NCBI GenBank assembly: GCA_030263455.1
Contig: SZOZ01000002.1
Location: 372,001 to 436,000, forward strand
DNA: 64,000 nt
Direction: 5' to 3'
DNA from: Synechococcales cyanobacterium CNB
GTDB taxonomy: Bacteria; Planctomycetota; Phycisphaerae; Phycisphaerales; UBA1924
Shown: positions 1-64,000 of the stretch, piece by piece
Position numbering within the stretch: position 1 is the first letter of the stretch
Layout: each line of letters opens with the position of its first letter
Notes under the pieces: model-generated
Databases searched by the model: none
Seen by the model: only the letters and a program-made list of their open reading frames with translations
Told to the model about the DNA's origin: nothing
Translations under genes and position numbers: made by a program

Positions 1-519
1 GCCCGCGGGCACATCGCGCGGGCGCGCATCGCGGGCGAGCAGGTCCAGGTCAAACTCGACGGCTTGGTCGCGCACGGCGCGGAAATGCCACGGGCGGCTC
101 AGCAGCACCGACTCGTCCAACTCGACGCGCTCCGCACCACCGTCGTCGCCTTCGAGCAGGGCGCGGGCGGCGTCCGGCGCGAGCAGCGCGGCCACCACAT
201 CCCCGCTCGCCGACTCGACCAGCGCCTGCCCCTCGCGCAGTAAGGCGAGTTGGCCAGGAGGCATCGGGCACCGGCCGTTCACGAGCAGGAGAGGTCCGGC
301 GACACGCGCGGGGAGCCGGTTGATGGGCAGGTCGTGGCGTTCGCCGGTGATGGCCTCGAGTTCCGGCGGCACGAAGAGGGCGACGACGCGCAGATCCAGC
401 GATGCCGTCACGCGGTGCAGCGTGCTCAGCGGGCCGAGGCGCACGTCGAAGACGGGGCGGAGGCCGGTGAGGGGTTCGAGCCGTGCACGGGCGTCGTCGA
501 AGAAGACGGCGGAACGCAT
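1..519 (-). CDS. GlmU-like sugar nucleotidyltransferase, N-terminal part (runs off window)
   Basis: The reading frame starts at the ATG at 519 and stays open to base 1, giving the first 173 residues only. The opening MRSAVFFDDARARLEPLTGL followed by RPVFDVRLG is the N-terminus typical of putative sugar nucleotidyltransferases of the alternative GlmU type (UDP-GlcNAc diphosphorylase/GlcN-1-P acetyltransferase relatives), in which the usual LxxGxGTR loop is replaced. The left-handed beta-helix acyltransferase half expected for that family would lie outside the window. It is on the same strand as mreD and starts 36 bp after it, so it may belong to the cell-shape operon and supply wall or envelope precursors. 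Family assignment is by recognition of the N-terminus; the substrate is unknown. Confidence 0.6.
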   Translation of the reverse strand, partial: MRSAVFFDDARARLEPLTGLRPVFDVRLGPLSTLHRVTASLDLRVVALFVPPELEAITGERHDLPINRLPARVAGPLLLVNGRCPMPPGQLALLREGQALVESASGDVVAALLAPDAARALLEGDDGGAERVELDESVLLSRPWHFRAVRDQAVEFDLDLLARDARPRDVPAG

Positions 520-554
520 GAAGCCAGTCTACCGAACGAGGGAGTGCGAGTCGC

Positions 555-1124
555 TCAGGCGCGGCGGGCGATCTTCCGGTGGGTCGCCTGCTGCTGGAAG
601 GCGAAGGTGGGCGTGAGCGGGATGAGCAGCAGGGAGAGGGCCAGCCCCGCCACGCCGGTGTAGGCGGACGCGCCGAAGCGCACAAGCAGTTCAGAGGCGG
701 GAGCAAAGTCGACGGGATCGCCGTAGAGCGTTCGGACGGTCATGGCGGCGACGACGACGACGTGGGCAACGGCCGCGGCGAGCATCGACATGACCGCCAT
801 GGTGAGCGGGTTGCCGCGGATGAGCACGCCGCGGAGGGTGAGGACCAGCTGGCCGCCGAGGAGGTAGCCGAGGGCGTACGGTCCGAGGATCGTTGCCGCC
901 CCGCCGCCGGAGATCGGGTGTCGCCAGGTGAGGTCGACGAGCAGGCCGCAGGCGAGGCAGGCCCAGAGCGCGACACGGTGCGGCGCCCACAGGCAGACGA
1001 AGACGGCGAGCGGGAGGACAAAACTCGGCGCGAGGGCCTCGGGTCCGAGGCGCAGGGCGGGCCGGAGGCCCAGTTCGAGGCCGAGGGAGAACCACGCGGC
1101 GATGGCGAAGGTGAGCCAGTTCAC
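555..1124 (-). CDS. mreD: Rod shape-determining protein MreD
   Basis: A 189-residue integral membrane protein with about five hydrophobic segments, including FVLPLAVFVCLWAPHRVALW, the ACLACGLLVDLTW region, and a C-terminal helix ending in a basic tail. MreD is a poorly conserved membrane partner of the elongasome, linking MreC to wall synthesis. The LVDLTW stretch matches the conserved G-x-x-x-D segment of MreD. The start overlaps the mreC stop by 4 bp (ATG at 1124, mreC ends at 1121), so translation is probably coupled. The assignment depends mainly on position after mreB-mreC and on topology. Confidence 0.8.
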   Translation of the reverse strand: MNWLTFAIAAWFSLGLELGLRPALRLGPEALAPSFVLPLAVFVCLWAPHRVALWACLACGLLVDLTWRHPISGGGAATILGPYALGYLLGGQLVLTLRGVLIRGNPLTMAVMSMLAAAVAHVVVVAAMTVRTLYGDPVDFAPASELLVRFGASAYTGVAGLALSLLLIPLTPTFAFQQQATHRKIARRA

Positions 1125-2008
1125 GGCCCGCCCCCCCCCTCGCCGGTTTCCTGCAGGATGCGAAGGACGACCTCGCTGACGCGCTCGAGGCGAACGGTCG
1201 GACGCACGGTGATGACGCGGCGCAGCGGGGCGTCCGGCGCGGGTTCGACCCGCTCGACCTGGCCGATGATGAGCATCTGCGCGCTCGGCGGCCAGACGGG
1301 ATCGGAGAGGCGGACGAGCTGCCCGGGCGCGACCTCCGGCGTGGGCCTGCCCTCGGGCGAGGCGGGGTACTCGACGTCACCGCGGAGCGTGCCGTCACCG
1401 ACGGGGGCAAGCCGGCAGAGCAGGCCGCCCTCGTCGGAAACCATGACGGTGCCGATGATCGAGCCGGCCTCGGGCGCGGTGATGGGTCGGACGTAGCAGA
1501 GCCGCTCGGCGGCGCGGTCCACGCGGCCGAGGAGTTGCACGCCCGCGACCGTGGCGACGGTGTTGCGCTCGACGCCGTGGCGTCGCCCCGCGCGCACGGT
1601 GAGCAGCGGGCTGGAGAGGTCGCTCGACGCGCCGACGACCGAGGCGGTGTAGAGGCGAAGCGGGAGCTCCGGGTTCAGCGCGATGCCGCCCTGGAGTTGA
1701 CGCACGAGTTCCCGCAGCCGCGCGTTCTCGTCGCGCACGCGGTGGTACAGCGTGGCGTAGTGGTCGCGTTGCTGTTCGAGTTCAGCGATCTCTTCCGTGG
1801 GCGAGCCGCCCGTGCGCGCCGGCGCGACCCACGCGGCCAGCGCCCGCAGCGGCTGGCTCACCGGCGCGGCGACGACGGCCGTGAGGTCGGCGAACCAGCC
1901 CGCGAAGGCCATGAAACGAACGGGCACGAGCGCCAGCACGACGAGCGCGGCGATCGTGATCGGCAGGAGCCGGCGCGAGGCAGCGGTCTGGCCCGGGCGT
2001 CGTCCCAT
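1121..2008 (-). CDS. mreC: Rod shape-determining protein MreC
   Basis: A 295-residue single-pass envelope protein. A short basic cytoplasmic N-terminus is followed by a membrane helix (LLPITIAALVVLALVPV, about residues 15-31), a coiled coil (EEIAELEQQRDHYATLYHRV region) and the periplasmic beta-domain with the YTASVVGASSD and VRAGRRHGVERN motifs typical of MreC. I chose the ATG at 2008 because the longer frame from 2074 would overlap the end of mreB and adds a Cys/Arg-rich segment before the signal anchor. It lies 29 bp downstream of mreB and overlaps mreD, the classical mreBCD order. In rod-shaped bacteria MreC connects MreB filaments with PBP2/RodA. Confidence 0.92.
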   Translation of the reverse strand: MGRRPGQTAASRRLLPITIAALVVLALVPVRFMAFAGWFADLTAVVAAPVSQPLRALAAWVAPARTGGSPTEEIAELEQQRDHYATLYHRVRDENARLRELVRQLQGGIALNPELPLRLYTASVVGASSDLSSPLLTVRAGRRHGVERNTVATVAGVQLLGRVDRAAERLCYVRPITAPEAGSIIGTVMVSDEGGLLCRLAPVGDGTLRGDVEYPASPEGRPTPEVAPGQLVRLSDPVWPPSAQMLIIGQVERVEPAPDAPLRRVITVRPTVRLERVSEVVLRILQETGEGGGGP

Positions 2009-2037
2009 CGCGTCAGCCGCCCGACAAAAGGGGCGGG

Positions 2038-3093
2038 CTAGAGGTCCATGTCCGTTTCGAGGTTCGGCCCCCACACCTCGATGTTCTCGAGATAGATCGC
2101 CGTTCCGCGCGCCACGCAGGTCAGCGGGTCTTCGGCAAGCCGGCAGTCGAGGCCCGTCGCCTTCTGCACGACCTGCGGCAACCCTCGCAGCAGCGAGCCG
2201 CCGCCCGCGAGCGTGATGCCGTTCTCGACGAGGTCGGCGGCGAGTTCCGGTTCGGCCCGTTCGAGCGTGCGCGTCACCGTCTCGATGATGGCGTTCACCG
2301 GCTCCTGCAGGGCCTCGCGGATTTCCTCGCTGCTGATCGGAGCCTTGCGCGGCAGGCCCGAAATCATGTCGCGCCCGCGGACATCCATCGTGGTCTCCTC
2401 GCCCACCGGCGCGGCGGACCCGATCTCGATCTTGATCCGCTCGGCGGTCTGCTCACCCACCATGAGGTTGTAGGTGCGCTTCATGTGGTTGATGATGGCC
2501 TCGTCCATGTCATCGCCTGCGACGCGCACGCTCTCGCAGACCGCGATGTCGGCGAGCGACATGATGGCGACCTCGGTCGTCCCGCCGCCGATGTCCACGA
2601 TCATGCTCGCCGTCGGCTCGGCGAAGGGCAGGCCCGCGCCGATCGCCGCCGCGACCGGCTCCTCGATGAGATATGTGCGCCTCGCACCCGCACGCTCGGA
2701 CGAATCGAAGACGGCCCGCTTCTCGACCGCGGTGATGCCCGACGGGATGGAGATGACCACGCGCGGGCCGATGAAGCGCGGGCTGCCGTTCACCTTGCGG
2801 ATGAAGTAGCCCAGCATCGCCTCGGTGATCTCGAAGTCGCTGATGACGCCGTCCTTGAGCGGGCGGATCGCGGAGATGGAGCCGGGTGTCTTGCCGAGCA
2901 TCTCCTTGGCGACCCAGCCGACGGCGAGTTCGTTGCCGGAACGCAGCACCTGGTTGGTGCCCTTGCGCACGGCGACGACGCTCGGCTCGTTCAGCACAAT
3001 GCCCTGCCCACGGACCGCAACGAGCGTGTTGCAGGTGCCGAGGTCGATCCCCATGTCAACCGCGAACAGGCCCAGGAACCGATCGAAGAGCAC
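2038..3093 (-). CDS. mreB: Rod shape-determining protein MreB (actin homologue)
   Basis: A 351-residue actin-fold ATPase. Visible motifs are phosphate 1 (DMGIDLGTCNTL), the connect-1 region around LIEEPVAAAIGAG, phosphate 2 (MIVDIGGGTTEVA) and the adenosine motif (ITLAGGGSLLRGLP). MreB polymerises under the inner membrane and positions wall synthesis. I chose the GTG at 3093, preceded by a purine-rich AAGGAAGAAGC element; the longer frame to 3189 only adds an Arg/Pro-rich, non-homologous N-terminus. It is the first gene of the mreBCD cluster. Presence of mreBCD argues for a lineage with peptidoglycan-directed elongation. Confidence 0.96.
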   Translation of the reverse strand: MLFDRFLGLFAVDMGIDLGTCNTLVAVRGQGIVLNEPSVVAVRKGTNQVLRSGNELAVGWVAKEMLGKTPGSISAIRPLKDGVISDFEITEAMLGYFIRKVNGSPRFIGPRVVISIPSGITAVEKRAVFDSSERAGARRTYLIEEPVAAAIGAGLPFAEPTASMIVDIGGGTTEVAIMSLADIAVCESVRVAGDDMDEAIINHMKRTYNLMVGEQTAERIKIEIGSAAPVGEETTMDVRGRDMISGLPRKAPISSEEIREALQEPVNAIIETVTRTLERAEPELAADLVENGITLAGGGSLLRGLPQVVQKATGLDCRLAEDPLTCVARGTAIYLENIEVWGPNLETDMDL

Positions 3094-3262
3094 GCTTCTT
3101 CCTTGCCCGCCGCTGCGCGCGGCCTTCCGTGGCAGGCGCGCGCCGGTCGGCCCCACGGTGGGGCGCGCCCGCCGCGCCGGGGCGCGCACATCATTCGCCC
3201 CGCGAGCCGAGACAGTACCGCCAATCCGCCCAAACCGCCAGTGGGGCGGGCTGTCAGGAGCG

Positions 3263-3298
3263 AAAAAGCCGCCCCGGCTCGGTGAGGAACCGGGGCGG
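3263..3298 (-). terminator. Rho-independent terminator of the coiled-coil gene at 3383-4363
   Basis: On the minus strand a 9-bp GC stem (CCGCCCCGG / CCGGGGCGG, arms 3290-3298 and 3269-3277) with a 12-nt loop is followed by a T run at 3267-3263. It stands 85 bp past the stop of the upstream minus-strand gene and before mreB, so it separates the two units. Confidence 0.85.
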
Positions 3299-3382
3299 TC
3301 TCGCGGACTCAGAAGGCCGCGAAAGGGGGGTCATCCAAGGTCACCGTCCCGGCTTGCCCAACCCGGACGGCGCGAGGCTCGG

Positions 3383-4363
3383 TCAGCGGTCGCGGGAGGC
3401 AAGGGGACGCGCCGGCTCAGCGGGCTTGTCGCTCTCGGGGCCGACCTCGATCACCGGCGGGGTGATCTCGATCGCCTTCGCGCCGGGGAGGGCGCTCCCG
3501 CTGCCGCGCAAGGCCTGCCCGGCGCGAATGGTCGTGTCGAGTTCGAGTTGGGCGCGGGCCTTGTAATCGTCCACGGTGGAGCGACCGGCAAGGGAGGTCA
3601 GGCGGGCCTCCTGCTCGGCGAGGATCTTGGCGATCCGCCCCTGCACCTGGTCGAGGCTGCCCGCGCTGTAGCGGTCGTACTTGTCCATCGTCGCCTGACG
3701 CTGGGTGAGCATCTGCTCCATGCGGGTGTTGCGGGCGATGGCGTCCACCTGCCGGTCCAGCTGCCAGAGCTCGTTCTGGAACTTCACACGCTCAGACTCG
3801 AACTGGCCCAGCAGCTCGCTCAGCCGATCCTGCTGCGAGCGCAGCAGCGACAGGTCTCGCTCGATGTCCGCGGCCCGGTCGGCGTAGGCCGATCGCAACT
3901 GGCTGATCTGGTTGGCCTTGGCGTACGCCTCGTCGAGGCTGAACGACCTGTCGTCGAGGCGCACCCTCACCACGCTGAAACCGTTCTCCGACCGCGCGCT
4001 CTCGGCACGGGCGAGCAGGTCCTGCATCTGCCCGAGGTCGGCGTCGGCGAGCGAGATGACCTTCCGGCTCACGAGCAGCTCACGCTCGAGCTGCTGGACG
4101 TTGTGCGTCACTTCGGCCAGGTCGCCCTGCACCGCGGCGATCTTCCTGGGCAGTTCCGCCTCCAGGGCGCGCAACTGCTGACGAAGCGCGATCGGATCGT
4201 CGATCGTCGCGTCGATCTTCGAGTTGATCGAGTGGCGGGCCTGCGTGAAGAGCGCGGCCACGCGATCCGGACCGGCGATCACCACCGCCGGCACCAGCAC
4301 CGCGCCGCCCACGACCGTCCCGATGACGCCCATACGAACGAGAGACTTGACGATGCACGGCAT
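3383..4363 (-). CDS. Exported or membrane-anchored coiled-coil protein, unknown function
   Basis: A 326-residue protein with an N-terminal hydrophobic segment (MGVIGTVVGGAVLVPAVVIA, about residues 11-30) followed almost entirely by heptad-rich coiled coil, about residues 45-270 (for example QQLRALEAELPRKIAAVQGD and LLRSQQDRLSELLGQFESE). The tail is Pro/Glu-rich. A strong Shine-Dalgarno AAGGAGG lies 7 bp before the ATG. It resembles long-stalk envelope proteins, but I do not recognise a named family. It sits directly upstream of mreBCD on the same strand, separated by a good terminator, so a role in envelope organisation is only a guess. Confidence 0.75.
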   Translation of the reverse strand: MPCIVKSLVRMGVIGTVVGGAVLVPAVVIAGPDRVAALFTQARHSINSKIDATIDDPIALRQQLRALEAELPRKIAAVQGDLAEVTHNVQQLERELLVSRKVISLADADLGQMQDLLARAESARSENGFSVVRVRLDDRSFSLDEAYAKANQISQLRSAYADRAADIERDLSLLRSQQDRLSELLGQFESERVKFQNELWQLDRQVDAIARNTRMEQMLTQRQATMDKYDRYSAGSLDQVQGRIAKILAEQEARLTSLAGRSTVDDYKARAQLELDTTIRAGQALRGSGSALPGAKAIEITPPVIEVGPESDKPAEPARPLASRDR

Positions 4364-4703
4364 GGCGAACCTCCTTGGATGTGCCGTCCGTCACGGGCCG
4401 ATCGTGCCGCCCCGTCATGTCCGGCCGCCCGAACTCGGGCCTGTCCGGGTCTCATTGGGAGGCCGGCCCGCCCGCTTTCACACGCCGAAACAGGAACCGC
4501 AGGCCCGATAGCGAGCAGACACTTCAATCTCTTGTTGGTGTGCAGGCGATCGACTTCGTTCGGACCATGTCCGGCGGTATCCTTGGGGAGAACTCGCCTC
4601 CGCCCGAAACGCGGCGTGCGAAACCCGGAACGATCGGGCGTCCCGCCGTGCCCCGGGGGGGTTCGGCGCAGCCCAGGGTCGGGCTGGCGCAAGGAGTCGC
4701 ACG
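4364..4703. promoter_or_regulatory. Divergent intergenic region (340 bp)
   Basis: This region separates the minus-strand coiled-coil gene from the plus-strand sigma-factor gene and should hold both promoters. I see the Shine-Dalgarno sequences at both edges but no confident -35/-10 pair and no supported gene inside. Confidence 0.4.
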
Positions 4704-5453
4704 GTGCTCTCCTCGATGACGACGAGTTTCATCGCCCGCCTGCGGGCCAACGACCAGGCCGCCTGGTTCGAGCTGTGGGAGACCTTCGGCCCTGTCGTCC
4801 GCGCCCAACTCACCCGCTGGGGAGGCGGGCGGATCGGGCACGAGACCGTGCGCGACCTCTCCCAGGAGACGCTCGCGGCCCTGTCGGACTCGATCGACCG
4901 CTACGACCCCGCCCGCGGGGCACGTTTCAGCACTTGGCTCCTCGCCATCGCCAAGCACGTCCTCGGCGACGAGATGGACCGGCGAATGGCCATGAAGCGG
5001 GGCGGCGGGCGAACGGCGGCGTCCCTCGACGAGGCATGGATGGCCGGCTCGTCGGCGATCGGCGCGGACGATGCCTACGAGGCCGCGGTCTTCGGGGCGA
5101 AGGTCGAGGCCGCGATCCGGCAGGTACAGAAAGAGTGCGACTTCACGGACTTCTCCATCTACCGGATGCGGGTGCTGGACGGGACGAGCGGCAAGGACGT
5201 GGCGGCGGCAATCGGGGTGAGCGAGCCGACGGTGAGCCGGCGACTGGCGAAGGTGCGCGACGCGCTGCGACGGCGGATCGCGGAGGCCGTGGAGACGTAC
5301 TCGTTCACGGAGGCCGAGCGGTCCGAGCCGCGCCGAAACGGGCTGGACCTCGATCCGAACAAGGCCGACGACGCTCTCTTTGACGAGGCGGTCGCGGAGA
5401 TTTACCACCGCCAGATGGACCTTCGGCGGATGGACGAGCAGGCCGCTCGATAG
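4704..5453 (+). CDS. ECF-type RNA polymerase sigma factor
   Basis: A 249-residue sigma-70 family protein. Region 2 is visible at about residues 8-80 (the DLSQETLAAL segment and YDPARGARFSTWLLAIAKH), and region 4 at about 140-195 with the helix-turn-helix GTSGKDVAAAIGVSEPTVSR. It has a C-terminal extension of about 50 charged residues beyond region 4. The start is the GTG at 4704, 7 bp after AAGGAG; an ATG at 4716 is an alternative. It lies 38 bp upstream of a membrane kinase on the same strand. Planctomycetes commonly pair ECF factors with Ser/Thr kinases, so the kinase may regulate this factor; that is inference. Confidence 0.85.
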   Translation: MLSSMTTSFIARLRANDQAAWFELWETFGPVVRAQLTRWGGGRIGHETVRDLSQETLAALSDSIDRYDPARGARFSTWLLAIAKHVLGDEMDRRMAMKRGGGRTAASLDEAWMAGSSAIGADDAYEAAVFGAKVEAAIRQVQKECDFTDFSIYRMRVLDGTSGKDVAAAIGVSEPTVSRRLAKVRDALRRRIAEAVETYSFTEAERSEPRRNGLDLDPNKADDALFDEAVAEIYHRQMDLRRMDEQAAR

Positions 5454-5491
5454 GACGCCGACGAGACGCCCGCCGGGGCAGGAGCGAAGGT

Positions 5492-7774
5492 ATGGCCGGG
5501 CCTGGGGTGCTGCTGGTGCTGCTGGGAGCGGTCGTGGGCATCGTGCTGCTCGTGCTGCTCGTCATGTACGTCGTCGTGCCGCTCTTCAAGGGCATCGGCT
5601 GGCTGGTCCGCCACCTCGCCGCGTTCATCGGGGGCGAGATCCGCGACGCACTCCGCCTCATCGGCGCTTTGGTAACGGCCGTGGTCTTCGCGTTCCTCGT
5701 CATCGCGAACGTGGTGATCGGACGATGGTCGGCGGCGGCGCACTTCGGTCGGGCGATCCAAGGCGAGATGGGCGCGGGAGGAGCGTGCATCTACCGCATC
5801 CTCGTCGGGCACCCGGCACGCTTCCTGTGCCTGAACTCGCTGGTGGACGGGCTGGAGCGCAGGCTTCCCGAGGTGGTGGCGGCCGCACCGACCGCGGACA
5901 CCCCCTCGCGGCGCACCGGCAAGTTCGAAGGCTACGTGATCGTCGGCTCGCTGCCCGGGGGCGGTTCGGGGGGCAAGTTGTACGTCGCCGAACCGGACGA
6001 GATCCGGCGCGCGGCGTTCGCACGCCAGGGCATCGACGACGTGGACCAGGTCGTCATCAAGTCGTTCAGCCTCCAGGACGGGTCGAGCCTGCCGCAGATC
6101 GTGCGCGAGAGCCGAGCGCTGGATGCGGCCAAGAAGCTCGGGCTCGTCCTCGACCACGAACTCACGCCCGAACGCTTCTACTACGTGATGCGCTTCGTGC
6201 CCGGCGAGCCGCTGAGCCTGGTGACCCAGAAACTGCACGGCCGCGCCCCCGCTGCAGGCCTGACCAACGCGCAGTTGCACGAGGTGCTCGGGTACCTCGG
6301 CTCGCTGCTCGCCACGCTGGACCGCTACCACCGCGGCGGGCTGTGGCACAAGGACGTCAAACCCGACAACATCATCGTCCACGGGCGCGAGGCGCACCTC
6401 GTGGACTTCGGCCTGCTCACGCCGATCCGCTCGGCGATGACGCTCACGACGCACGGCACGGAATACTTCCGCGACCCCGAAATGGTGCGCATGGCGCTGC
6501 GCGGCGTGAAGGTCCACCAGGTGGATGGGGCGAAGTTCGACGTCTACGCCGCGGGCGCGGTGCTCTACGCCGTGGTCGAGAACTCGTTCCCCGCGCACGG
6601 CGCCTTGAGCCAGATCACACGCCGCTGCCCCGACGCCGTGCGGTGGATCGTGCGCCGCGCGATGGCGGACTACGACAAGCGCTACCCAACTGCCCTGGCG
6701 ATGCTCGAGGACGTGCGCTACGTGGCCGCGGCGGCGGACCCGTTCGCGGTGCGCCCGGCGGAACTGCCGAGTATGCGCGGCGTCGAGGGCGACGCTCAGC
6801 ACGCCGTGTACCGCGAAGAGGACGAACTCGTGTTTGCCGGCGCTGTGGCCGCGTCGCACGCGCTCCGCGCCCGCCCGGATGGCTCCCCCGGCTTCGCCCC
6901 CCCACCGCCTCAACCGCCGCAGCGGCGTTCGCGCCCGCGCCTGCGCGTGACGAACTGGTGGAGCGGCGAGTATGTCGTTTCGCCGGACGAACCGGTGCGC
7001 GCCGCGGGAACGCCGCGCCCGGGACCAGCGCAGCGTCCCGCGCGCCCTCGCGTGCAGCGGGCCCCGGCGCAACAGCAGTTGGCGAGCGCCCGCGCCCGTG
7101 TCGAGGCCGCCCGCACGCGCGCGGCCAGGCGCATCGGCGGACGCGCCGCCGCGGCCGGACCGGCACGATTCAACAACGGCATGAACCCCGGCGTGGCCGT
7201 CGCGCTCTTCCTGTTTCTGGCCGCCTGCGTTGGCATCGCCGCGATCGTCATCGGCTTCGCCGCGTCGAAGCGCGGCACCGTCGTCGTCTACGGTGATACC
7301 GCCGCGCCCATCCCTGCCCCGCCCCAGCCGCCCGCGCTGCCCGCGTTCGCCGGCGCGCCGGTCGATGGCGCGCGCGTGCTGGTCGTCAGTGACCTGCTCC
7401 CGCCTCTGGACGAAGCCACCCGCGCCCGCGTCGATGCTCTGCTCGCGTCCTTCGACTCGGCCGGCATGGAGCTGCGCGGCGCGGCGCCCGGCGCGGAATC
7501 CGGCTCCGAGGCGATGACCGCGGACCTCGACCTCGCCGCAGCCGTCCGTCTCGCTCGCGGGCAGGCGCCGCTGGACTCCCCCGATGCCGCGGCCGCGATC
7601 GAGACCTGGCTCGCCGCCTCGCCCGAAGCCGACGCCGTGCTGTGGCTCACGCCCGCGACCGACGGCTCACGCCAGGGGCCGCTCGCACGCCTCTTCGTCG
7701 CCCCGCGCGGCGAGGACTGGACGGCGTGGTCTCGATCCGCGCTGGACACGATCAACGCGATCATGACACGCTGA
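5492..7774 (+). CDS. Membrane-anchored Ser/Thr protein kinase-like protein
   Basis: A 760-residue protein. Two N-terminal membrane segments (about residues 4-32 and 56-76) are followed by a protein-kinase fold: VVIKSF with the candidate ATP lysine near residue 187, the catalytic loop HKDVKPDNI near 286 (Asp and Asn present), and DFG near 306. A Pro/Arg-rich linker leads to a third membrane helix (about residues 566-588) and a C-terminal extracytoplasmic region with no family I recognise. The glycine-rich loop is unusual (GSLPGGGSGGKLYV). The catalytic residues suggest an active kinase. It probably forms an operon with the preceding ECF sigma factor. Confidence 0.85.
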   Translation: MAGPGVLLVLLGAVVGIVLLVLLVMYVVVPLFKGIGWLVRHLAAFIGGEIRDALRLIGALVTAVVFAFLVIANVVIGRWSAAAHFGRAIQGEMGAGGACIYRILVGHPARFLCLNSLVDGLERRLPEVVAAAPTADTPSRRTGKFEGYVIVGSLPGGGSGGKLYVAEPDEIRRAAFARQGIDDVDQVVIKSFSLQDGSSLPQIVRESRALDAAKKLGLVLDHELTPERFYYVMRFVPGEPLSLVTQKLHGRAPAAGLTNAQLHEVLGYLGSLLATLDRYHRGGLWHKDVKPDNIIVHGREAHLVDFGLLTPIRSAMTLTTHGTEYFRDPEMVRMALRGVKVHQVDGAKFDVYAAGAVLYAVVENSFPAHGALSQITRRCPDAVRWIVRRAMADYDKRYPTALAMLEDVRYVAAAADPFAVRPAELPSMRGVEGDAQHAVYREEDELVFAGAVAASHALRARPDGSPGFAPPPPQPPQRRSRPRLRVTNWWSGEYVVSPDEPVRAAGTPRPGPAQRPARPRVQRAPAQQQLASARARVEAARTRAARRIGGRAAAAGPARFNNGMNPGVAVALFLFLAACVGIAAIVIGFAASKRGTVVVYGDTAAPIPAPPQPPALPAFAGAPVDGARVLVVSDLLPPLDEATRARVDALLASFDSAGMELRGAAPGAESGSEAMTADLDLAAAVRLARGQAPLDSPDAAAAIETWLAASPEADAVLWLTPATDGSRQGPLARLFVAPRGEDWTAWSRSALDTINAIMTR

Positions 7775-7782
7775 CCGTCCGG

Positions 7783-8817
7783 TCATCCACGAGATACGCG
7801 CATCAGTGTCTCCAGCGTCTCCCTCGCCCTGCCCGAGTCCACCGCTTCCGCCGCGAGCGTCAGCCCATCGGCGAGTGAAGCCGCAACGTCCGCCACGAGC
7901 AGCGCGGCGGCAGCGTTCAGGAGCGTCACGTCTCGCCGCGGCCCCGGCTCGCCCGCCAGCACGGCGCGAACAGCCCCGGCGGCCTCGTCCACGCTCGCGA
8001 CGCGCAGGTCGTCGAGCCGGGCCGGAGCGAGGCCGAGCGTGCGAGCGTCCAGTTCCTCGATCCGCACACCCCCCCCCAAGACCAACGCCAGGATCGTCGG
8101 CGCGGTCGTCGTCAGTTCGTCCATGCCGTCGCGCCCGTGGGCGACGATCGCCCGCTCCGCTCCGAGTCCCGCGAGCGCTTCGGCGATCAGCGGCACCAGC
8201 CTCGCCTCGTAGACGCCGATCACTTGCCGACGGGCGCCCGCCGGGTTCGTCAACGGCCCGAGCAGGTTGAAGATCGTCGGGAACCCGAGCGACCGTCGCG
8301 GCCCGGCCGCGTGGCGCATCGCAGGGTGATGGTGGATCGCGAAGCAGAAGCACACGCCCGCCTCGGCGAGGCACCGCGACTGCACCTCCGGCGACGCGTC
8401 CACGCGCACGCCGAGCGCCGCAAGCGCCTCGGCCGACCCTCGCCCCGTGCGCGAGCGGTTGCCGTGCTTGGCGACGATCGCCCGCCGCCCCCCCCCCGAT
8501 CGTGCCGCCGCCGCGACGATGGCCGCCGCGGTCGAGACGTTGAAGGTCTTGGGCGCTCCACCCGTGCCGCAGGTGTCGATGAGGGTCGCTCCGAGCACGC
8601 TCGGCATGGGCGTCGGCGTGACGTGGCGGCGCATGACCCGGGCGGCACCGATGACCTCCGGCGTCGTCGCCCCGCGCGCCTGGATGAGCGAGAGCACACC
8701 CGCGATCTGGGCGTCGTCCATGCCGCCGGAGAGCAGTCGCTCGAAGAGGGCCTCAGCCTGCTCCGCGCTGAGCGAGCCGCCGGCGACCAGCGTGGCGAGC
8801 GCATCGTGCGGTTCCAT
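7783..8817 (-). CDS. trpD: Anthranilate phosphoribosyltransferase
   Basis: A 344-residue enzyme that transfers phosphoribose from PRPP to anthranilate, the second step of tryptophan synthesis. The PRPP-binding loop DTCGTGGAPKTFNVST, the KHGNRS motif and the metal-binding HGRDGMDEL motif are all present, and the length is normal. I chose the ATG at 8817 because the longer frame to 9060 is Arg/Ser-rich and covers the divergent gene at 8873. No other trp gene is in the window, so trpD appears to be unlinked here. The gene faces away from the DUF4175-like gene, with a 55-bp shared spacer. Confidence 0.95.
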   Translation of the reverse strand: MEPHDALATLVAGGSLSAEQAEALFERLLSGGMDDAQIAGVLSLIQARGATTPEVIGAARVMRRHVTPTPMPSVLGATLIDTCGTGGAPKTFNVSTAAAIVAAAARSGGGRRAIVAKHGNRSRTGRGSAEALAALGVRVDASPEVQSRCLAEAGVCFCFAIHHHPAMRHAAGPRRSLGFPTIFNLLGPLTNPAGARRQVIGVYEARLVPLIAEALAGLGAERAIVAHGRDGMDELTTTAPTILALVLGGGVRIEELDARTLGLAPARLDDLRVASVDEAAGAVRAVLAGEPGPRRDVTLLNAAAALLVADVAASLADGLTLAAEAVDSGRARETLETLMRVSRG

Positions 8818-8872
8818 CGCGGAACGATACCGCGCCCCGACCGCGCACGCCCCCGGTCGAATACCATCGTGC

Positions 8873-11041
8873 ATGGACGGCCCATGCCCCAGAACGGCAG
8901 GCGTGGCGCGACGCGCGGCCCGGCGCGCGCTGCTCGCCGACGCGGTGCGGCGAGCAGGGGTCGTCCTCCTCGCCGGGTCGTCCGTGGGATTGCTCGCGGC
9001 CGCGCTCGACCGGCTCAACCTCTGGCGGCCCGAATGGTGGGCGTACCTTGCCGTCGCCACGGGCGTCGCCGCGATGATCGTGATCGCGGACGCATGGCGT
9101 CGCCGATGGTCTCTTCTGCGGGCGGCCGTCGCCCTGGACCACGCGCTCGGGCTGCGCGACAGGCTGTCCTCCGGGCTTGCGCTCTCGCATTCGGACGATC
9201 CCTTCGCGGGCCTGGCGCAGCGCGAGGCGGAACACGCCGCGCAGAGCGTCAGCCTTCGCCGGGCCGTGCCCGTGCGGCCGGACTGGCGGTGGGGCGCGTG
9301 GCCGGTCGTGGCGGTACTGGCGGTCGTGGTGGCGATCTTCCTGCCCCGGCTGGAGCGAGGGAGCGCGACCGAGGACCCCGCCCTCGCGCGAGCGTCACGC
9401 GAGGCGGCGGCGCGCGAAATTGCCGAGGCGTCGCGCGCGGCGAGAGATGCCGTCCATCAAGCGCGGGCCGACCCGGCAACGGCCGAGCAACTGGCAACGC
9501 TCGACGAGATCGAGCGTGAACTGGCCGATGCGAGGCGCGACCCGCGCGAGGCCCGTGCCGCGGCGGCGGACGCGGTGGAACGCCTCGCGAACCGGCTCGA
9601 AGATCAGGCCGAGCGCGAGCAGGCCGCGGCGGACAGCGTGCGCGAACGCATGGCCCGCGCAGCGCAGGCTGCACGCGACGCCGACGATGCATGGTCCGAT
9701 CTCGCCAGAGCGATCGGCGCTGGCGACGCTGCCCGCGCAGCCGACACGGCCGAGCGGCTCGCCGCGGAGATGGACCGGCTCGACCCGGCGACACGCGAGC
9801 AACTCGCCCGCGAACTCGAGGACCTGGCCCGCTCACTCGCCGAGCCGCGATCTGGCGCGCCGGAGCCGCTCCCGACCCCCCCCCTGCCGCTCGACGAGCA
9901 GGCCTTGGAGCGGCTGGCATCCGAGACCGACCCTCGCGAGATCGAGAAGCAACTGCGCGATGCCGGCCTCGAACCGGAGGCCGCGGAGCAGGCCGCCCGC
10001 GAGATTGCGGCGGAGAACCGGCGCCGCCAGGCCGAAGAAGAAGCCCAGCGTCGCGAGCAGGAACTCCGCCGCGCCGCGGAGGACGCGGCCCGCGAACTGC
10101 GCGAACCGCCGAAGCCGCGGTCCGACAGCGGTGAGCGACCACCCGATGAAACAAGGGATCTCGCTCCGAATGGCGACCAACGCGAACCGCGGCAAGGGGA
10201 ACGGCAGCGATCAGAACCACGTGAGGGGCAACCGCGGCAAGGCGAAGGTGAGCGAGGAGCGGGCGAACCCAAACCTCGCGAAGACGAAGCGCAGCCGAAG
10301 CCGACGGAAGGCGATGGTGACGCGCAGCAACCAGCGTCGCCCGAGCGTGCGCCCGGCGAGACGCCGAAGCCCGTCCCCGGCGAGGAGCGTGAGAGCGAGC
10401 AGGGCGAAGCGACACCGGGCGAAAGCGAGACCCCGCGGCAGCATGGCGAGCCGCGCCCCACGCCCGGCGATCAGGGCGAGTCACACGATGGCCGGCGCCC
10501 CGACGGCCAACAGCCCGGCGAACAGCCGGGACGGACGCCGCGGCAGCATCACGGAGGTGAACGAGGCGGAGACGACACACCCGGCGGAGTGAAAGGCTTT
10601 GCCGAACGGCTTCGCGAACTGGCGCGGCCGGGGCGCGACGAGCGCGAGCGCGCCCGCGACCTGCGCGAGCACGCACGCCGGTTGCTCGGTCGCGAGCCTG
10701 GCGACGCCCCCGCAGGCCCGTGGCCCGACGAGCGCGAGTTCGCACGAGACACGCCGCCGCCGGACGAGCCGTGGGGCTCCGAGACGACACCGATCGACGC
10801 TCGTGACCCTCGCGAGACGGGCGAGGACGGCCGCGTGGTCGCGCAGTGGTTCGCCGACGGCCGACGGACGGAGGACGGCGCATCGCACCGGGTGATGCAG
10901 GAGAGCATCCGCGAGGCGGCTCGCTCGGCGGAGGAGGCGCTCGAACAGCAGGCGGTGCCGCCCGCCCGTCGCGACCTTGTGCGGCGTGTGTTCGAGCGCT
11001 ACCAGAAGCGGGCCGAATCGCAGCAGGGGGGGGGCGGCTGA
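8873..11041 (+). CDS. Large membrane protein with Arg/Glu-rich coiled coil (DUF4175-like)
   Basis: A 722-residue protein. Three hydrophobic segments near the N-terminus (about residues 27-45, 54-73 and 142-160) are followed by long alanine/arginine/glutamate coiled coil to about residue 400. Next come a low-complexity Glu/Gly/Pro/Gln-rich region and a conserved-looking C-terminal helix pair ending KRAESQQGGGG. This architecture is typical of the DUF4175/TIGR02302-like proteins that accompany MoxR-BatA type vWA clusters in planctomycetes. It ends 3 bp before the vWA gene. Function is unknown; a chaperone or envelope-assembly role together with the vWA protein is inference. Confidence 0.7.
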   Translation: MDGPCPRTAGVARRAARRALLADAVRRAGVVLLAGSSVGLLAAALDRLNLWRPEWWAYLAVATGVAAMIVIADAWRRRWSLLRAAVALDHALGLRDRLSSGLALSHSDDPFAGLAQREAEHAAQSVSLRRAVPVRPDWRWGAWPVVAVLAVVVAIFLPRLERGSATEDPALARASREAAAREIAEASRAARDAVHQARADPATAEQLATLDEIERELADARRDPREARAAAADAVERLANRLEDQAEREQAAADSVRERMARAAQAARDADDAWSDLARAIGAGDAARAADTAERLAAEMDRLDPATREQLARELEDLARSLAEPRSGAPEPLPTPPLPLDEQALERLASETDPREIEKQLRDAGLEPEAAEQAAREIAAENRRRQAEEEAQRREQELRRAAEDAARELREPPKPRSDSGERPPDETRDLAPNGDQREPRQGERQRSEPREGQPRQGEGERGAGEPKPREDEAQPKPTEGDGDAQQPASPERAPGETPKPVPGEERESEQGEATPGESETPRQHGEPRPTPGDQGESHDGRRPDGQQPGEQPGRTPRQHHGGERGGDDTPGGVKGFAERLRELARPGRDERERARDLREHARRLLGREPGDAPAGPWPDEREFARDTPPPDEPWGSETTPIDARDPRETGEDGRVVAQWFADGRRTEDGASHRVMQESIREAARSAEEALEQQAVPPARRDLVRRVFERYQKRAESQQGGGG

Positions 11042-11044
11042 TCG

Positions 11045-14000
11045 ATGGGCCTGCGGTTCGAAAGCCCGCTGTGGCTGATCGCCGTTCTGGCCGCGCTGCC
11101 GCTGGCGTGGATCGGCCTGCGGTGGTTCGCCGCGATGAGCCGCGTGCGGCGGTGGTCGGCGGTCGTCGCCCGCACCCTGCTCACGCTCCTGCTGGCCGCA
11201 CTCCTCGCGGGCGCGGCGGGAACGCGACCCGTTGACCGGTTCGCGGTCGTGTTCGTGGTCGACGTCTCCGGTTCGGTACGCCGCTACGCGGACGGCTCGG
11301 ACGGGCCGCCGCTGGTCGAGCGTGCGCGATCAACCATCGATCGGCTGGCCGCGGGTCGAGGGCCGGACGACCTGCTCGGCGTCGTGGTCTTCGACGGCTC
11401 GGCCGCCGCGGTCGCCCTGCCCACGCGTGGGGACATCACGGGCCGATCGCTCGACGTCCGCCTGCGCGAGGGCACGGACGTGGCCTCCTCGCTCCGGTTC
11501 GCCGCGTCGCTCATCCCGGCGGACGCTGCGGGCAGGCTCGTGCTCGTGAGCGACGGCGTTGAAACGACCGGCGACGCCCGCGCCGCCGCACGCGAACTCG
11601 CGGGGCGATTCCCCACGGCGCGCGGCGCCCGAGGCTCGCTCCCGGTTGACGCCGTGCCGGTCGAGTACGAAGTGCGCGGCGAGGTGATGGTCGAGCATGT
11701 CGATGCCCCCCCCGCCGCCGCGTCCGAATCAACGGTAACCGTGCGCGTCGTGCTCGCGGCGACGGACCCCGCCCGCGGCACGCTGCACATGTTGCGGGAC
11801 GGCGAGCCGATCGACATGGGCGCGGGTGCCGGCGCGGGAAGGGCGCTGTCGCTCGCGCCGGGTCGGCACGTAGAACTCGTGCGCGTCGCGCTGCCGCCGG
11901 CTCGCGTGCACCGCTTCGAAGCCGTCTGGGAGCCGGAGACCGCCGAAGGACCGGACGGCACGACGCTCGCCCTCGGCGATTCAATCCCGGAGAACAACCG
12001 CGCCGAAGCGTTCACCGTGACGCCCGGCCGCGGCTCGGTGCTGCTGCTCGACGGCGTCTCGGACGGCCGCCCCGGCGAGGCCGGCTCGACGCTCGCCCGC
12101 TCGCTGGAACAGGCGGGCATCGGCGTGACGGTCCTCCCCCCCCCTGCTGCGCCGAGCGACCCGCTCTCGCTGCAGCTCTACGACCTCGTGATCCTCCAGA
12201 ACGTGCCCGCAGACGCGCTGGACCCGACAGCGCAGCACGCACTGGCCGCGCACGTGCGCGACCTCGGCGCCGGGCTGGTCATGATCGGCGGACCGGACTC
12301 GTTCGGCCCGGGCGGATGGAAAGGCACACCCATCGAGCCGATCCTGCCGGTGAGCCTCGACCTGCCCGAGAGCCTGATCGTGCCTTCGGCGGCGATCGTG
12401 CTCGTCATCGACAACTCGGGGTCGATGGGGCGAGGAGTGTTCGGCTCGTCCCGCACGCAGCAGCAGATCGCCAACGAGGCCGCCGCTCACGCCGTCACCA
12501 TCCTCGACCGCGCGGACCTCGTCGGCGTCATCGCGTTCAGCAACGCTCCGCGCGTCGTTCACCCGCTCTCACCGAACAGCGACCCCGCGACGCTCGCGTC
12601 CCGCATCCGCGGCATCAGCCCCGGGGGCGGCACCAACCTGCTCCCCGCGCTCGAAGAAGCGGCGCGACAGCTCGAATCCGCCCGGGCCGAGGTGCGACAC
12701 GTCATCGTCCTCTCCGACGGGGTCTCGATGAACGCGGAGTTGCTGCCCGGCGCGGCGGCCGACCTCTTCGAGCGGGGCATCCGCGTCTCGACCATCAGCG
12801 TCGGTCAGGAAGCAGACATCGCCACCATGAGCGCGATCGCCGAACAGGGCGGTGGACAACACCACTACGTCGTGAACCCCAACGCACTGCCGAGCATCTT
12901 CGTGAAAACCGTGCGGCTTGTCCGCTCGCCGATGATCCGCGAGGCGCCGTTCCGCCCCGTGGTCACACCCAGCGGCTCGCCCATGACCGAGAGCATCGGC
13001 ACCCCCCCCATGCTCGGCGGTCTCGTCCTCACGCAGACGCGGCGCGAGCCGACCATCATCAGCGCGATGCTCACGCCCGACGGCGAGCCTCTGCTCGCCC
13101 ACTGGAACGTCGGGCTGGGGCAGGTCGCCGCGTTCACGTCCGACGCGCACCACTGGGCCGCACGATGGCTGGATTGGCCCGGCTACGCGCGGATGTGGAC
13201 GCAGGTCGTGCGCACGCTCTCGCGCCCCGCGACCACGCACGGGTACGACCTGATGACGCTGGTGCGCGACGGCCGGCTGCGCGTGCGCTTCGAGGCCGCG
13301 GACGACGCGGGCACACCCCTGGATGCGCTCGCGGTCGATGCGACGGTGTACGGACCGGGCGAGGAACCGACGACGATCCGCCTCGACCAGACCGGGCCGG
13401 GCGTGTACGAGGGGTCGGTCGAGGCAAGTCGAACAGGGGCATACGTCGCGGTGGTCAAACCCCGGCAGGCGGGCAGGCCGCTGCCGCCGGCGATCGGCGG
13501 AACGACGATCTCATCGGGCGAGGAGTACCGCTCGCTGCGGTCAAACGCCGCGTTGCTCCGCGACGTGGCATCGATCACCGGCGGGCGCGTGCTCACACTC
13601 GACAGCCTTGACGCGGCGACCGTCTTCGACCGTGCCGCCGCGCCGCCGAGGCTGGCGAGCGCCCCGCTCTGGCGGCACCTGCTCATCGCAGCGATCGTGG
13701 TGCTGATGCTGGACGTGGGAACGCGGCGCATCGCGTGGGACCGATTCGTCTCGCGCGAGTTCGGCGTGGAGCTGCGCCGCGCCGCGGCCGAGGCGCTCGC
13801 CGATCGGGGCGAGGAGGCGCGTCGAACGCTCGCCGGGCTGCGCGGGACACGCGAGGCGGCGCGGGCAGAGCCGCGGGCGGGCACGCTGGGCGAGGCGGAG
13901 GCCCGGCGCATTACCGAGGAGGCCGCACGCAGGCGCGTTCGCGACCGCGAGGAGGCGTTGCGGGCGATCCGCGAGCAGCGGACGAAGGTCGCGCCAAGGG

Positions 14001-14137
14001 AGGCCGCCGCCGGCTACGAACAAGCAAAGCCCAGGCAGCGGGTTCAGAGCGAGGATGCCACCCCCTCCGGCGGCTTGCTGGAGGCAAAGCGGCGCGCCCG
14101 CGAACGCATCGAACGTCAGCAGGAGGACGAGGAATGA
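11045..14137 (+). CDS. Membrane protein with two von Willebrand factor A domains and a GATase-like domain
   Basis: A 1030-residue protein. Two N-terminal membrane segments are followed by a first vWA domain (VVDVSGS near residue 70), a class I glutamine-amidotransferase-like alpha/beta domain (about 335-440, LYDLVILQNV and AGLVMIGGPDSFGPGGW), and a second vWA domain with a complete MIDAS motif (VIDNSGSMG near 455, with later GGGTNLLPAL and VLSDG). A C-terminal helix (about 878-895) precedes an Arg/Glu-rich tail. The first MIDAS keeps D-x-S-x-S. Proteins of this build are common in planctomycetes and are thought to act in metal-dependent surface assembly with MoxR ATPases; no MoxR gene lies in this window. 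It is translationally coupled to the next gene (4-bp overlap). Confidence 0.85.
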   Translation: MGLRFESPLWLIAVLAALPLAWIGLRWFAAMSRVRRWSAVVARTLLTLLLAALLAGAAGTRPVDRFAVVFVVDVSGSVRRYADGSDGPPLVERARSTIDRLAAGRGPDDLLGVVVFDGSAAAVALPTRGDITGRSLDVRLREGTDVASSLRFAASLIPADAAGRLVLVSDGVETTGDARAAARELAGRFPTARGARGSLPVDAVPVEYEVRGEVMVEHVDAPPAAASESTVTVRVVLAATDPARGTLHMLRDGEPIDMGAGAGAGRALSLAPGRHVELVRVALPPARVHRFEAVWEPETAEGPDGTTLALGDSIPENNRAEAFTVTPGRGSVLLLDGVSDGRPGEAGSTLARSLEQAGIGVTVLPPPAAPSDPLSLQLYDLVILQNVPADALDPTAQHALAAHVRDLGAGLVMIGGPDSFGPGGWKGTPIEPILPVSLDLPESLIVPSAAIVLVIDNSGSMGRGVFGSSRTQQQIANEAAAHAVTILDRADLVGVIAFSNAPRVVHPLSPNSDPATLASRIRGISPGGGTNLLPALEEAARQLESARAEVRHVIVLSDGVSMNAELLPGAAADLFERGIRVSTISVGQEADIATMSAIAEQGGGQHHYVVNPNALPSIFVKTVRLVRSPMIREAPFRPVVTPSGSPMTESIGTPPMLGGLVLTQTRREPTIISAMLTPDGEPLLAHWNVGLGQVAAFTSDAHHWAARWLDWPGYARMWTQVVRTLSRPATTHGYDLMTLVRDGRLRVRFEAADDAGTPLDALAVDATVYGPGEEPTTIRLDQTGPGVYEGSVEASRTGAYVAVVKPRQAGRPLPPAIGGTTISSGEEYRSLRSNAALLRDVASITGGRVLTLDSLDAATVFDRAAAPPRLASAPLWRHLLIAAIVVLMLDVGTRRIAWDRFVSREFGVELRRAAAEALADRGEEARRTLAGLRGTREAARAEPRAGTLGEAEARRITEEAARRRVRDREEALRAIREQRTKVAPREAAAGYEQAKPRQRVQSEDATPSGGLLEAKRRARERIERQQEDEE

Positions 14138-14946
14138 CCGCTCGGGAGCCGCTGCACGAGATGCGCCCGACGACGCGCTTCTCCGACCGAGCCGCCGACT
14201 ACGCGAAGTTCCGCCCGTCCTACCCGGCCGAAGCGATCGACGCGATCCTCGACCGCTTGCCCCCCGCGACGCGGGGCGGGGCCTTGCAGGCCCCGTTGAT
14301 GGCGGCGGATATCGGGGCGGGCACCGGCATTTCTGCTCGCCTGCTCGCGGAGCGCGGCGTGCACGTCATCGCCGTCGAGCCGAACGACGCGATGCGATCG
14401 GCCGCCGGCCAGCATCCGCTCATCGAGTGGCGGTCCGGGACCGCGGAAGCCACCGGCCTGCCCGATGCCTCCGTCGATCTGGTGCTGTGTGCACAGTCCT
14501 ACCACTGGTTCGAGCCGAGGGCCGCCTGCCGTGAGTTCGCACGCATCCTGCGCCCCGGCGGTCGCCTCGCTCTTGTGTGGAACGACGGCGACGAGACCGA
14601 CCCCGTCGCCCGCGGGTACTACGACCTCGTCCGCGAGGCGAGCGATGGCGCAGGCCCGACGAGCCACCAGTCCGCCGCACGCAACCCGACGTTCGCCCCC
14701 CCCTTTGACCCCGCCCGCGTGCGCCGACTGCGCTTCCGCAACGAACAGCGGCTGGACAAGCCCTCGCTGATCGGCCGGGCCATGAGCGCGTCCTACGTGC
14801 CGAGGACAGGCCCGCGCGCCGAGCAGCTCGTGCGCGGCCTGCAGGAACTGCACACGAGACACGCGGCGGCGGACAGTCGCGTGGGGCTGATGTACGAGGT
14901 GCTGGTGTACTTGGCCACGCGAGAGAATGAACCCGGACGCTCATGA
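14134..14946 (+). CDS. Class I SAM-dependent methyltransferase
   Basis: A 270-residue methyltransferase of the Methyltransf_11/UbiE-like type. Motif I is MAADIGAGTGISARLLAERG, the acidic residue after strand 2 is in VIAVEPN, and the post-II/III region reads PDASVDLVLCAQSYHWF with RILRPGGRLALVW behind it. The opening TTRFSDRAADYAKFRPSYP is typical of this subgroup. The ATG overlaps the stop of the vWA gene, so it is the last gene of that operon. The substrate cannot be read from the sequence. Confidence 0.88.
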   Translation: MTAREPLHEMRPTTRFSDRAADYAKFRPSYPAEAIDAILDRLPPATRGGALQAPLMAADIGAGTGISARLLAERGVHVIAVEPNDAMRSAAGQHPLIEWRSGTAEATGLPDASVDLVLCAQSYHWFEPRAACREFARILRPGGRLALVWNDGDETDPVARGYYDLVREASDGAGPTSHQSAARNPTFAPPFDPARVRRLRFRNEQRLDKPSLIGRAMSASYVPRTGPRAEQLVRGLQELHTRHAAADSRVGLMYEVLVYLATRENEPGRS

Positions 14947-15024
14947 ACGAGCCGCGACCGAGAGGGAGCGGTTCTCTCGCGAACTGGTGCGCATACCAAC
15001 CGCTCCCTGCCGGCGCGGCTCGTT
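14946..15024. terminator. Large bipartite inverted repeat between convergent genes
   Basis: Two perfect 11-bp stems stack: AACGAGCCGCG (14946-14956) pairs with 15014-15024, and AGGGAGCGGTT (14963-14973) pairs with 14998-15008. Short internal loops separate them, and the apical loop is 24 nt. It sits between the convergent methyltransferase and miaB genes and probably acts as a two-way terminator, although no T run follows. Confidence 0.55.
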
Positions 15025-15042
15025 GATTCCGGTCGCGTGCGC

Positions 15043-16761
15043 TCAGCGAATCACGACGCCGTGCAGGCTCAGCCGATCGGCCGCCGTGATCCGCACGCGC
15101 ACCATCTCGCCCGTCAGTCCCGCCACCGCCTCGCGCGGGGCCTCGAAGAAGACGATCAGGTCGCCGTCCGTGCGGCCCGAGAGTTGCACGCTCGGCGCGC
15201 CGTTGACCTCGACCGTCGCGGTCGGGGCGTGGCCGGGGTCGAGGTCCGCCGCCGGGTCGCGCCCGCCGACGGTGAGCGTGACGGCCCCGCCGACCCTGCG
15301 GATCTGGCCGGTGGTCAGGCCCTCGCGTTTCATCTGTTGCTTGCTCGGACCCTCGACGAAGGCCTCGACCTCGCGCCCGACCTGCTCGCGCGCGATCGCG
15401 TCCGAGATCTCCGCCTGCACCGCGAGCAGTTCGTTGTTGCGGCGCCGCTTGACGGCCTCGGGCACGTCGTCGGGGATGCGCTCGAACGCGACCGTGCCGG
15501 GCCGCGGCGAGTACTTGAAGATGAAGCAGTTCTTGTAGCGCGCCCGGCGCAGCAGCCCGACCGTCGCCTCGAAGTCCTCGTCGGTCTCGGTCGGGAAGCC
15601 GACGATCACGTCGCCCGACAGCATGAGCGGGCGACCGATCCCCGGCTGGTCGAGGAACTCGCGGGCGCGAGCGAGGAACTCCTCGTACTCCTCGACCGTG
15701 TAGCCGCGGTTCATCTTCGCCAGCACGCGGTTGGACCCGCTCTGCGCCGGCACGTGCAGATAGCGGCAGATACGCGGGTGGTCGCGCATCACCTCGAGCA
15801 CGTCGTTGCCGAAGTCGCGCGGGTAACTGGTGACGAATCTCAACCGCCGGATCGCGGGAACCTCGTCGTGAATGCGAGCGAGCAGGTCGGCGAAGGTCGT
15901 CACGTTCTTACCCGCGAAGGGGTCACGGTCGTGCCCCCCGCGGTAGCTCCGCCCCTTCTGCGGCTGCGTGACGCCCCCGACGGTGACGGCCGCACCGTGC
16001 TCGAAACGGTAGTGGTTCACGGTCTGACCGAGCAGCGTGACCTCGACGACGCCCGCGTCGGCGAGTCGCTTGCACTCGTCCACAACGTGGTCCGGCGGGC
16101 GATGGACCTCCGCTCCGCGCGTGAAGGGAACGACGCAGTAGGTGCAGAACTTGTTGCACCCGCGCGTGATGCGAACGTACGCCGACCTGCGGCTCGCACC
16201 CGACGCCGGATCAACAGGCGAGACTGCCCGGGAGAGGTCCAGCAGCTCGAGGTTGTCCTCGGCCGCGGCGAGCGTCGCGCTGCGCCGGCTGGCGTTGCCC
16301 TGGAGAGCGACCTGCCGTGCAGAGATCATCGCGTTTGCCCGCGGGGCGGCGGTCCCGGCAGCTGCTCCCCCGCCGCCATCGCCGGCAAGACTCTCTTTCG
16401 TGCGCACGGCGTTGTCCAGCAGCGCCGGAAGTTTGTCGAGTTCGCCCGGCCCGCACATCACGTCCACCACGGGCATGCGACGGATGAGGTCTTCGCCGTC
16501 GCGCTCCGCCATGCAGCCGAGCACGCCAACCACCAGCGACGGCTCGCGCCGCTTGCGCACGGACATCTCGCCAAGGCGGCTCCAGACCTTCTGCTCGGCG
16601 TGCTCTCGCACGGAGCAGGTGTTGTAGAGCACGACGTCGGCCCGCTCGGGGTCGCCCGTGAAGGCATAGCCGAGGCGCGCGAGCTCACCCGCCACCAGTT
16701 CCGAGTCCAGCTCGTTCATCTGGCAGCCGAACGTCTCGAGATAGACAGTGCGGCCGGGCAT
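15043..16761 (-). CDS. miaB: tRNA-2-methylthio-N6-isopentenyladenosine synthase MiaB
   Basis: A 572-residue radical-SAM methylthiotransferase that adds the methylthio group to i6A37 of tRNAs reading UNN codons. The N-terminal UPF0004 domain starts TVYLETFGCQMNELDSE and has cysteines at residue 13, in YNTCSVREHA and in GVLGCMAER for the auxiliary cluster. The radical-SAM motif is RGCNKFCTYC, and a C-terminal TRAM-like domain follows. The ATG at 16761 fits the family N-terminus; the longer frame to 16971 is not homologous. It is longer than typical MiaB (about 440-470) because of an Ala/Gly/Arg-rich insert of roughly 70 residues between the UPF0004 and radical-SAM domains and a longer C-terminal part. 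Confidence 0.93.
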   Translation of the reverse strand: MPGRTVYLETFGCQMNELDSELVAGELARLGYAFTGDPERADVVLYNTCSVREHAEQKVWSRLGEMSVRKRREPSLVVGVLGCMAERDGEDLIRRMPVVDVMCGPGELDKLPALLDNAVRTKESLAGDGGGGAAAGTAAPRANAMISARQVALQGNASRRSATLAAAEDNLELLDLSRAVSPVDPASGASRRSAYVRITRGCNKFCTYCVVPFTRGAEVHRPPDHVVDECKRLADAGVVEVTLLGQTVNHYRFEHGAAVTVGGVTQPQKGRSYRGGHDRDPFAGKNVTTFADLLARIHDEVPAIRRLRFVTSYPRDFGNDVLEVMRDHPRICRYLHVPAQSGSNRVLAKMNRGYTVEEYEEFLARAREFLDQPGIGRPLMLSGDVIVGFPTETDEDFEATVGLLRRARYKNCFIFKYSPRPGTVAFERIPDDVPEAVKRRRNNELLAVQAEISDAIAREQVGREVEAFVEGPSKQQMKREGLTTGQIRRVGGAVTLTVGGRDPAADLDPGHAPTATVEVNGAPSVQLSGRTDGDLIVFFEAPREAVAGLTGEMVRVRITAADRLSLHGVVIR

Positions 16762-16806
16762 TGTGGAGAAAGTGTAGACGCCGCGTGCGCCGGCTCGAAA
16801 CAAGGG

Positions 16807-16845
16807 GCGGGGCCTCGCGCTCTCCTCCAAGCGACGAGGCCCCGC
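16807..16845 (-). terminator. Terminator hairpin after the PEP-CTERM gene at 16877
   Basis: An 11-bp perfect stem (GCGGGGCCTCG at 16807-16817 with its complement at 16835-16845) lies 32 bp past the stop of the minus-strand gene. A weak TTGTTT follows. It also stands in front of miaB. Confidence 0.65.
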
Positions 16846-16876
16846 CGGCGGCCATTGGGCGATGGGGTTCGTGGGT

Positions 16877-17458
16877 TCAGCGGCGACGGCGCACCCATGC
16901 AGTGCCCGCGAGCACGAGCAATGCGCCCGCCCCCGGCGTCGGCACGTTTGTGAACGCAACCCTGCAGTCATCGCTCACGCCGTACCCGGTGCCGCCCAGG
17001 TCGATCAGACGGAAGGTGGCGTGCCACTCTGTTCGCGCGGGGTCGAACGCGGGGTCGGCGGAGTCGATATGCCAGAAAGGGTGCACGTCGAACTCGTGCC
17101 CGCCGAGCCAGAACGAATCGCCCGGCGACATGAGATTGAAGAAGGGGTCGTAGACCTTGAACGCCGGATCGACAGCGACGAGCACGAACCAGACGTCCGC
17201 GCCGGTCTTGAGCGTGTAGAAGTCCTCTCCAGGCTCGTCCTCGTCCAGCGAGGCAAAGCCGGGATCGTCGCCGAACCAGCCGACGACGCCGCCGGCGTTG
17301 AAGGGCGGCAGGTAGAACGCCTCGTCGAGGTCGGCCTCGATCATCAGCTTGCCGAGACCGTTGACACCGACGATGAAGTCGCCGTCGTGCGGATTTGCAG
17401 CCGCGGCGAACGCCAGGCCGGTGATCGTGAGAACACTCGTCATCATGTGGGTACGCAT
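16877..17458 (-). CDS. Exported protein with PEP-CTERM-like sorting tail
   Basis: A 193-residue protein with a short N-terminal signal (MMTSVLTITGLAFAAAANP) and a C-terminal tripartite sorting signal: a Pro/Gly motif (VPTPGAGAL), a hydrophobic helix (LLVLAGTAWV) and a terminal RRRR. This is the planctomycete form of the PEP-CTERM signal, recognised by exosortase/archaeosortase systems. The mature part is acidic and aromatic-rich, with no domain I recognise. It belongs to a block of minus-strand exported-protein genes (16877-19175). Confidence 0.75.
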   Translation of the reverse strand: MRTHMMTSVLTITGLAFAAAANPHDGDFIVGVNGLGKLMIEADLDEAFYLPPFNAGGVVGWFGDDPGFASLDEDEPGEDFYTLKTGADVWFVLVAVDPAFKVYDPFFNLMSPGDSFWLGGHEFDVHPFWHIDSADPAFDPARTEWHATFRLIDLGGTGYGVSDDCRVAFTNVPTPGAGALLVLAGTAWVRRRR

Positions 17459-17533
17459 CAGGAACTCTCCCTTTCTGCCGCTCCAGCGGAGCGATTGCTG
17501 AAGTGAACAAATGTGAAAGCCGGGCAGAGCCGA

Positions 17534-18307
17534 TCAGCACCCCGCCACGAAAGCGTTGAGGAACGCGACAAAGTCCAGCGTGTTGACCGTGGTGTCGCCG
17601 TTGAAGTCGGCCGCGGCGTCGCCCGCGACGAAGGCGTTGAGGAACGCCACGAAGTCCAGCGTGTTGACCGTGGTGTCGCCATTGAAATCGGCCCGGCAGC
17701 CCGTGCCGCACGACGAAACGGAGTTCAAGGCCCAGTCCGCGGCCCGCTGGAACTCGGCCGCGTCAAGGTCCTTGTTGAACACGAGCCAGAACGGCTCGCT
17801 CGGCCCGACCGCCTGGTGCGTGGACCACAACTCCAGTTCGAGCAGGTAGGCGCCGGGCGAGGCCGGCGCGGACAGACGGAAGGTGTAGTGGTAATGGAAC
17901 GACCCGTTGGAACTGGCATTGAGCGTGAAGCCATGCACGGGTACGTCGCTCGCAGGCGACTCGACCGGCCCGAGCGGCCCCCACGACATGGCGATCCTCT
18001 CCGGCGGGATCGTCGAGAAGTCCGTGCCGTCCCACGTGCGGACGGCGCGCCGGATCGTGAACCCGATCTCGGCGTTCGCGGGGAACGTCCCCGCGACGCT
18101 GTCGAAGCCGGGGTTGTTGGTCTGGTTCGTGCCGCCGAACGCACCGGTGAAGAGGCACCAAGGCTCCGTCACGCCGCCGTTGTAGACGTTCGTGACGATC
18201 CTGCCGTCGGTCACCGTGAGCACGACGTCCCCGCCGTGGGGCTGCGCGACGGCAGCGCCGGCGACGAGCGCGAGAGCCAGCATCCAGACCGAGCGAAACA
18301 ATCGCAT
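17534..18307 (-). CDS. Exported protein with two C-terminal dockerin-type repeats
   Basis: A 257-residue protein with a Sec signal peptide (SVWMLALALVAGAAVAQ). The mature domain has a beta-rich look (FTIRRAVRTWDG, YLLELELWSTHQ). Two tandem dockerin-like calcium-binding repeats follow at about residues 205-257, each with ADFNGDTTVNTLDFVAFLNA. The ATG at 18307 is preceded by AAAGGAG; the longer frame upstream is not coding. Dockerin modules of this kind are abundant on planctomycete exoproteins, where no classical cellulosome is known, so the partner is uncertain. Confidence 0.85.
   Translation of the reverse strand: MRLFRSVWMLALALVAGAAVAQPHGGDVVLTVTDGRIVTNVYNGGVTEPWCLFTGAFGGTNQTNNPGFDSVAGTFPANAEIGFTIRRAVRTWDGTDFSTIPPERIAMSWGPLGPVESPASDVPVHGFTLNASSNGSFHYHYTFRLSAPASPGAYLLELELWSTHQAVGPSEPFWLVFNKDLDAAEFQRAADWALNSVSSCGTGCRADFNGDTTVNTLDFVAFLNAFVAGDAAADFNGDTTVNTLDFVAFLNAFVAGC
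17543..17693 (-). repeat. Tandem dockerin-coding DNA repeat, 2 x 70 bp at 81-bp offset
   Basis: Positions 17543-17612 and 17624-17693 are almost identical at the DNA level, including third codon positions, and lie 81 bp (27 codons) apart in the same frame. They encode the two dockerin repeats of the exported protein. Near identity suggests recent duplication or gene conversion. Confidence 0.8.
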
Positions 18308-18344
18308 GGCGGTCTCCTTTCGTTGGTTGAGGTCGAATCTCCGT

Positions 18345-19175
18345 TCACTTGGCCACGGGCGGGAAGAAGCGGTTGTCGTAGTAGTCGGTGTACACGCGGT
18401 CGAAGCGGAGCGTCTCCGCGTGCCCGTCGAGGAAGCCGTAGTTGGCAACGGCGTCCCATGCGCCGTGCCGGCCGCCGTGGGCGTCCGATTCCATGTGTGC
18501 GGCTGCGAGTCTGGGGCGGTCGGCCGGGTCGACGCCCGTGCCGTCCCACTCGTAGACGTGGACGTGGTCGGTGCGCGCGTACTCCGGATCGGCGTAGCGG
18601 CCCGTACCCTCGGTCATCATCAGGAAGTGCACCGTCGCGTAGGCCCGCGGCACGCGCTCCATGCGGTCGAAGTGCGTGATGCGCCCGAGCCTCGGATCGA
18701 CGTACGTCGGCCCCTTGCTCGTGAGGTAGTCGTTGAGGCCGTAGCTGGTCCAGCGACAGACGTCGCCCGGCTCCGGATCGTTGGCGGGGTCGTCGTCCGC
18801 GAGCAGGTTCAGCAGTTGGGCGAGGGTGACGCCCTCGCACTGCCCGCCCTCGCTCGTGTGCCAGTGCGGGCTGCGGTCGCCCGGCGAGCGCACAACCGGC
18901 GAGCCGCCGTAGTAAGGCGCAAGCGTGCTGATCCACGAGTCGCGGACGGAGCCGGACGCTCCGCCGTGCGAGAGGGCGGCGTCGATGAAGCGGTCGTTGT
19001 TGTCGTTCATGTAGAGTGTGTGCGCGATCTCCAGCTGGCGAACGTTGCTCAGGCAGACGGCGGCGAGGGCAGCCCGGCGTGCCTTGCCCAGGGCGGGCAG
19101 CAGCAGACCGATGAGCAGCGCGACGATCGCAATGACGACCAGCAGCTCGACGAGCGTGAATCCGCGGCGGCCCAT
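18345..19175 (-). CDS. Type IV pilin-like exported protein (H-x9-DG family)
   Basis: A 276-residue protein. The N-terminus [20 protein letters not shown] is a type III (prepilin) signal with Phe +1 and Glu +5, to be cleaved and methylated by a prepilin peptidase. Toward the C-terminus is the [15 protein letters not shown] segment typical of the DUF1559/H-x9-DG proteins that are massively expanded in planctomycetes. It is probably a pseudopilin or a surface protein using the type II/IV secretion route. It lies 37 bp upstream of the dockerin protein on the same strand. Confidence 0.88.
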
Positions 19176-19312
19176 GGCCGACCTCCCGATCGCTCACGGG
19201 CAGACACCCGGCGCGTGACGGGGCCATGCCCGTCAAGCCCGCGCGCCCGCCGCGCGATGACGATCCGACTCGAATGTGCGTGATGAAGCGAGAGTCCGAC
19301 GCGCGCGGTGCA

Positions 19313-19750
19313 TCACGCCCGCGGCGGGCCGCGCGGTGGCGCGCTCGTCAGCGACGGCACGGGCGCGGGGAGCGCCCCGACCGGAACAAGCCGATCAAGC
19401 GACGTGGGGAGCAACGCGACGACGCCAGGAGCGGAGAACTCCGGCATGCCGCTCGCGCGGGCCAGTTTCATGGCCAGACAGACGCGGCAGCCGTCGTGAT
19501 CGTGGGCAGGACGAGGCTCATCGGCCGGTTCGGAGGGCTGATGATGGTGATGGCCGTCGTGCGTGCAGGCATGAACAACGGCGGCCGGCTCGACCGGCGA
19601 CACGCGCCCGTGGGCAGCGCGGGAGTGTGCGGCCTGCACGACCGGCAGCGCGGCGTAGAGCACGCAGGCCATCATGGCGACGATCGCAACGAACAATCCG
19701 CCCCGGCGGGCGGGTCGGCCTTGCCTGCGTGTGTCGCGCCGTGCCGCCAT
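19313..19750 (-). CDS. Small exported His/Cys-rich protein, unknown function
   Basis: A 145-residue protein with a basic N-terminus and one membrane or signal segment (GLFVAIVAMMACVLYAAL, about residues 18-35). A His-rich stretch (HACTHDGHHHHQP) and HDHDGCRVCLAMKLA follow, then a Pro/Ala tail. The HDHDGCxVC element resembles the metal-binding region of DUF2946-type proteins, so copper or other metal binding is possible. It is divergent from the histidine kinase gene. Coding status is supported by composition, not by a firm family match. Confidence 0.5.
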   Translation of the reverse strand: MAARRDTRRQGRPARRGGLFVAIVAMMACVLYAALPVVQAAHSRAAHGRVSPVEPAAVVHACTHDGHHHHQPSEPADEPRPAHDHDGCRVCLAMKLARASGMPEFSAPGVVALLPTSLDRLVPVGALPAPVPSLTSAPPRGPPRA

Positions 19751-19862
19751 GATCGACTCCGAAGGAAGTGTTGCCGAAACGCCCCCTGCAGGTCAAGCGG
19801 ATTCCGCTCGATACGAGACGATGATGCCCGCGCAACCCCTCGGGTTCCCTAGACTGGCGCGA

Positions 19863-21485
19863 ATGAGTCGGCGATCGCCTGTCTCGTGGATCCGCGGCCT
19901 GTCGCTCGCCGACAAGTGTCTGGTTCTGTTCGGTGGCGCGGTGGTGCTGATCGTGTGCGTTGCGCTGGCCGCGCCGTGGTTCCGCATGTTTGCGCTGGTC
20001 GAGGAGGGGCAACTCGAGCTCTCACGAACGCTCGCTTCGGTGTGGCTGCGCAGCGACGCGACGAACCCAACGCTCCCGGACTTCGGACCGATGTCGCACG
20101 CGGGCGTGGAGGCCGAGCGGATCACGCTGGCCGAGGCGCGCCGGCGTGCTGCCAGGGAGCCGTTCGTGCGCGATGCCCTGCGACGATTCGAGCGCGACAT
20201 CCCCGCCACGGACCACCACGCGGCCGCGTGGGACGGGCCGGCACGCGTCTATCGCTACGCCAAGGCCGAGCGGGCCGAGGGCGGGCGGATCGACTCGATC
20301 CTGCTGCTCGAGCGGCGATCCGAGGGCGCGCCGACGCTCCTGGCCGTGAACACGCTCTACCTGCTCAGTGCGGCGTTCTTCGTGCTCGCGCTCGCCGTCG
20401 TCGTCTTCTACCAGATCATCCACCGCATCATCCTCAGCCCGGTGCGGCAGCTGAAGCGCACCGCCGAACGAGTCCGCGGCGGCGAGCTCCAGGTGCGCTC
20501 GGACATCACCACGGGCGACGAGTTCGAGGAACTGGCCGCGACCTTCAACCAGATGCTCGCCAACCTCGAGGAGAGCCACGACCAGCTTCGCGCCATCAAC
20601 GCCGCGATGGACCTCAAACTGACCGAACTGGCCCAGGCGAACGTCGCCCTGTACCAGACCGCGAAACTGAAGAGCGAGTTCCTGGCGAACGTGAGCCACG
20701 AGCTCCGCACGCCGCTCAACTCGATCATCGGGTTCGCGGAGCTGCTGCTCGAGATCGCCCGCGCGGAGCAGACGCCGGGCGAGACCGGGTCGGCCGCCAA
20801 GCGCGTGCGCTACCTCGACAACATCGTCGCCGCGGGACGCAACCTGCTCGACATGATCGAGGACCTGCTCGCCATGGCGCGCCTCGAAGCGGGGCGGGTC
20901 GAACTGAACGTCGATCGGCTCAGCCTGCGCGAGGCGACCGAGGCCCTCGCGGGCCTGATCCACCCCCTGGCGGACCGCCGCGGCATCGAGGTGCGCGTCG
21001 AGGCCGCGCCGGACCTGCCCGTCATCGAGACCGACCCGCGCAAGTTCCAGCAGATCGTCTTCAACTTCCTGAGCAACGCGGTGAAGTTCATCGAGCCTGA
21101 GGAGCGAACGGGCCGCAAGGGTCGCGTCACCCTGCGCGCGGAGCGGCTCCCCCCCGGCCCGGACTCGGAAACGGACCGCGTGCGCGTCAGCGTGATCGAC
21201 AACGGACCCGGCATCCCGCCAGAGCACCACGAGACCATCTTCGAGAAGTTCCGCCAACTCGACGCCGCCCACACACGCGAGCACAGCGGCACGGGCCTCG
21301 GCCTCGCCATCGCCCGCGAACTCGCCTCGCTCATCCAGGGCGAGATCCAACTCGTCAGCGAGCCGGGACGCGGGTCCATGTTCAGCCTCATCGTGCCCGT
21401 CACCCTCGACCCGGAACGCATCGCCGAACGAACCCTCGAGGCCAGGTTCCGCGGCGCGCTCGCCGGCAGACGCGACTGGACGTGA
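19863..21485 (+). CDS. Membrane sensor histidine kinase (HAMP-HisKA-HATPase)
   Basis: A 540-residue kinase. One membrane helix near residues 18-37 and a second near 165-185 bracket an extracytoplasmic sensor region. A HAMP domain follows (RLKRTAERVRGGELQVRSD-like linker), then a coiled coil and HisKA with the H-box FLANVSHELRTPLNSIIGFA. The HATPase domain shows the N-box IVFNFLSNAVKF, G1 DNGPGIPP, F-box IFEKFRQ and G2 GTGLGLAIA. All catalytic boxes are intact. The start is uncertain: the ATG at 19863 precedes the membrane helix directly, and upstream ATGs at 19749 or 19821 are in frame. No response regulator is adjacent. Confidence 0.9.
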   Translation: MSRRSPVSWIRGLSLADKCLVLFGGAVVLIVCVALAAPWFRMFALVEEGQLELSRTLASVWLRSDATNPTLPDFGPMSHAGVEAERITLAEARRRAAREPFVRDALRRFERDIPATDHHAAAWDGPARVYRYAKAERAEGGRIDSILLLERRSEGAPTLLAVNTLYLLSAAFFVLALAVVVFYQIIHRIILSPVRQLKRTAERVRGGELQVRSDITTGDEFEELAATFNQMLANLEESHDQLRAINAAMDLKLTELAQANVALYQTAKLKSEFLANVSHELRTPLNSIIGFAELLLEIARAEQTPGETGSAAKRVRYLDNIVAAGRNLLDMIEDLLAMARLEAGRVELNVDRLSLREATEALAGLIHPLADRRGIEVRVEAAPDLPVIETDPRKFQQIVFNFLSNAVKFIEPEERTGRKGRVTLRAERLPPGPDSETDRVRVSVIDNGPGIPPEHHETIFEKFRQLDAAHTREHSGTGLGLAIARELASLIQGEIQLVSEPGRGSMFSLIVPVTLDPERIAERTLEARFRGALAGRRDWT

Positions 21486-21558
21486 GCAACGCGCTCGAGG
21501 AAACAACCGCCCGAAGCGATCTCTGTTCCCCGAGCGTGCGCTCTCTTTCATCACGCCG

Positions 21559-22281
21559 TTACTTCCTCCTCGCCACCGCAACTCCCTCCCTGTTCGCGAT
21601 GCATGCCGAGAGAAACCCGCTCGTCGGCCCCGCGAGCCAGCGGTTGAACCGGTCCATCGCGGCGCGGTCGCGCTCCGCATCCGCATCCGGGCCAGGCGCA
21701 TCCGTGACCCACCACCGCGAGCCGAGGCAGTTGTCCGCGACCAACAGCCCGCCCCGGCGCAGGAGATGCGACGCGAGCACGGCGTACGTCGCGTACTCGC
21801 TCTTCACCGCGTCCAGAAACACGAAGTCGAGCGAGCCCGGCCCGTGCTCTGAGAGCAGCCGCGCGAGCGTTTCCGCCCCCAGGCTCCGGCGCAGTTCGAT
21901 CCGATCCGCCATCCCCGCCCGCTCGAACTCGCCCTGCGCAAAGTCGGCGTGCTTCGCCTCCGGCTCGACCGTGATAAGACGCCCGTCCGGCGCAAACCCG
22001 CGTGCGATCCACAGCGCGGAGTAGCCGCCGAGCGTGCCGAGTTCCACGCCCAGCAGCGCCCCGCTCCCGTCCGGCCCGGCCATCGACGCCAGCAGCATCA
22101 GCAGCCTCCCCACGTCCGGCGAGATCGCTATGTCCGGCAGCCCCGCCGCCACCGCGCGCTGGCGCAGCGTCGCCAGTTGGTCGTCGATCGGATCGCCGAG
22201 CGGCCCGAAGACCTCGCCGAGATACGCGCACGTCGCCCGCCACCGCTCCGGCGTCATGTCCATGCTGCGTGCTCCCGCCAC
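21559..22281 (-). CDS. O-methyltransferase (Methyltransf_3 / caffeoyl-CoA OMT-like)
   Basis: A 240-residue SAM-dependent methyltransferase. Motif I region LLGVELGTLGGYSALWIARG, LITVEPEAKHADFA and the metal-site segment LDFVFLDAVKSEYATY with LLVADNCLG match the bacterial catechol/caffeoyl-CoA O-methyltransferase family, which acts on small aromatic hydroxyl groups. The usual Asp-Asn pair for the divalent ion is present (VADN). The ATG at 22281 begins just after the mgtE stop; later starts at 22263 or 22257 are possible. The substrate is unknown. Confidence 0.85.
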   Translation of the reverse strand: MAGARSMDMTPERWRATCAYLGEVFGPLGDPIDDQLATLRQRAVAAGLPDIAISPDVGRLLMLLASMAGPDGSGALLGVELGTLGGYSALWIARGFAPDGRLITVEPEAKHADFAQGEFERAGMADRIELRRSLGAETLARLLSEHGPGSLDFVFLDAVKSEYATYAVLASHLLRRGGLLVADNCLGSRWWVTDAPGPDADAERDRAAMDRFNRWLAGPTSGFLSACIANREGVAVARRK

Positions 22282-22282
22282 C

Positions 22283-23683
22283 TCACCCCAGCGCCTCGTG
22301 CAGGAGCACGACCGCCACCGCGAAGTAGATCAGCATCCCCGAGGTGTCCATCAGCGTCGCCACCAGCGGCGTCGAGGCGACGCCCGGGTCGAAGCCCGCA
22401 CGCTTGAGGATCAGCGGCAGGAGCGAGCCGACGATCGTTCCCCACGTCACCACGCCCGTTACCGCCAGCGCAATCGTCATGGCGATCAGGTGCATCGGGG
22501 CGGCCTCGTCGCCCGCGCCGACCGACCGGCGGTAGGTGTTCCAGATCAGCACCGTGACCAGCCCCAGCGCGCCCAGCGTCGCCCCCAGCATCAGCCCGCT
22601 GAACAGTTCGCGCCGCACGATCCGCGCCCAGTCGCCCGGTGTCACCTCGTCGAGCGCGAGGGCGCGGGTCACCAGCGTCGCCGCCTGCGAGCCGGAGTTC
22701 CCGCCGCAGGAGATCACCAGCGGGATGAAGACCGCCAGTGCGGTCAGCGCGTGGATCTGGTTTTCGAAGATGCTCAGCACCGCGACGGTGAACGTCTGCC
22801 CGATGAAGAGGGCAGCGAGCCACCCGCCGCGCTTGCGGAACATCTCCGCCGCGCCGGTCTCCATGTAGGGCTGGTCCAGCGCGGCCACGCCGCCCAACTG
22901 CTGGATGTCCTCGGTCGCCTCTTCCTCCGCCACGTCCGCCACGTCGTCGAAGGTGACGATGCCGAGCAGTTTGTCGTCCGCGTCGACGACGGGCAGCGCG
23001 GTGCGGTCGTAGCGGCCCATGACGCGCACGGCCTCCTCGCGGTCGTCGCTCGCCCGCAGCGCGGGCGGCCTCTTCTCGCACAGGTCGCCGATCGGTGTCT
23101 CGGGGTCGGCCAGAAGCAGGCGGCGGATGTGCAGGTCCCCCACCAGCCGCCCGTCCGGCCCCACCGCGTAGATCCAGTGGATGGTTTCAGCGTCGCGCCC
23201 GTGCTTGCGGACGTGCTCGATGGCGTGGGCCGCCGTCCACGCCGCATCGACGCGGACATAGTCGGGCGTCATCATGCGCCCGACGCTCTCGGGCGGGTAG
23301 CCGAGCATCGCCTGCGTCACGCGACGGTTGTCCGGGCTGAGGGCGTTGATGAGGCGCGTCGCCACCTCAGCCGGCAGTTCGTCGAGGAACGCGACGCGGT
23401 CGTCCGGGTCCATGTCCTCGAGCAGACGCATCGATCGTTCCGCGCCCAACTCCTCGATCAGCCGCTCCTGCAGGTCGCTCTCGAGGTACGTGAACGCCTC
23501 CGCCGCCACGTCTCGCTTCAACACCCGGAAGGCCAGCGCGGCATCCTCCGGGTCCATCTCCGTAAGGACGTCAGCGACGTCGGCCGGGTCGAGCTCGCGC
23601 AGCGCTGCCCGCAGATCGACGAACCGGCGTTCGACGATCAGTTCCTTCAGGTCCGGCGCCAGCAGGTGACCCGTGCCGCTCAT
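22283..23683 (-). CDS. mgtE: Magnesium transporter MgtE
   Basis: A 466-residue Mg2+ channel/transporter. The N-terminal superhelical domain (about 10-130, with ADVLTEMDPEDAALAFRVL) is followed by two CBS domains (about 135-260, PDYVRVDAAWTAAHAIEHV and LPVVDADDKLLGIVTFDDV). The pore region follows with the conserved PLVISCGGNSGSQAATLVTR and GVASTPLVATLMD segments. Order and length fit the family. It is followed, with no gap, by the O-methyltransferase gene. Confidence 0.95.
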   Translation of the reverse strand: MSGTGHLLAPDLKELIVERRFVDLRAALRELDPADVADVLTEMDPEDAALAFRVLKRDVAAEAFTYLESDLQERLIEELGAERSMRLLEDMDPDDRVAFLDELPAEVATRLINALSPDNRRVTQAMLGYPPESVGRMMTPDYVRVDAAWTAAHAIEHVRKHGRDAETIHWIYAVGPDGRLVGDLHIRRLLLADPETPIGDLCEKRPPALRASDDREEAVRVMGRYDRTALPVVDADDKLLGIVTFDDVADVAEEEATEDIQQLGGVAALDQPYMETGAAEMFRKRGGWLAALFIGQTFTVAVLSIFENQIHALTALAVFIPLVISCGGNSGSQAATLVTRALALDEVTPGDWARIVRRELFSGLMLGATLGALGLVTVLIWNTYRRSVGAGDEAAPMHLIAMTIALAVTGVVTWGTIVGSLLPLILKRAGFDPGVASTPLVATLMDTSGMLIYFAVAVVLLHEALG

Positions 23684-23722
23684 CGCGGGGATGGTACACC
23701 CAGGCCACGCCCCGGTCGGGCA

Positions 23723-25102
23723 TCACGCCCCGGCCGCGACGGGAGCGTGGGCCTTCGCCGGGTTGGTCCGCGCGATGATGTCGCTCACGCCCTTCTGATT
23801 GAACCCCTTGAACCCGTCCTCACGCTGCAGGTTCTCAAGGTGCGACCCCATCGCCCCGTGCCTGCGGAAGTTCTCCGCCTGCGCCGCGGTGATCGAGCCG
23901 TCCGCGACGAGCCCCGCGAGCCGTCGCTCATCCACCGGCCACATCTCGGCCTCGGTGAACGCCTGTCGCAGGTACGGCAGCGTGGTGAAGGGGTCCATCG
24001 TCTTCACCCCCCCCTCCTTCTCCAGCTGCTCCTTCAGCGCATGCCAGTCGAACTGCGCCTCGAGGTGGTGCATCCCGGCCTGCAGCATCGACTCACCGTG
24101 CAGACGCACCCACAGCCCGATCGTGCCGACGCCCCCGCGCCGCGGCAGCGGCTGGTGCGCGAAGTCGCCCGCGATCTCCTCCGGCCCGAGGTCCACGTCC
24201 GCGAAGACCGTGATGCCCGTCACCGGGTGCTCCAGCACCTGCGCTCCCCAGCCCGCCTCCTCACCCGCGTAGAACCGCTCCCGGCAGTGCAGGCCGACCT
24301 TCTCCAGCGTGGCGATCACGCGCGTGTACGTCGCGCGCCCGCAGCGGTAGGTGTGGTGGTCGTGGTTCGCCCAGCCGAGGCCGAGCCCGTCCTGCCGGAA
24401 CTTCTGGAAGCGACCGGCCTTGTTGCGGCGCATCCAGTAGTCGCGCTCGGCGGCGAAGAAGACGTCGCACGCCCAGTCCGTGCCCAGGTCGGTGATCGCA
24501 TCGTCCAGCAGCCGGTGCAGATGCGCGAAGCCGTCCTCGTCGCGGTCGAACGCCCGCTCGCGCCGGCACAGGCGATCGAAGTGCCGCAGCGACGCGAGGT
24601 GATACCCGTGCCGCTCCACCGCCCACAACTCCGCCCCCGGCGACGCGAACGCCCTCGCCCACCGGAACCGCGACAGCGGCTCGCCCTCGATCTCGACTCG
24701 CCCGCTCACGCCCTGCGCCGCCAGGAAGTCCTCCACGCGCTCGACCTTGATGCCAACGCGCATCCCCGGGCCGCGCCCGAGCAGCACCGCCGGGAACAGG
24801 CCCCCCTCATGAACGAGCCGGTTCATCGCCCCAGGCTGCGGCCGCGCCGTGAAACCCGCACCTTCCAGCCGTCCGCGCAGGCCGCCCGCCTCGGGAGCCT
24901 CGATGAAGTCGATCCAGTCGCGGAATCGGGTGCCGGTCTGGGTTCGCATCCGCTCGGCCAGCCCACGGGCGGGGGGGCACGCCGCCAGGAACGAAGCGAC
25001 CAACTCGTCCACCACCGCCTGCGCCCTCGGCTGCGGCTCCCAGTGAAACGCCCGCTCGGACGCCAACCCGCCAGTCTGCATCGCCATCGTTCGGCTCTCC
25101 AT
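23723..25102 (-). CDS. Conserved-looking protein of unknown function, 459 aa
   Basis: A soluble protein with normal codon bias, no signal peptide and no membrane segment. Features include a His/aromatic-rich middle part (GWANHDHHTYRCGR, CRERFYAGEEAGWG, VLEHPVTGITVFADVDLGPE) that reads like a double-stranded beta-helix or VOC-type metal site, and an alpha-helical C-terminus (RRLAGLVADGSITAAQAENF). I do not recognise the family. It stands alone between mgtE and the DinB-like gene. The start could be M1 at 25102 or one of the next two Met codons. Confidence 0.7.
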   Translation of the reverse strand: MESRTMAMQTGGLASERAFHWEPQPRAQAVVDELVASFLAACPPARGLAERMRTQTGTRFRDWIDFIEAPEAGGLRGRLEGAGFTARPQPGAMNRLVHEGGLFPAVLLGRGPGMRVGIKVERVEDFLAAQGVSGRVEIEGEPLSRFRWARAFASPGAELWAVERHGYHLASLRHFDRLCRRERAFDRDEDGFAHLHRLLDDAITDLGTDWACDVFFAAERDYWMRRNKAGRFQKFRQDGLGLGWANHDHHTYRCGRATYTRVIATLEKVGLHCRERFYAGEEAGWGAQVLEHPVTGITVFADVDLGPEEIAGDFAHQPLPRRGGVGTIGLWVRLHGESMLQAGMHHLEAQFDWHALKEQLEKEGGVKTMDPFTTLPYLRQAFTEAEMWPVDERRLAGLVADGSITAAQAENFRRHGAMGSHLENLQREDGFKGFNQKGVSDIIARTNPAKAHAPVAAGA

Positions 25103-25355
25103 CTCACGGAACGGTCAATCCTTGGCAGACCGAGAGGCGGAGGGAAGCCACGCCCTGACCATCGATCCGATGCTGCTTCCCCCTCGCCACCGGGGATAGC
25201 GGCCAGTCAACATCCAACAGCGATGGGAGGGCTTACGCTGGGGAGGGAAGATGCCCTCGCTCACGCTCCGCGCTCCGCGAAGCAGCGCTTCGGAGGGGTG
25301 GTCGGGTCGGGGTATGCTTGCGGGCAACGAAGTGCGCATGAAAGGAGTGGGCGTG
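25103..25355. other. Intergenic region with a small hairpin
   Basis: I see no gene here. A stem-loop (CCGCGAAGC/GCTTCGG around 25272-25292) lies upstream of the DinB-like gene. The stretch should hold the promoters of the two divergent genes. Confidence 0.3.
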
Positions 25356-25859
25356 ATGTACGCGGAGATGACGCTGCCGGAGTTCGAGCGGGAGATGGTC
25401 GTGACGCGGAAGGTGCTCGAGCGCGTGCCTGAGGATCGGCTGGACTTCAAGCCGTGCGAGAAGTCGAACACGATCGGGTGGAACGCGAACCACCTGGCGG
25501 AGATTCCGGGGTGGGCGGCGAACATCCTGACGGAGCCGTTCTTCGACATGAATCCGTCGGGGAACGAGCCGTACCGGTCGCCGACGTTCCGAACCCGGGC
25601 GGAGATGCTGGCTCTGTTCGACGCGAACGTGGCCGCGGCGGTGCGCGCGCTCAAGGGATTCAAGGACTCGGCGGTGGGCGAGGCGTGGCAGTTCAAGGAG
25701 ACGGGAAAGACACTGTTCGAGATGACGCGCGCGGCGGCGTTCCGCATGTGGGTCATCAGCCACACGATCCACCACCGCGCGATCCTGACGGCGTACTACC
25801 GGATGGTCGGGGTGGCGGTGCCGGCGGTGTACGGGCCTTCGGGGGATGAACAAGGGTGA
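25356..25859 (+). CDS. DinB-fold protein
   Basis: A 167-residue four-helix DinB/YfiT-like protein. The metal-binding histidines expected for the fold are visible: His in NANHLAEIPGW and the pair in ISHTIHHRAILTAYYRM, with the family ending PAVYGPSGDE. Relatives bind zinc or nickel; some are thiol transferases, most are uncharacterised. I chose the ATG at 25356 because AAAGGAG lies 8 bp before it; upstream Met codons at 25314 and 25338 are in frame. It converges on thiG with a 46-bp gap. Confidence 0.82.
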   Translation: MYAEMTLPEFEREMVVTRKVLERVPEDRLDFKPCEKSNTIGWNANHLAEIPGWAANILTEPFFDMNPSGNEPYRSPTFRTRAEMLALFDANVAAAVRALKGFKDSAVGEAWQFKETGKTLFEMTRAAAFRMWVISHTIHHRAILTAYYRMVGVAVPAVYGPSGDEQG

Positions 25860-25905
25860 GGAGACGGGGCCAGAAAAGCCCCGACCCGAATGGGAAATGG
25901 GGAGG

Positions 25906-26826
25906 TTACTCCCCGGGGATGTAGGAGATCGCGCCTTCGAGGGGGCTGCTGGCGGTGGCGTAGCGTTTTTTGGGGATTCGGCCGGCGAGGTAGGACTGGC
26001 GGCCGGCTTCGGTGGCTTTGCGCATGGCGTGGGCCATGGTGACGGGGTCGCGGGCGTGTGCGATGGCGGTGTTGAGGAGGACGCCGTCCGCGCCGAGTTC
26101 CATGGCGATGGCGGTGTCGCTGGCCGCGCCGACGCCGGCGTCGACGATGACGGGGTAGTCGGGGTCGCCCTGCTTGAGGAGTTCGAGGCAGAGGACGATG
26201 TTGCTGGGGTTGAGGACGCCCTGGCCGGAGCCGATGGGTGAGCCTGCGGGCATGACGCTGGCCGCGCCGGCGGCCTTGATGCGTTCGGCGGAGATGGGGT
26301 CGTCGCTGGTGTAGCAGAGGACGTTGAAGCCGTCTGCGACGAGTTCGCGCGTGGCTTCGAGGGTGCCGACGGGGTCGGGGAGAAGGGTCTTGCGGTCGCC
26401 GAGGACTTCGAGTTTGACCCAACCCGCGCCGGGGTTGGCGAGTTGCTCGAGGAGTTCGCGCCCGAGGCGGGCGACGCGGACGGCATCTTCGGCGGAGAAG
26501 CAGCCGGCGGTGTTGGGGAGGATGAGGTAGCGGTCGAGGTCGATGAAGTCGAGGAGGGACTGGCCGCGGTCGTTGTAGAGGCGTTCGCGCCGGACGGCGA
26601 CGGTAACCACCTCGCAGCCGGAGGCGTCGAGTGCGGCCTGCATGATGGGGAAATCGCGGTACTTGCCGGTGCCGACGAAGAGGCGCGAGCGGACAGTGCG
26701 GCCTGCGATGGTGAGGGGGTGGAGGCCGGGTTCGGGGGGGGTCGGGGGAGGGGGGGGCACCGACCTCGCAGAGCCGAGGTCGGTGGCACGGTCGGTGGCG
26801 CGAGTAGTGGTTGGGTGGTTGGTCAT
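25906..26826 (-). CDS. thiG: Thiazole synthase ThiG
   Basis: A 306-residue (beta/alpha)8 enzyme that builds the thiazole phosphate of thiamine from DXP, dehydroglycine and ThiS thiocarboxylate. [15 protein letters not shown], the Schiff-base lysine in [24 protein letters not shown] and [18 protein letters not shown] are all characteristic. The N-terminus has about 38 extra residues, Thr/Pro-rich with a PPPPPTPP run encoded by G/C homopolymers. The start, 15 bp after thiS, is therefore less certain than the rest. It forms a two-gene operon with thiS. Confidence 0.94.
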
Positions 26827-26841
26827 GGTGGTTGCTCGTGG

Positions 26842-27042
26842 TCAGCCGCCGCCGACGAGTGTGACGAGTTCGACTTCGTCGCCCTCGGTGAGGCGTCGTG
26901 AGGCGTGCTCGGCCTTGGGGACGAGTTTGCGATTGACCTCGGCGGCGGCGGGACGGTCGACGAGGCCGAGGTCGCGGAGCAGGTCCGCGAGCGTGGCGCC
27001 GTCGGGGGCCTCGTGGGATTGGCCGTTGAGGCGGATGCGCAT
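26842..27042 (-). CDS. thiS: Sulfur carrier protein ThiS
   Basis: A 66-residue ubiquitin-like carrier. It ends in ...VTLVGGG with the Gly-Gly terminus that is adenylated and thiocarboxylated before delivering sulfur to ThiG. MRIRLNGQSHEAPDGATLADL and AAAEVNRKLVPK match the family. It lies directly upstream of thiG on the same strand. Confidence 0.93.
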   Translation of the reverse strand: MRIRLNGQSHEAPDGATLADLLRDLGLVDRPAAAEVNRKLVPKAEHASRRLTEGDEVELVTLVGGG

Positions 27043-27059
27043 GTGGAAGGGTAGTCGGC

Positions 27060-27121
27060 GGTGCCACTGGGGGTGAGGCTGAGATCACCCAGGGAAAACC
27101 GCGGCAGGGAAGAAGTCACCA
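27060..27121 (+). promoter_or_regulatory. Thi-box-like (TPP riboswitch-like) motif, antisense to thiS-thiG
   Basis: On the plus strand the spacer reads CACTGGGGGTG, then GGCTGAGA, ACCC and CCGCGGCAGGGAA in the order of a TPP aptamer (P2 strand, CTGAGA box, P2 return strand, P4/P5 return with AGGGAA). GGTG and CACC could close P1. The ACCTGATCTGGATAAT part is missing, so the aptamer would be incomplete. It points away from thiS. It could be an inverted relic, or simply a GGGTGA...TCACCC hairpin ending the gene at 27159. Confidence 0.3.
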
Positions 27122-27158
27122 AGACGCACGCCCGCGCGCAGGCTTATCGGCTTCGTGC

Positions 27159-28307
27159 TTAGTTGCAGTGCTTCGAGATCCGGTCGTGAACGTCGGGCAC
27201 GTGAGGCGAATCGGGAAACAGATCGAGAAAATCCAAGCACGCGTCGAGGACGACATCCACCGGGAGATCCGGAGATGGGGTAAGGCAGAGCCAACGCAGG
27301 TCTGATTCAAGTATCTTCTCGACTGTCTTCCCCGCGCGAGTTGCCGAGTGCTCAGTTCTCCAGTTCGGCCCGTTGAGGCGGTACCGGTCGATCACGTCCA
27401 GAATGTTGATGTCCCTCATCGTTGCATCTTTGGCATGAAGCAGTACCAGTTCATGGCCGATCAGCAGGGAATAGGGGTTCTTTGAGAGGGAGTCATTCTG
27501 CCAGAGCGCCAGCAGTCTGGCTCCATAGGCGGCGCGATCGCCACTCAGGGTGTGGGCCTGCTTGATGGCCTCCAGACGAAGAGCAACCGCAGTAACCTCG
27601 CCTTCACCCCAGCGGGGAAACTCTTGAAAAACGCGATCAAACCAGAACAAGCCGGCGGCCGCATCCCCGAGGGCAAAGCTGTCGCGTCCTGATTCGACGT
27701 AGATTGAGACGCGTTGGGTATCGGAAAGCCGGTTCCCGAAATCACTCAGTATCCTGGTACGTTCATCGACTGCCTCGGCAAACCGCTTCTGGTCGCGTAA
27801 GGCTTTCGCCAAGCCACGACGCCCGGAGAGAGCGGGGATGGAGGTCTTGAGTGCAAGGGGCAACGTCGCTATTTGATTGCGGTATGCCGCTTCCGCTCCG
27901 ACAGCGTCGTTTCGCGAGAGTAAATCGCCCATCATCCGCCATGCGCTGGCTCTGTCAAACGCCGAGCCGTCCCCAGCGGTAACGAGTTCCAAACAGGACA
28001 GCGCGTCGTCGCGGCGGCCTGCGGAGGCGAACACAGAGGCCGCAAACCGCATCAGAGTGTCGGCTGACGGAGAGCCTTGGGCGGTGAGCAGCATCGCTTC
28101 GCTGGCGGCATGCTCGGCAATTTGAGCCCTTGCAGCATCCGATTCCGCAGCGGAAAGCGCCTGTTGGAACGGTTCTATTACACTTGAGGGTGGTACCTGG
28201 CCACTACCGCCTCCTCCGCCGGGCTGGGCCGTTGTGGTCGTGGGAAGCAGGAACAGCACAACAAGTGCAACGACCCCACAAGCACACTTGCGACACCTGT
28301 TCGACAT
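27159..28307 (-). CDS. Exported helical-repeat (TPR-like) protein, unknown function
   Basis: A 382-residue protein with a signal peptide (CACGVVALVVLFLLPTTTTAQ) and a Gly-rich start of the mature chain. Helical pairs of TPR type follow: the RFAASVFASAGRRDDALSCL, AWRMMGDLLSRNDAVGAEAAY and RGLAKALRDQKRFAEAVDER segments. A purine-rich AGGGAG lies before the ATG. Base composition is visibly lower in GC and codon choice less biased than in the neighbours, which suggests later acquisition. No named family is recognised. Confidence 0.7.
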   Translation of the reverse strand: MSNRCRKCACGVVALVVLFLLPTTTTAQPGGGGGSGQVPPSSVIEPFQQALSAAESDAARAQIAEHAASEAMLLTAQGSPSADTLMRFAASVFASAGRRDDALSCLELVTAGDGSAFDRASAWRMMGDLLSRNDAVGAEAAYRNQIATLPLALKTSIPALSGRRGLAKALRDQKRFAEAVDERTRILSDFGNRLSDTQRVSIYVESGRDSFALGDAAAGLFWFDRVFQEFPRWGEGEVTAVALRLEAIKQAHTLSGDRAAYGARLLALWQNDSLSKNPYSLLIGHELVLLHAKDATMRDINILDVIDRYRLNGPNWRTEHSATRAGKTVEKILESDLRWLCLTPSPDLPVDVVLDACLDFLDLFPDSPHVPDVHDRISKHCN

Positions 28308-28542
28308 GGCGTACTCCCTCGCAGAGCCACATGCATCGCTAGCGGCTTCTAGCCTATCGGAAGCACGGGGGGCAGGCCAGTGTCAACCACAGCTATTCGT
28401 CTTGCCCGGGTGAGGCGGGATAGGCTGCATCATCTTGCTCGTTAGCTCGTACACTAAGGAATGCCTGGGGCTTGGATTCTTCGGTGCGTAACTTGGTTGA
28501 TGTAGCTGGTGCGGCGTTTGTTCGTACTTTGGGAGAACATTT
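28308..28542. other. AT-richer divergent spacer
   Basis: The spacer is less GC-rich than its surroundings and separates the divergent genes at 27159-28307 and 28543-29460. No gene or convincing promoter box is seen; GGGAG precedes the ATG at 28543. Confidence 0.3.
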
Positions 28543-29460
28543 ATGCCTCCGCAACAGAGAACAGGCGTGGGGTGTGCCGGTTCAGAGCAGCCGAAGTCGG
28601 TGGGACGGGTGTTGGCTGGTTGGGGCGCGGCGGCGGTGGTGGTGTTTCTGGTGGGGCTGGGGGGGGCATGGTGGTTCACGCGCGAGCCGCCGCCGCGGTT
28701 CTATGACCAGTCTTCGCCGGAGGCGGTGATCCGATCGGCGAAGGCGATGGTGGAGAACGGGGATGCGCGGCGGCTGTCGGAGCTGCTGTACGCGGACGGG
28801 GACGGGATGCGGCGCGTGTATGCGCGCGTGGGGCTGATGCTGGAGCACCTGTACGAGTTGGGGGTGGCGGTGCAGGCGCGGTATCCGGCGGAAGTGGAGG
28901 CGCTGGCGAAGCAGGCGCGCGAGGCGGCGGAGGAAGGGCGCGGGGCGTCGCTGCTGGACGGGTTGTCGATGGGGATGGGCGGGCCGCCGCGGCGCGGGGA
29001 GGATCGGCGGGCGCGCGAGGAGCAGATGGGTGGGGCGTTGAAGCGTGTGTTCGCGGACCCGTTCGGGTGGCTGGCGGAGTCGGAGGAGCGGCTGGGCGTC
29101 GTGGTGATTCACGACGAGTTGGCGGCGTTGACGTGGGACGGCGCGCCGATCCTGCCGCCGATGGGGCTGGCGGTGCAGCGCGACCTGGACGAGAAGTGGT
29201 ACGTGGTGCCCCCGCTGAACGTGCCCGGCGTGTCGCGGTACCTGCCGCGGACGGAGGAGGAGTACTCGATCTGGGAGAGCATCGTGCAGGTCTTCGACAA
29301 CGTGATCGTGGACCTGACGAAGGAGGTCGAGGCCGGGAAGCACGCGTCGCTGGAAGACCTGTCACGGTCCGCGGGCGAGAAGGCGTTCTTCCCGGCGGCA
29401 ATGGCACTCGTCGCGTACGAACGCGCGATGGCGGCACGGGGACGGACAGGGGGGGGCTGA
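28543..29460 (+). CDS. Membrane-anchored protein of unknown function
   Basis: A 305-residue protein with a single N-terminal membrane anchor (AAAVVVFLVGLGGAWWF, about residues 29-45). The soluble domain begins PPRFYDQSSPEAVIRSAKAMVENGDARRL in three conserved-looking helices, and aromatic strands near the end (EEEYSIWESIVQVFDNVIV) complete it. The opening resembles planctomycete proteins with a DUF4878/NTF2-like set-up (SPEAVIRSA...VENGDA), but I cannot name it. It ends 1 bp before the interrupted tRNA-Arg 3' fragment. Confidence 0.7.
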   Translation: MPPQQRTGVGCAGSEQPKSVGRVLAGWGAAAVVVFLVGLGGAWWFTREPPPRFYDQSSPEAVIRSAKAMVENGDARRLSELLYADGDGMRRVYARVGLMLEHLYELGVAVQARYPAEVEALAKQAREAAEEGRGASLLDGLSMGMGGPPRRGEDRRAREEQMGGALKRVFADPFGWLAESEERLGVVVIHDELAALTWDGAPILPPMGLAVQRDLDEKWYVVPPLNVPGVSRYLPRTEEEYSIWESIVQVFDNVIVDLTKEVEAGKHASLEDLSRSAGEKAFFPAAMALVAYERAMAARGRTGGG

Positions 29461-29461
29461 A

Positions 29462-29505
29462 CACTCGGGGGCGGATTCGAACCGCCGACCTGTCGTTTAG
29501 GAAAC
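29462..29505 (-). pseudogene. 3' fragment of the chromosomal tRNA-Arg(CCT), cut by integration
   Basis: Read on the minus strand this is the anticodon loop TTCCTAA with 3' stem ACGAC, variable loop AGGTC, T-arm GGCGG-TTCGAAT-CCGCC, acceptor strand CCCGAGT and discriminator G. The acceptor and anticodon stems pair only with the 5' fragment at 44484-44525 (GCTCGGG, GTCGT). Joined, the two give a standard 74-nt tRNA-Arg. The element sequence next to this fragment supplies no D-arm or acceptor 5' strand, so the gene is broken. Confidence 0.9.
29494..29505. repeat. Attachment core, left end
   Basis: CGTTTAGGAAAC lies within the anticodon arm of the tRNA 3' fragment and is identical to 44484-44495. 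The centre is the anticodon complement AGG flanked by GTTT and AAAC, so the core is itself an imperfect palindrome, as expected for a tyrosine-recombinase crossover site. Confidence 0.9.
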
Positions 29506-29947
29506 CTCGGGGGCACCTCGTTCTGCACTGGAAAAGCAGTGTAGTTTACCGCACCACGCCCGGTCTAACAAGGCGGTAACAAGGCGAGGGGTGGAGCCGC
29601 GCCGGTCGCCCGGGCGGGTGGACCCCGCAGCGTCCGGAAAGCCGTTTCCGAGCCAGTAAAGCGCCCGCCGCCGAACGCCCTGAAAAGGCCCGCCGTATAT
29701 GCCTGTGCCGCGAAGAGTGATGGCGCGCCCCCGGGCTCGCCGCCCGACGTGCCGGTGACAGTCCGGGGCGCGGCTCGGTGGCCCGTTCGAGCTCGGCTCG
29801 GGCCTCAAAGGGAAGTTCTCTCCGCCCCCGCCGACGTCCAGCAACGAAGTTCCACGAACCTCGCGCTGGGCGTCGGCAGGCCGACGGCCCCACCAAGCAG
29901 ACCGTCAGCACGCGCGACGCCCATCGCCAGCCCGAAGGAGGCTGACG
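29506..29947. other. Left end of the element, non-coding, with integrase arm-type repeats
   Basis: This 442-bp stretch holds no supported gene. It contains a hairpin (CACTG...CAGTG near 29527-29542), the 16-bp arm repeat at 29569-29584, and short motifs (GTAAAGCGC, CCTGAAAAGG) that recur in similar form at the right end (44404-44453). It ends with the ribosome-binding site GAAGGAGG of the next gene. Confidence 0.5.
29569..29584 (+). repeat. Arm-type repeat, copy 1
   Basis: CAAGGCGGTAACAAGG, built from two AACAAGG-like units. The same 16-mer occurs inverted at 33165-33180 and, with one mismatch, directly at 44361-44376 beside the integrase gene. Position near both ends suggests binding by the integrase or excisionase. 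Confidence 0.55.
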
Positions 29948-30250
29948 GTGGCGGTAGACATCGAGTCGACGATCAAGGCGGCGGCGGCCAAGGCGGCGGA
30001 GCAGGCCGTCGCCGCGATCCTGCGCCGGGGCCTGCCCGCGCAGGAGTACATGGACACCCGGCAGGCGGCGGCGTACCTGGGCCTGAGCACGCAGCGCCTG
30101 GAGATCTGGCGATGCCGCGGCGGCGGCCCGGTCTATCACAAGATGGACAACGCCGTGCGCTACAAGCGCTCGGAGCTTGACGACTTCATGGCCGGGCTCC
30201 GGGTGGCGAACACCGCGGAAGCCGCCCAGCGGAAGGGTGGTGCGCGGTGA
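29948..30250 (+). CDS. Excisionase/AlpA-like helix-turn-helix protein
   Basis: A 100-residue protein with a MerR-type (HTH_17) winged helix: MDTRQAAAYLGLSTQRLEIW, then a wing with GGGPVYHKMDNAVRYKRSEL. Proteins of this shape act as excisionases or AlpA-type activators in integrative elements and satellites. The start is the GTG at 29948, 6 bp after GAAGGAGG. The stop overlaps the start of the primase-helicase gene by 4 bp, so both are in one operon. An amphipathic N-terminal helix (residues 5-28) precedes the HTH. Confidence 0.8.
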   Translation: MAVDIESTIKAAAAKAAEQAVAAILRRGLPAQEYMDTRQAAAYLGLSTQRLEIWRCRGGGPVYHKMDNAVRYKRSELDDFMAGLRVANTAEAAQRKGGAR

Positions 30251-32757
30251 CCAACGAGAATCCGGCGGACGGCGCAGAGGCGCGCCGGGATGGGGAAGGC
30301 GAGGCCCCGGAGGCAGCGACAGGAATCGCGAACCAGCAGACCGCGCGCCGGGCGGCGGCCGACTACCGCGTGATGATGAAGTGGAAGCCGTTCCCGCTGC
30401 CGCCGCTGACCAAGCGGGCGCGGAAGGGTTGGCCTGAGCAAGCCGAACGCCCCATGGCGCAGCTGCAGGACGAGTTCGTCCCCGGCTGCAATCTGGGCAT
30501 CGCGCTTGGCGAGACGTCCGGCGGCCTGTCGGACGTCGACTGCGACTGGCCCGAGGCCGCGGCGCTCGCGCCGCACCTGTTCCCCGACTTCCCTCGCTTC
30601 GGGCGCGAGGGCAGGCCCCCGGGGCACTACCTCGCCACCTGCCCCGACGCCGGGCGAATCGAGAAGTTCTGCCTAAAGAAGGAGGCCGCCGCGGCGCTCG
30701 GGCTCTCCGGTGACGACCGCGCGATGGTCGCCGAGCTGCGAGGCTCGGGCCACTACACCGTCTTTCCGCCCTCGGTCCACGACGACGGGCAGAAGGTCGT
30801 GTGGGCGGAGGACGGCACGCGGGCGCTCCCGATCCGCCGGTGGGCGGAGCTGGCCCGCGAGGTGGGCCGGATGGCGGCGCTGGCCGTGGTCCTGCGCGCC
30901 TACCCACGCGTGAGCGGGAGCCGGGACGACGTGTGCATGGCCCTGACCGGCGCGCTGATCGACGCTGGCATCGCCGACGATGACGTAGACCGGCTCGTCC
31001 GGCTGGTCGCCAAGCTGGCCGACGACGAGGAGCACGCCAGACGCGGAGGGAAGGCGTCGGCCACGCGCGCCAAGAAGGAGGCGGGCGAGCCGTGTACCGG
31101 GCTGCCCAAGCTCTGCGAGATGCTGGGCATCGCCGGGGCCGAGGCCACGCTGCGCCGCTGGCTGCACGGCGAGGACGCGGCGAAGCCCGACGCCGTCCCC
31201 GAGGGCGGAATCCTGATGGTCGGCGGGCGACTGAACGGCATCCTCGACCGGGCCGAGGAGACGCTGCTGGAGCGAGGCACGCCCATCTACCAGCGCGGCC
31301 CGGAGCTGGTGCGCCCCGCGCGGCTGGACCGCAGCGAGGTGGACGGCGGGGTGCGGCGCGACGCGGGATCGGTCGTGCTGCTGCCTATCCGCCCGCACTG
31401 GCTGGTGCAGGCGATGGCCGAGGCCGCGCCGTGGTACGCGATGAGCCTAAAGGGGCCGGTGCCCGCCGACCCGCACCTGAACTACGCCCAGCACCTTATG
31501 GCGCGGGCCGGAAGCTGGCGGTTCCCGGTGCTGCGCGGCGTCGTGACCGCGCCGACGCTGCGGGCCGACGGCAGCATCCTGCAGACGCCCGGGTACGACG
31601 CGGCATCGCAGCTGATCTACGACCCGGCGGGGGCGGACTTCCCCCCGGTGCCGGAGTCGCCGACGCATGAGGAGGCCGCGGCGGCGCTCAGGATGCTGGG
31701 CGAGCCGTTCGCGGAGTTCCCCTACGTGTCCGAGGAGGCTCGGTCGGTGGTCTACGCGGCGGTGCTGACCGGGCTGGTGCGGCGGACGATGCGCTCCGCG
31801 CCGCTGTTCGCCATCGACGCCCCGACCCCGGGCACGGGCAAGTCGCTCATCGCCGAGGCCGCCAGCATCATCATCACCGGCCACCGGGCCGCGATGTTCA
31901 ACATGGGCAAGAACGAGGAGGAGTTCGCCAAGCAGCTGAGCGTCGTGCTCCGGGCGGGCGACGCGCTGGTGGTCTTCGACAACCAGACCCGGCCCATCGA
32001 GGGCGACTTCCTCTGCTCGGCGCTGTCGCAGGAGATGGTGCAGGCCCGCATCCTCGGAAAGTCCGAGCGCATGGTCCTCCCGAGCAACACGCTGATCGTC
32101 GCCACCGGCAACAACATCCAGCTCGCGGGCGACGTCTCGCGCCGCGCGGTGGTGTGCCGCATCGACGCGAAGGTCGAGCGGCCCGACCAGCGCCAGTTCA
32201 GCTTCGACCCGCTCGACCTCGCCCGGCGGAACCGGGCGGCGCTGGTCGTCGCCGGACTGACGGTGCTGCGCGGGTACATCGCCGCGGGTCGCCCCTGCCC
32301 GCTCCCCAAGATGGGCTCGTTCGAGGACTTCAACCTCGTGCGCGAGGCGCTGGTGTGGCTGGGGTGCGCGGACCCCGAGAAGACCCGCGCGTCCGTCTTC
32401 GAGAGCGACCCCGTCCGCGACACCATCGCCGAGCTGCTCCGCGAGTGGCGGGAGGCCGTCGGAACTGAGCCCGTGACGATGAACAGCCTGCACCAGCGCT
32501 GGCTGAGCGACCAGGCGAAGTACGCCCCGCTGATCGCGCTCCTGAACGACCTGACCAACCGGCCCCTGTTCAACGCGCGGAGCGCGGGGCGGAAGCTCCT
32601 GACGATCAAGGACCGGGTCGTCGGCGGACTGGTGCTGCGGAAGGGCGACGACGCCAGAGGCGGGGCGTACTGGCGGGTCGCCGATGCCCGGTCCGAAAAG
32701 GCTGCGGGAGCCGGGCAGGCTGGACTGCTGCCCGGGGGCGGCGGCGGGGTGGCCTGA
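30247..32757 (+). CDS. Primase-polymerase / helicase replication protein of the element
   Basis: An 836-residue protein. The N-terminal part (about 40-230) looks like a bifunctional primase-polymerase: CNLGIALGETSGGLSDVDCD with the acidic VDCD near residue 97, and GSGHYTVFPPSVH. The C-terminal part holds a P-loop ATPase with Walker A PTPGTGKS near 530 and Walker B LVVFDNQ near 576, then the sensor-like LIVATGNNIQL and an arginine-rich SRRAVVCRID. This is the layout of satellite and plasmid replication initiators with combined priming and unwinding activity. It is coupled to the excisionase gene and followed directly by the inverted iteron array, its likely target. Confidence 0.82.
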   Translation: MTNENPADGAEARRDGEGEAPEAATGIANQQTARRAAADYRVMMKWKPFPLPPLTKRARKGWPEQAERPMAQLQDEFVPGCNLGIALGETSGGLSDVDCDWPEAAALAPHLFPDFPRFGREGRPPGHYLATCPDAGRIEKFCLKKEAAAALGLSGDDRAMVAELRGSGHYTVFPPSVHDDGQKVVWAEDGTRALPIRRWAELAREVGRMAALAVVLRAYPRVSGSRDDVCMALTGALIDAGIADDDVDRLVRLVAKLADDEEHARRGGKASATRAKKEAGEPCTGLPKLCEMLGIAGAEATLRRWLHGEDAAKPDAVPEGGILMVGGRLNGILDRAEETLLERGTPIYQRGPELVRPARLDRSEVDGGVRRDAGSVVLLPIRPHWLVQAMAEAAPWYAMSLKGPVPADPHLNYAQHLMARAGSWRFPVLRGVVTAPTLRADGSILQTPGYDAASQLIYDPAGADFPPVPESPTHEEAAAALRMLGEPFAEFPYVSEEARSVVYAAVLTGLVRRTMRSAPLFAIDAPTPGTGKSLIAEAASIIITGHRAAMFNMGKNEEEFAKQLSVVLRAGDALVVFDNQTRPIEGDFLCSALSQEMVQARILGKSERMVLPSNTLIVATGNNIQLAGDVSRRAVVCRIDAKVERPDQRQFSFDPLDLARRNRAALVVAGLTVLRGYIAAGRPCPLPKMGSFEDFNLVREALVWLGCADPEKTRASVFESDPVRDTIAELLREWREAVGTEPVTMNSLHQRWLSDQAKYAPLIALLNDLTNRPLFNARSAGRKLLTIKDRVVGGLVLRKGDDARGGAYWRVADARSEKAAGAGQAGLLPGGGGGVA

Positions 32758-32761
32758 GCCC

Positions 32762-32896
32762 GCTTCGGGTTTGACGGGTTTAGCGGGTTTGTCTAGGCCC
32801 CGGCTCGGAGGGGGAGAAAGCGCCACACAATAGTGGGTTGTGATTTTTGTCCCAGCCGAGTTAGAGCAAACCCGACAAACCCGTCAAACCCGAAGC
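32762..32896. repeat. Inverted iteron array, candidate replication origin
   Basis: Three CGGGTTT heptamers at exact 9-bp steps (32766, 32775, 32784) face three inverted copies AAACCCG at 9-bp steps (32868, 32877, 32886). The outer 20 bp are perfect inverted repeats (32762-32781 and 32877-32896). The spacer has an AT-rich stretch (TTGTGATTTTTGT, 32838-32850). Placement right after the replication gene suggests initiator-binding iterons; a strong terminator is the alternative. Confidence 0.6.
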
Positions 32897-33164
32897 AGCC
32901 ACGTGGTGCTCACCGGGTTGACCCGTCCTCACGGGTCCGAAACACGCTCTCGTGGACCCGCGCGATCAAGTGAGTCTGATGGAGAGAGTGGACGTCTTGG
33001 ACCTGCACGGACCAGTGCATGAGCAGCGGCGGCAAGAACAGAGGACGGGCCCCCACACCCCCTCTCCGCTCTCCGCTCCTCCTCCCCTCCCTCCCATCGG
33101 AGGAGGTCTCGGCGCTGTCGCCCCCTGGGCACTCGCCCCCGCGACCGCGACGCCGCGCCCGCGG

Positions 33165-33180
33165 CCTTGTTACCGCCTTG
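33165..33180 (-). repeat. Arm-type repeat, copy 2 (inverted)
   Basis: This is the exact reverse complement of the 16-mer at 29569-29584. Its internal position, far from either end, is unusual for an integrase arm site, so it may instead be a general element-specific protein-binding site. Confidence 0.5.
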
Positions 33181-33367
33181 CTGGTCGGGCGTCATTGTCC
33201 GAAAGCCACGGCAAAGCGGCCCTCGCAGCGTGCAGCACAGGTCCGAGGCGGTTGCCCCTGCCGTTCCACAATCGGCGGCTCCCGCGGTGAGGCCCGCCCG
33301 CCGGGTCCGGCACAGCGGCGATGCGCGAGGTGCGCGGTGCGGTGGACGTGCGCGAGTCGCTGAATGT

Positions 33368-33421
33368 GGTGAAGCCGGTGGAGCAGGTGAAGCGAGTGAA
33401 GGCGGTGAATCAGTTGAGTTT
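33368..33421 (+). repeat. Degenerate 9-bp tandem array
   Basis: Six successive 9-mers of the form GGTGAAGCC / GGTGGAGCA / GGTGAAGCG / AGTGAAGGC / GGTGAATCA / GTTGAGTTT keep strict 9-bp spacing, the same period as the iterons at 32762. It could be a second iteron set. As protein it would read VKP-VEQ-VKR-VKA-VNQ, which does not look like a functional gene. Confidence 0.4.
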
Positions 33422-33623
33422 TGATGCATTTCGGACCGGGGGTGCCCTCCGCCCCGCGGCAGCCGCGCAGAGCGACACCGCAGCCCGGCGGCTGTCACGA
33501 AGACTCCGCAGACATACCCCTCGCGCACCCGCGAGGTCTCACGAAGTCTCTGCCGAGCCCCGCGTCCCGCGCCCGCAGATTCCGCGACCCGCCGGGACGC
33601 GCCGGACGAATCATTCTTCAAGA

Positions 33624-34259
33624 ATGGCCACCAGCACCTACGAGCAGCACCCCCGGGCCAAGCCGCCCATCGACGCGGAGCGCCGCGCGACGTACCTCCG
33701 CGTCCTCTCGGAGACCGGCTCGCACGTCGAGGCCGCGCGCTGCGCCACGCCCCACGGCACGAGCGCCACCAAGCCGGGCTACACCGCGTTCATGCGCCTG
33801 CGCCGGACCGACCCCGAGTTCGCGCAGGCCTGCGAGGACGCCCGGGCCGTCGCCCTCGCCGCGATCGAGAGCGAGATCAAGCGCCGCGCCTTCAACCCGC
33901 CGCAGCGCCCCGTGTTCGACGACGGGCGCGTCGTCGGGTGGGTCGAGGACCGGCGCTCCTCCGACAACCTCCTGCTCCGGCTCGCCGAGCGCATCGAGCC
34001 CGAGTGGGCGCAGCGGCGCAGCCACGAGGTCTCCGGGCGCATCGACCACACGCACGCCGCGGCGGCGCACCCCTTCGCCTTCGTGCTCACCCCGGAGAAC
34101 ATCGCGCTCCTGCCCGCCGACCGCCGCGACGCGCTCGTGGACATCCTCAGCGAGCTGGCCGACGCAGTCGAGGCGCGAGACGCGGGCGAGCGCCCGGCCC
34201 TCGCGTCGCTGCCCCCGGCGCGCGTGCTCCCACCCGCGGAGGCCACCCTTGGGCACTGA
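33624..34259 (+). CDS. Terminase small subunit-like DNA-binding protein
   Basis: A 211-residue protein. The first 110 residues read like a TerS-type helix-turn-helix (RRATYLRVLSETGSHVEAAR ... YTAFMRLRRTDPEFAQACED, then ARAVALAAIESEIKRRAF), the same pattern found in phage small terminases and satellite TerS proteins. It continues with RRSSDNLLLRLAERIEPEWA, also typical. The C-terminus is acidic with a Pro-rich tail. I chose the ATG at 33624 because the upstream frame is low-complexity. In satellites a dedicated TerS redirects the helper-phage packaging machinery; that role here is inference. Confidence 0.65.
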   Translation: MATSTYEQHPRAKPPIDAERRATYLRVLSETGSHVEAARCATPHGTSATKPGYTAFMRLRRTDPEFAQACEDARAVALAAIESEIKRRAFNPPQRPVFDDGRVVGWVEDRRSSDNLLLRLAERIEPEWAQRRSHEVSGRIDHTHAAAAHPFAFVLTPENIALLPADRRDALVDILSELADAVEARDAGERPALASLPPARVLPPAEATLGH

Positions 34260-34470
34260 CGCCAGCGACATCCGCCGACTGATCTCCGTCGTCCGCGACC
34301 CCGGCGGCGGCGTGCGCATCCTGGGCAACGGGCTGCTCGCCCCGCCCGTTCTGCCGCTGGACGCCTGGCTCGCGAAGTACGGCGGGCCGCGGGCGCACCT
34401 CCCCGCGTCGCCGGACCTCTCGCCGCTGCACGAGGTGGGCGACCGCGCCCCGCGCGTCTCGCGCGGCTGA
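34249..34470 (+). CDS. Small protein of unknown function, TTG start
   Basis: A 73-residue protein that begins at a TTG 6 bp after GGAGG and overlaps the end of the TerS-like gene by 11 bp, which suggests translational coupling. DIRRLISVVRDPGGGVRILG and VLPLDAWLAKYGG look like a compact folded domain. No family is recognised. The TTG start and size make this tentative. Confidence 0.5.
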   Translation: MGTDASDIRRLISVVRDPGGGVRILGNGLLAPPVLPLDAWLAKYGGPRAHLPASPDLSPLHEVGDRAPRVSRG

Positions 34471-34624
34471 CTCTCTCACGAAGAGTCTTTCTTGCAGACC
34501 CGTTTGTCGGCACCCTCGCCCTGACGAAGAGATTCTCTGTTCGGCGAGCCCGCAACGGCGCAGGCTCTCCCCGCAGAGGCGCGGGGTCCGGCGCGTGCTC
34601 GCCCGAAGACGAGGAACGAGCACC
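34471..34624. other. Spacer with repeated ACGAAGAG motifs
   Basis: ACGAAGAG occurs twice (near 34479 and 34532), with a related CACGAAGTC upstream of the TerS-like gene (near 33539). These may be operator sites, but the support is only the repetition. No gene is seen. Confidence 0.25.
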
Positions 34625-35440
34625 ATGCCCGAGACCGCGCCCCAGACCACCGACAACAGGCCCAACCCCCTCGCCGGGTTCTCCGGCGGCATCCCAGCTA
34701 GCGAGGCCGAGGTCGAGCAGATCGCGAGGAAGGCGGGCGAGCTCGCGGCGGCCTTCGAGGCCAGCGTCGCCAACCTGTCCGCCGCCGTCGACGCCGCGCG
34801 GGAGAAGTTCCGCCAGCGGCACGAGGCGCTGATCCCGCGCGACCAGCCGCGCTCGCAGGTCGCGGGCATCGTCGGCTACGTGCGCGACGCCGTGGACCGG
34901 GAGGTGCGAGAGTACCGCGACTCGCTCGTCCGCGAGACCGAGGCCGCGCGGCTCGACCAGCTGCGCCAGCTCGACGCGGCCCGGGCCAAGCTCGCGTCGC
35001 TCCTGGCCGTGCACCCCACGCCGGTGGCGATGCTCTCGGCGCAGGGGCTCGGCTCCGAGGAGCGGAGCCGCTACCACCAGCAGATCGGGCACGCGGGCAC
35101 GGCCGAGCTGGCCAACCTCGCCCGCCTCGCCGTCGCCACGGGCAACAAGGTGCTCGGGGCCGCGGTGCTCGCCCGGCTGGACACGCTGCCCAAGGAGCAG
35201 CGGCCGTTCTCGGCGCACCACCTCGCCGACGCCCTCGTGGGCCAGCAGCACGCGGCCATCGACGCGGCGCACAAGGCCGTGGACGCCGCGTTCCAGCGCG
35301 CCATCAACAGGAACCGCGAGCTGGCCACCGGCCGCATGACGCCCACCGGCAAGATCGCCGCCGGGCTCTCCGCCCTCTCGGCCGAGAAGGCCGCCGCCCG
35401 AGCCACGCCCGCCCCCGGGCCGAAGTTCAAAGGAGTCTGA
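34625..35440 (+). CDS. Helical protein of unknown function, element-encoded
   Basis: A 271-residue protein, almost all helix, with coiled-coil segments (EVEQIARKAGELAAAFEASV, YRDSLVRETEAARLDQLRQL) and a basic, Ala/Pro-rich C-terminus. It has no signal peptide. GAGGA lies ahead of the ATG at 34625. Shape and position between a TerS-like gene and small genes would fit a scaffold-like or capsid-modifying satellite protein, but nothing in the sequence proves it. Confidence 0.6.
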   Translation: MPETAPQTTDNRPNPLAGFSGGIPASEAEVEQIARKAGELAAAFEASVANLSAAVDAAREKFRQRHEALIPRDQPRSQVAGIVGYVRDAVDREVREYRDSLVRETEAARLDQLRQLDAARAKLASLLAVHPTPVAMLSAQGLGSEERSRYHQQIGHAGTAELANLARLAVATGNKVLGAAVLARLDTLPKEQRPFSAHHLADALVGQQHAAIDAAHKAVDAAFQRAINRNRELATGRMTPTGKIAAGLSALSAEKAAARATPAPGPKFKGV

Positions 35441-35444
35441 ACCC

Positions 35445-35702
35445 ATGCCGACCTTCCTCATCCGCGCCGTCAGCCCCTCCGACCGCAACAGCAGCGAGCG
35501 GAACGCCGTCATTGTCACCGCGCCCAGCGAGGGCGAGGCCCGAGACCTCGCCGCGGCCAACGCGCCCGACGGCGAGACCAAGGTCCGCCCGGGCTGGGTC
35601 GCCACTCGCATCGCCGACTCCGAGGAGAGCACCGTGCTCTGGGTGCAGGGCAACGTCGTCCTTCCGGGCGACGACGGACGAACCGTGTACCGGGGGACGT
35701 GA
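35445..35702 (+). CDS. Small protein of unknown function
   Basis: An 85-residue protein beginning MPTFLIRAVSPSDRN, with a beta-alpha pattern (NAVIVTAPSEGEARDLAAAN, STVLWVQGNVVLP). AAAGGAG sits 8 bp before the ATG and overlaps the end of the previous gene. No family is recognised. It is followed after 3 bp by the next gene of the same operon. Confidence 0.6.
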   Translation: MPTFLIRAVSPSDRNSSERNAVIVTAPSEGEARDLAAANAPDGETKVRPGWVATRIADSEESTVLWVQGNVVLPGDDGRTVYRGT

Positions 35703-35705
35703 CCG

Positions 35706-36119
35706 ATGCGCACCACCGCCGCAGACTTCGCCGAGTCCGCCGTCGCGCTGTGCATCGGAGAGCGGAACCTGCGCGCGATGGAGGAGTGCTGCCGGATGGA
35801 CCGGACGCTGGGCCTCGCGCGGATCGACGTCGGGCACATCGCCGAGGTCGTGCGCCGCACGCCCGGCTCGCGGCTCGCCGTCGTCGCCGCGGCCTTCGGC
35901 GTCCTGCCCCTCCGCGGCGAGCGCCGGGGCTGGGTCGACGTCGGCGGGGAGCGCGGCGGCGCGGGCGTCGTCCCCTCGGGAGACGACGAGGCCGCGTGCG
36001 CCTTCGCCCTCTGGCGGGCGCTGGGCGGCAGGGTCACGCGCCCGCTGCACGTCCCGCCGACGCCCACCGACCCCGCGCGCGACGTGCCCGTCGGCGGCCC
36101 CCGTGCCCCGGCGGACTAG
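35706..36119 (+). CDS. Protein of unknown function, last gene of the plus-strand operon
   Basis: A 137-residue protein with a Cys-containing helical N-terminus (FAESAVALCIGERNLRAMEECC) and a Gly/Arg-rich middle. It ends just before two stacked hairpins. It belongs to the run 33624-36119 by close spacing. No family is recognised, and the ATG at 35706 has only a weak ribosome-binding site. Confidence 0.5.
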   Translation: MRTTAADFAESAVALCIGERNLRAMEECCRMDRTLGLARIDVGHIAEVVRRTPGSRLAVVAAAFGVLPLRGERRGWVDVGGERGGAGVVPSGDDEAACAFALWRALGGRVTRPLHVPPTPTDPARDVPVGGPRAPAD

Positions 36120-36134
36120 ACAGCCCACTTCCAC

Positions 36135-36186
36135 GCCCGGGCTCGTAGCCCGGGCAGCGGCCCGCCCGCGTCGTACCGGGCGGGCC
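36135..36186 (+). terminator. Tandem hairpins ending the satellite operon
   Basis: Two perfect stems follow each other: GCCCGGGCT/AGCCCGGGC (36135-36155, 3-nt loop) and GGCCCGCCCG/CGGGCGGGCC (36159-36186, 8-nt loop). They lie 16 bp past the last stop. There is no clear T run. Confidence 0.6.
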
Positions 36187-36316
36187 GCATTCCGATAGCC
36201 GAAGCCGTCCCCCGCGTCCGCCGCAACAGAACGTGTCGGCCGGGGGCGGCGCTCAAGACGCACGCGCTTCGCGCCGATGATCTCGGACGATGCGCAACGC
36301 TCTCAGAAGGAACATC

Positions 36317-36520
36317 GTGCCCCAGCCGGGCACCGTGCAGGCTCGCGTGCTCGCGGCCCTGCTCACCGGCGAGACCGAGGTCTCCGCCCTGTGCTCCGCG
36401 ACCGGCCTCCGCGACAAGCAGGTGCGAGGTGCGATCGACGCGCTCCGCGCTCGCGGGTGGGACATCGCGCCACTGGGCGACTGCAACTTCCGCCTGAACG
36501 TGCAGAGCAAGGCCGCCTAG
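36317..36520 (+). CDS. Small winged-helix-like protein
   Basis: A 67-residue protein: PQPGTVQARVLAALLTGETE then VSALCSATGLRDKQVRGAID and ALRARGWDIAPLGDCNFRL, a compact winged helix of the kind used in phage and element repressors. I prefer the GTG at 36317, 5 bp after AAGGA; an ATG at 36290 would add nine residues. It converges on the minus-strand gene at 36517 with a 4-bp overlap. Confidence 0.6.
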   Translation: MPQPGTVQARVLAALLTGETEVSALCSATGLRDKQVRGAIDALRARGWDIAPLGDCNFRLNVQSKAA

Positions 36521-37080
36521 CGACCCCGGCGCTTCGGCCCGGGCTGCGCCGCCGCCCTGACCGGCTCGGCCTCCGACGCGGGGACCACGACCACCATGCC
36601 GTCGCGGTCGGGCCCCGCCGCGTGCCACGTCTCGCCTCCGTCGGCCATGTAGACGACGTAGCCGTTCGCGTGCGCCAGCAGGCGCAGGGCGTCGGCCACG
36701 TCGCGCGGCGTCCACTGGAACTCGGACCCGATCTCGGCCGCCGTCATGCCCCCGCCCATCAGCCGCGCGAGCAGGCGGCCCCTCTTGGACCCCGGCCGCG
36801 GCGGGCGCAGCTCCCCAGTGGGCTGGTGGGACGTCCGCCGGGCGGCCCGAGGAGCCCGGCTAGGACGGCCCTCTCGGGCTTGGACGGTCTTGCCTGGGCC
36901 GGGCGCGGGGCACGGGGCGGGCTCGCGGCTCTCGGCCTCCTCCAGGGCCGCGAAGACCCGCCGCAGGGCCGTCTCGCGGTCCGGGAACTTCCGCACCGGG
37001 CGGGCCGGGGACAGGCTGTTGTAAAAAGCGGCCAGCCCCGACAGGGGCAGCTTCACGATCTGGGAGCGGTCGTGCGGCAT
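36517..37080 (-). CDS. HTH protein, DUF3489-like
   Basis: A 187-residue protein. The N-terminus has LAAFYNSLSPARPVRKFPDR followed by ETALRRVFAAL, a pattern seen at the start of DUF3489-type proteins. A basic Pro/Arg linker leads to a helix-turn-helix (GGGMTAAEIGSEFQWTPRDV with ADALRLLAHANGYVVY after it). AAGGAG precedes the ATG. DNA binding is likely; the role is unknown. Confidence 0.6.
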   Translation of the reverse strand: MPHDRSQIVKLPLSGLAAFYNSLSPARPVRKFPDRETALRRVFAALEEAESREPAPCPAPGPGKTVQAREGRPSRAPRAARRTSHQPTGELRPPRPGSKRGRLLARLMGGGMTAAEIGSEFQWTPRDVADALRLLAHANGYVVYMADGGETWHAAGPDRDGMVVVVPASEAEPVRAAAQPGPKRRGR

Positions 37081-37214
37081 CGTCGGACTCCTTCGCTCGG
37101 CCGCGGGCCAATCCCCGCGGCGTCGAGAGAGCCATCGCGCACGTCGGCGGTGCAGACAACCTGTGACGAAAGGAAACGCGCCCGGCGGCTTTCACCGGCG
37201 GGCGCAGAGACGGT

Positions 37215-37511
37215 TCAGGCGATGCTGTAAATGTTGCAACGACGCAGATAGATCTGGTCGTCGAGAGTCAATCCGTGACCGGCGAGGCCGAGCAGTTCGT
37301 TGTCGATCCGTCCCACGAGGTGCGGTTCGTCGATCGCGGTGAGCTGAACCCAGAAGCGCTCACGGCCGTCGCTGACCTTCACGATTGAGCCGATCGCGAG
37401 CCTGTTCAACTCTTCCTTGCTTGGCACCTTGAATGTCGCGGGATGGATCTTCGCCATTGCCTCTGCGTCCACAAGGGCCATACGTCCCACTTTCACGGAA
37501 TCACGATTCAT
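37215..37511 (-). CDS. Small protein, possibly DUF2314-like
   Basis: A 98-residue protein with a beta-rich centre: LAIGSIVKVSDGRERFWVQL then TAIDEPHLVGRIDNELLGLA and HGLTLDDQIYLRRCNIYSI. The pattern 'hydrophobic-V-K-V ... RFWVxLT ... GRIDN-L ... HGL-x-x-DxI' recalls DUF2314 immunity-type domains. The ATG at 37511 has GAAGG before it; a longer frame to 37550 is less likely. It lies in a run of four minus-strand genes of unknown function. Confidence 0.55.
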   Translation of the reverse strand: MNRDSVKVGRMALVDAEAMAKIHPATFKVPSKEELNRLAIGSIVKVSDGRERFWVQLTAIDEPHLVGRIDNELLGLAGHGLTLDDQIYLRRCNIYSIA

Positions 37512-37646
37512 TTGATGGCCTTCCGGCTCAGCCGGGCGTGCGCAGCACACCGCGCACGCGGCAACGTGCCGCGCTCGTGGTCACTGGTCGGTTGTTTCAG
37601 AACCGAATCGCTCCCCGCGAACCTTCGCCCGCGGGAGCGGGCTTGG

Positions 37647-38054
37647 TCAGAACGGCGTTGCGTTGGCGGGCTTCTTCCGCGCTGCTTCAAGGCGGTCGAG
37701 GAACTCGATCAGCGCCGGATCGGCGGGGGTGTCGCCCGGGACATCGGTGCTGTCGTAAATGCGGAAGCTGGGTCGCTGGCGGCCGGTCGTCGGATCGGTG
37801 CTGCCCGCCCGCGCCAGCATCGGTGGCAGAGCGGTCAACGGGACGAACGCTGTCCAGTCCGCGCTCTTGCTCACGAGCGCCACGAACTTAGCCGGGTGCG
37901 GCAGCGCCCCGAACTCCGCCAGTGAGGGCTTGGTGACGCTGACGCCGCCGAACTGGGTGTCACTGATGCAGCAGAGAATCGCCGCGCCGTCAGTAGCCTT
38001 TTCGACCACAGTGTGCCAACCGAACTTTCCGATCTTCCTGTATTGCTGTTCCAT
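37647..38054 (-). CDS. Protein of unknown function
   Basis: A 135-residue soluble protein starting MEQQYRKIGKFGWHTVV, with an alpha/beta pattern (AAILCCISDTQFGGVSVTKP, KFVALVSKSADWTAFVPLTA). GGAG lies 6 bp before the ATG at 38054. The GC content is lower than in the left half of the element. No family is recognised. Confidence 0.55.
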   Translation of the reverse strand: MEQQYRKIGKFGWHTVVEKATDGAAILCCISDTQFGGVSVTKPSLAEFGALPHPAKFVALVSKSADWTAFVPLTALPPMLARAGSTDPTTGRQRPSFRIYDSTDVPGDTPADPALIEFLDRLEAARKKPANATPF

Positions 38055-38208
38055 GAATGAACTCCATCGAGCCTCGCCCCGCCGCACCGCTCGGTGCAGT
38101 CGCGTGGGCGACACGATGGATGTACATCACCGAAGCCGCGACAGCCGCCGCCTCGGCACCGATGGCATGTGGTGTCAGGTCTTGGCGATTGTCGACAGGT
38201 TCTCGGGC

Positions 38209-38673
38209 TCAGTGCCGCGGCCAGAACAGCTTCGCCTCGTCCTGCTGGTCGATGTACGGCCTGCCGCCGTTGCCGTTGTCGGCGTACCGGCCTAGGAGCT
38301 GGTCGGCGTCGAACCGGAAAAGGCGGATCTGACGCCCCGGCTGGTCCGGTCTCACCGGCCCGCCCAGCGTGCGGTCGTAGAGCTCGCAGGCGAGTCGGCC
38401 GTTGAAGATGAACTCCGCCCCGAACCTGTCGCGGCGGGGGCTCTGCCCCATCAGGTCGGCCAGCTCGGGGATGGACATGGGCCGCGTCCGCTCGTGCCCC
38501 TCCGGGATCGGCCGCAGGCTCGCCTCGATGGAGCCGTCCACCACGTGCATCCGGTGCAGCGCGCCGCCCGGCTGGCCCTCGCGGTGCAGCATGGCGTCGA
38601 GAGCGCCCGGCCTAGAAATGGCTCGGAGGAGGGCATCCAGATCCATCGGTTGCCTATCGACCAACCGACCCAT
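38209..38673 (-). CDS. Protein of unknown function next to the methyltransferase gene
   Basis: A 154-residue protein with LDALLRAISRPGALDAMLHR at the N-terminus and GRQIRLFRFDADQLLGRYAD toward the end. It is divergent from the methyltransferase gene, 47 bp away, a position often used by controller or repressor genes of modification systems, but no helix-turn-helix is obvious. The start may be the second Met at 38646. Confidence 0.5.
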   Translation of the reverse strand: MGRLVDRQPMDLDALLRAISRPGALDAMLHREGQPGGALHRMHVVDGSIEASLRPIPEGHERTRPMSIPELADLMGQSPRRDRFGAEFIFNGRLACELYDRTLGGPVRPDQPGRQIRLFRFDADQLLGRYADNGNGGRPYIDQQDEAKLFWPRH

Positions 38674-38720
38674 CGTGTTCCGCTAAGATCACGGCCCGTG
38701 CTCCCGGCCCGTACCCGAAC

Positions 38721-40049
38721 ATGCCCGCACACCAACGCCAATCCCGGCTCGGCCCTCCTCGACGTCTCCCATTCGAGTCGAAGGGCTTTGCCGACCTCAC
38801 ACACTACCTGTTCCGATATCCTGCGAAGTTCCATCCGCCAGTAGCTCGGGCGCTGTTGGATCGGTTCTCTACCGAGGGGGAAACTGTGCTGGACCCCTTC
38901 TGTGGCAGCGGGACGTTGCTCGTCGAAGCGTCAGCGATGGGAAGGCACTCCATTGGTATCGACGTCGATCCGCTAGCGGTATTCGTGTCTCGCGCCAAAA
39001 CGACTTGCTGGCCCCCGGACGCACTTGAGCAAGTGGCCGCCCGGCTGCTGCGGCGGCTCGCCCCGCTTCGACGGTCGAGCAACGAGTACGACCGGCGTAT
39101 GTTCCAAGATGTGCCGAAGAACCGGTATTCGGAGGTTGTCGCGAATGACAATCTGTGGGTTCCAGCGCTTGCCGATCCGTTCCATTGGTTCAGGCGGTAT
39201 GTGCTGATCGATCTCGCGAGGATTCGAAAGGCGATCCTCGCTCCCGCGACACCCCCGCGTTACCGGGACTTCTTCTTGTTGTGCTTCGCCTCCATAATCA
39301 GAGCCGCTTCAAACGCCGACCCGGTCCCAGTCTCCGGGTTAGAAGTCACTTCGCATATGCGAAAGAAGGATGCGGAGGGGCGTCGCATTGATCCCTTCGA
39401 GTTGTTCGAGCGAGCGATTACAAAGGCTCTTCGCGCCACATCCGAGTTTGCCACGACACGGGTGGTAGGCGTGACGAACGAAGTCCGCCGCGGCGACTCG
39501 ACCAACCTCAGCTACAGCGTTCGTCGCTCTGTAGATTGTCTGATTACGTCACCACCCTACCACGGTGCCGTGGACTACTACCGTCGACACATGCTGGAAA
39601 TGTACTGGCTTGGCATGACCCGAAGCCAAGACGACCGGCTCACACTCCTTCCGCAGTACATCGGCCGCGCGCGTGTCCCACGGGTGCATCCGTTTCTGTC
39701 GGTCACACCTGCCACCAAACGGGTCATGGCGTGGGAGCAGCGGATGCGGAAAGTCGAGCCGGAGCGAGCCGACGCTTTCCGGCACTACACGGTTGCGATG
39801 CAGAAGTTCTTCGATGGGGCAGCGAAAGTGCTGCCAGAGGGCCGCGATGCAGTGCTCGTCGTAGGCCGCAGCACCTGGAACGGTTTGGAAATCCCCACAA
39901 GCCAGCTGTTCACGGAACTTGCCCATGGGCAGTTCAAGCTGGTCGAACATTCATGGTACCCTATCAAGAACCGATACATGTCCTATGAACGGCGGAACGG
40001 AGCAGACATCAATCGGGAGCACGTCTTGGTCTACCGGCGGAGGAAGTAA
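38721..40049 (+). CDS. DNA (N4-cytosine or N6-adenine) methyltransferase
   Basis: A 442-residue amino-methyltransferase. The SAM-binding motif is VLDPFCGSGTLLVEASAMGR (residues 56-75) and the catalytic motif is SPPY (277-280). The YLFRYPAKFHPPVARALL segment before motif I is typical of type II/III-like modification enzymes. The 210-residue stretch between the two motifs probably holds the target-recognition domain (alpha-class order). The stop overlaps the start of the ATPase gene (TAATG), so both are made together. Its job would be to protect element and host DNA from the partner protein. Confidence 0.85.
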   Translation: MPAHQRQSRLGPPRRLPFESKGFADLTHYLFRYPAKFHPPVARALLDRFSTEGETVLDPFCGSGTLLVEASAMGRHSIGIDVDPLAVFVSRAKTTCWPPDALEQVAARLLRRLAPLRRSSNEYDRRMFQDVPKNRYSEVVANDNLWVPALADPFHWFRRYVLIDLARIRKAILAPATPPRYRDFFLLCFASIIRAASNADPVPVSGLEVTSHMRKKDAEGRRIDPFELFERAITKALRATSEFATTRVVGVTNEVRRGDSTNLSYSVRRSVDCLITSPPYHGAVDYYRRHMLEMYWLGMTRSQDDRLTLLPQYIGRARVPRVHPFLSVTPATKRVMAWEQRMRKVEPERADAFRHYTVAMQKFFDGAAKVLPEGRDAVLVVGRSTWNGLEIPTSQLFTELAHGQFKLVEHSWYPIKNRYMSYERRNGADINREHVLVYRRRK

Positions 40050-42625
40050 TGGCGAAAGCAGCAGCAGGACACCCTACGCCCGCAGCGAAGGCCGCGACAC
40101 TCATCGCCGACGACGTACGCGGACTGGAGGCGCAAGCGCAGGCTCGGAGGTCAACTGTCGAGCTCTCGAATGAGCTCGTAGGACTACTCTCGACTCAGCT
40201 GTATCGCACACCGATCAAGGCCATCGAAGAACTTGTCGTCAACTCCTACGACGCGGACGCCAATCAGTGCCGCCTCGCCGTTCCAACCCCGGAGGAGGTA
40301 GCTCGCGACGCGAAGGCTGCCTTCGTTGCGGTCTGGGACAACGGGCGGGGAATGGACGCCGACGGGCTGGTATCCCTCTGGTGCATCGGCGGAAGTCACA
40401 AGCGCACCGTTGATTACCAGAAGTATCTCAGCCGCAAGCAGATCGGCAAGTTCGGGATCGGCAAGCTCGCCACATACGCCATCGCTCGCCGAGTCACATA
40501 CATTTCGAGCGTCGGCGGGAAGGTCCACGGCGTCACCGTCAACTACGAAGACTTCGCAACGTCCGCCCCCGGGCAAACCAAACCAGTGCCTGTGCAGATT
40601 GTGTCAGTAGCGGATTGGAAGAAGTTCCGGCAGACCGAGAGATTCGGCGAAGTGCTCATGGCGCTCAAGCTGGACGCGGCAGCACTCGACTGCACGCCGT
40701 GGACGCTCGCAATCCTCGAAGACCTCAAGCCGAAGGCGCAGGAAATCAGGATCGGACGTCTTGGCTGGGTCTTGCGTTCAGCGATGCCACTCGTGCCCGG
40801 ATTCACATTATCACTGAACGGTGATGCGGTCACGAGTTCCAAGCAGGATTTCAAGCAGGTGGTCGAGCTCGATGTGGTCGACCTGTCCAAGGAGCGGATC
40901 GACAACCTCCGAAAGGAAACCGGCGAGCAGTGGGAAGTAAAGGACGGCGCTCTGGTCTGCAGCAGGCTCCCCGGCGGGGTAACAGGCAAGGCAGTGGTTT
41001 ATGACAGGTCGCTCCTTGGAGGCAAGAGCGATGACATTGGACGCAGCCACGGGTTCTTCGTCCGCGTGCGCGGGCGACTGCTCAATGAGGACGACCCACT
41101 GTTTGGGTTAGAACCTCTGTCGTTCTTGACATTCAATCGGTTTCGCGCAGACTTGACGGCCGACGATCTTGACAGCGTTATGCTGTCGTCGCGAGAGGAA
41201 GTCGAGAGCTCTCCAACCAAGGCAGTACTCGAAAGTCTTCTGCGGTCCTTATTCAATGAGGCGCGACAGCGTCACGAAGATTTGCAGAACAGCCTCTTCG
41301 ATAAGGAGAAAACCAAGAAAGAGGACGAGCGTCAGTTTGTAGCTCCACGACTCGTCGAGCGCCCCTTGGCGGACGTGTTGGCCTCGGACGCGACCCGCGG
41401 TGCCGGAGCCGATGCCGACCAGCATTGGTTCTACCTCAAGACGAATGGCAGTACTGATCTCAAGAAAGTCCTTGAGCGGTTGTATGCTGAGGGACGCGAG
41501 AAGTACCACTACAAGTACGAGAAAACAGGGCGAACCGGACGCATGGTGCAGTTCGATCCGGGATCGTCAACTTTTACCCTGAATGAGGAGCACGATTTTG
41601 TTCGGGCGTACAAAGACGAGCCCGCGACGCAGCGACTGCTGCACGATGTCATCACCGCGGAAACGCTGCTGGAGGTGTATCTCCGAGAGAGTGGAGTCTA
41701 TCCAGAGCTCGTCGGCGAGGTACTTGAGCGGCGCGACTTGCTGCTCCGGGGGCTGACGCAGGATCATCTATTCTCGTTTCCGGCGATCGCCGCTACACTG
41801 CGTGATGCCGCCGCGAACCAGTACGATCTAGAGATCGCGCTCGTTCGGGCGGCCCGTTCGCTGGGGTTTGTGGCCAAGCACATTTCGGGAGCCGGACAAC
41901 CAGATGGGGTTGCCCGGCTGATCAGCCATCCTGAAGGCGAGAGCCGAATCACCTTGGAAGCAAAGTCGTCGGCTGGTACGCCGACCCTGAACGCAATCGA
42001 CTTCGCGGGCCTCGCTCGGCACGCGCGGGATCACGAGTGCAAGGGTTGTCTGCTCGTGGCACCATCCTTCCCTGGCGAAACCAAAGGCGTCGACGCCGCG
42101 GCGGCCGATGATGCGAAGGCACAGAGAATCTCGTGTTGGACCATTGACACCCTCGCCCGACTGGTCGAGTGCGCCGATACTCGGCACATCAACGCGCGAC
42201 AAGTGCTTGACATCGTGTCCAAGCACTTCGCGCCCGACGACGTAACAGCGGCGGTTAACAAACTCTTGTCTGACCCCGCGTGGTCTCAGTCATCTCTTCA
42301 CATTGAGATACTGGCCGCTCTGCGGCGGTTGCAGAATCGTTTGCCGGACCGACCTCGCTCCGTCGAAATGATCGCGACGGAAGTGTCCGCCCAGGAGGGA
42401 TTTGCACAGGTCAACGCGGAGGATGTGAGGACCGCGCTCCTTCAAATGTCAGGTGCCAGCAAGGGTGGCGTAATCCTCACGGGAACCGGAGAGACGGTCG
42501 TAGTCAACATCGCCCTCGACGAACTTGCCAATCGATTGACAGGAGCACTCGGGCCGATGATGCCGACCCCGCGGGGACGAGGTGGGTTCCTCGCCACAAA
42601 TACCGGGGAAGAAACCGGGGTATAA
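40049..42625 (+). CDS. GHKL (MORC/MutL-like) ATPase with C-terminal PD-(D/E)xK-like nuclease domain
   Basis: An 858-residue protein. The Hsp90/MutL-type ATPase site is clear: EELVVNSYDADANQC (residues 60-74), WDNGRGMD (96-103) and KQIGKFGIGKLAT (130-142). A middle region follows (to about 560). The C-terminal part (about 590-690) has PDGVARL followed by RITLEAKSS, a D...ExK arrangement as in restriction-endonuclease folds. GHKL ATPases fused to nucleases and paired with methyltransferases are a known class of restriction-like systems related to MORC proteins. Here the methyltransferase precedes it with overlapping codons. I infer an ATP-controlled restriction or anti-phage effector. Confidence 0.82.
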   Translation: MAKAAAGHPTPAAKAATLIADDVRGLEAQAQARRSTVELSNELVGLLSTQLYRTPIKAIEELVVNSYDADANQCRLAVPTPEEVARDAKAAFVAVWDNGRGMDADGLVSLWCIGGSHKRTVDYQKYLSRKQIGKFGIGKLATYAIARRVTYISSVGGKVHGVTVNYEDFATSAPGQTKPVPVQIVSVADWKKFRQTERFGEVLMALKLDAAALDCTPWTLAILEDLKPKAQEIRIGRLGWVLRSAMPLVPGFTLSLNGDAVTSSKQDFKQVVELDVVDLSKERIDNLRKETGEQWEVKDGALVCSRLPGGVTGKAVVYDRSLLGGKSDDIGRSHGFFVRVRGRLLNEDDPLFGLEPLSFLTFNRFRADLTADDLDSVMLSSREEVESSPTKAVLESLLRSLFNEARQRHEDLQNSLFDKEKTKKEDERQFVAPRLVERPLADVLASDATRGAGADADQHWFYLKTNGSTDLKKVLERLYAEGREKYHYKYEKTGRTGRMVQFDPGSSTFTLNEEHDFVRAYKDEPATQRLLHDVITAETLLEVYLRESGVYPELVGEVLERRDLLLRGLTQDHLFSFPAIAATLRDAAANQYDLEIALVRAARSLGFVAKHISGAGQPDGVARLISHPEGESRITLEAKSSAGTPTLNAIDFAGLARHARDHECKGCLLVAPSFPGETKGVDAAAADDAKAQRISCWTIDTLARLVECADTRHINARQVLDIVSKHFAPDDVTAAVNKLLSDPAWSQSSLHIEILAALRRLQNRLPDRPRSVEMIATEVSAQEGFAQVNAEDVRTALLQMSGASKGGVILTGTGETVVVNIALDELANRLTGALGPMMPTPRGRGGFLATNTGEETGV

Positions 42626-42639
42626 GCCCCATACGCAAA

Positions 42640-43012
42640 CGCTCCGGGCGCGATTCGAACGCGCGACCTTCGGTTTCAGCCGTTCCGGCGGTCTCCCCGC
42701 CGGGCCGGACCATCTCACCACCCTGCCCGTCCGCCTGCGCGGGTCGGGGGTCGGGTGCCGGGCGCTTCCGGGCCGCCAAGGGCACGGCTCGGTGCGGGGG
42801 TATCGCCGGGGCGGCTCACCCGCTGGTCTCTACACCTTCCGTCGGCAGGAGGCTCGCGCCTCCGCCCCGCCGACGGCTCGGCTCGGGATTGCCCCCGCGG
42901 CCCGTGCCGCGGTCGGGTTCCCCCGAGTTCACCCGGTTTGCACCGGCCCCTCCCGAGGCCGGGTCCCAGTTCCCTAGGAAACCGATGCTCTATCCAGCTG
43001 AGCTACCGGAGC
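42640..43012 (-). tRNA. tRNA-Arg(CCT) interrupted by a group I intron
   Basis: Exon 1 (43012-42976) gives acceptor GCTCCGG, D-arm GCTC-AGCTGGATA-GAGC, anticodon stem TCGGT and loop TTCCT. Exon 2 (42676-42640) gives loop AA, stem ACCGA, variable AGGTC, T-arm GCGCG-TTCGAAT-CGCGC, acceptor CCGGAGC and discriminator G. All stems pair perfectly and the joined RNA is 74 nt, without an encoded CCA. Arginine identity points A20, C35 and G73 are present. It reads AGG. It differs from the broken host tRNA-Arg in every stem except the D-stem, so it is not a copy of it. It starts 15 bp after the integrase stop and may share its transcript. Confidence 0.93.
42677..42975 (-). ncRNA. Group I intron (IC3-like) in the tRNA-Arg anticodon loop
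   Basis: 299 nt, inserted after U36, with U before the 5' splice site and G as the last intron base (42677). Core elements in order on the minus strand: P region CTCGGGGGAACCCG (42927-42914), Q GGCAATCCCGAGCC (42893-42880), R GGTGTAGAGACC (42836-42825) and S GAGATGGTCC (42716-42707). GACC of R pairs with GGTC of S as P7. A GGGA shortly after the 5' splice site can pair with UCCU of the exon as P1. There is no ORF inside. The motifs closely match the small self-splicing introns known from bacterial tRNA-Ile and tRNA-Arg(CCU) genes. Splicing itself is inferred. Confidence 0.9.
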
Positions 43013-43027
43013 TCTTGTCAGGGGAGT

Positions 43028-44338
43028 TTACGCCCCCGACGCCCGGCTCGCTCGGCCGTGCTCGTCCACCCCTGCCTTGGCCCGCAGGAACTTGGCCACC
43101 TTCTCCACGCACCCCCGCAGGTGCTCGTCGCCCGGGCGCTGGTAGCCCTCGGTGACGTCGTCGCTCGGCAGCGTGTGGTTGACGAGGATCTTGCGCTCGA
43201 ACATCCCGACGCCCGCCTCCAGGCAGGCGGTGACGAACGTGTCGCGCAGCCGGTGCGGCGAGGGCAGGTACCCCTTCTTCACGGGCCGCCCGTCCACCCG
43301 CAGCACCCGCCCGTCCGGCCCCTTCGCGTATCGCTGCTCCTTGGCCTCGGCCACCGGCACGACGTTGCCCTCGCGGTCGCGCGTCGGGAACACCCAGCCG
43401 CCGTCGTCGCCGAAGCGCACCGAGTTGTCCATCTTGCGCCGGGCGAGCATCGCCAGCAGGAACCGGCAGAGCGGCACCGTGAACGCGCGGTCTTCGCCGC
43501 CCTTTGGCTTGGGCCGGTGCACGGTCCCGCGGTCGAAGTCCACGTGCTCCCAGCGGACGGTGCGGGCGTCGGCGCTGCGCAGCCCGGTGAACAGCAGGAA
43601 CAGGTTCAGGTCGCGGCGCACCGGATTCTCGATCGCGTGCACCTTCTCCCACCACCCGGGCAGCTCGCCCCACGGGATCGGCGAGCGCTTGCGCCGCTGC
43701 TTGTTGAACGTGACGCCCTCCACTGGGTGCGGCGGGAGCTCGGCGTAGAGCTTCCTCGCGCTGTTCCAGCAGGCCCGCATCATGCGCAGCGCGCGGTTCG
43801 CCGACACTGGCCCGTGGTCGGTCGTGATCTTCCGGTGGCGCTCCACGCAGTCCTTGCGGGTGATGGTGACGAGCGGCCGCGGCAGCCAGTCGTCCAGGTA
43901 CCGCCGGATCTCCGAGCGGATCTGGCCCATTGACAGTTCCGCGCAGTCCTTCGCGCGCATGTTGGCGACGTGCTCCTCCACCGCCTGCGCCAGCGTGTAC
44001 GACAGCCACTCCTCGCGGCGGCGCTCCTCGGCCCGCTCCCGCTCCCGGGCGTTGGGGTCCACGCCCCGGTCCATCTCGACGACCAGCTCCCGCGCCCGCT
44101 TCCTCGCCTGCTCGGCGGTCCACGTCGGGTAGCGCCCGATCGTGACCCGCACCGACCGCCCGGCGACGTCCTTCTGCACGACGAAGGTGCGGGTGCGGGC
44201 ACCGACGACCAGCCCGAAGCCGGGCAGGTCCGTGTCCCAGTAGATGCGCTGCGTGACGGGCCTCCCGCTGGCCGTGACCTCGCCCGCGGGCGGCGGGCAG
44301 CTGCGCTCGATGGCGCTCCCGGTGAGCTTGACCTTCAT
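43028..44338 (-). CDS. int: Tyrosine recombinase (integrase) targeting tRNA-Arg(CCT)
   Basis: A 436-residue phage-type integrase. An N-terminal DUF4102-like arm-binding domain (YWDTDLPGFGLVVGARTRTF, then RVTIGRYPTWTAEQARKRA) is followed by a SAM-like core-binding domain and the catalytic domain. The catalytic residues are Arg in LFTGLRSADARTV, Lys in RPKPKGGEDRAFTVP, the HxxR in SPHRLRDTFVT, His in LVNHTLPS and Tyr in VTEGYQRPG. A strong AGGAGG precedes the ATG. It lies beside attR, transcribed inward from the split tRNA, and the intron-bearing tRNA follows 15 bp after its stop. The host tRNA promoter therefore probably reads through it after integration. Confidence 0.95.
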   Translation of the reverse strand: MKVKLTGSAIERSCPPPAGEVTASGRPVTQRIYWDTDLPGFGLVVGARTRTFVVQKDVAGRSVRVTIGRYPTWTAEQARKRARELVVEMDRGVDPNARERERAEERRREEWLSYTLAQAVEEHVANMRAKDCAELSMGQIRSEIRRYLDDWLPRPLVTITRKDCVERHRKITTDHGPVSANRALRMMRACWNSARKLYAELPPHPVEGVTFNKQRRKRSPIPWGELPGWWEKVHAIENPVRRDLNLFLLFTGLRSADARTVRWEHVDFDRGTVHRPKPKGGEDRAFTVPLCRFLLAMLARRKMDNSVRFGDDGGWVFPTRDREGNVVPVAEAKEQRYAKGPDGRVLRVDGRPVKKGYLPSPHRLRDTFVTACLEAGVGMFERKILVNHTLPSDDVTEGYQRPGDEHLRGCVEKVAKFLRAKAGVDEHGRASRASGA

Positions 44339-44360
44339 GGCGACCGACCTCCTGTTCTAA

Positions 44361-44376
44361 CAAGGCAGTAACAAGG
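44361..44376 (+). repeat. Arm-type repeat, copy 3
   Basis: CAAGGCAGTAACAAGG, one mismatch from the 16-mer at 29569-29584, lies in the leader of the integrase gene. Binding there could both form the integration complex and repress int. Confidence 0.55.
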
Positions 44377-44411
44377 TCGGCCCGTAAAAGAGGTCGCTAC
44401 AGGCGTAAAGC

Positions 44412-44438
44412 GCAAACCCCGGAAAACACGGCGTTTGC
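44412..44438. promoter_or_regulatory. Inverted repeat in the integrase leader
   Basis: GCAAAC (44412-44417) and GTTTGC (44433-44438) with extended partial pairing lie between the tRNA fragment and int. It may be an operator or an attenuator that decides how much of the tRNA transcript continues into int. Confidence 0.35.
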
Positions 44439-44483
44439 CGCCCCTGTAAAAGGGCGCGGGGTCCGCCGAAAGCCGGTGCTGTG

Positions 44484-44495
44484 CGTTTAGGAAAC
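44484..44495. repeat. Attachment core, right end
   Basis: The same 12-mer as at 29494-29505 (CGTTTAGGAAAC). It covers the anticodon loop and the adjacent stem bases of the tRNA 5' fragment. Confidence 0.9.
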
Positions 44496-44525
44496 GACTG
44501 CTCTATCCTGCTGAGCTACCCGAGC
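44484..44525 (-). pseudogene. 5' fragment of the chromosomal tRNA-Arg(CCT), cut by integration
   Basis: Read on the minus strand: acceptor GCTCGGG, TA, D-arm GCTC-AGCAGGATA-GAGC, A, anticodon stem GTCGT, loop TTCCTAA and three bases of the return stem. Then element sequence begins, with no T-arm or acceptor 3' strand. The missing half is at 29462-29505, 15 kb away. The last 12 bases are the attachment core shared with the left end. Confidence 0.9.
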
Positions 44526-44535
44526 ACGGGGAGAG

Positions 44536-44565
44536 TTTATGCGCTCGGGCAGTGCGGCGGTTCAG
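44536..44565 (-). promoter_or_regulatory. Candidate promoter of the broken tRNA-Arg, now reading into int
   Basis: On the minus strand CTGAAC (44565-44560) and CATAAA (44541-44536) are spaced by 18 bp and end 10 bp before the tRNA 5' end. CTGAAC overlaps the stop codon of the msr gene. After integration transcription from here would cross the tRNA fragment and enter int and the intron-bearing tRNA. The boxes are imperfect. Confidence 0.4.
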
Positions 44566-45635
44566 TCTTCGGGGAGCGCGCAGGAGCCGCCGTGCTTGAG
44601 GTGGTAGTCCTGGTGGTCGTCCTCCGCCTCCCAGAACTTCGTGGCGGGCACGATCTGCGTGACGATGCGGCGGTCGCGGTACTTGTCGGTCCGCTGGAGG
44701 GCTTCGACGAAGGCGCGGGCCTCGGCGAGCTGGCGCTCGTCCGCCGCGAAGATCGCGGAGCGATACTGCGTGCCGACGTCGGGGCCTTGGCGGTTGAGCG
44801 TGGTGGGGTTGTGGAACTTGAAGAACCACCCGAGGAGGTCGCGGTAGGCGACGCGGGCGGGATCGAAGACGACGCGGACGGATTCGGCGTGGCCGGTGTT
44901 GCCCGTGCAGACTTGTTTGTAGGTGGGGTTGTCGACGTGGCCGCCTTGGTAGCCGCTGACCGCGTCGATGACGCCGGGAATCTGCTGGAAGCGGTCCTCA
45001 ACCCCCCAGAAGCAACCGCCGGCGAAGTAGGCGGTCTCGGTGGGGACGGGGCGCGCGGCGGGGGGGAGTTCGTCGCCCTTCTCGTGGAACTCGAGCGACG
45101 CGGAGTTGAGGCAGAAGCGCAGGCCCGTGGGTGTCTGCGGGGCATCGTCGAAGACGTGGCCGAGGTGGCCTCCGCAGCGCGCGCAGAGAATCTCAACGCG
45201 GACCATGCCGTGCGAGGCATCGCGCTCGGTGGCGACGTGGTCCGGATCGACGGGCTTGAAGAAGGACGGCCAGCCGGTGCCGCTGTTGAACTTCGCATCG
45301 GAGGCGAAGAGCGGGAGCGAACAGAGCCGGCAGAGATACACGCCTTCCTTCTTGTTGTCGAGGAGGTTCCCGCAGAAGGCCGGCTCGGTGCCCTTGCGGA
45401 GGATGATGCGCGCCTCTTCGGGCGTGAGCCGCGCCGCAAGCTCCCTGATGCGATCCGGCGTGAGCGGCGTGATATCGTGCGCGCTCTTTGAATAGCGCGG
45501 CGTGCGATCGGTGTTCATGCGGATGGCCTTGAAGTCCGGCTCGTCGTGCCGCGGCGCGGGGGGACGGGCGACGATGAGCAGCACGGGCGCGGCAGCGACA
45601 ACGGCCAGGAGGAATGCGAGGTTGAGTGTTCGCAC
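44562..45635 (-). CDS. msrAB: Membrane-anchored MsrB-MsrA fusion (methionine sulfoxide reductase)
   Basis: A 357-residue bifunctional enzyme that reduces R- and S-methionine sulfoxide. One N-terminal membrane helix (LAFLLAVVAAAPVLLIVA) suggests envelope location. MsrB comes first: zinc cysteines in YLCRLC and LCARCGGHLGH, GTGWPSF, and catalytic Cys in RFCLNSASLEF. MsrA follows with FAGGCFWGVEDRF, GYQGG and HAESVRV. I start at the GTG at 45635 because AGGAGG lies 7 bp before it; the longer frame to 45686 lacks this. B-before-A is the less frequent domain order. It lies just upstream of the split tRNA. Confidence 0.94.
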   Translation of the reverse strand: MRTLNLAFLLAVVAAAPVLLIVARPPAPRHDEPDFKAIRMNTDRTPRYSKSAHDITPLTPDRIRELAARLTPEEARIILRKGTEPAFCGNLLDNKKEGVYLCRLCSLPLFASDAKFNSGTGWPSFFKPVDPDHVATERDASHGMVRVEILCARCGGHLGHVFDDAPQTPTGLRFCLNSASLEFHEKGDELPPAARPVPTETAYFAGGCFWGVEDRFQQIPGVIDAVSGYQGGHVDNPTYKQVCTGNTGHAESVRVVFDPARVAYRDLLGWFFKFHNPTTLNRQGPDVGTQYRSAIFAADERQLAEARAFVEALQRTDKYRDRRIVTQIVPATKFWEAEDDHQDYHLKHGGSCALPED

Positions 45636-45782
45636 GTGGTCGCCTCCTGCCTGAGTGAACAAGGAAGGGCGAGAGGGAGCCTGCAACGCCCCGACCCGGG
45701 AAGGGTACGACGCGCTCGGAGAGGGGGCCCGGAAGACCCCCGCCCCGGGAAAGCGTAGGCGGCGGCGCGGGGCTCGCGCCCG

Positions 45783-47033
45783 TCAGGCCGCGTTGTACTG
45801 GCGACGCAGGGCGAGGTCAAGGTCGAACTCGGTGGCGTGGCCGGGGAAGAAGTTGTCCGCGGCGACGTCCTGGCCCTCGGCGACGGCGACGTAGAGGTCG
45901 GGTCGATCGCGGAGGTTGATGCGCTCGCCCGGCTCGTCGTCGTCGAAGTGCGTGGTGGGGTCGCCGATGGTCTGGACGACGGGCCGGCACGGGTCCAGGT
46001 GGGTCCACTCGGCGACGACGCAACGCGTCCCGTCGTTGAGCGTCACGAGCGTGCCCGGGGCATACGGCGGCACCACCGCGATGAGGGCCTGGCGCACGAC
46101 GGGGTCGATCCAGCGGGAACGCGGCGGCGCGAGCATCAGATTCAGCGCACGCACCATGGGGATCGTCGGCACTGGATTGAGTTCCGCACGCGGGGCGTGC
46201 ATCGGGTTGCGCGTGCGGTCGAAGAGATCGGCGGCGGCGAGGATGCGCGCAAAGACGTGGATGTCGTGACCGGCGACGCGGGTCTCGCGCCCGTCGAACG
46301 TGGCCCGGTCGGGGAAGCCCGTACCATCGAATCGCTGGTGGTGGTGGAGAACGGCGGCGGCGGCGGACGGCTCTATCTCTCCCTGGACCATACGGAAGCC
46401 GACATGGACGTGCTCCTGCCAGGCGGGGTCGGACTCGTCCTGCGTGCGGTTCCAGCGGTCGAGCGTGTCGTCGTCGAGCCTGAGCATGCCGATGTCGTGC
46501 AGAAGACCGGCCAGCCCGAGGCTGGAGACGTCGCGGGCGAGAACGGCGTCGATGCGCGATCGCTCGCGCATGAGATAGGACTCGAGTTTGATGCCCATGA
46601 GCAGCGCGAGGAGACAGACGTTCCCCGCGTGGCGGATGGGAGGGGGGCCGGCAGAGCCGAGTTCGTGCATGAAGAGCCGCGCACGCGGGCTTTCGAGCAG
46701 GCGCTCGAGCAGGGCCTGCACCGCGCGCCGATAGGCGGGGTATTCGAGCCGCGCGTGCTTGTGCTCGCGCGCGGCCTCGAAAACGGGGGCGACCGCTGTC
46801 GTCACCTCGTGCCCCGCTTGGATCAGCATGGGGCTGACGTGCTCGGCGAGGAAGTCGAGGTTCGGGTACGTGATCCAGATCTCGCGGAGGTGGAGCTCGC
46901 GCAGACGCTCGATGACGTGCGACTCGAGAACGACGCCCGCGCGCAGCAGCGCGCTCTCCTGGCGCTTGGGGTGGTAGACGGGCAGGGCGAGTTCCATACC
47001 CGGCCTGGCGAGTGCGATGGGGACTCTCAGCAT
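45783..47033 (-). CDS. HD-GYP domain protein (putative cyclic-di-GMP phosphodiesterase)
   Basis: A 416-residue protein. The N-terminal region (LRVPIALARPGMELALPVYH ... AGVVLESHVIERLRELHLRE) resembles the DUF3391-like leader of HD-GYP proteins. The HD pair is in LAGLLHDIGMLRL, and the GYP motif appears as HHHQRFDGTGFPD, with Phe in place of Tyr. The C-terminal extension (GTLVTLNDGTRCVVAEWTHL) is a small beta domain. It probably hydrolyses c-di-GMP and so connects to the sessile/motile switch; catalytic residues look intact. Confidence 0.87.
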   Translation of the reverse strand: MLRVPIALARPGMELALPVYHPKRQESALLRAGVVLESHVIERLRELHLREIWITYPNLDFLAEHVSPMLIQAGHEVTTAVAPVFEAAREHKHARLEYPAYRRAVQALLERLLESPRARLFMHELGSAGPPPIRHAGNVCLLALLMGIKLESYLMRERSRIDAVLARDVSSLGLAGLLHDIGMLRLDDDTLDRWNRTQDESDPAWQEHVHVGFRMVQGEIEPSAAAAVLHHHQRFDGTGFPDRATFDGRETRVAGHDIHVFARILAAADLFDRTRNPMHAPRAELNPVPTIPMVRALNLMLAPPRSRWIDPVVRQALIAVVPPYAPGTLVTLNDGTRCVVAEWTHLDPCRPVVQTIGDPTTHFDDDEPGERINLRDRPDLYVAVAEGQDVAADNFFPGHATEFDLDLALRRQYNAA

Positions 47034-47207
47034 GCGCGTGCCGCTCCGTTCAGAGCATCGGTTGTCGGGCGGGGCACGGCGAGCGGGATTCCGGGACCGT
47101 GAGGGGAATCCGGGTCTTCGCGGGGTCGCGAGCGGGAGCGTTTGCCCGGGGTCGCGCGCGACGCGGTTATTGGGACCTCCGCAGGACGGGCCGACCGCTC
47201 GCGAACC

Positions 47208-50200
47208 TCACTCGGCGGCTCTGCGCAGGCGGTCGAGGCGGTCAGGGGGCGTGTCATCCCTGGCGAAGCGCACGATCGCAGCCTCGAGATTCCCCGCAAG
47301 GTGTGCGTCGTGGTAGCGGAGGTTCCAGAGTTCCGCGTTACCGGCGCTCGTCGCGCAGGCGAGGGAGAGACCGTCGGGGCTGAAGGCGACGCCGGGAATC
47401 GGCCCGGAGTCGGATTCGAGGCTGGCGAGGAGGCGCGCGGAGCGGGTGTCCCACAACTTCACGGTGCCGTCGTCGCCACCGGAGGCGAGGGTCCGGCCGT
47501 CGGGGCTGAACGCGAGTCCCGCGACGACGAGGTGGTGTCGAGCCGCGCCGATGGTCCGTTCGCCCGCGGCGAGGTCGAAGAACTCGACCGTCGCGCCGAA
47601 GGTTCCGGCGGCGAGGGTTCTTCCGTCGGGCGTAATGGCGACGGACCATGGGGTGCTCGTGGTTCGGAGCACGTCGAGGCGTTCGAGCGTGTCGGCGTCC
47701 CAGACGATGATGCCGTCGGTCGCGCCGGAGGTGAAGAGCCGCGTGCCGTCCGGTGAGTAGACGACGCCTCTCGGGAGCGCGGCGAGTCCCGAAGCGAGCG
47801 CACTCGTGGTTGCGGTGTCGATGTCATAGACGGCGACGGTCATGTCGGCATTGACAGCGGCGATGCGGCGCCCGTCCGGGCTGAAGGCGAGGGCGTAGAC
47901 CTCGCCGCGGGCCGGGCCGAGCGTGGATCGGAGTTCCCCGGACTCGGCGTCGAGCAGGAGCACGCGGCCGTCGCTGCATCCGACGGCAATGGAAGAGCCG
48001 TCGGGGCTGAACCGAGTGATTCGCGCGCGATACGCCGGGGAGAGGTCCGCAGTCCAGAGGAGTTCGCCTTCGCGGAGGTTCCAGAGCCGCACGGCGCGGT
48101 CTCCGCCCCCGGTGACGAGCCGAGAACCGTCTTGGCTGTAGTCGACGCCGAAGACCCAGGTCCGGTGGGCGTGGATGTCCCGCCGCGCTGGCCATGGCCT
48201 CGACTCCCAGAGACGGATCCAGCCGTCCAGCTCGACGGTGACGAACCGATCGCCGACCCAGTCGCCGCGATGGATGGAACCGACAGGAAAGGCGAGGATG
48301 GAGCGCCGCTCGTCGTCGAGCTCCTGGACCGTGGCGTTGAGGTAGCGGACGGCCAGGAGCGTCCGCTGGTCCGCGTGGAGCGCGACGGACCGGACGTCGG
48401 TGGTGCCGAAGGCGGTGCGCGGGGGCGTTCGGCCCGTGATGTCCCAGCGGATGGCGGCGCGATTGCTCGCGCCGGAGTAGAGGACAGCCCCGTCGGCGGA
48501 GAAGCAGAGGGAACGGATGGAGCCGTCGCTGGTGCCGAGGAGCCTGCCCTGCGGCTGCTCGCCGTCCACGGTCCAGAGCATGACCGCTCCGTCGCGTCCG
48601 CCGGAGGCAATGGCACCGGAAGCGGGATCGAAGGCGAGAGCATCGACGGCAGCTTCGCCCGATTTCCATGCGGCGAGTTGCGCGCCATCGGTCGTTGATC
48701 GGAGCACGACCGACCCGTCGTTCGAGGCGACGGCGAGGCGGGCGCGGACAGGGTCGGCGGCTGCGGCCGTGACGGGCCGTTCGTGGGCACGCCACTCGGC
48801 AACGCGCGCGATCGCACCATCCGCATCGATGCCCCACTGCCGCACCGTGCCGTCGGCGTGGGCCGTGATGACGGCGTGATCGTCCATCCAGCGGACAGCG
48901 ACGACAGCGGCGGCACGCGACGGCTCGTCGAGCGAGACCGCAGCTAGCGTGGCGCCGGAACGCGGGTCAAGGACCGTAATCCCGCCAAGACCAGACGCCA
49001 CAACAATGCGCGTGGCGTCCGGACTCGCCGCAACGGCGGTCGCGGACGTTCCGACGCGGGTGGTCCACAGGCACGGGAACCGCGCGTAGAGCTCCCAGAG
49101 CGCCCAGCGCGCGGGCCGTGAATCCGGGTCCGCGAGGTACTCCGGCCAGAGGAAGCTTTCCGCGCCTGGGCCGTTGAGGGCCACGCCTTCGGCCCGTCCG
49201 CGCTCGATCAAACCCGCATGGAGTTGTTCCCGAAGGCGCTCGTTGAGCTGGTGCGCGAGCCGGCGTTGCTCCTCGGCGGCGGCACGCGCGTTCGCCTCCT
49301 CGCGGCGAGCGGCGGCCTCGCTGATCGCGAGCGCGTGGTTGTTGGCCGACTGGATCGAGGAGTGCACCGCGAAGACGGCAAGGGCCAGCGCGATGATGAC
49401 GCCAGCCGCCAGCGCCCCGCGGTATCGTCGCAGGGAGCGACGCAGGAGTTCGGCGGCCGATGACTCGCGCGCGGCGATGGGCTGTCCCGCCAGGTGACGG
49501 CGGATGTCCTCGGCCAGTTCCGCAGCAGACTGGTACCGGCGAGCTTTGTCCTTCGCCATGGCCTTGGCGACGATGGTCTCGACGTCGCCGCGCAGCGTGC
49601 GGTCGATCGCGCTCAGCCGCGTCGGCGGGTCATCGCGGATGATGCGAGCGGCCTCGGGGATGGACCGCGAGCGAAGGTCGAACGGGAGTTTTCCCGCCAG
49701 GAGCTCAAAGGCGATCACCCCGAGCGCGTACACGTCGGACCGGTTGTCGATCTCCGAGGGATCGGCGGCAATCTGCTCCGGACTCATGTACGGCAGGGTG
49801 CCGATCAGCTGCCCGACGCTCGTGCGGAGCGTCGTCACCTGAAGATCGGCGTCCATGGCGCGGGCGACGCCGAAGTCGAGAATCTTGGGCTGCCCGTGCG
49901 CATCGACGAGGATGTTCGACGGCTTGAGGTCTCGGTGGATCACGCCGCGCTGGTGGGCGTGGTGGATGGCATCGCAGACGCGGGCGAGCAGTTCGAGACG
50001 TTCGGCGGTGGTGAGCCGTCTGGCCTCGACGAAGTCTGTGATCGGGGGCCCCTCGACGAGTTCCATGGCGATGAACGGCTGCGAGCCGACGTCGGTCTCG
50101 GCGATGCCCGCCTCGTAGATCTGCGCGATCCCGGCGTGGTGCATCCTGCCGAGGATTTCGGCCTCGTGCTCGAACCGCCGGAGCAGGGAGGGCGAGGCGA

Positions 50201-50570
50201 CCGCGCCGCGGATGATCTTGAGGGCGACGGTTCGTCGCGGCCGTTCCTGCTCCGCGAGGTAGACCACGCCCATGCCGCCCGCGCCGAGAAATCGGACGAC
50301 CTTGTAGGAACCGATCCGTTTGTCCGCCGGGAGCGCGGTCTCGAAACGGACAGGCTCGTTGTTGAACGTCGCCCCGATGGGCGCCGCGACCGGGGGCACG
50401 TCCAACATGCCGATGGAGCCGGAGGCATGGCCAAGGAGCGACTCGACCTCGCGCCGGAGTTCGTCGTCGTGGGCGCACCGTTCGGCAAGGAAGGCTGAGC
50501 GGCGATCGCCCGGCACTTCCATGGCCGCGATGAACAGCGATTCAACCTCTCGCAGCCGATCCTGGTTCAT
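47208..50570 (-). CDS. Ser/Thr protein kinase with C-terminal WD40 propeller repeats
   Basis: A 1120-residue protein. After a short N-terminal helical region comes a protein kinase domain (about 85-360): GAGGMGVVYLAEQ, VALKIIRG, the catalytic loop HRDLKPSNILV, DFGVA and YMSPEQIAADPSE. A membrane helix (about 388-405) and a short coiled coil follow, then about a dozen WD40-type repeats to the end (for example SRLVTGGGDRAVRLWNL, ASGGDDGTVKLWD). All catalytic motifs are present. It is preceded by an ECF sigma gene 9 bp upstream, a standard planctomycete pair in which the kinase is thought to act on, or respond together with, the sigma factor. Confidence 0.94.
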   Translation of the reverse strand: MNQDRLREVESLFIAAMEVPGDRRSAFLAERCAHDDELRREVESLLGHASGSIGMLDVPPVAAPIGATFNNEPVRFETALPADKRIGSYKVVRFLGAGGMGVVYLAEQERPRRTVALKIIRGAVASPSLLRRFEHEAEILGRMHHAGIAQIYEAGIAETDVGSQPFIAMELVEGPPITDFVEARRLTTAERLELLARVCDAIHHAHQRGVIHRDLKPSNILVDAHGQPKILDFGVARAMDADLQVTTLRTSVGQLIGTLPYMSPEQIAADPSEIDNRSDVYALGVIAFELLAGKLPFDLRSRSIPEAARIIRDDPPTRLSAIDRTLRGDVETIVAKAMAKDKARRYQSAAELAEDIRRHLAGQPIAARESSAAELLRRSLRRYRGALAAGVIIALALAVFAVHSSIQSANNHALAISEAAARREEANARAAAEEQRRLAHQLNERLREQLHAGLIERGRAEGVALNGPGAESFLWPEYLADPDSRPARWALWELYARFPCLWTTRVGTSATAVAASPDATRIVVASGLGGITVLDPRSGATLAAVSLDEPSRAAAVVAVRWMDDHAVITAHADGTVRQWGIDADGAIARVAEWRAHERPVTAAAADPVRARLAVASNDGSVVLRSTTDGAQLAAWKSGEAAVDALAFDPASGAIASGGRDGAVMLWTVDGEQPQGRLLGTSDGSIRSLCFSADGAVLYSGASNRAAIRWDITGRTPPRTAFGTTDVRSVALHADQRTLLAVRYLNATVQELDDERRSILAFPVGSIHRGDWVGDRFVTVELDGWIRLWESRPWPARRDIHAHRTWVFGVDYSQDGSRLVTGGGDRAVRLWNLREGELLWTADLSPAYRARITRFSPDGSSIAVGCSDGRVLLLDAESGELRSTLGPARGEVYALAFSPDGRRIAAVNADMTVAVYDIDTATTSALASGLAALPRGVVYSPDGTRLFTSGATDGIIVWDADTLERLDVLRTTSTPWSVAITPDGRTLAAGTFGATVEFFDLAAGERTIGAARHHLVVAGLAFSPDGRTLASGGDDGTVKLWDTRSARLLASLESDSGPIPGVAFSPDGLSLACATSAGNAELWNLRYHDAHLAGNLEAAIVRFARDDTPPDRLDRLRRAAE

Positions 50571-50579
50571 GCGCCAACG

Positions 50580-51209
50580 CTACTCCGTCTCGTCGTGCGC
50601 CGACTCCGTCAAGGCTCGGTGGAGCCACGCGCGGGAAAACGCCCAGTCGGCCTTGACGGTCGCCGGGGCCACCTCCAGCGCCGCCGCCGTCTCCTCGATC
50701 GACAACCCCGCGAAGTAGCGCAGCATCACCACGCGGGCCTTGCGGCTGTCGATCGCCGCGAGACGCTCGAGCGCCTCGTCGAGCGCGAGCAGGTCATCCG
50801 GCGGAGGTTCGGCGACCATCGCGTGGTCGGTCAACTCGACCCGCTTGCGCCCGCCCCCGTGCTTGAGCCGTTTTCGGTGGCGTGCGCGCTCGACGAGGAT
50901 GCGCCTCATGGCGAGCGCCGCGGCGCCGAAGAAGTGGCCGCGGCTGTTCCACTGGAGTTCGGCGTCGCCCACGAGGCGGAGGTACGCCTCGTGCACCAGC
51001 GCGGTGGGCTGAAGCGTCTGCCCGGGCGCCTCGGCCCCAAGCCGCGCGCGAGCCAGCCGGCGCAACTCCTCGTACACCAGCGGCAGCAACTCCGCCGATG
51101 CCCTCGGGTCGCCCTCGCTTGCCGCGTTCAGCAGCAGCGTGACCTCATGCGGGGACCTGGCCGGCGGGGTCGGCGCAGCGGGCGGCGGTGGGTTGTGGTC
51201 TCGCTCCAC
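50580..51209 (-). CDS. ECF sigma factor of the planctomycete/ECF-SigG type
   Basis: A 209-residue sigma factor. Region 2 shows LLPLVYEELRRLARARLGAE and ALVHEAYLRLVG, then GHFFGAAALAMRRILVERAR; region 4 ends with AGLSIEETAAALEVAPATVK. This is the TIGR02999-like family. The start is chosen at the GTG at 51209, which has GAGAGGAAG before it; a longer frame to 51398 overlaps the promoter side of the divergent gene. It is 9 bp upstream of the kinase-WD40 gene and in the same operon. Confidence 0.9.
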   Translation of the reverse strand: MERDHNPPPPAAPTPPARSPHEVTLLLNAASEGDPRASAELLPLVYEELRRLARARLGAEAPGQTLQPTALVHEAYLRLVGDAELQWNSRGHFFGAAALAMRRILVERARHRKRLKHGGGRKRVELTDHAMVAEPPPDDLLALDEALERLAAIDSRKARVVMLRYFAGLSIEETAAALEVAPATVKADWAFSRAWLHRALTESAHDETE

Positions 51210-51384
51210 GGCTTCCTCTCGGCAACCCCGGGAACGGTCCCGGCTGCCGCCATTCTCCGCGGCTACCCACCCCCGAGCAACACCCTCGGACATTTCTCCC
51301 CGGACGCCAGCCTCCCGGCGGTTCCGCGTCGCACTGCTCAGCGACCGTGGAACCAGGCACACACCCCTCACAGGAGCACATGAC

Positions 51385-53160
51385 ATGAATCTTCTCAAGA
51401 CCCGTCCGATCGTTCTTGCCGCCGCCGCCCTTCTCGCCGTCGCCGGCCATGCCTCCGCTCAATGCGGCTTCCAGCACCTGCTGGCGTCCGACAAAGCGGC
51501 GGGCGACAACTTCGGCTACTCCCTCGCCACGACGAGTTACGGCGGGGTCAAGTCGTACATCATGGGCGCCCCGTTCGACGACAACGCACGGGGCACGGAC
51601 GCCGGTGCGGTCTACTCCTTCAGCAACAGCAACGGCAACCAGACGTGGAACGAGTACGCGAAGATCACCCCGCCGTACTCGCTGCCGAACGGATTCTTCG
51701 GCGCGTCGGTGGGGTTGCACGGCGCCGAGGCGATCATCTCGGCGGAGGGCGCGGCCCGCGTCTTCTTCTACCAGCGCACCGGCAACGTCTGGAACTTCCA
51801 CAAGGAGTGGCTCGGATCGAGCAGCGACGCGTTCGGGAAGGACGTGGCGATGGACGGATCGGTGGCCGTCTGCGGCGCTCCCTTCACCAACATCGAGGGC
51901 CAGGCCGGCGCGGGCCGCATCCACATCTACGAGCGCGACGCCAACTTCTCTTGGCACTACACCGGCATCCTCGCCCAGGAGAGCTTCTACCGCAACGGCT
52001 CCGACTGGATGGGCTGGAGCGTCGCAACCAACGGCACGCAGGTCATGGCCGGGGCGCCCCGCGGCGACACCCACGCCAACAAAACCGACACCGGCTGGGT
52101 GCTCGTCTGCGCAAAGGTCAACAACCTCTGGGCGCGCACCCAGACCATCTTCGCCCCCGACAGCACGGCGGGCGACCGCTTCGGGACGGACGTGGCGATG
52201 GATGGCAACTGGGCCGTCATCGGCGCGCCGAACGCCACCGTCGATGGCAAGGCGAACGCGGGCCTCGCGTACATCTACTACTACAACGGCACGTCGTGGT
52301 CGCACGCGGCGACGATCAAGCCCTACCCGGTGTACTCGGATGCGAACTTCGGAACGTCGGTGTCGATCAAGGGCGACCTCGTCTCGGTGACCTCGCCGGG
52401 GAAAGAGTACGCGTACGTGTTCCGGAAGGTCGGGTTCTCGAACTGGCCCCAGATCGCGCGGTACACGGACCCCGACAGCGGGACGGACACCTTCGCGAAG
52501 ACCGCGGTCGTCGACATCGACCGGGTGCTGATCGCGGACCCCGGCAACGACCCCTCCGGCCTGAACAACGCCGGCGCGGCGTACCACTTCCGCCTGAACC
52601 TCGGGATGTCCGACTCCTGTGAAGGCGCAATGCACGTCACCCAGGGCGACTACTACACCGGCTGCACCACCTACGCCGTCCTCGACGGCGGCGCCGACTG
52701 CCAGGGCCTCTCCACCTCCCCGGACGTCTACCACAAGATCACCGCCGACAAGGACGGCTCGCTCGAACTCGACACCTTCGGCTCCTCGTTCAACACCGTC
52801 CTCAGCATCCACGACGGATGCCCCACCACCTCGCAGAACACCCTCGCCTGCAACGACGACTTCAGCCCCTTCGAACTCAACTCCAGGATCATCGCACAGG
52901 TCAAGAAGGGCGTCGAGTACACCATCCGCATCGGCGGCGCAGGCGGCGAGCGCGGGTTCTACGTGCTGAGCGTCGGCGAGATCGTCCCGAACACCTGCTA
53001 CGCCGACTTCAACCAGGACGGCGTCCTCAACACGCTGGACTTCCTGATGTTCCTCAACGCATGGACCGCGCAGGAGAACGCCGCTGACTTCAACGACGAC
53101 GGCGTGGTCAACACGCTCGACGTGCTGGCGTACCTCAACGCCTACAACGCCGGCTGCTGA
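51385..53160 (+). CDS. Exported FG-GAP repeat protein with dockerin-type C-terminus
   Basis: A 591-residue exoprotein. The Sec signal is PIVLAAAALLAVAGHASAQ. About six to seven FG-GAP-like repeats (about 30-410; FGYSLATTSYGG, GDRFGTDVAMDGNWAVIGAP, FGTSVSIKGDLVSVTSPG) should form a beta-propeller as in integrin alpha chains. A PPC-like beta domain (about 410-530, ending YTIRIGGAGGERGFYVLSVG) and two dockerin repeats (YADFNQDGVLNTLDFLMFL and ADFNDDGVVNTLDVLAYLNA) finish the chain. CAGGAG precedes the ATG at 51385. It is a likely surface or extracellular protein. Confidence 0.88.
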   Translation: MNLLKTRPIVLAAAALLAVAGHASAQCGFQHLLASDKAAGDNFGYSLATTSYGGVKSYIMGAPFDDNARGTDAGAVYSFSNSNGNQTWNEYAKITPPYSLPNGFFGASVGLHGAEAIISAEGAARVFFYQRTGNVWNFHKEWLGSSSDAFGKDVAMDGSVAVCGAPFTNIEGQAGAGRIHIYERDANFSWHYTGILAQESFYRNGSDWMGWSVATNGTQVMAGAPRGDTHANKTDTGWVLVCAKVNNLWARTQTIFAPDSTAGDRFGTDVAMDGNWAVIGAPNATVDGKANAGLAYIYYYNGTSWSHAATIKPYPVYSDANFGTSVSIKGDLVSVTSPGKEYAYVFRKVGFSNWPQIARYTDPDSGTDTFAKTAVVDIDRVLIADPGNDPSGLNNAGAAYHFRLNLGMSDSCEGAMHVTQGDYYTGCTTYAVLDGGADCQGLSTSPDVYHKITADKDGSLELDTFGSSFNTVLSIHDGCPTTSQNTLACNDDFSPFELNSRIIAQVKKGVEYTIRIGGAGGERGFYVLSVGEIVPNTCYADFNQDGVLNTLDFLMFLNAWTAQENAADFNDDGVVNTLDVLAYLNAYNAGC

Positions 53161-53196
53161 TCTCAACCGTCCTCGAACCACAACCGGTTCCGACGC

Positions 53197-53236
53197 GACC
53201 CGGCCCATCCGCACCTCCGCGGGTGGGCCGGGTTCG
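53197..53236 (+). terminator. Terminator of the FG-GAP/dockerin gene
   Basis: An extended hairpin: ACCCGGCCCA (53198-53207) pairs with TGGGCCGGGT (53224-53233), and the inner CCGC/GCGG (53209-53212, 53219-53222) continues the stem. It lies 37 bp after the stop; the following sequence is pyrimidine-rich. Confidence 0.75.
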
Positions 53237-53371
53237 CTCTTCCCCGGCTCACGCGGACAGGGACGCCTGGAATGCGCAGCCCACCCAAGCCGTGGTACAG
53301 TCCCGGCCCGCGCGGCACAACCGCCCTGCAACGGCGCGCCCGCGCGCCGGTACGGTCGAGGAGGCGACCCG

Positions 53372-54718
53372 ATGCGTGAACGTTTGCGGTGGGTGTTCAT
53401 GGCCCTGGTTTGCGGCGTCTCCGCGGCGTGGGCGCAGGAACCGGCTCGAGTCTCCGAGATCAGCCTGCACGCGCCGAGCGGCGTCTGGTCGGCGTGGCTC
53501 GACAACGGCGCCCGCGCTCACTACGCCCACCGCGCGGGCGGGCGATTCGCCGTCACGGTCACCCTCGCTGGGGGAGAGTTGCACGAAACCGCTCAGACCC
53601 GCGGCCTGAGCGCCGCCGCGGCGGCAGCGTGGAGCGACGCCCGAGGAGCGCGCTCGAAGGCGGAACGCCAAGGCGTCATGGTCGAGGCGCGGGCAACGGG
53701 CGATGCGATCGTGCTGACGCTGACGGGTTCCTCGGGTCGCGAAGCGGAGGCGTTCGACGCGCTCCGGGCGATGCTGACCGAGCCGCGGATCGACGCCGGC
53801 GCCCTCGCCTCGTGGCGATCCGCCGAACTGATCGTGCATCAGGAACGCGCGGGAGACTCGCAGGCTGCCTTCCAGCGGCTGGTGAGCGAGACGCTGCACC
53901 CCGAGCGCGACCCGCGCACGCTGCCGCCCGGCCCGGAACGGCTGCGGGCGATCGACGAGGTCGAGACCAGGGCATGGCTCGAAGCCAGGCTGGCCGACTC
54001 CCCTGTGGAACTGGCGGTCGCGGGCGAAGTCGCACGCGAGACCGCTTTCGACGGCATCGTCGAGACCGTCGGGCGGCTGGCGGCGCGAGGGAGGATCGGG
54101 CGGGGCACGCACGACGATCTGCGTCGAATCGAGCGCCCGCGCGGCCCGCTCGAGGGAAAGGCCCGCGCGCCCTCAGGGACGAAAGATTCGCTGGTGATGC
54201 GCGGGTTCTTCGGCGCGGACCTCGAAAGTCTCGACGACGTGCGCGCCCTGCACCTCAGCGCGGAGGCTCTCTCCGAGCGACTGCCCGCCGTCCTCAAGGA
54301 GGCGGGAGCGGATGAGGGGGGCGTGCGCGTGGGCGCCGCGCCGGGCGTGGAGCATCCCGGGTTCGGGCTGGTCTGGGTGGCCGCGTCGTGCGCACCGGGA
54401 TCGGAGGGGCGCGTGCTGCAGCGGATCGACCGGGAGTTCGACGCGTTCGCTCGGTCGGGGCCGGCGGCGACGGAGTTGGAAGCCGCGCGCGCTCGATTGC
54501 TGCGGCTCATCGAGCGGCAGTCGGCAGACCCGGCCGCGTGGTCGGCACGCCTGGCGCAGATGACCTACCGGGGGCATACACCGGACCAGGTGGCAGGTGT
54601 CGCGGAAGGGTACTCGACGATCACAGCCGAGCGCGTGCGCGACGCCTTCGCGCGACATCACACGGCGGAGGGCGCGGTGCGGGTCGTCGTGCGGGCGGAG
54701 GAGGAAGAGCGTGAATAA
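53372..54718 (+). CDS. Exported M16 (insulinase-like) peptidase homologue without the zinc site
   Basis: A 448-residue protein with a Sec signal (VFMALVCGVSAAWAQ). The fold pattern is that of one M16 unit: LDNGARAHYAHRAGGRFAVT, FDALRAMLTEPRIDAGALAS, VAGEVARETAFDGIVETVG, and in the second half SLVMRGFFGADLESLDDVRA and DFARHHTAE-like end segments. The HxxEH motif that should follow the first strand is absent (the site reads LHETAQTRGLSAAAAAAWSD). It is therefore probably a non-catalytic partner of an active M16 protease; no such partner is in the window, but the annotated region upstream is unrelated. Confidence 0.75.
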   Translation: MRERLRWVFMALVCGVSAAWAQEPARVSEISLHAPSGVWSAWLDNGARAHYAHRAGGRFAVTVTLAGGELHETAQTRGLSAAAAAAWSDARGARSKAERQGVMVEARATGDAIVLTLTGSSGREAEAFDALRAMLTEPRIDAGALASWRSAELIVHQERAGDSQAAFQRLVSETLHPERDPRTLPPGPERLRAIDEVETRAWLEARLADSPVELAVAGEVARETAFDGIVETVGRLAARGRIGRGTHDDLRRIERPRGPLEGKARAPSGTKDSLVMRGFFGADLESLDDVRALHLSAEALSERLPAVLKEAGADEGGVRVGAAPGVEHPGFGLVWVAASCAPGSEGRVLQRIDREFDAFARSGPAATELEAARARLLRLIERQSADPAAWSARLAQMTYRGHTPDQVAGVAEGYSTITAERVRDAFARHHTAEGAVRVVVRAEEEERE

Positions 54719-54769
54719 CGCGGAGCGAGGAGAAGTGCCGCCAAGGCGCGGCGGATCGATCGCGCGCGG

Positions 54770-55036
54770 TCATTCATCGCGCGCAACGACGCGGACGTTT
54801 CTGCGGCCATCGTGCTGGAAGACGCGAGCGATCGCTCGCCTGAACGCGAGGACCCCGGCGAGGCAGCCGACGACCAGCGCGCCGACGATGAACGCGGGTA
54901 TCAGGAGCAGCACGCCCAGTCCGACGGCGCCGACGAGCATGAGCAGGGCGACGACACGCGCCGCAAGGGGCGGGCGAACGACCCCGGAAACACCGGAGAC
55001 GTGCGCACGCGTGGTGGTGATGCGCCACTGCTCCAC
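54770..55036 (-). CDS. Small membrane protein, unknown function
   Basis: An 88-residue protein with two adjacent hydrophobic helices (VVALLMLVGAVGLGVLLLIP and AFIVGALVVGCLAGVLAF) and basic ends. It converges on the M16-like gene. No family is recognised; coding potential rests on the clean two-helix topology and position. Confidence 0.5.
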   Translation of the reverse strand: MEQWRITTTRAHVSGVSGVVRPPLAARVVALLMLVGAVGLGVLLLIPAFIVGALVVGCLAGVLAFRRAIARVFQHDGRRNVRVVARDE

Positions 55037-55407
55037 GGGTCATGGTAGCGCGTGAAGAAATGCACCCCGGCGGCCGGCTTGCGCCTGACCGCACGGGGTG
55101 CGGAGGGTGACGCTTCGCGTGTTCGCGCGGTACACAAGCAGCTGCGCATCGCTCGCAGCATCCAGGATCGATCGATCAGCATGCGGTCGTGCCGTCCCTC
55201 CTCCGGGCGGCTTCCCACCGAATCCCATCAGCGCCGCCCGCAACGACGACGCCGACCTCCTTGTCTCTCTCGCAGCATCAGAACCGATCCGCTCTCTCGC
55301 TGCAACCCAACCGTACACCGAATCCGTGCGAATTCCGGTTGCAAGGCGCATCGAAACGGGGCCGGAACAGCGTTCCAGCCCCGGTCAGGATCAACTCCGT
55401 CACCGCG
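55037..55407. other. Intergenic region downstream of the PEP-CTERM gene
   Basis: About 370 bp. It contains the terminator at 55357-55383 and, nearer 55037, should hold the promoter of the small membrane protein. I see no gene or other structure. Confidence 0.35.
55357..55383 (-). terminator. Terminator of the PEP-CTERM gene at 55408
   Basis: On the minus strand a 12-bp stem with one mismatch (arms 55383-55372 and 55368-55357, 3-nt loop) is followed by TTTCG. It starts 25 bp after the stop codon. Confidence 0.7.
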
Positions 55408-56115
55408 TCAGCGGCTACGACGGCGGGGAACGGCCAGCAGCAGGCCCCCGGCGGCGAGGGTCAGCGGACCGGGCGCGGGGATAACCGTGATCTGGTCCTG
55501 CGCACCGAACGAGCGGAGGCCGACCAGCCCCCGACGCGCCGAGTCGGAGCCAACAGCATCGAACATGGCGACGAGGTGGCCGGAGATGCCCGAGGAGAGC
55601 GGCCCGCCGCCGGTGTCCTTGACCTTCAGCTCGCCCGCGGTCACGTCGAGGCTCGCGCGCCCGATCGCGGGGTCGTAATCGGTGACGACCTCCCAGACGG
55701 CAATCTGGAACGCAGCGGCGAAGTCCTTGGAAACGCCGGTATCGAACTGCTGCCCGCCGGCCCAGTTGAAGAGGTCGTACACGCCGCCGGCGCGGGCGAA
55801 GCCCATCGGCGATGAGTCGGGCATGTCGGGGATCGTGACGACCGTGTAGGTGGTGGGCGAGGACTTGACGTACTCGTAGAGATCGGTGCAGTAGGTGAGG
55901 TGGTCGCCGACGAGGTCCGCGCCCAGGCCGGTGCCCGACAGGATGCTGTGCTTCAACTGGCCGGCAAAGACGGACATGGACTTGTCGCCGATGGTCACCT
56001 TGACGTTCCGCCCCTGGCCAGTTCCCGTGAACTTCATCTCGACGACGTCAGCCGACGCAGCGAACGCGAACCCGGCAGCCGCGAACACACCGGCAAGACA
56101 ACTGGTCTTCATCAT
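55408..56115 (-). CDS. Exported PEP-CTERM-type protein
   Basis: A 235-residue protein with a signal peptide (CLAGVFAAAGFAFAASADV) and a C-terminal sorting signal: VIPAPGPL, hydrophobic TLAAGGLLLAV and PRRRSR. The mature chain holds TYCTDLYEYVKSSPTTYTVV and AFQIAVWEVVTDYD, a pattern seen in a family of small PEP-CTERM proteins with a Cys and a conserved WEV motif (thioester-domain-like QxAVWEV). CAGGAG lies 8 bp before the ATG at 56115. It probably ends up surface-anchored after exosortase processing. Confidence 0.82.
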   Translation of the reverse strand: MMKTSCLAGVFAAAGFAFAASADVVEMKFTGTGQGRNVKVTIGDKSMSVFAGQLKHSILSGTGLGADLVGDHLTYCTDLYEYVKSSPTTYTVVTIPDMPDSSPMGFARAGGVYDLFNWAGGQQFDTGVSKDFAAAFQIAVWEVVTDYDPAIGRASLDVTAGELKVKDTGGGPLSSGISGHLVAMFDAVGSDSARRGLVGLRSFGAQDQITVIPAPGPLTLAAGGLLLAVPRRRSR

Positions 56116-56477
56116 GTCGTGGTCTCCTGCGGCCGGGGAGCGCCGACGATCGCCCGTCGAGGCCGGCCACTCACGATGTGCCAAACGGGATCGGAGGCCG
56201 CCAGCAGGAGGCTCAGATTGAGGGACGTTGGCGCGGGTAGGGAGAGATGGGGGAGATGGCACATCGGCGAATGGCAGAGGAGCAAACCGGGAAGCCACCC
56301 GGTTCGGTGATGGGGCGAGCGCGTCTCCCCCCGGCAGCAACGGGACACCGCTGGCACGTGCTTCGTGCTCTGTTCGGGGTGGAGGGAGGTGGGTGGAATG
56401 GCTGTCGATTGCGCGTGGGGAGAGGAGTGGCGGGTACACTGCGAGTCGGACGATTGAGTCTCAAGGGATAGTGATCC
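56116..56477. promoter_or_regulatory. Divergent control region of the PEP-CTERM gene and dnaE
   Basis: A 362-bp spacer between divergent genes. No reading frame is convincing. Promoters for both genes must lie here; I cannot assign boxes with confidence. Confidence 0.35.
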
Positions 56478-59400
56478 ATGCCCGCCGAAACACCATCCAT
56501 GGGGTTTCTCGGGGCAACCGATGCCCCGGCGCGGTTTGTCCACCTGCACCTGCACTCCGAGTACTCGCTGCTGGACGGCGCGAACCGGATCGACCGCCTC
56601 GTGGCGAGGGTCCGGGAACTGGGGATGCCGGCGGTGGCGCTCACGGACCACGGGAACCTGCACGGCGCGGTGGCGTTCTACGAGGCGGCACGCAAGGCCG
56701 GCGTGAAGCCCATCCTGGGCGTCGAGGCGTACGTCGCGCCGGGGGATCGGCGCGACCGGACATACACCGGCGTCGCCGACGGCGGGTACCACCTCGTGCT
56801 GCTGGCCGAGAACGAGACCGGGTGGCACAACCTGATGGCGATGTGCTCGGAGGCCTACCTCACGGGGTTCTACTTTAAGCCGCGCATCGACCGCGCGCTG
56901 CTGGAAGAGCGGCACTCGGGCCTGATCGCGATCAACGGGCACCTCGGGTCGGAGATCGGCGAGCACCTGCTGCGGTTCGTGCAGCGCGACGACAGGACGG
57001 CGTGGGAGGCAGCGGTCGAGTCGGCGCGGTGGCACGCGCGCGTGTTCTCCGACGAGGGCACCGGGCCTCGCTTCTATGTGGAGTTGCAGCACCACGTCCC
57101 GGAGCAGAACGCGATCAACCTGCACCTCGTCCGGCTGGCTCGCGAGTTGAGCCTGCCGCTCGTGTGCGACAACGACGCCCACTTCCTGCTGGCGGACGAC
57201 CACGACGCGCACGACTCGCTGATCTGCATCTCGACGGGCAAAACCAAGGACGACCCGAACCGGATGCGGTATACGCCGGAGTTGTACGTCAAGAGCGCGG
57301 AGCAGATGGAGGAGCTGTTCAGGCGCGAGTTGCCCGACGCGGCGGAAGAGGCGCTGGGGAACACGGTGCGGATCGCGGAGCGGTGCAACGTGGAACTGCC
57401 GATCGGGGCCAACCACGCGCCGGTCGTGCGCGTCCGCATCCCCGGTGACGCGGACCTGCCCCGGCGCGACGACCCGCGGTTCGGCGGCGACCTCTCGGCT
57501 TGGCACCGGGCCTACTGCGCCGCGTTCACGCTCGAACCCTACGACGCGACACACGACCGCACGGACCCCGCGGCGGTGAAGGCGGAGTGTGACCGCGCAC
57601 TGCGCATGCTTGCCGAAGCGGGCATGGCGTGGCGCTACGGCATGATCGGCGATGCGTCGCCGGAGCGGGCACGGCTGAACCGTGAACTGAACATCCTGGC
57701 GGATAAGGGGATCTCGCCCTACTTCCTGATCGTCTGGGACTTCGTGAACTGGGGCCGGCAGCGCGGCATCCCCGCGATCGCACGCGGCTCGGGCGTCGGC
57801 ACGATGGTCGGATACGTGCTCGGCCTCTCGAACGCCTGCCCGGTGCGCTACGGGCTGCTCTTCGAGCGGTTCACCGACCCCGACCGTGCGGAGTACCCGG
57901 ACATCGACATCGACCTGTGCCAGGACGGCCGGGCCGAGGTGCTGGACTACGTGCGCCGCAAGTACGGGCACGTGGCGCAGATCATCACGTTCGGAACGCT
58001 CAAGGCGCGGGCCGCGATCCGCGACGTGGCGCGGGTGCTCGGCGTGCCGCTGGCGAAGGCCGACCGGATCGCGAAGCAGGTGCCGGAACAGTTGGGGATC
58101 ACGCTGGACCGCGCGCTGGAGGCGGAGCCGGACTTCCGGGCGATGTACGACGCCGACCCGGAGGCGAAGCGCGTCATCGACACCGCGCGGCGCATCGAGG
58201 GGCAGGCGCGGCACGCGGGCGTGCACGCCGCCGGTGTCATCGTGGCGACACGACCGCTGCACGAGATCATCCCCCTCTACCGGCAGACGAACGCGGCGGA
58301 GCACGAGATCGTCACGCAATGGGACGGCCCGACCTGCGAGAAGATGGGCCTGCTCAAGATGGACTTCCTCGGGCTGCGGACCCTGAGCGTCATCGAGCGC
58401 GCCAAGCGACTGATCCGCGAGGGGCTGGCCGAAGAAGCGATCTACGGCGCGGTCGGCCGCACGCCCGGCGACGGCGGCCCGCACCCGCTCGACCTCGAGC
58501 GACTGACCTACGACGACCCGCGGGTGTTCGCGATGTTCCAGCGGGCGGACACGACGGGCGTGTTCCAGTTCGAATCCGGCGGGATGCGCAGGCTGCTCAC
58601 CGAGATGAAGCCGGACCGGCTCGAAGACCTGATCGCCGCGAACGCGCTCTTCAGGCCGGGGCCGATGGACCTGATCCCGGACTACAACCGACGCAAGCAC
58701 GGCGCGGACCGCGTTCCGCTGGTGCACCCCATCGTCGATCGGCACACCGCCGAGACCTACGGCGTGATGGTGTACCAGGAACAGGTAATGCTGATCGTGC
58801 ACGAACTGGGCGGCGTGCCCCTCCGCGCGGCGTACGGCCTCATCAAGGCGATCAGCAAGAAGAAGGAAAAAACGATCGCAGCGGAACGGTCTCGCTTCCT
58901 CGATGGCGCGCAGAAGAACGGGCTGAGCTTCGCGGCCGCAGAGGAACTGTTCGAGTTGATCCTCAAGTTCGCCGGCTACGGGTTCAACAAGTCGCATTCC
59001 ACCGGCTACGCGATCGTGGCCTACCAGACGGCATACCTGAAAACGTACTTCCCGAACCAGTACATGGCCGCCTTCCTCACCTATGAAAGCCAGGCCCAGA
59101 AGGCGAGCGACTGGACACCGTACCTCGAAGACTGCAAGCGGACGCGGTTCATCGAGCCGGCGACCGGGCGCGTGCTGCGGATCGGCGTCGAGGTCCGACC
59201 GCCGGACGTCAACCTGTCGCAGGCGGAGTTCTCCGTCGTCTTCGACGAGGGCGAGCCGCGCGACGCGCACCACGGGCACGTTCGCTTCGGATTGCGCGCG
59301 ATCAAGGGCGCGGGCGCGAAGGCGATCGAGGCGATCATGCGGGAGCGGGACGGAGAGACCGAGAAATCGAGGGGCCAGAGATCCGAACTGCCCCTGCTTG

Positions 59401-60500
59401 ACGCCTCGATGCCGCGCTCGCTCGATGCCCCTCTTCAGGTCAACGTTTCCCACAAGCCCTTCGCGTCTCTGTTCGATTTCTGCGAGCGCGTGCCGCAGAA
59501 CGCGGTGAACAAGGCGACGATCGAGGCGCTGGTGAAGAGCGGGGCGTTCGACTCGCTGCACGGGCGCGAACGCCGCGCGGCGATGATCGCGACGATCGAG
59601 CAGGCGGTGGCCGCGGGGCAGAAGGCGGCCCACGACCGGGCGACAGGGCAGGGGCAGCTCTTCGGATTCGGGAGCGAGCCGGAGCAGGCCGCGGGCATGC
59701 CAGGCGCACCGACTCCGCTCGCGCCGGCGCAGGCGTGGAGTGAGAGTGAAACGCTCCGCAACGAGAAGGACGCCCTCGGGTTCTACGTGTCCAGCCACCC
59801 GCTGGAGCAGTGGGCGTCGTGGATCGCCGTCTTCGCGTCCCACCGGGTGCAGGACCTGCACGACCTGCCGGAGGACACGCGGGTACGGCTGGCCGTGCTG
59901 GCGCAGTCGGTGCGAACCACCGTGGTCCGCAACGGGCGCAGTGCGGGGCAGAAGATGGCGATGATCACGGTCGAAGACCTGACCGGAGCGGCGGACGCCG
60001 TGCTCTTTGCGGATGCCTATGCGCGCTACGGGCACGTGCTGGGGACGGACGCCCCGTTCTTCCTCTTGGGCCGGATCGACCGCTCACGCGGCGAGCCGCA
60101 GGTGATCGCGGACTCACTGGTGCCGATCGACGGCGTGCCGCTGCAAGGGGGCCGCCTGCGGATCACGGTCTCCGAGCCGAAGCTGAACGGGTCGTCGGAA
60201 CGGGCACTGCGGCAGGTGGCCGCGATCCTGGGACGCCAGGGGACGACACCAAAGAATGGAGCAGCGAACGGGGGGCCTGGCGCGGTGAACGGGGGGCAGC
60301 CCTCGGTGCCGGTCGAGCTGCTGATCGACACGGGGGATTGCCTGTGCGAAATCAAGCCGGGGTCGCCGCTTCGGTGCCCGCTCGCGCCGGAGACGCTGGT
60401 AACCCTAGCGGAACTGCTGGGCCGGGAGGCGCTGAACCTGGTGGGTGGGCAGAGCGTGGAGATCGATCGGCCGGGACGCTCCAACTACCGCAGCGGCTGA
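56478..60500 (+). CDS. dnaE: DNA polymerase III alpha subunit
   Basis: A 1340-residue replicative polymerase of the DnaE1 type. The PHP domain opens at residue 15 (FVHLHLHSEYSLLDGANRID) and keeps its histidines (LTDHGNLHGAV). The palm has the catalytic acids in YPDIDIDLCQDGR (about residue 474), fingers motifs follow (KMDFLGLRTLSVIERAKRL, FQFESGGMRRLLTEMKPD), then helix-hairpin-helix and OB-fold (MAMITVEDLTGAADAVLFAD). It is longer than the Escherichia coli enzyme (1160) because of Gly/Asn/Pro-rich inserts near the C-terminus. The ATG at 56478 gives the usual N-terminus. Confidence 0.97.
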   Translation: MPAETPSMGFLGATDAPARFVHLHLHSEYSLLDGANRIDRLVARVRELGMPAVALTDHGNLHGAVAFYEAARKAGVKPILGVEAYVAPGDRRDRTYTGVADGGYHLVLLAENETGWHNLMAMCSEAYLTGFYFKPRIDRALLEERHSGLIAINGHLGSEIGEHLLRFVQRDDRTAWEAAVESARWHARVFSDEGTGPRFYVELQHHVPEQNAINLHLVRLARELSLPLVCDNDAHFLLADDHDAHDSLICISTGKTKDDPNRMRYTPELYVKSAEQMEELFRRELPDAAEEALGNTVRIAERCNVELPIGANHAPVVRVRIPGDADLPRRDDPRFGGDLSAWHRAYCAAFTLEPYDATHDRTDPAAVKAECDRALRMLAEAGMAWRYGMIGDASPERARLNRELNILADKGISPYFLIVWDFVNWGRQRGIPAIARGSGVGTMVGYVLGLSNACPVRYGLLFERFTDPDRAEYPDIDIDLCQDGRAEVLDYVRRKYGHVAQIITFGTLKARAAIRDVARVLGVPLAKADRIAKQVPEQLGITLDRALEAEPDFRAMYDADPEAKRVIDTARRIEGQARHAGVHAAGVIVATRPLHEIIPLYRQTNAAEHEIVTQWDGPTCEKMGLLKMDFLGLRTLSVIERAKRLIREGLAEEAIYGAVGRTPGDGGPHPLDLERLTYDDPRVFAMFQRADTTGVFQFESGGMRRLLTEMKPDRLEDLIAANALFRPGPMDLIPDYNRRKHGADRVPLVHPIVDRHTAETYGVMVYQEQVMLIVHELGGVPLRAAYGLIKAISKKKEKTIAAERSRFLDGAQKNGLSFAAAEELFELILKFAGYGFNKSHSTGYAIVAYQTAYLKTYFPNQYMAAFLTYESQAQKASDWTPYLEDCKRTRFIEPATGRVLRIGVEVRPPDVNLSQAEFSVVFDEGEPRDAHHGHVRFGLRAIKGAGAKAIEAIMRERDGETEKSRGQRSELPLLDASMPRSLDAPLQVNVSHKPFASLFDFCERVPQNAVNKATIEALVKSGAFDSLHGRERRAAMIATIEQAVAAGQKAAHDRATGQGQLFGFGSEPEQAAGMPGAPTPLAPAQAWSESETLRNEKDALGFYVSSHPLEQWASWIAVFASHRVQDLHDLPEDTRVRLAVLAQSVRTTVVRNGRSAGQKMAMITVEDLTGAADAVLFADAYARYGHVLGTDAPFFLLGRIDRSRGEPQVIADSLVPIDGVPLQGGRLRITVSEPKLNGSSERALRQVAAILGRQGTTPKNGAANGGPGAVNGGQPSVPVELLIDTGDCLCEIKPGSPLRCPLAPETLVTLAELLGREALNLVGGQSVEIDRPGRSNYRSG

Positions 60501-60580
60501 TCGTCAAACTCCAAGATACGACGGAAACTTGGGGTTTGAGAGCCGCAAACTCCAAATGTGAGTCTTGCACTGCCGTTCGA

Positions 60581-61255
60581 TTACTCCAGCGACGTCCCCT
60601 CCCACCGGGTCTTCAGCCCGTGCTCGACGCCGAGGAGGTCGAGGGTCTTGCCGACGATGAAGTCGACGAGGTCTTCGACGCGCCGGGGGTGGAGGTAGAA
60701 GCCGGGGTTGGTGGGGCAGACGGTGGCGCCCGCGAGGGTGAGCGTGCGCATGTTCTCGATGTCGATGAGGCTCAGCGGCGTCTCGCGGTGGCAGAGGATG
60801 AGGGGTCTTCGTTCCTTGAGGCAGACCATGGCGGCGCGGGTCAGGAGGTTGCTGCCGCTGCCCGAGGCGATCGCACCGAGGGTGGCGCTCGAGCAGGGGA
60901 GGATCACCATCCCCCGGTGGAGGAAACTGCCCGAGGCGATGACCGCACCGACGTCCCTGTTGGGGTGGACGACGAGGCGGCCGGAGAGGGTGCCGACGTC
61001 GCGCCCCCGGTCGCACTGACCGCGTGGATCGTCGCCGGTCGATGAAGCGATGTCGGGCAACAGCCCTTCGAGGGTAATCGTGCGCACGCCGGCCTCGTCG
61101 GCGAGGAGGCGTCGGCCATAGTCGCTGACCACCAAGTGAACCTCGTGCCCGCCCCGGAGGAGCACCTCCAGAAGCCGAAGGGCGTAGGCCGCGCCGGACG
61201 CGCCGGTGATGCCCAGGACGAATCGGCCTGTCGCGCTGCTCGGCTCGCGGATCAC
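60581..61255 (-). CDS. ubiX: Flavin prenyltransferase UbiX
   Basis: A 224-residue enzyme that joins a dimethylallyl group to FMN, making the prenyl-FMN cofactor of UbiD decarboxylases. The FMN-binding start FVLGITGASGAAYALRLLEV, VIASGSFLHRGMVILPCSSA with TLGAIASGSGSNLLTRAA, and LCHRETPLSLIDIENMRTL followed by GATVCPTNPGFY are diagnostic. I chose the GTG at 61255, just before the family N-terminus, because longer frames run into the divergent gene's leader. No ubiD is present in the window. Confidence 0.92.
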   Translation of the reverse strand: MIREPSSATGRFVLGITGASGAAYALRLLEVLLRGGHEVHLVVSDYGRRLLADEAGVRTITLEGLLPDIASSTGDDPRGQCDRGRDVGTLSGRLVVHPNRDVGAVIASGSFLHRGMVILPCSSATLGAIASGSGSNLLTRAAMVCLKERRPLILCHRETPLSLIDIENMRTLTLAGATVCPTNPGFYLHPRRVEDLVDFIVGKTLDLLGVEHGLKTRWEGTSLE

Positions 61256-61298
61256 GCCCAACTCTAGGAAAGCGGGGCATCCCGCCGATCGAAGGACC

Positions 61299-62333
61299 AT
61301 GAAGACACGAACCGCACGGATGCACGCTGCGCTGCTCTCGCTGGCCCTGGCCGCGGGGGCGTGCAACACGGTCCACCACACGAGCTATCCGTCGTCGCTG
61401 GGGGTTGCGGCGACGCCGGACGAAGACCCGAACGGGGCGACGCTGGCGGCGTTGATGAGCACCGCGGCTCGCTGGGCCGTGGAGCACTACCCGCCACCGA
61501 CCGACGAGTACGCACTGAACCTGCCGCAGGGATTGAAGCGAGAGTGGTACTTGGCGACCGTCCGCGAGGCGGGGCCGAACGCCCGGCCGCTGACGGACGA
61601 GACAGCGCACCTGCCGACGTACCACGTCGGTCGCATCTGGATTCGGAGCGATCGGGCCAAGGTGGACGTGACGCGTCCGGTGTTCACGCTCGGGGTAACG
61701 TCATCGCCGCTCGACCAGACGACCACGGTCTGGCTGCGTCGGACGGGGTGGACCTCGTGGCGCGTGGAGCACACGCAGCCGTGGGCGATCGGCGTGGTCC
61801 CGACGCCGGAGCCGTACTACCTGCCGACGGAGCCGCAGCGGCATCAGCGTGCGCGGCGCGAGGCGTCACCCCGCCCGGTGGAATCCGACACCGCGCCCGT
61901 CAACGAGCCGGCGAGCGATGCACCCGCCGAAACAATGACGGAAGTTGAGAAGACGGCCCGGGCAGCACAACCGCGGGAGACGGTCTGGCTACCGCCCGCG
62001 CGTGACCCGTTCAACGACGAGGTGATGCGCCGCGAGCCTGTGCTCATCACGGTCGAGCCTTCGCGCGAGCCACCCCCCCCACCGCCGAAGGTTGAGACGA
62101 TGGAGCCGGTGGACGACGGGAGCGGGGCGGCGGGCGCGTGTGCCGTGCCGCCCGCGTGGTGGATCGTGTGGCCGGGGACCATGGGGACAGTCCGGGCGCA
62201 GGCCGCGGCCTCTCCCGTGGCGGAACCGGCGCCCCGTTCACGGACCACGCTGGGCGCGGGGGACTCGCTGGGAGCGGCGATCCGGGACCCGTTCCCAGCC
62301 AGGCAGGCGGACGCTTCACCTGCACGCGACTGA
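61299..62333 (+). CDS. Exported protein (possible lipoprotein) with Pro-rich C-terminus
   Basis: A 344-residue protein. The N-terminus (MHAALLSLALAAGACN) is a signal peptide whose only cysteine sits at a lipobox-like position (AGAC), so lipidation is possible but not certain. The folded part (about 25-190) contains WAVEHYPPPTDEYALNLPQG and VFTLGVTSSPLDQTTTVWLR; the last 140 residues are Pro/Glu/Arg-rich and probably disordered. GAAGGA precedes the ATG at 61299. No family is recognised. Confidence 0.7.
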   Translation: MKTRTARMHAALLSLALAAGACNTVHHTSYPSSLGVAATPDEDPNGATLAALMSTAARWAVEHYPPPTDEYALNLPQGLKREWYLATVREAGPNARPLTDETAHLPTYHVGRIWIRSDRAKVDVTRPVFTLGVTSSPLDQTTTVWLRRTGWTSWRVEHTQPWAIGVVPTPEPYYLPTEPQRHQRARREASPRPVESDTAPVNEPASDAPAETMTEVEKTARAAQPRETVWLPPARDPFNDEVMRREPVLITVEPSREPPPPPPKVETMEPVDDGSGAAGACAVPPAWWIVWPGTMGTVRAQAAASPVAEPAPRSRTTLGAGDSLGAAIRDPFPARQADASPARD

Positions 62334-62364
62334 CCGGGTTCGATCAACTCGCAGGAACGCCGGT

Positions 62365-62385
62365 CCGGGGCCTTGCAGGCCCCGG
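62365..62385 (+). terminator. Hairpin between the lipoprotein gene and pyrB
   Basis: A perfect 9-bp stem CCGGGGCCT/AGGCCCCGG with a 3-nt loop is followed by a pyrimidine run (TCTCCTTTCTCC). It lies 31 bp after the upstream stop and 27 bp before pyrB, so it could end the first transcript or act in the pyrB leader. Confidence 0.65.
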
Positions 62386-62412
62386 TCTCCTTTCTCCTAC
62401 ACTCCCCGGCAC

Positions 62413-63375
62413 ATGCCCTCGCCGCACCTGCTGACGCTGCACAACCTGCCCGCCGATGAGATCAGAGCGATCCTCCGCGAGGCCATCGCGTTCCGTGCGT
62501 TGGCGGCTTCGGGTTCGCTGGCGCCTCGGCTGGCCGGGCGAACGGTCGGCACGCTCTTCTTCGAGAACTCGACGCGGACACGCACCAGTTTCTCGATCGC
62601 CGCGCTGCGGCTGGGGGCGGAAGTGATCGACCTGCCCGTGGCGGGATCGAGCCACGCCAAGGGCGAGACGCTCACCGACACCGCCCGCACCGTCGAGGCG
62701 CTCGGCGTCGATGCGCTGGTCGTGCGAGCGTCGCAGAGCGGCGCAGTCGAGATGATCGCACGGCGGGTGGGCTGCGCCGTCCTGAACGCGGGCGATGGCC
62801 GGCACGAACACCCGACGCAGGGACTGCTCGACGCGCTGACCCTCGCGGACGCGATGGGCAGGGCGGAGACGCTGGACCTGTCCGGGCTGCACGTGGCGAT
62901 CGTGGGCGACGTGGTGAGTTCGCGCGTCGCGCGCTCGAATGTCTTCGGGCTGACCGCGCTGGGGGCGACGGTGACGCTGGTGGGGCCGCCCGCGCTGGCA
63001 CCGCCCTCGCTGGGCGCGCTGGCACAGCGCGTGCGGGTGGAGCACGACTTCGACGCCGTGCTGCCGCACGCCGACACGGTGATGATGCTGCGCGTGCAGT
63101 TCGAGCGGCACGGGGACGCGATGCGGATGGCGTCGCCGGCGTTCGCGTCGCTGCGGGAGTTCCGTGCCGCATGCGGTCTTTCGTCGGAGCGGGCGCAACG
63201 GATGAAGCCGGGTGCGGTCGTCATGCACCCGGGGCCGGTGAACCGCGGGCTGGAACTCGACGGCGAGGTCGCGGACTCGGATCGGTCCCTGATCCTGAAG
63301 CAGGTGGCGAACGGGGTTCCGGTCCGGATGGCCTCGCTCGTGCGGTGTCTGGACGGGTTGCCGGTTCATTCTTGA
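62413..63375 (+). CDS. pyrB: Aspartate carbamoyltransferase catalytic chain
   Basis: A 320-residue enzyme that condenses carbamoyl phosphate with aspartate in pyrimidine synthesis. The carbamoyl-phosphate loop FFENSTRTRTSFSIAALRLG, SSHAKGETLTDT, EHPTQGLLDALTL, MMLRVQFER and MHPGPVNRGLEL are all present, and the length is normal. The ATG at 62413 matches the family start. No pyrI or pyrC is adjacent in the window. Confidence 0.97.
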   Translation: MPSPHLLTLHNLPADEIRAILREAIAFRALAASGSLAPRLAGRTVGTLFFENSTRTRTSFSIAALRLGAEVIDLPVAGSSHAKGETLTDTARTVEALGVDALVVRASQSGAVEMIARRVGCAVLNAGDGRHEHPTQGLLDALTLADAMGRAETLDLSGLHVAIVGDVVSSRVARSNVFGLTALGATVTLVGPPALAPPSLGALAQRVRVEHDFDAVLPHADTVMMLRVQFERHGDAMRMASPAFASLREFRAACGLSSERAQRMKPGAVVMHPGPVNRGLELDGEVADSDRSLILKQVANGVPVRMASLVRCLDGLPVHS

Positions 63376-63486
63376 CGTGGTTTCGATTTGCACCTGTCGG
63401 AACCTGTGGCATGGTCTGACACGGCCGCGCTCCGTTCCGGAGGGTTGGCGGCGTTGTTTCTTCGCCACATTCACCTGGAGAAAACG

Positions 63487-64000
63487 ATGCGTACCTTCGC
63501 CCTGCTCACCGTCGCTGGCCTCGCCGGTTCGGCTCTCGCCCACGAGAATCACGCCACGATCGACACGCTCGCCGGGAAGACGCTCATCGCCGTCGGGTAT
63601 TACGCGGGCGAGGAGCACTTCACCATCGACGGCGACGGCTGGCTGCTGCACGACGACGAGCGCGTAACGCGGGAGACATTCTTCGTCTGGGGGTCAGGCA
63701 AGTACGCAGGATGGCAGGTCGGCGCGGAGTGCACGCTCACCAGCGACTTCTACGCCGCGACCGGACGGCTCGACGGCGGGGACTTCTGGTACGAACTGGC
63801 TGGCTTCGAGCACGTCGGCACGCCGCGCAAGGCGGACATCGCCTGGGCGGAACGGCACGGAACCTCGCTGGAGAACGTCGCCCAGTTCTCCGCGGACACA
63901 CGCCAGGGACGAAGCTTCCACGTCGGCGTCGGCGGACACCCCCACGGGCAGCAGTTCATGGTGAACAAGCCCGGACTGTACCAGCTGACCCTGGTCGCGT
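63487..64000 (+). CDS. Exported protein, truncated by the window end
   Basis: The frame opens at the ATG at 63487 (GGAG 6-9 bp before it) and is still open at 64000, giving 171 residues. The signal peptide is FALLTVAGLAGSALA. The mature part is His-rich in places (HENHATIDTL, GVGGHPHGQQFMV) and aromatic (FWYELAGFEHVG). PEP-CTERM proteins often look like this, but the C-terminus is outside the window. No family is recognised. Confidence 0.75.
   Translation, partial: MRTFALLTVAGLAGSALAHENHATIDTLAGKTLIAVGYYAGEEHFTIDGDGWLLHDDERVTRETFFVWGSGKYAGWQVGAECTLTSDFYAATGRLDGGDFWYELAGFEHVGTPRKADIAWAERHGTSLENVAQFSADTRQGRSFHVGVGGHPHGQQFMVNKPGLYQLTLVA

Follow-up and report, generated by a model that had tools for sequence, protein, structure and literature searches.

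An integrative element of 15 kb has broken the tRNA-Arg(CCT) gene of its host and, very probably, supplies in return a complete, intron-split and presumably self-splicing replacement captured from a relative. The element lies in the anticodon loop of the host gene, which it would have entered by means of its own tyrosine integrase; unlike in ordinary tRNA-targeting islands, the junction tRNA is not rebuilt, and two dead halves are left behind. What the element has instead is a complete tRNA-Arg(CCT) gene 15 nt behind the integrase stop codon, on the same strand and probably co-transcribed with it, and this gene likely stems from a relative in which a group I intron interrupts the native tRNA-Arg(CCT). 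Its transcript, with a U.G in P1 at the 5' splice site, a guanosine site in P7 and a G as last intron base, is predicted to self-splice into a mature tRNA, which would then be charged. The following features of the window, i.e. the whole 64,000-nt stretch analysed, carry the argument.

29506-44483, strand not applicable: integrative element, 14,990 bp core to core, missing from the same site in the congener G001
44484-44525, minus strand: native host tRNA-Arg(CCT), 5' half, marking one end of the element; the core GTTTCCTAAACG occupies 44495-44484
29460-29505, minus strand: native host tRNA-Arg(CCT), 3' half, marking the opposite end of the element; the core GTTTCCTAAACG occupies 29505-29494
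43028-44338, minus strand: tyrosine integrase (Arm-DNA-bind_3, E 2.3e-12; Phage_integrase, E 2.4e-10; family alignment)
42976-43012, minus strand: 5' exon of the spare tRNA-Arg(CCT), its last bases being the anticodon CCT, identical to the exon of G183 and G016
42677-42975, minus strand: group I intron of 299 nt, starting immediately 3' of the anticodon
42640-42676, minus strand: 3' exon of the spare tRNA-Arg(CCT), discriminator base present, CCA not encoded

The host tRNA-Arg(CCT) is split within its anticodon loop and the halves mark both element ends. Joined without the element, the flanks give an intact tRNA-Arg(cct) in ARAGORN, and in a genome of the same genus (G001) the site is empty and the tRNA-Arg(CCT) unbroken: window positions 25904-29505 and 44479-48686 meet in its contig L078, where they overlap by 16 bp at the tRNA, and the two host halves match its tRNA gene at 98%. 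Together with this empty site, the locus shows the tyrosine integrase and the direct repeats in a tRNA gene that define an island. Neither junction amounts to a working tRNA, and no tRNA-like sequence follows the core at 44484 or precedes 29505, meaning that the target has not been restored by an attP fragment at the junction.

As for the spare gene, exons 43012-42976 and 42676-42640 of the minus strand join into a 74-nt tRNA-Arg(cct) with every arm paired (ARAGORN), and the final base of the 299-nt block between them (42975-42677, minus strand) is G. The first-pass annotation had described two minus-strand exons around 299 nt with an intron border directly after the anticodon, and ARAGORN on the joined exons bears out its coordinates, anatomy and border alike. 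ARAGORN run without introns on the whole window yields no tRNA; the intron-permitting run which that annotation had suggested does find tRNA-Arg(cct) at 43012-42640 (minus strand) but misplaces the 3' intron border. No match to plasmids or phages was obtained by blastn with 42600-43060.

No other tRNA-Arg(CCT) is found among the 45 Rfam tRNA hits of the genome, all of them typed by ARAGORN (Arg acg, ccg and tct are present), and the single match to an uninterrupted-CCT pattern is the attR half, i.e. the dead 3' half. With no further candidate for a CCT tRNA in this search, the gene broken by the element has most likely been replaced by the intron-split copy, and since the element sits inside a second tRNA-Arg(CCT), a replacement role is also more probable than that of incidental cargo. 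The earlier description of the gene as cargo beside an integrase is thus right as to the integrative element and the adjoining integrase, but the host tRNA halves flanking the element speak against cargo that is incidental. The host would therefore appear to rely on the element for its tRNA-Arg(CCT). Such reliance stays presumptive, however, as the genome, in 17 contigs, is 98.7% complete and could hold an intact CCT copy that escaped notice, and as tRNA-Arg(TCT) might read AGG.

The intron is of group I type, an assignment that we take from the alignment of its relatives because the Rfam model RF00028 is negative on the window copy. RF00028 is absent from the window at gathering score, from 42400-43250 at E<=5 and from the whole genome at E<=0.001. 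The first-pass annotation had let its group I call hang on this search; a negative outcome, however, is also what most true relatives give, as RF00028 matches only two of 18 related loci scanned (E 1.2e-6 and 2.4e-4, full length, both under gathering score). Folding energy of the single sequence is likewise ordinary (z -1.27; 23 of 200 shuffles fold equally well), and we rejected both measures as proof of group I.

What upholds the group I type is a covarying fold with a P7 pseudoknot common to 22 aligned introns, namely the window copy and 21 of the 22 introns from other genomes (G084, whose 5' exon was not found, is left out). RNAalifold on this alignment gave P1, P2, P3, P4, P5, P6, P8 and P9-like helices plus an extra helix pair inserted after P7; helix names are our own assignment, and the fold was edited by removal of one short helix competing with P7 and addition of the P7 pseudoknot. 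Pairing holds in 97.9% of 1493 cells compared to 89.5% in shuffles, both-sided changes occur in 27 of 68 pairs and 0 of 500 shuffles scored as high as observed on any of five measures, figures that all lean towards the model because the structure came from the same alignment. When partners were shifted by 1-3 columns, pairing fell to 32-48% of cells. The P3-P8 core with its P7 pseudoknot is present, P7 pairing in 99.1% and P3 in 99.4% of cells, and with these two near-invariant the covariation comes from the P1, P2, P5, P6, P8 and P9 regions. In P1, the 5' exon pairs with an internal guide and sets a U.G at the splice site in 22/22 rows, 21 of them sound (the G017 row is misaligned at the 5' exon and its P1 cells are invalid); two P1 pairs covary. 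A terminal G was seen in 7/7 introns and then in 22/22, though the extraction rule itself demanded G.

Between the window intron and that of G183, 34 of 326 columns differ but just 7 of 136 paired columns, and none of the 68 pairs is broken (two are compensated); against the G016 intron, one pair in 68 is broken. In the window copy itself, each of the 68 pairs of the model is a standard one. That paired columns changed less than the intron as a whole supports a working intron, albeit no particular use for it. Small group I introns occur in bacterial tRNA-Arg(CCU) and tRNA-Ile(CAU) genes, for example in Agrobacterium and Azoarcus. The window intron, which may resemble their IC3 introns, shares with them its small size, its group I type and its place in the anticodon loop; it differs in that it rides in an integrative element and is undetected by RF00028.

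According to a DNA search, 23 of 163 family genomes (window's included) carry the intron-split CCT gene; the uninterrupted pattern occurs in 127, counting the dead 3' half in the window's genome, and 15 have neither. Only the window's copy adjoins an integrase: in none of the 22 other intron-bearing genomes does a Phage_integrase lie within 100 kb on the same contig (G112 has the nearest one, at 107 kb; some of the contigs do not extend far). In 21 of these 22 there is no uninterrupted CCT pattern, and the match in the remaining one (G117) does not continue as a tRNA. With no integrase nearby and no uninterrupted CCT gene, the intron-split genes of other carriers are usually the resident copy. 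The exons of the window gene are identical to those of G183 and G016, which makes three genera, and unlike the other 19 aligned genes; its intron is 93% like that of G183 and 85% like that of G016. The simplest account of these similarities would be that the element captured the gene in a host with a native intron-split CCT gene. As two congeners of G183 (G182, G184) have uninterrupted CCT genes, the G183/G016 intron type may have moved between genera. The genes flanking the intron-split tRNA of G183 (L115:12700-13073) lie on different contigs in G182 and G184, a possible insertion or rearrangement point. An intron model run on 26 integrase-family and three other sources gave a strong match in the window alone (next best E 0.33), and the intron core motif had 0 hits in viral contigs. 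Weaker matches to the intron model exist outside the family (L153 in G274, L154 in G249 and L155 in G355).

The layout of integrase followed by tRNA recurs. Relatives of the integrase are present in 6 of 150 family genomes and 7 of 392 genomes of the phylum, a pattern scan of 84,980 species genomes contributed 15 named loci, and about 23 distinct cellular loci are left after removal of duplicates by coordinates. Viral loci number three (L181-L183), and all phage or plasmid relatives of the integrase are below 60% identity. At 9 of the ~23 cellular loci a complete tRNA sits directly behind int on the same strand, within ~110 nt: Thr(TGT) in contig C1 of the window's own genome and in G021, Arg(CCT) in the window, and Arg(TCT) in contig C12 of the same genome, G081, G089, G090, G111 and L131. 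Among these nine the intron is confined to the window's copy. At ~13 of the 23, no replacement tRNA was found near int, several of these loci being truncated or degenerate; L132 and L141 have CCT halves without a spare within the fetched stretch, and in L136, L139 and L140 an intronless CCT tRNA lies 2-4 kb from int. Eight elements could be seen with a host half on either side (three in the window's genome, plus G081, G089, G090, G111 and G433), and the five TCT elements measure 11.1-11.7 kb.

Two of the eight are sister elements in the window's own genome (G000). In one (C12:75395-86800; L120, L119) the anticodon loop of the host tRNA-Arg(TCT) is split and a complete divergent tRNA-Arg(TCT) follows int; in the other (C1:87827-103235; L118, L117) a tRNA-Thr(TGT) is split, a complete tRNA-Thr(TGT) follows int, and int is oriented the opposite way relative to the host tRNA. 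The tRNA-Arg(TCT) and tRNA-Thr(TGT) of this genome are therefore element-borne too; together with tRNA-Arg(CCT) this makes three tRNAs whose genes were found on elements only. The G433 element (C12, approximately 57596-72220; L172, L173) splits a CCT gene and has its intronless replacement tRNA at the end away from int. Next to an integrase fragment, L161:392-650 holds within 250 nt the 5' half of a CCT tRNA, then a full-length CCT tRNA that lacks an intron and has the same core, and a 3' scrap; this is maybe a collapsed element.

Could the intron itself be of use to the element? A tentative idea, on balance rather unlikely, is that it is kept as a mask: the spare tRNA's DNA would be no target for the element's own or rival integrases, and splicing would restore the RNA. 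The same modest odds apply to reading the host as hostage, with an element that destroys the host anticodon loop while a self-splicing intron hides the DNA site of its spare, which would make the ribozyme a means of immunity acting at the level of DNA. The intron is positioned exactly inside the core and, by cutting the anticodon-loop core, keeps the spare's DNA from being an attB-like site; the joined exons, compared by eye, would give GGTTTCCTAAAC, a 12-bp attP match and the same as the true attB GTTTCCTAAACG. Preservation of intron pairing and exon identity across three genera fit such a role, and tRNA introns as a block to integration are a proposal of Randau and Soell, cited in an excerpt of PMC3293823. 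Tested against intronless sister elements, however, the idea turns out weak. These relatives cope although their replacement and disrupted host anticodon arms match at 9-15 of 17 positions; the intronless spares of G081 and G090 match the host arms at 15/17, whereas the window's joined arm does so at 11/17. Moreover, the intron is in one element of the family only, hence there is no recurrence, and in L161 a full CCT tRNA that has the same core and no intron stands beside a half and an integrase fragment. Because intronless relatives manage, the intron may well be an inherited passenger, somewhat more likely in our opinion than a mask.

Two further readings concern the gene rather than the intron. 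Negative RF00028 searches would suit a decaying, unspliced pseudogene, with AGG read by tRNA-Arg(TCT), but the 68 standard pairs of the window copy and exons equal to those of G183 and G016 render this quite improbable. That the intron-split gene is a resident chromosomal tRNA beside which the element landed would agree with the 22 of 22 other carriers in which no Phage_integrase was seen within 100 kb on the same contig (short for some). Yet it lies between two host halves, inside 15 kb that are absent from G001, and both G001 and G002 of the same genus carry an intronless CCT gene; unless G001 lost the segment precisely, the empty site rejects a resident gene, which we consider extremely improbable.

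A replacement brought in by the element sets the window locus apart as a new variant of tRNA-targeting integrative element. According to an excerpt of the Islander study (PMC4383910), island sequences as a rule restore their target gene. Islander islands share with our element a tyrosine integrase, an anticodon-loop attB, direct core repeats and a displaced tRNA fragment; in them, however, the attP fragment restores a hybrid target, whereas our element has no working junction tRNA and brings, apart from the junctions, a full gene of divergent sequence. In the Caldiarchaeum tRNA-Thr(GGU) element, for which an excerpt of PMC3293823 raises the option that an element-brought intron could block later invaders, a recombinase insert likewise has a 5' tRNA fragment on one side and a tRNA with an intron on the other, and intron gain is tied to a mobile element. 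Its archaeal intron is spliced by endonuclease and lies in the att site, in contrast to the group I ribozyme type in an internal tRNA described here; neither recombined att copy holds an intron in our case, both cores being uninterrupted. Archaeal integrases are reviewed in PMC8371274 and include the pTN3-like type, which, judging from the excerpt, resembles our system in that a tRNA is expressed from the integrase gene but differs in that a 5'-half attP restores the target copy. Introns are not mentioned in the portion of PMC11476347 at hand. In the partial literature covered, no tRNA with a group I intron, replacement or other, turned up in an integrative element, which we count as weak evidence of absence.

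An essential gene would thus serve as landing site for an element that breaks it and pays with a full spare. With the genes found for tRNA-Arg(CCT), tRNA-Arg(TCT) and tRNA-Thr(TGT) all element-borne, the host reads some of its codons by way of mobile DNA, and were an element to be lost imprecisely, a tRNA would go with it. The locus may also offer a bacterial, ribozyme-type counterpart to the long-standing idea of tRNA introns guarding against integrases, which becomes testable. Such elements would escape island finders that rely on a hybrid junction tRNA, just as the spare escapes tRNA finders.

Further genes of the element with a family match are as follows, several other frames having none.

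29948-30250, plus strand: small HTH_17 protein (E 7.5e-8), excisionase-like by fold family, a putative role
30247-32757, plus strand: Prim-Pol (primase-polymerase) protein of 836 aa (E 3.1e-13)
38721-40049, plus strand: DNA methyltransferase (PADLOC MTase_II, E 4.5e-34)
40049-42625, plus strand: GHKL-ATPase protein, probable restriction enzyme partner (REase_II, E 1.9e-9)

The gene content recalls that of small integrative elements capable of their own replication, or of phage satellites, that carry a restriction-modification system. The methyltransferase and the large GHKL-ATPase protein (38721-42625) probably form a restriction-modification pair that is remote from the curated model BbrUII/HgiDII (NF050001): the GHKL-ATPase protein matches this model at E 4.9e-16 and 58 bits versus a cut-off of 550. 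On the host side, window positions 47208-50570 encode a serine/threonine kinase with a long WD40 repeat array.
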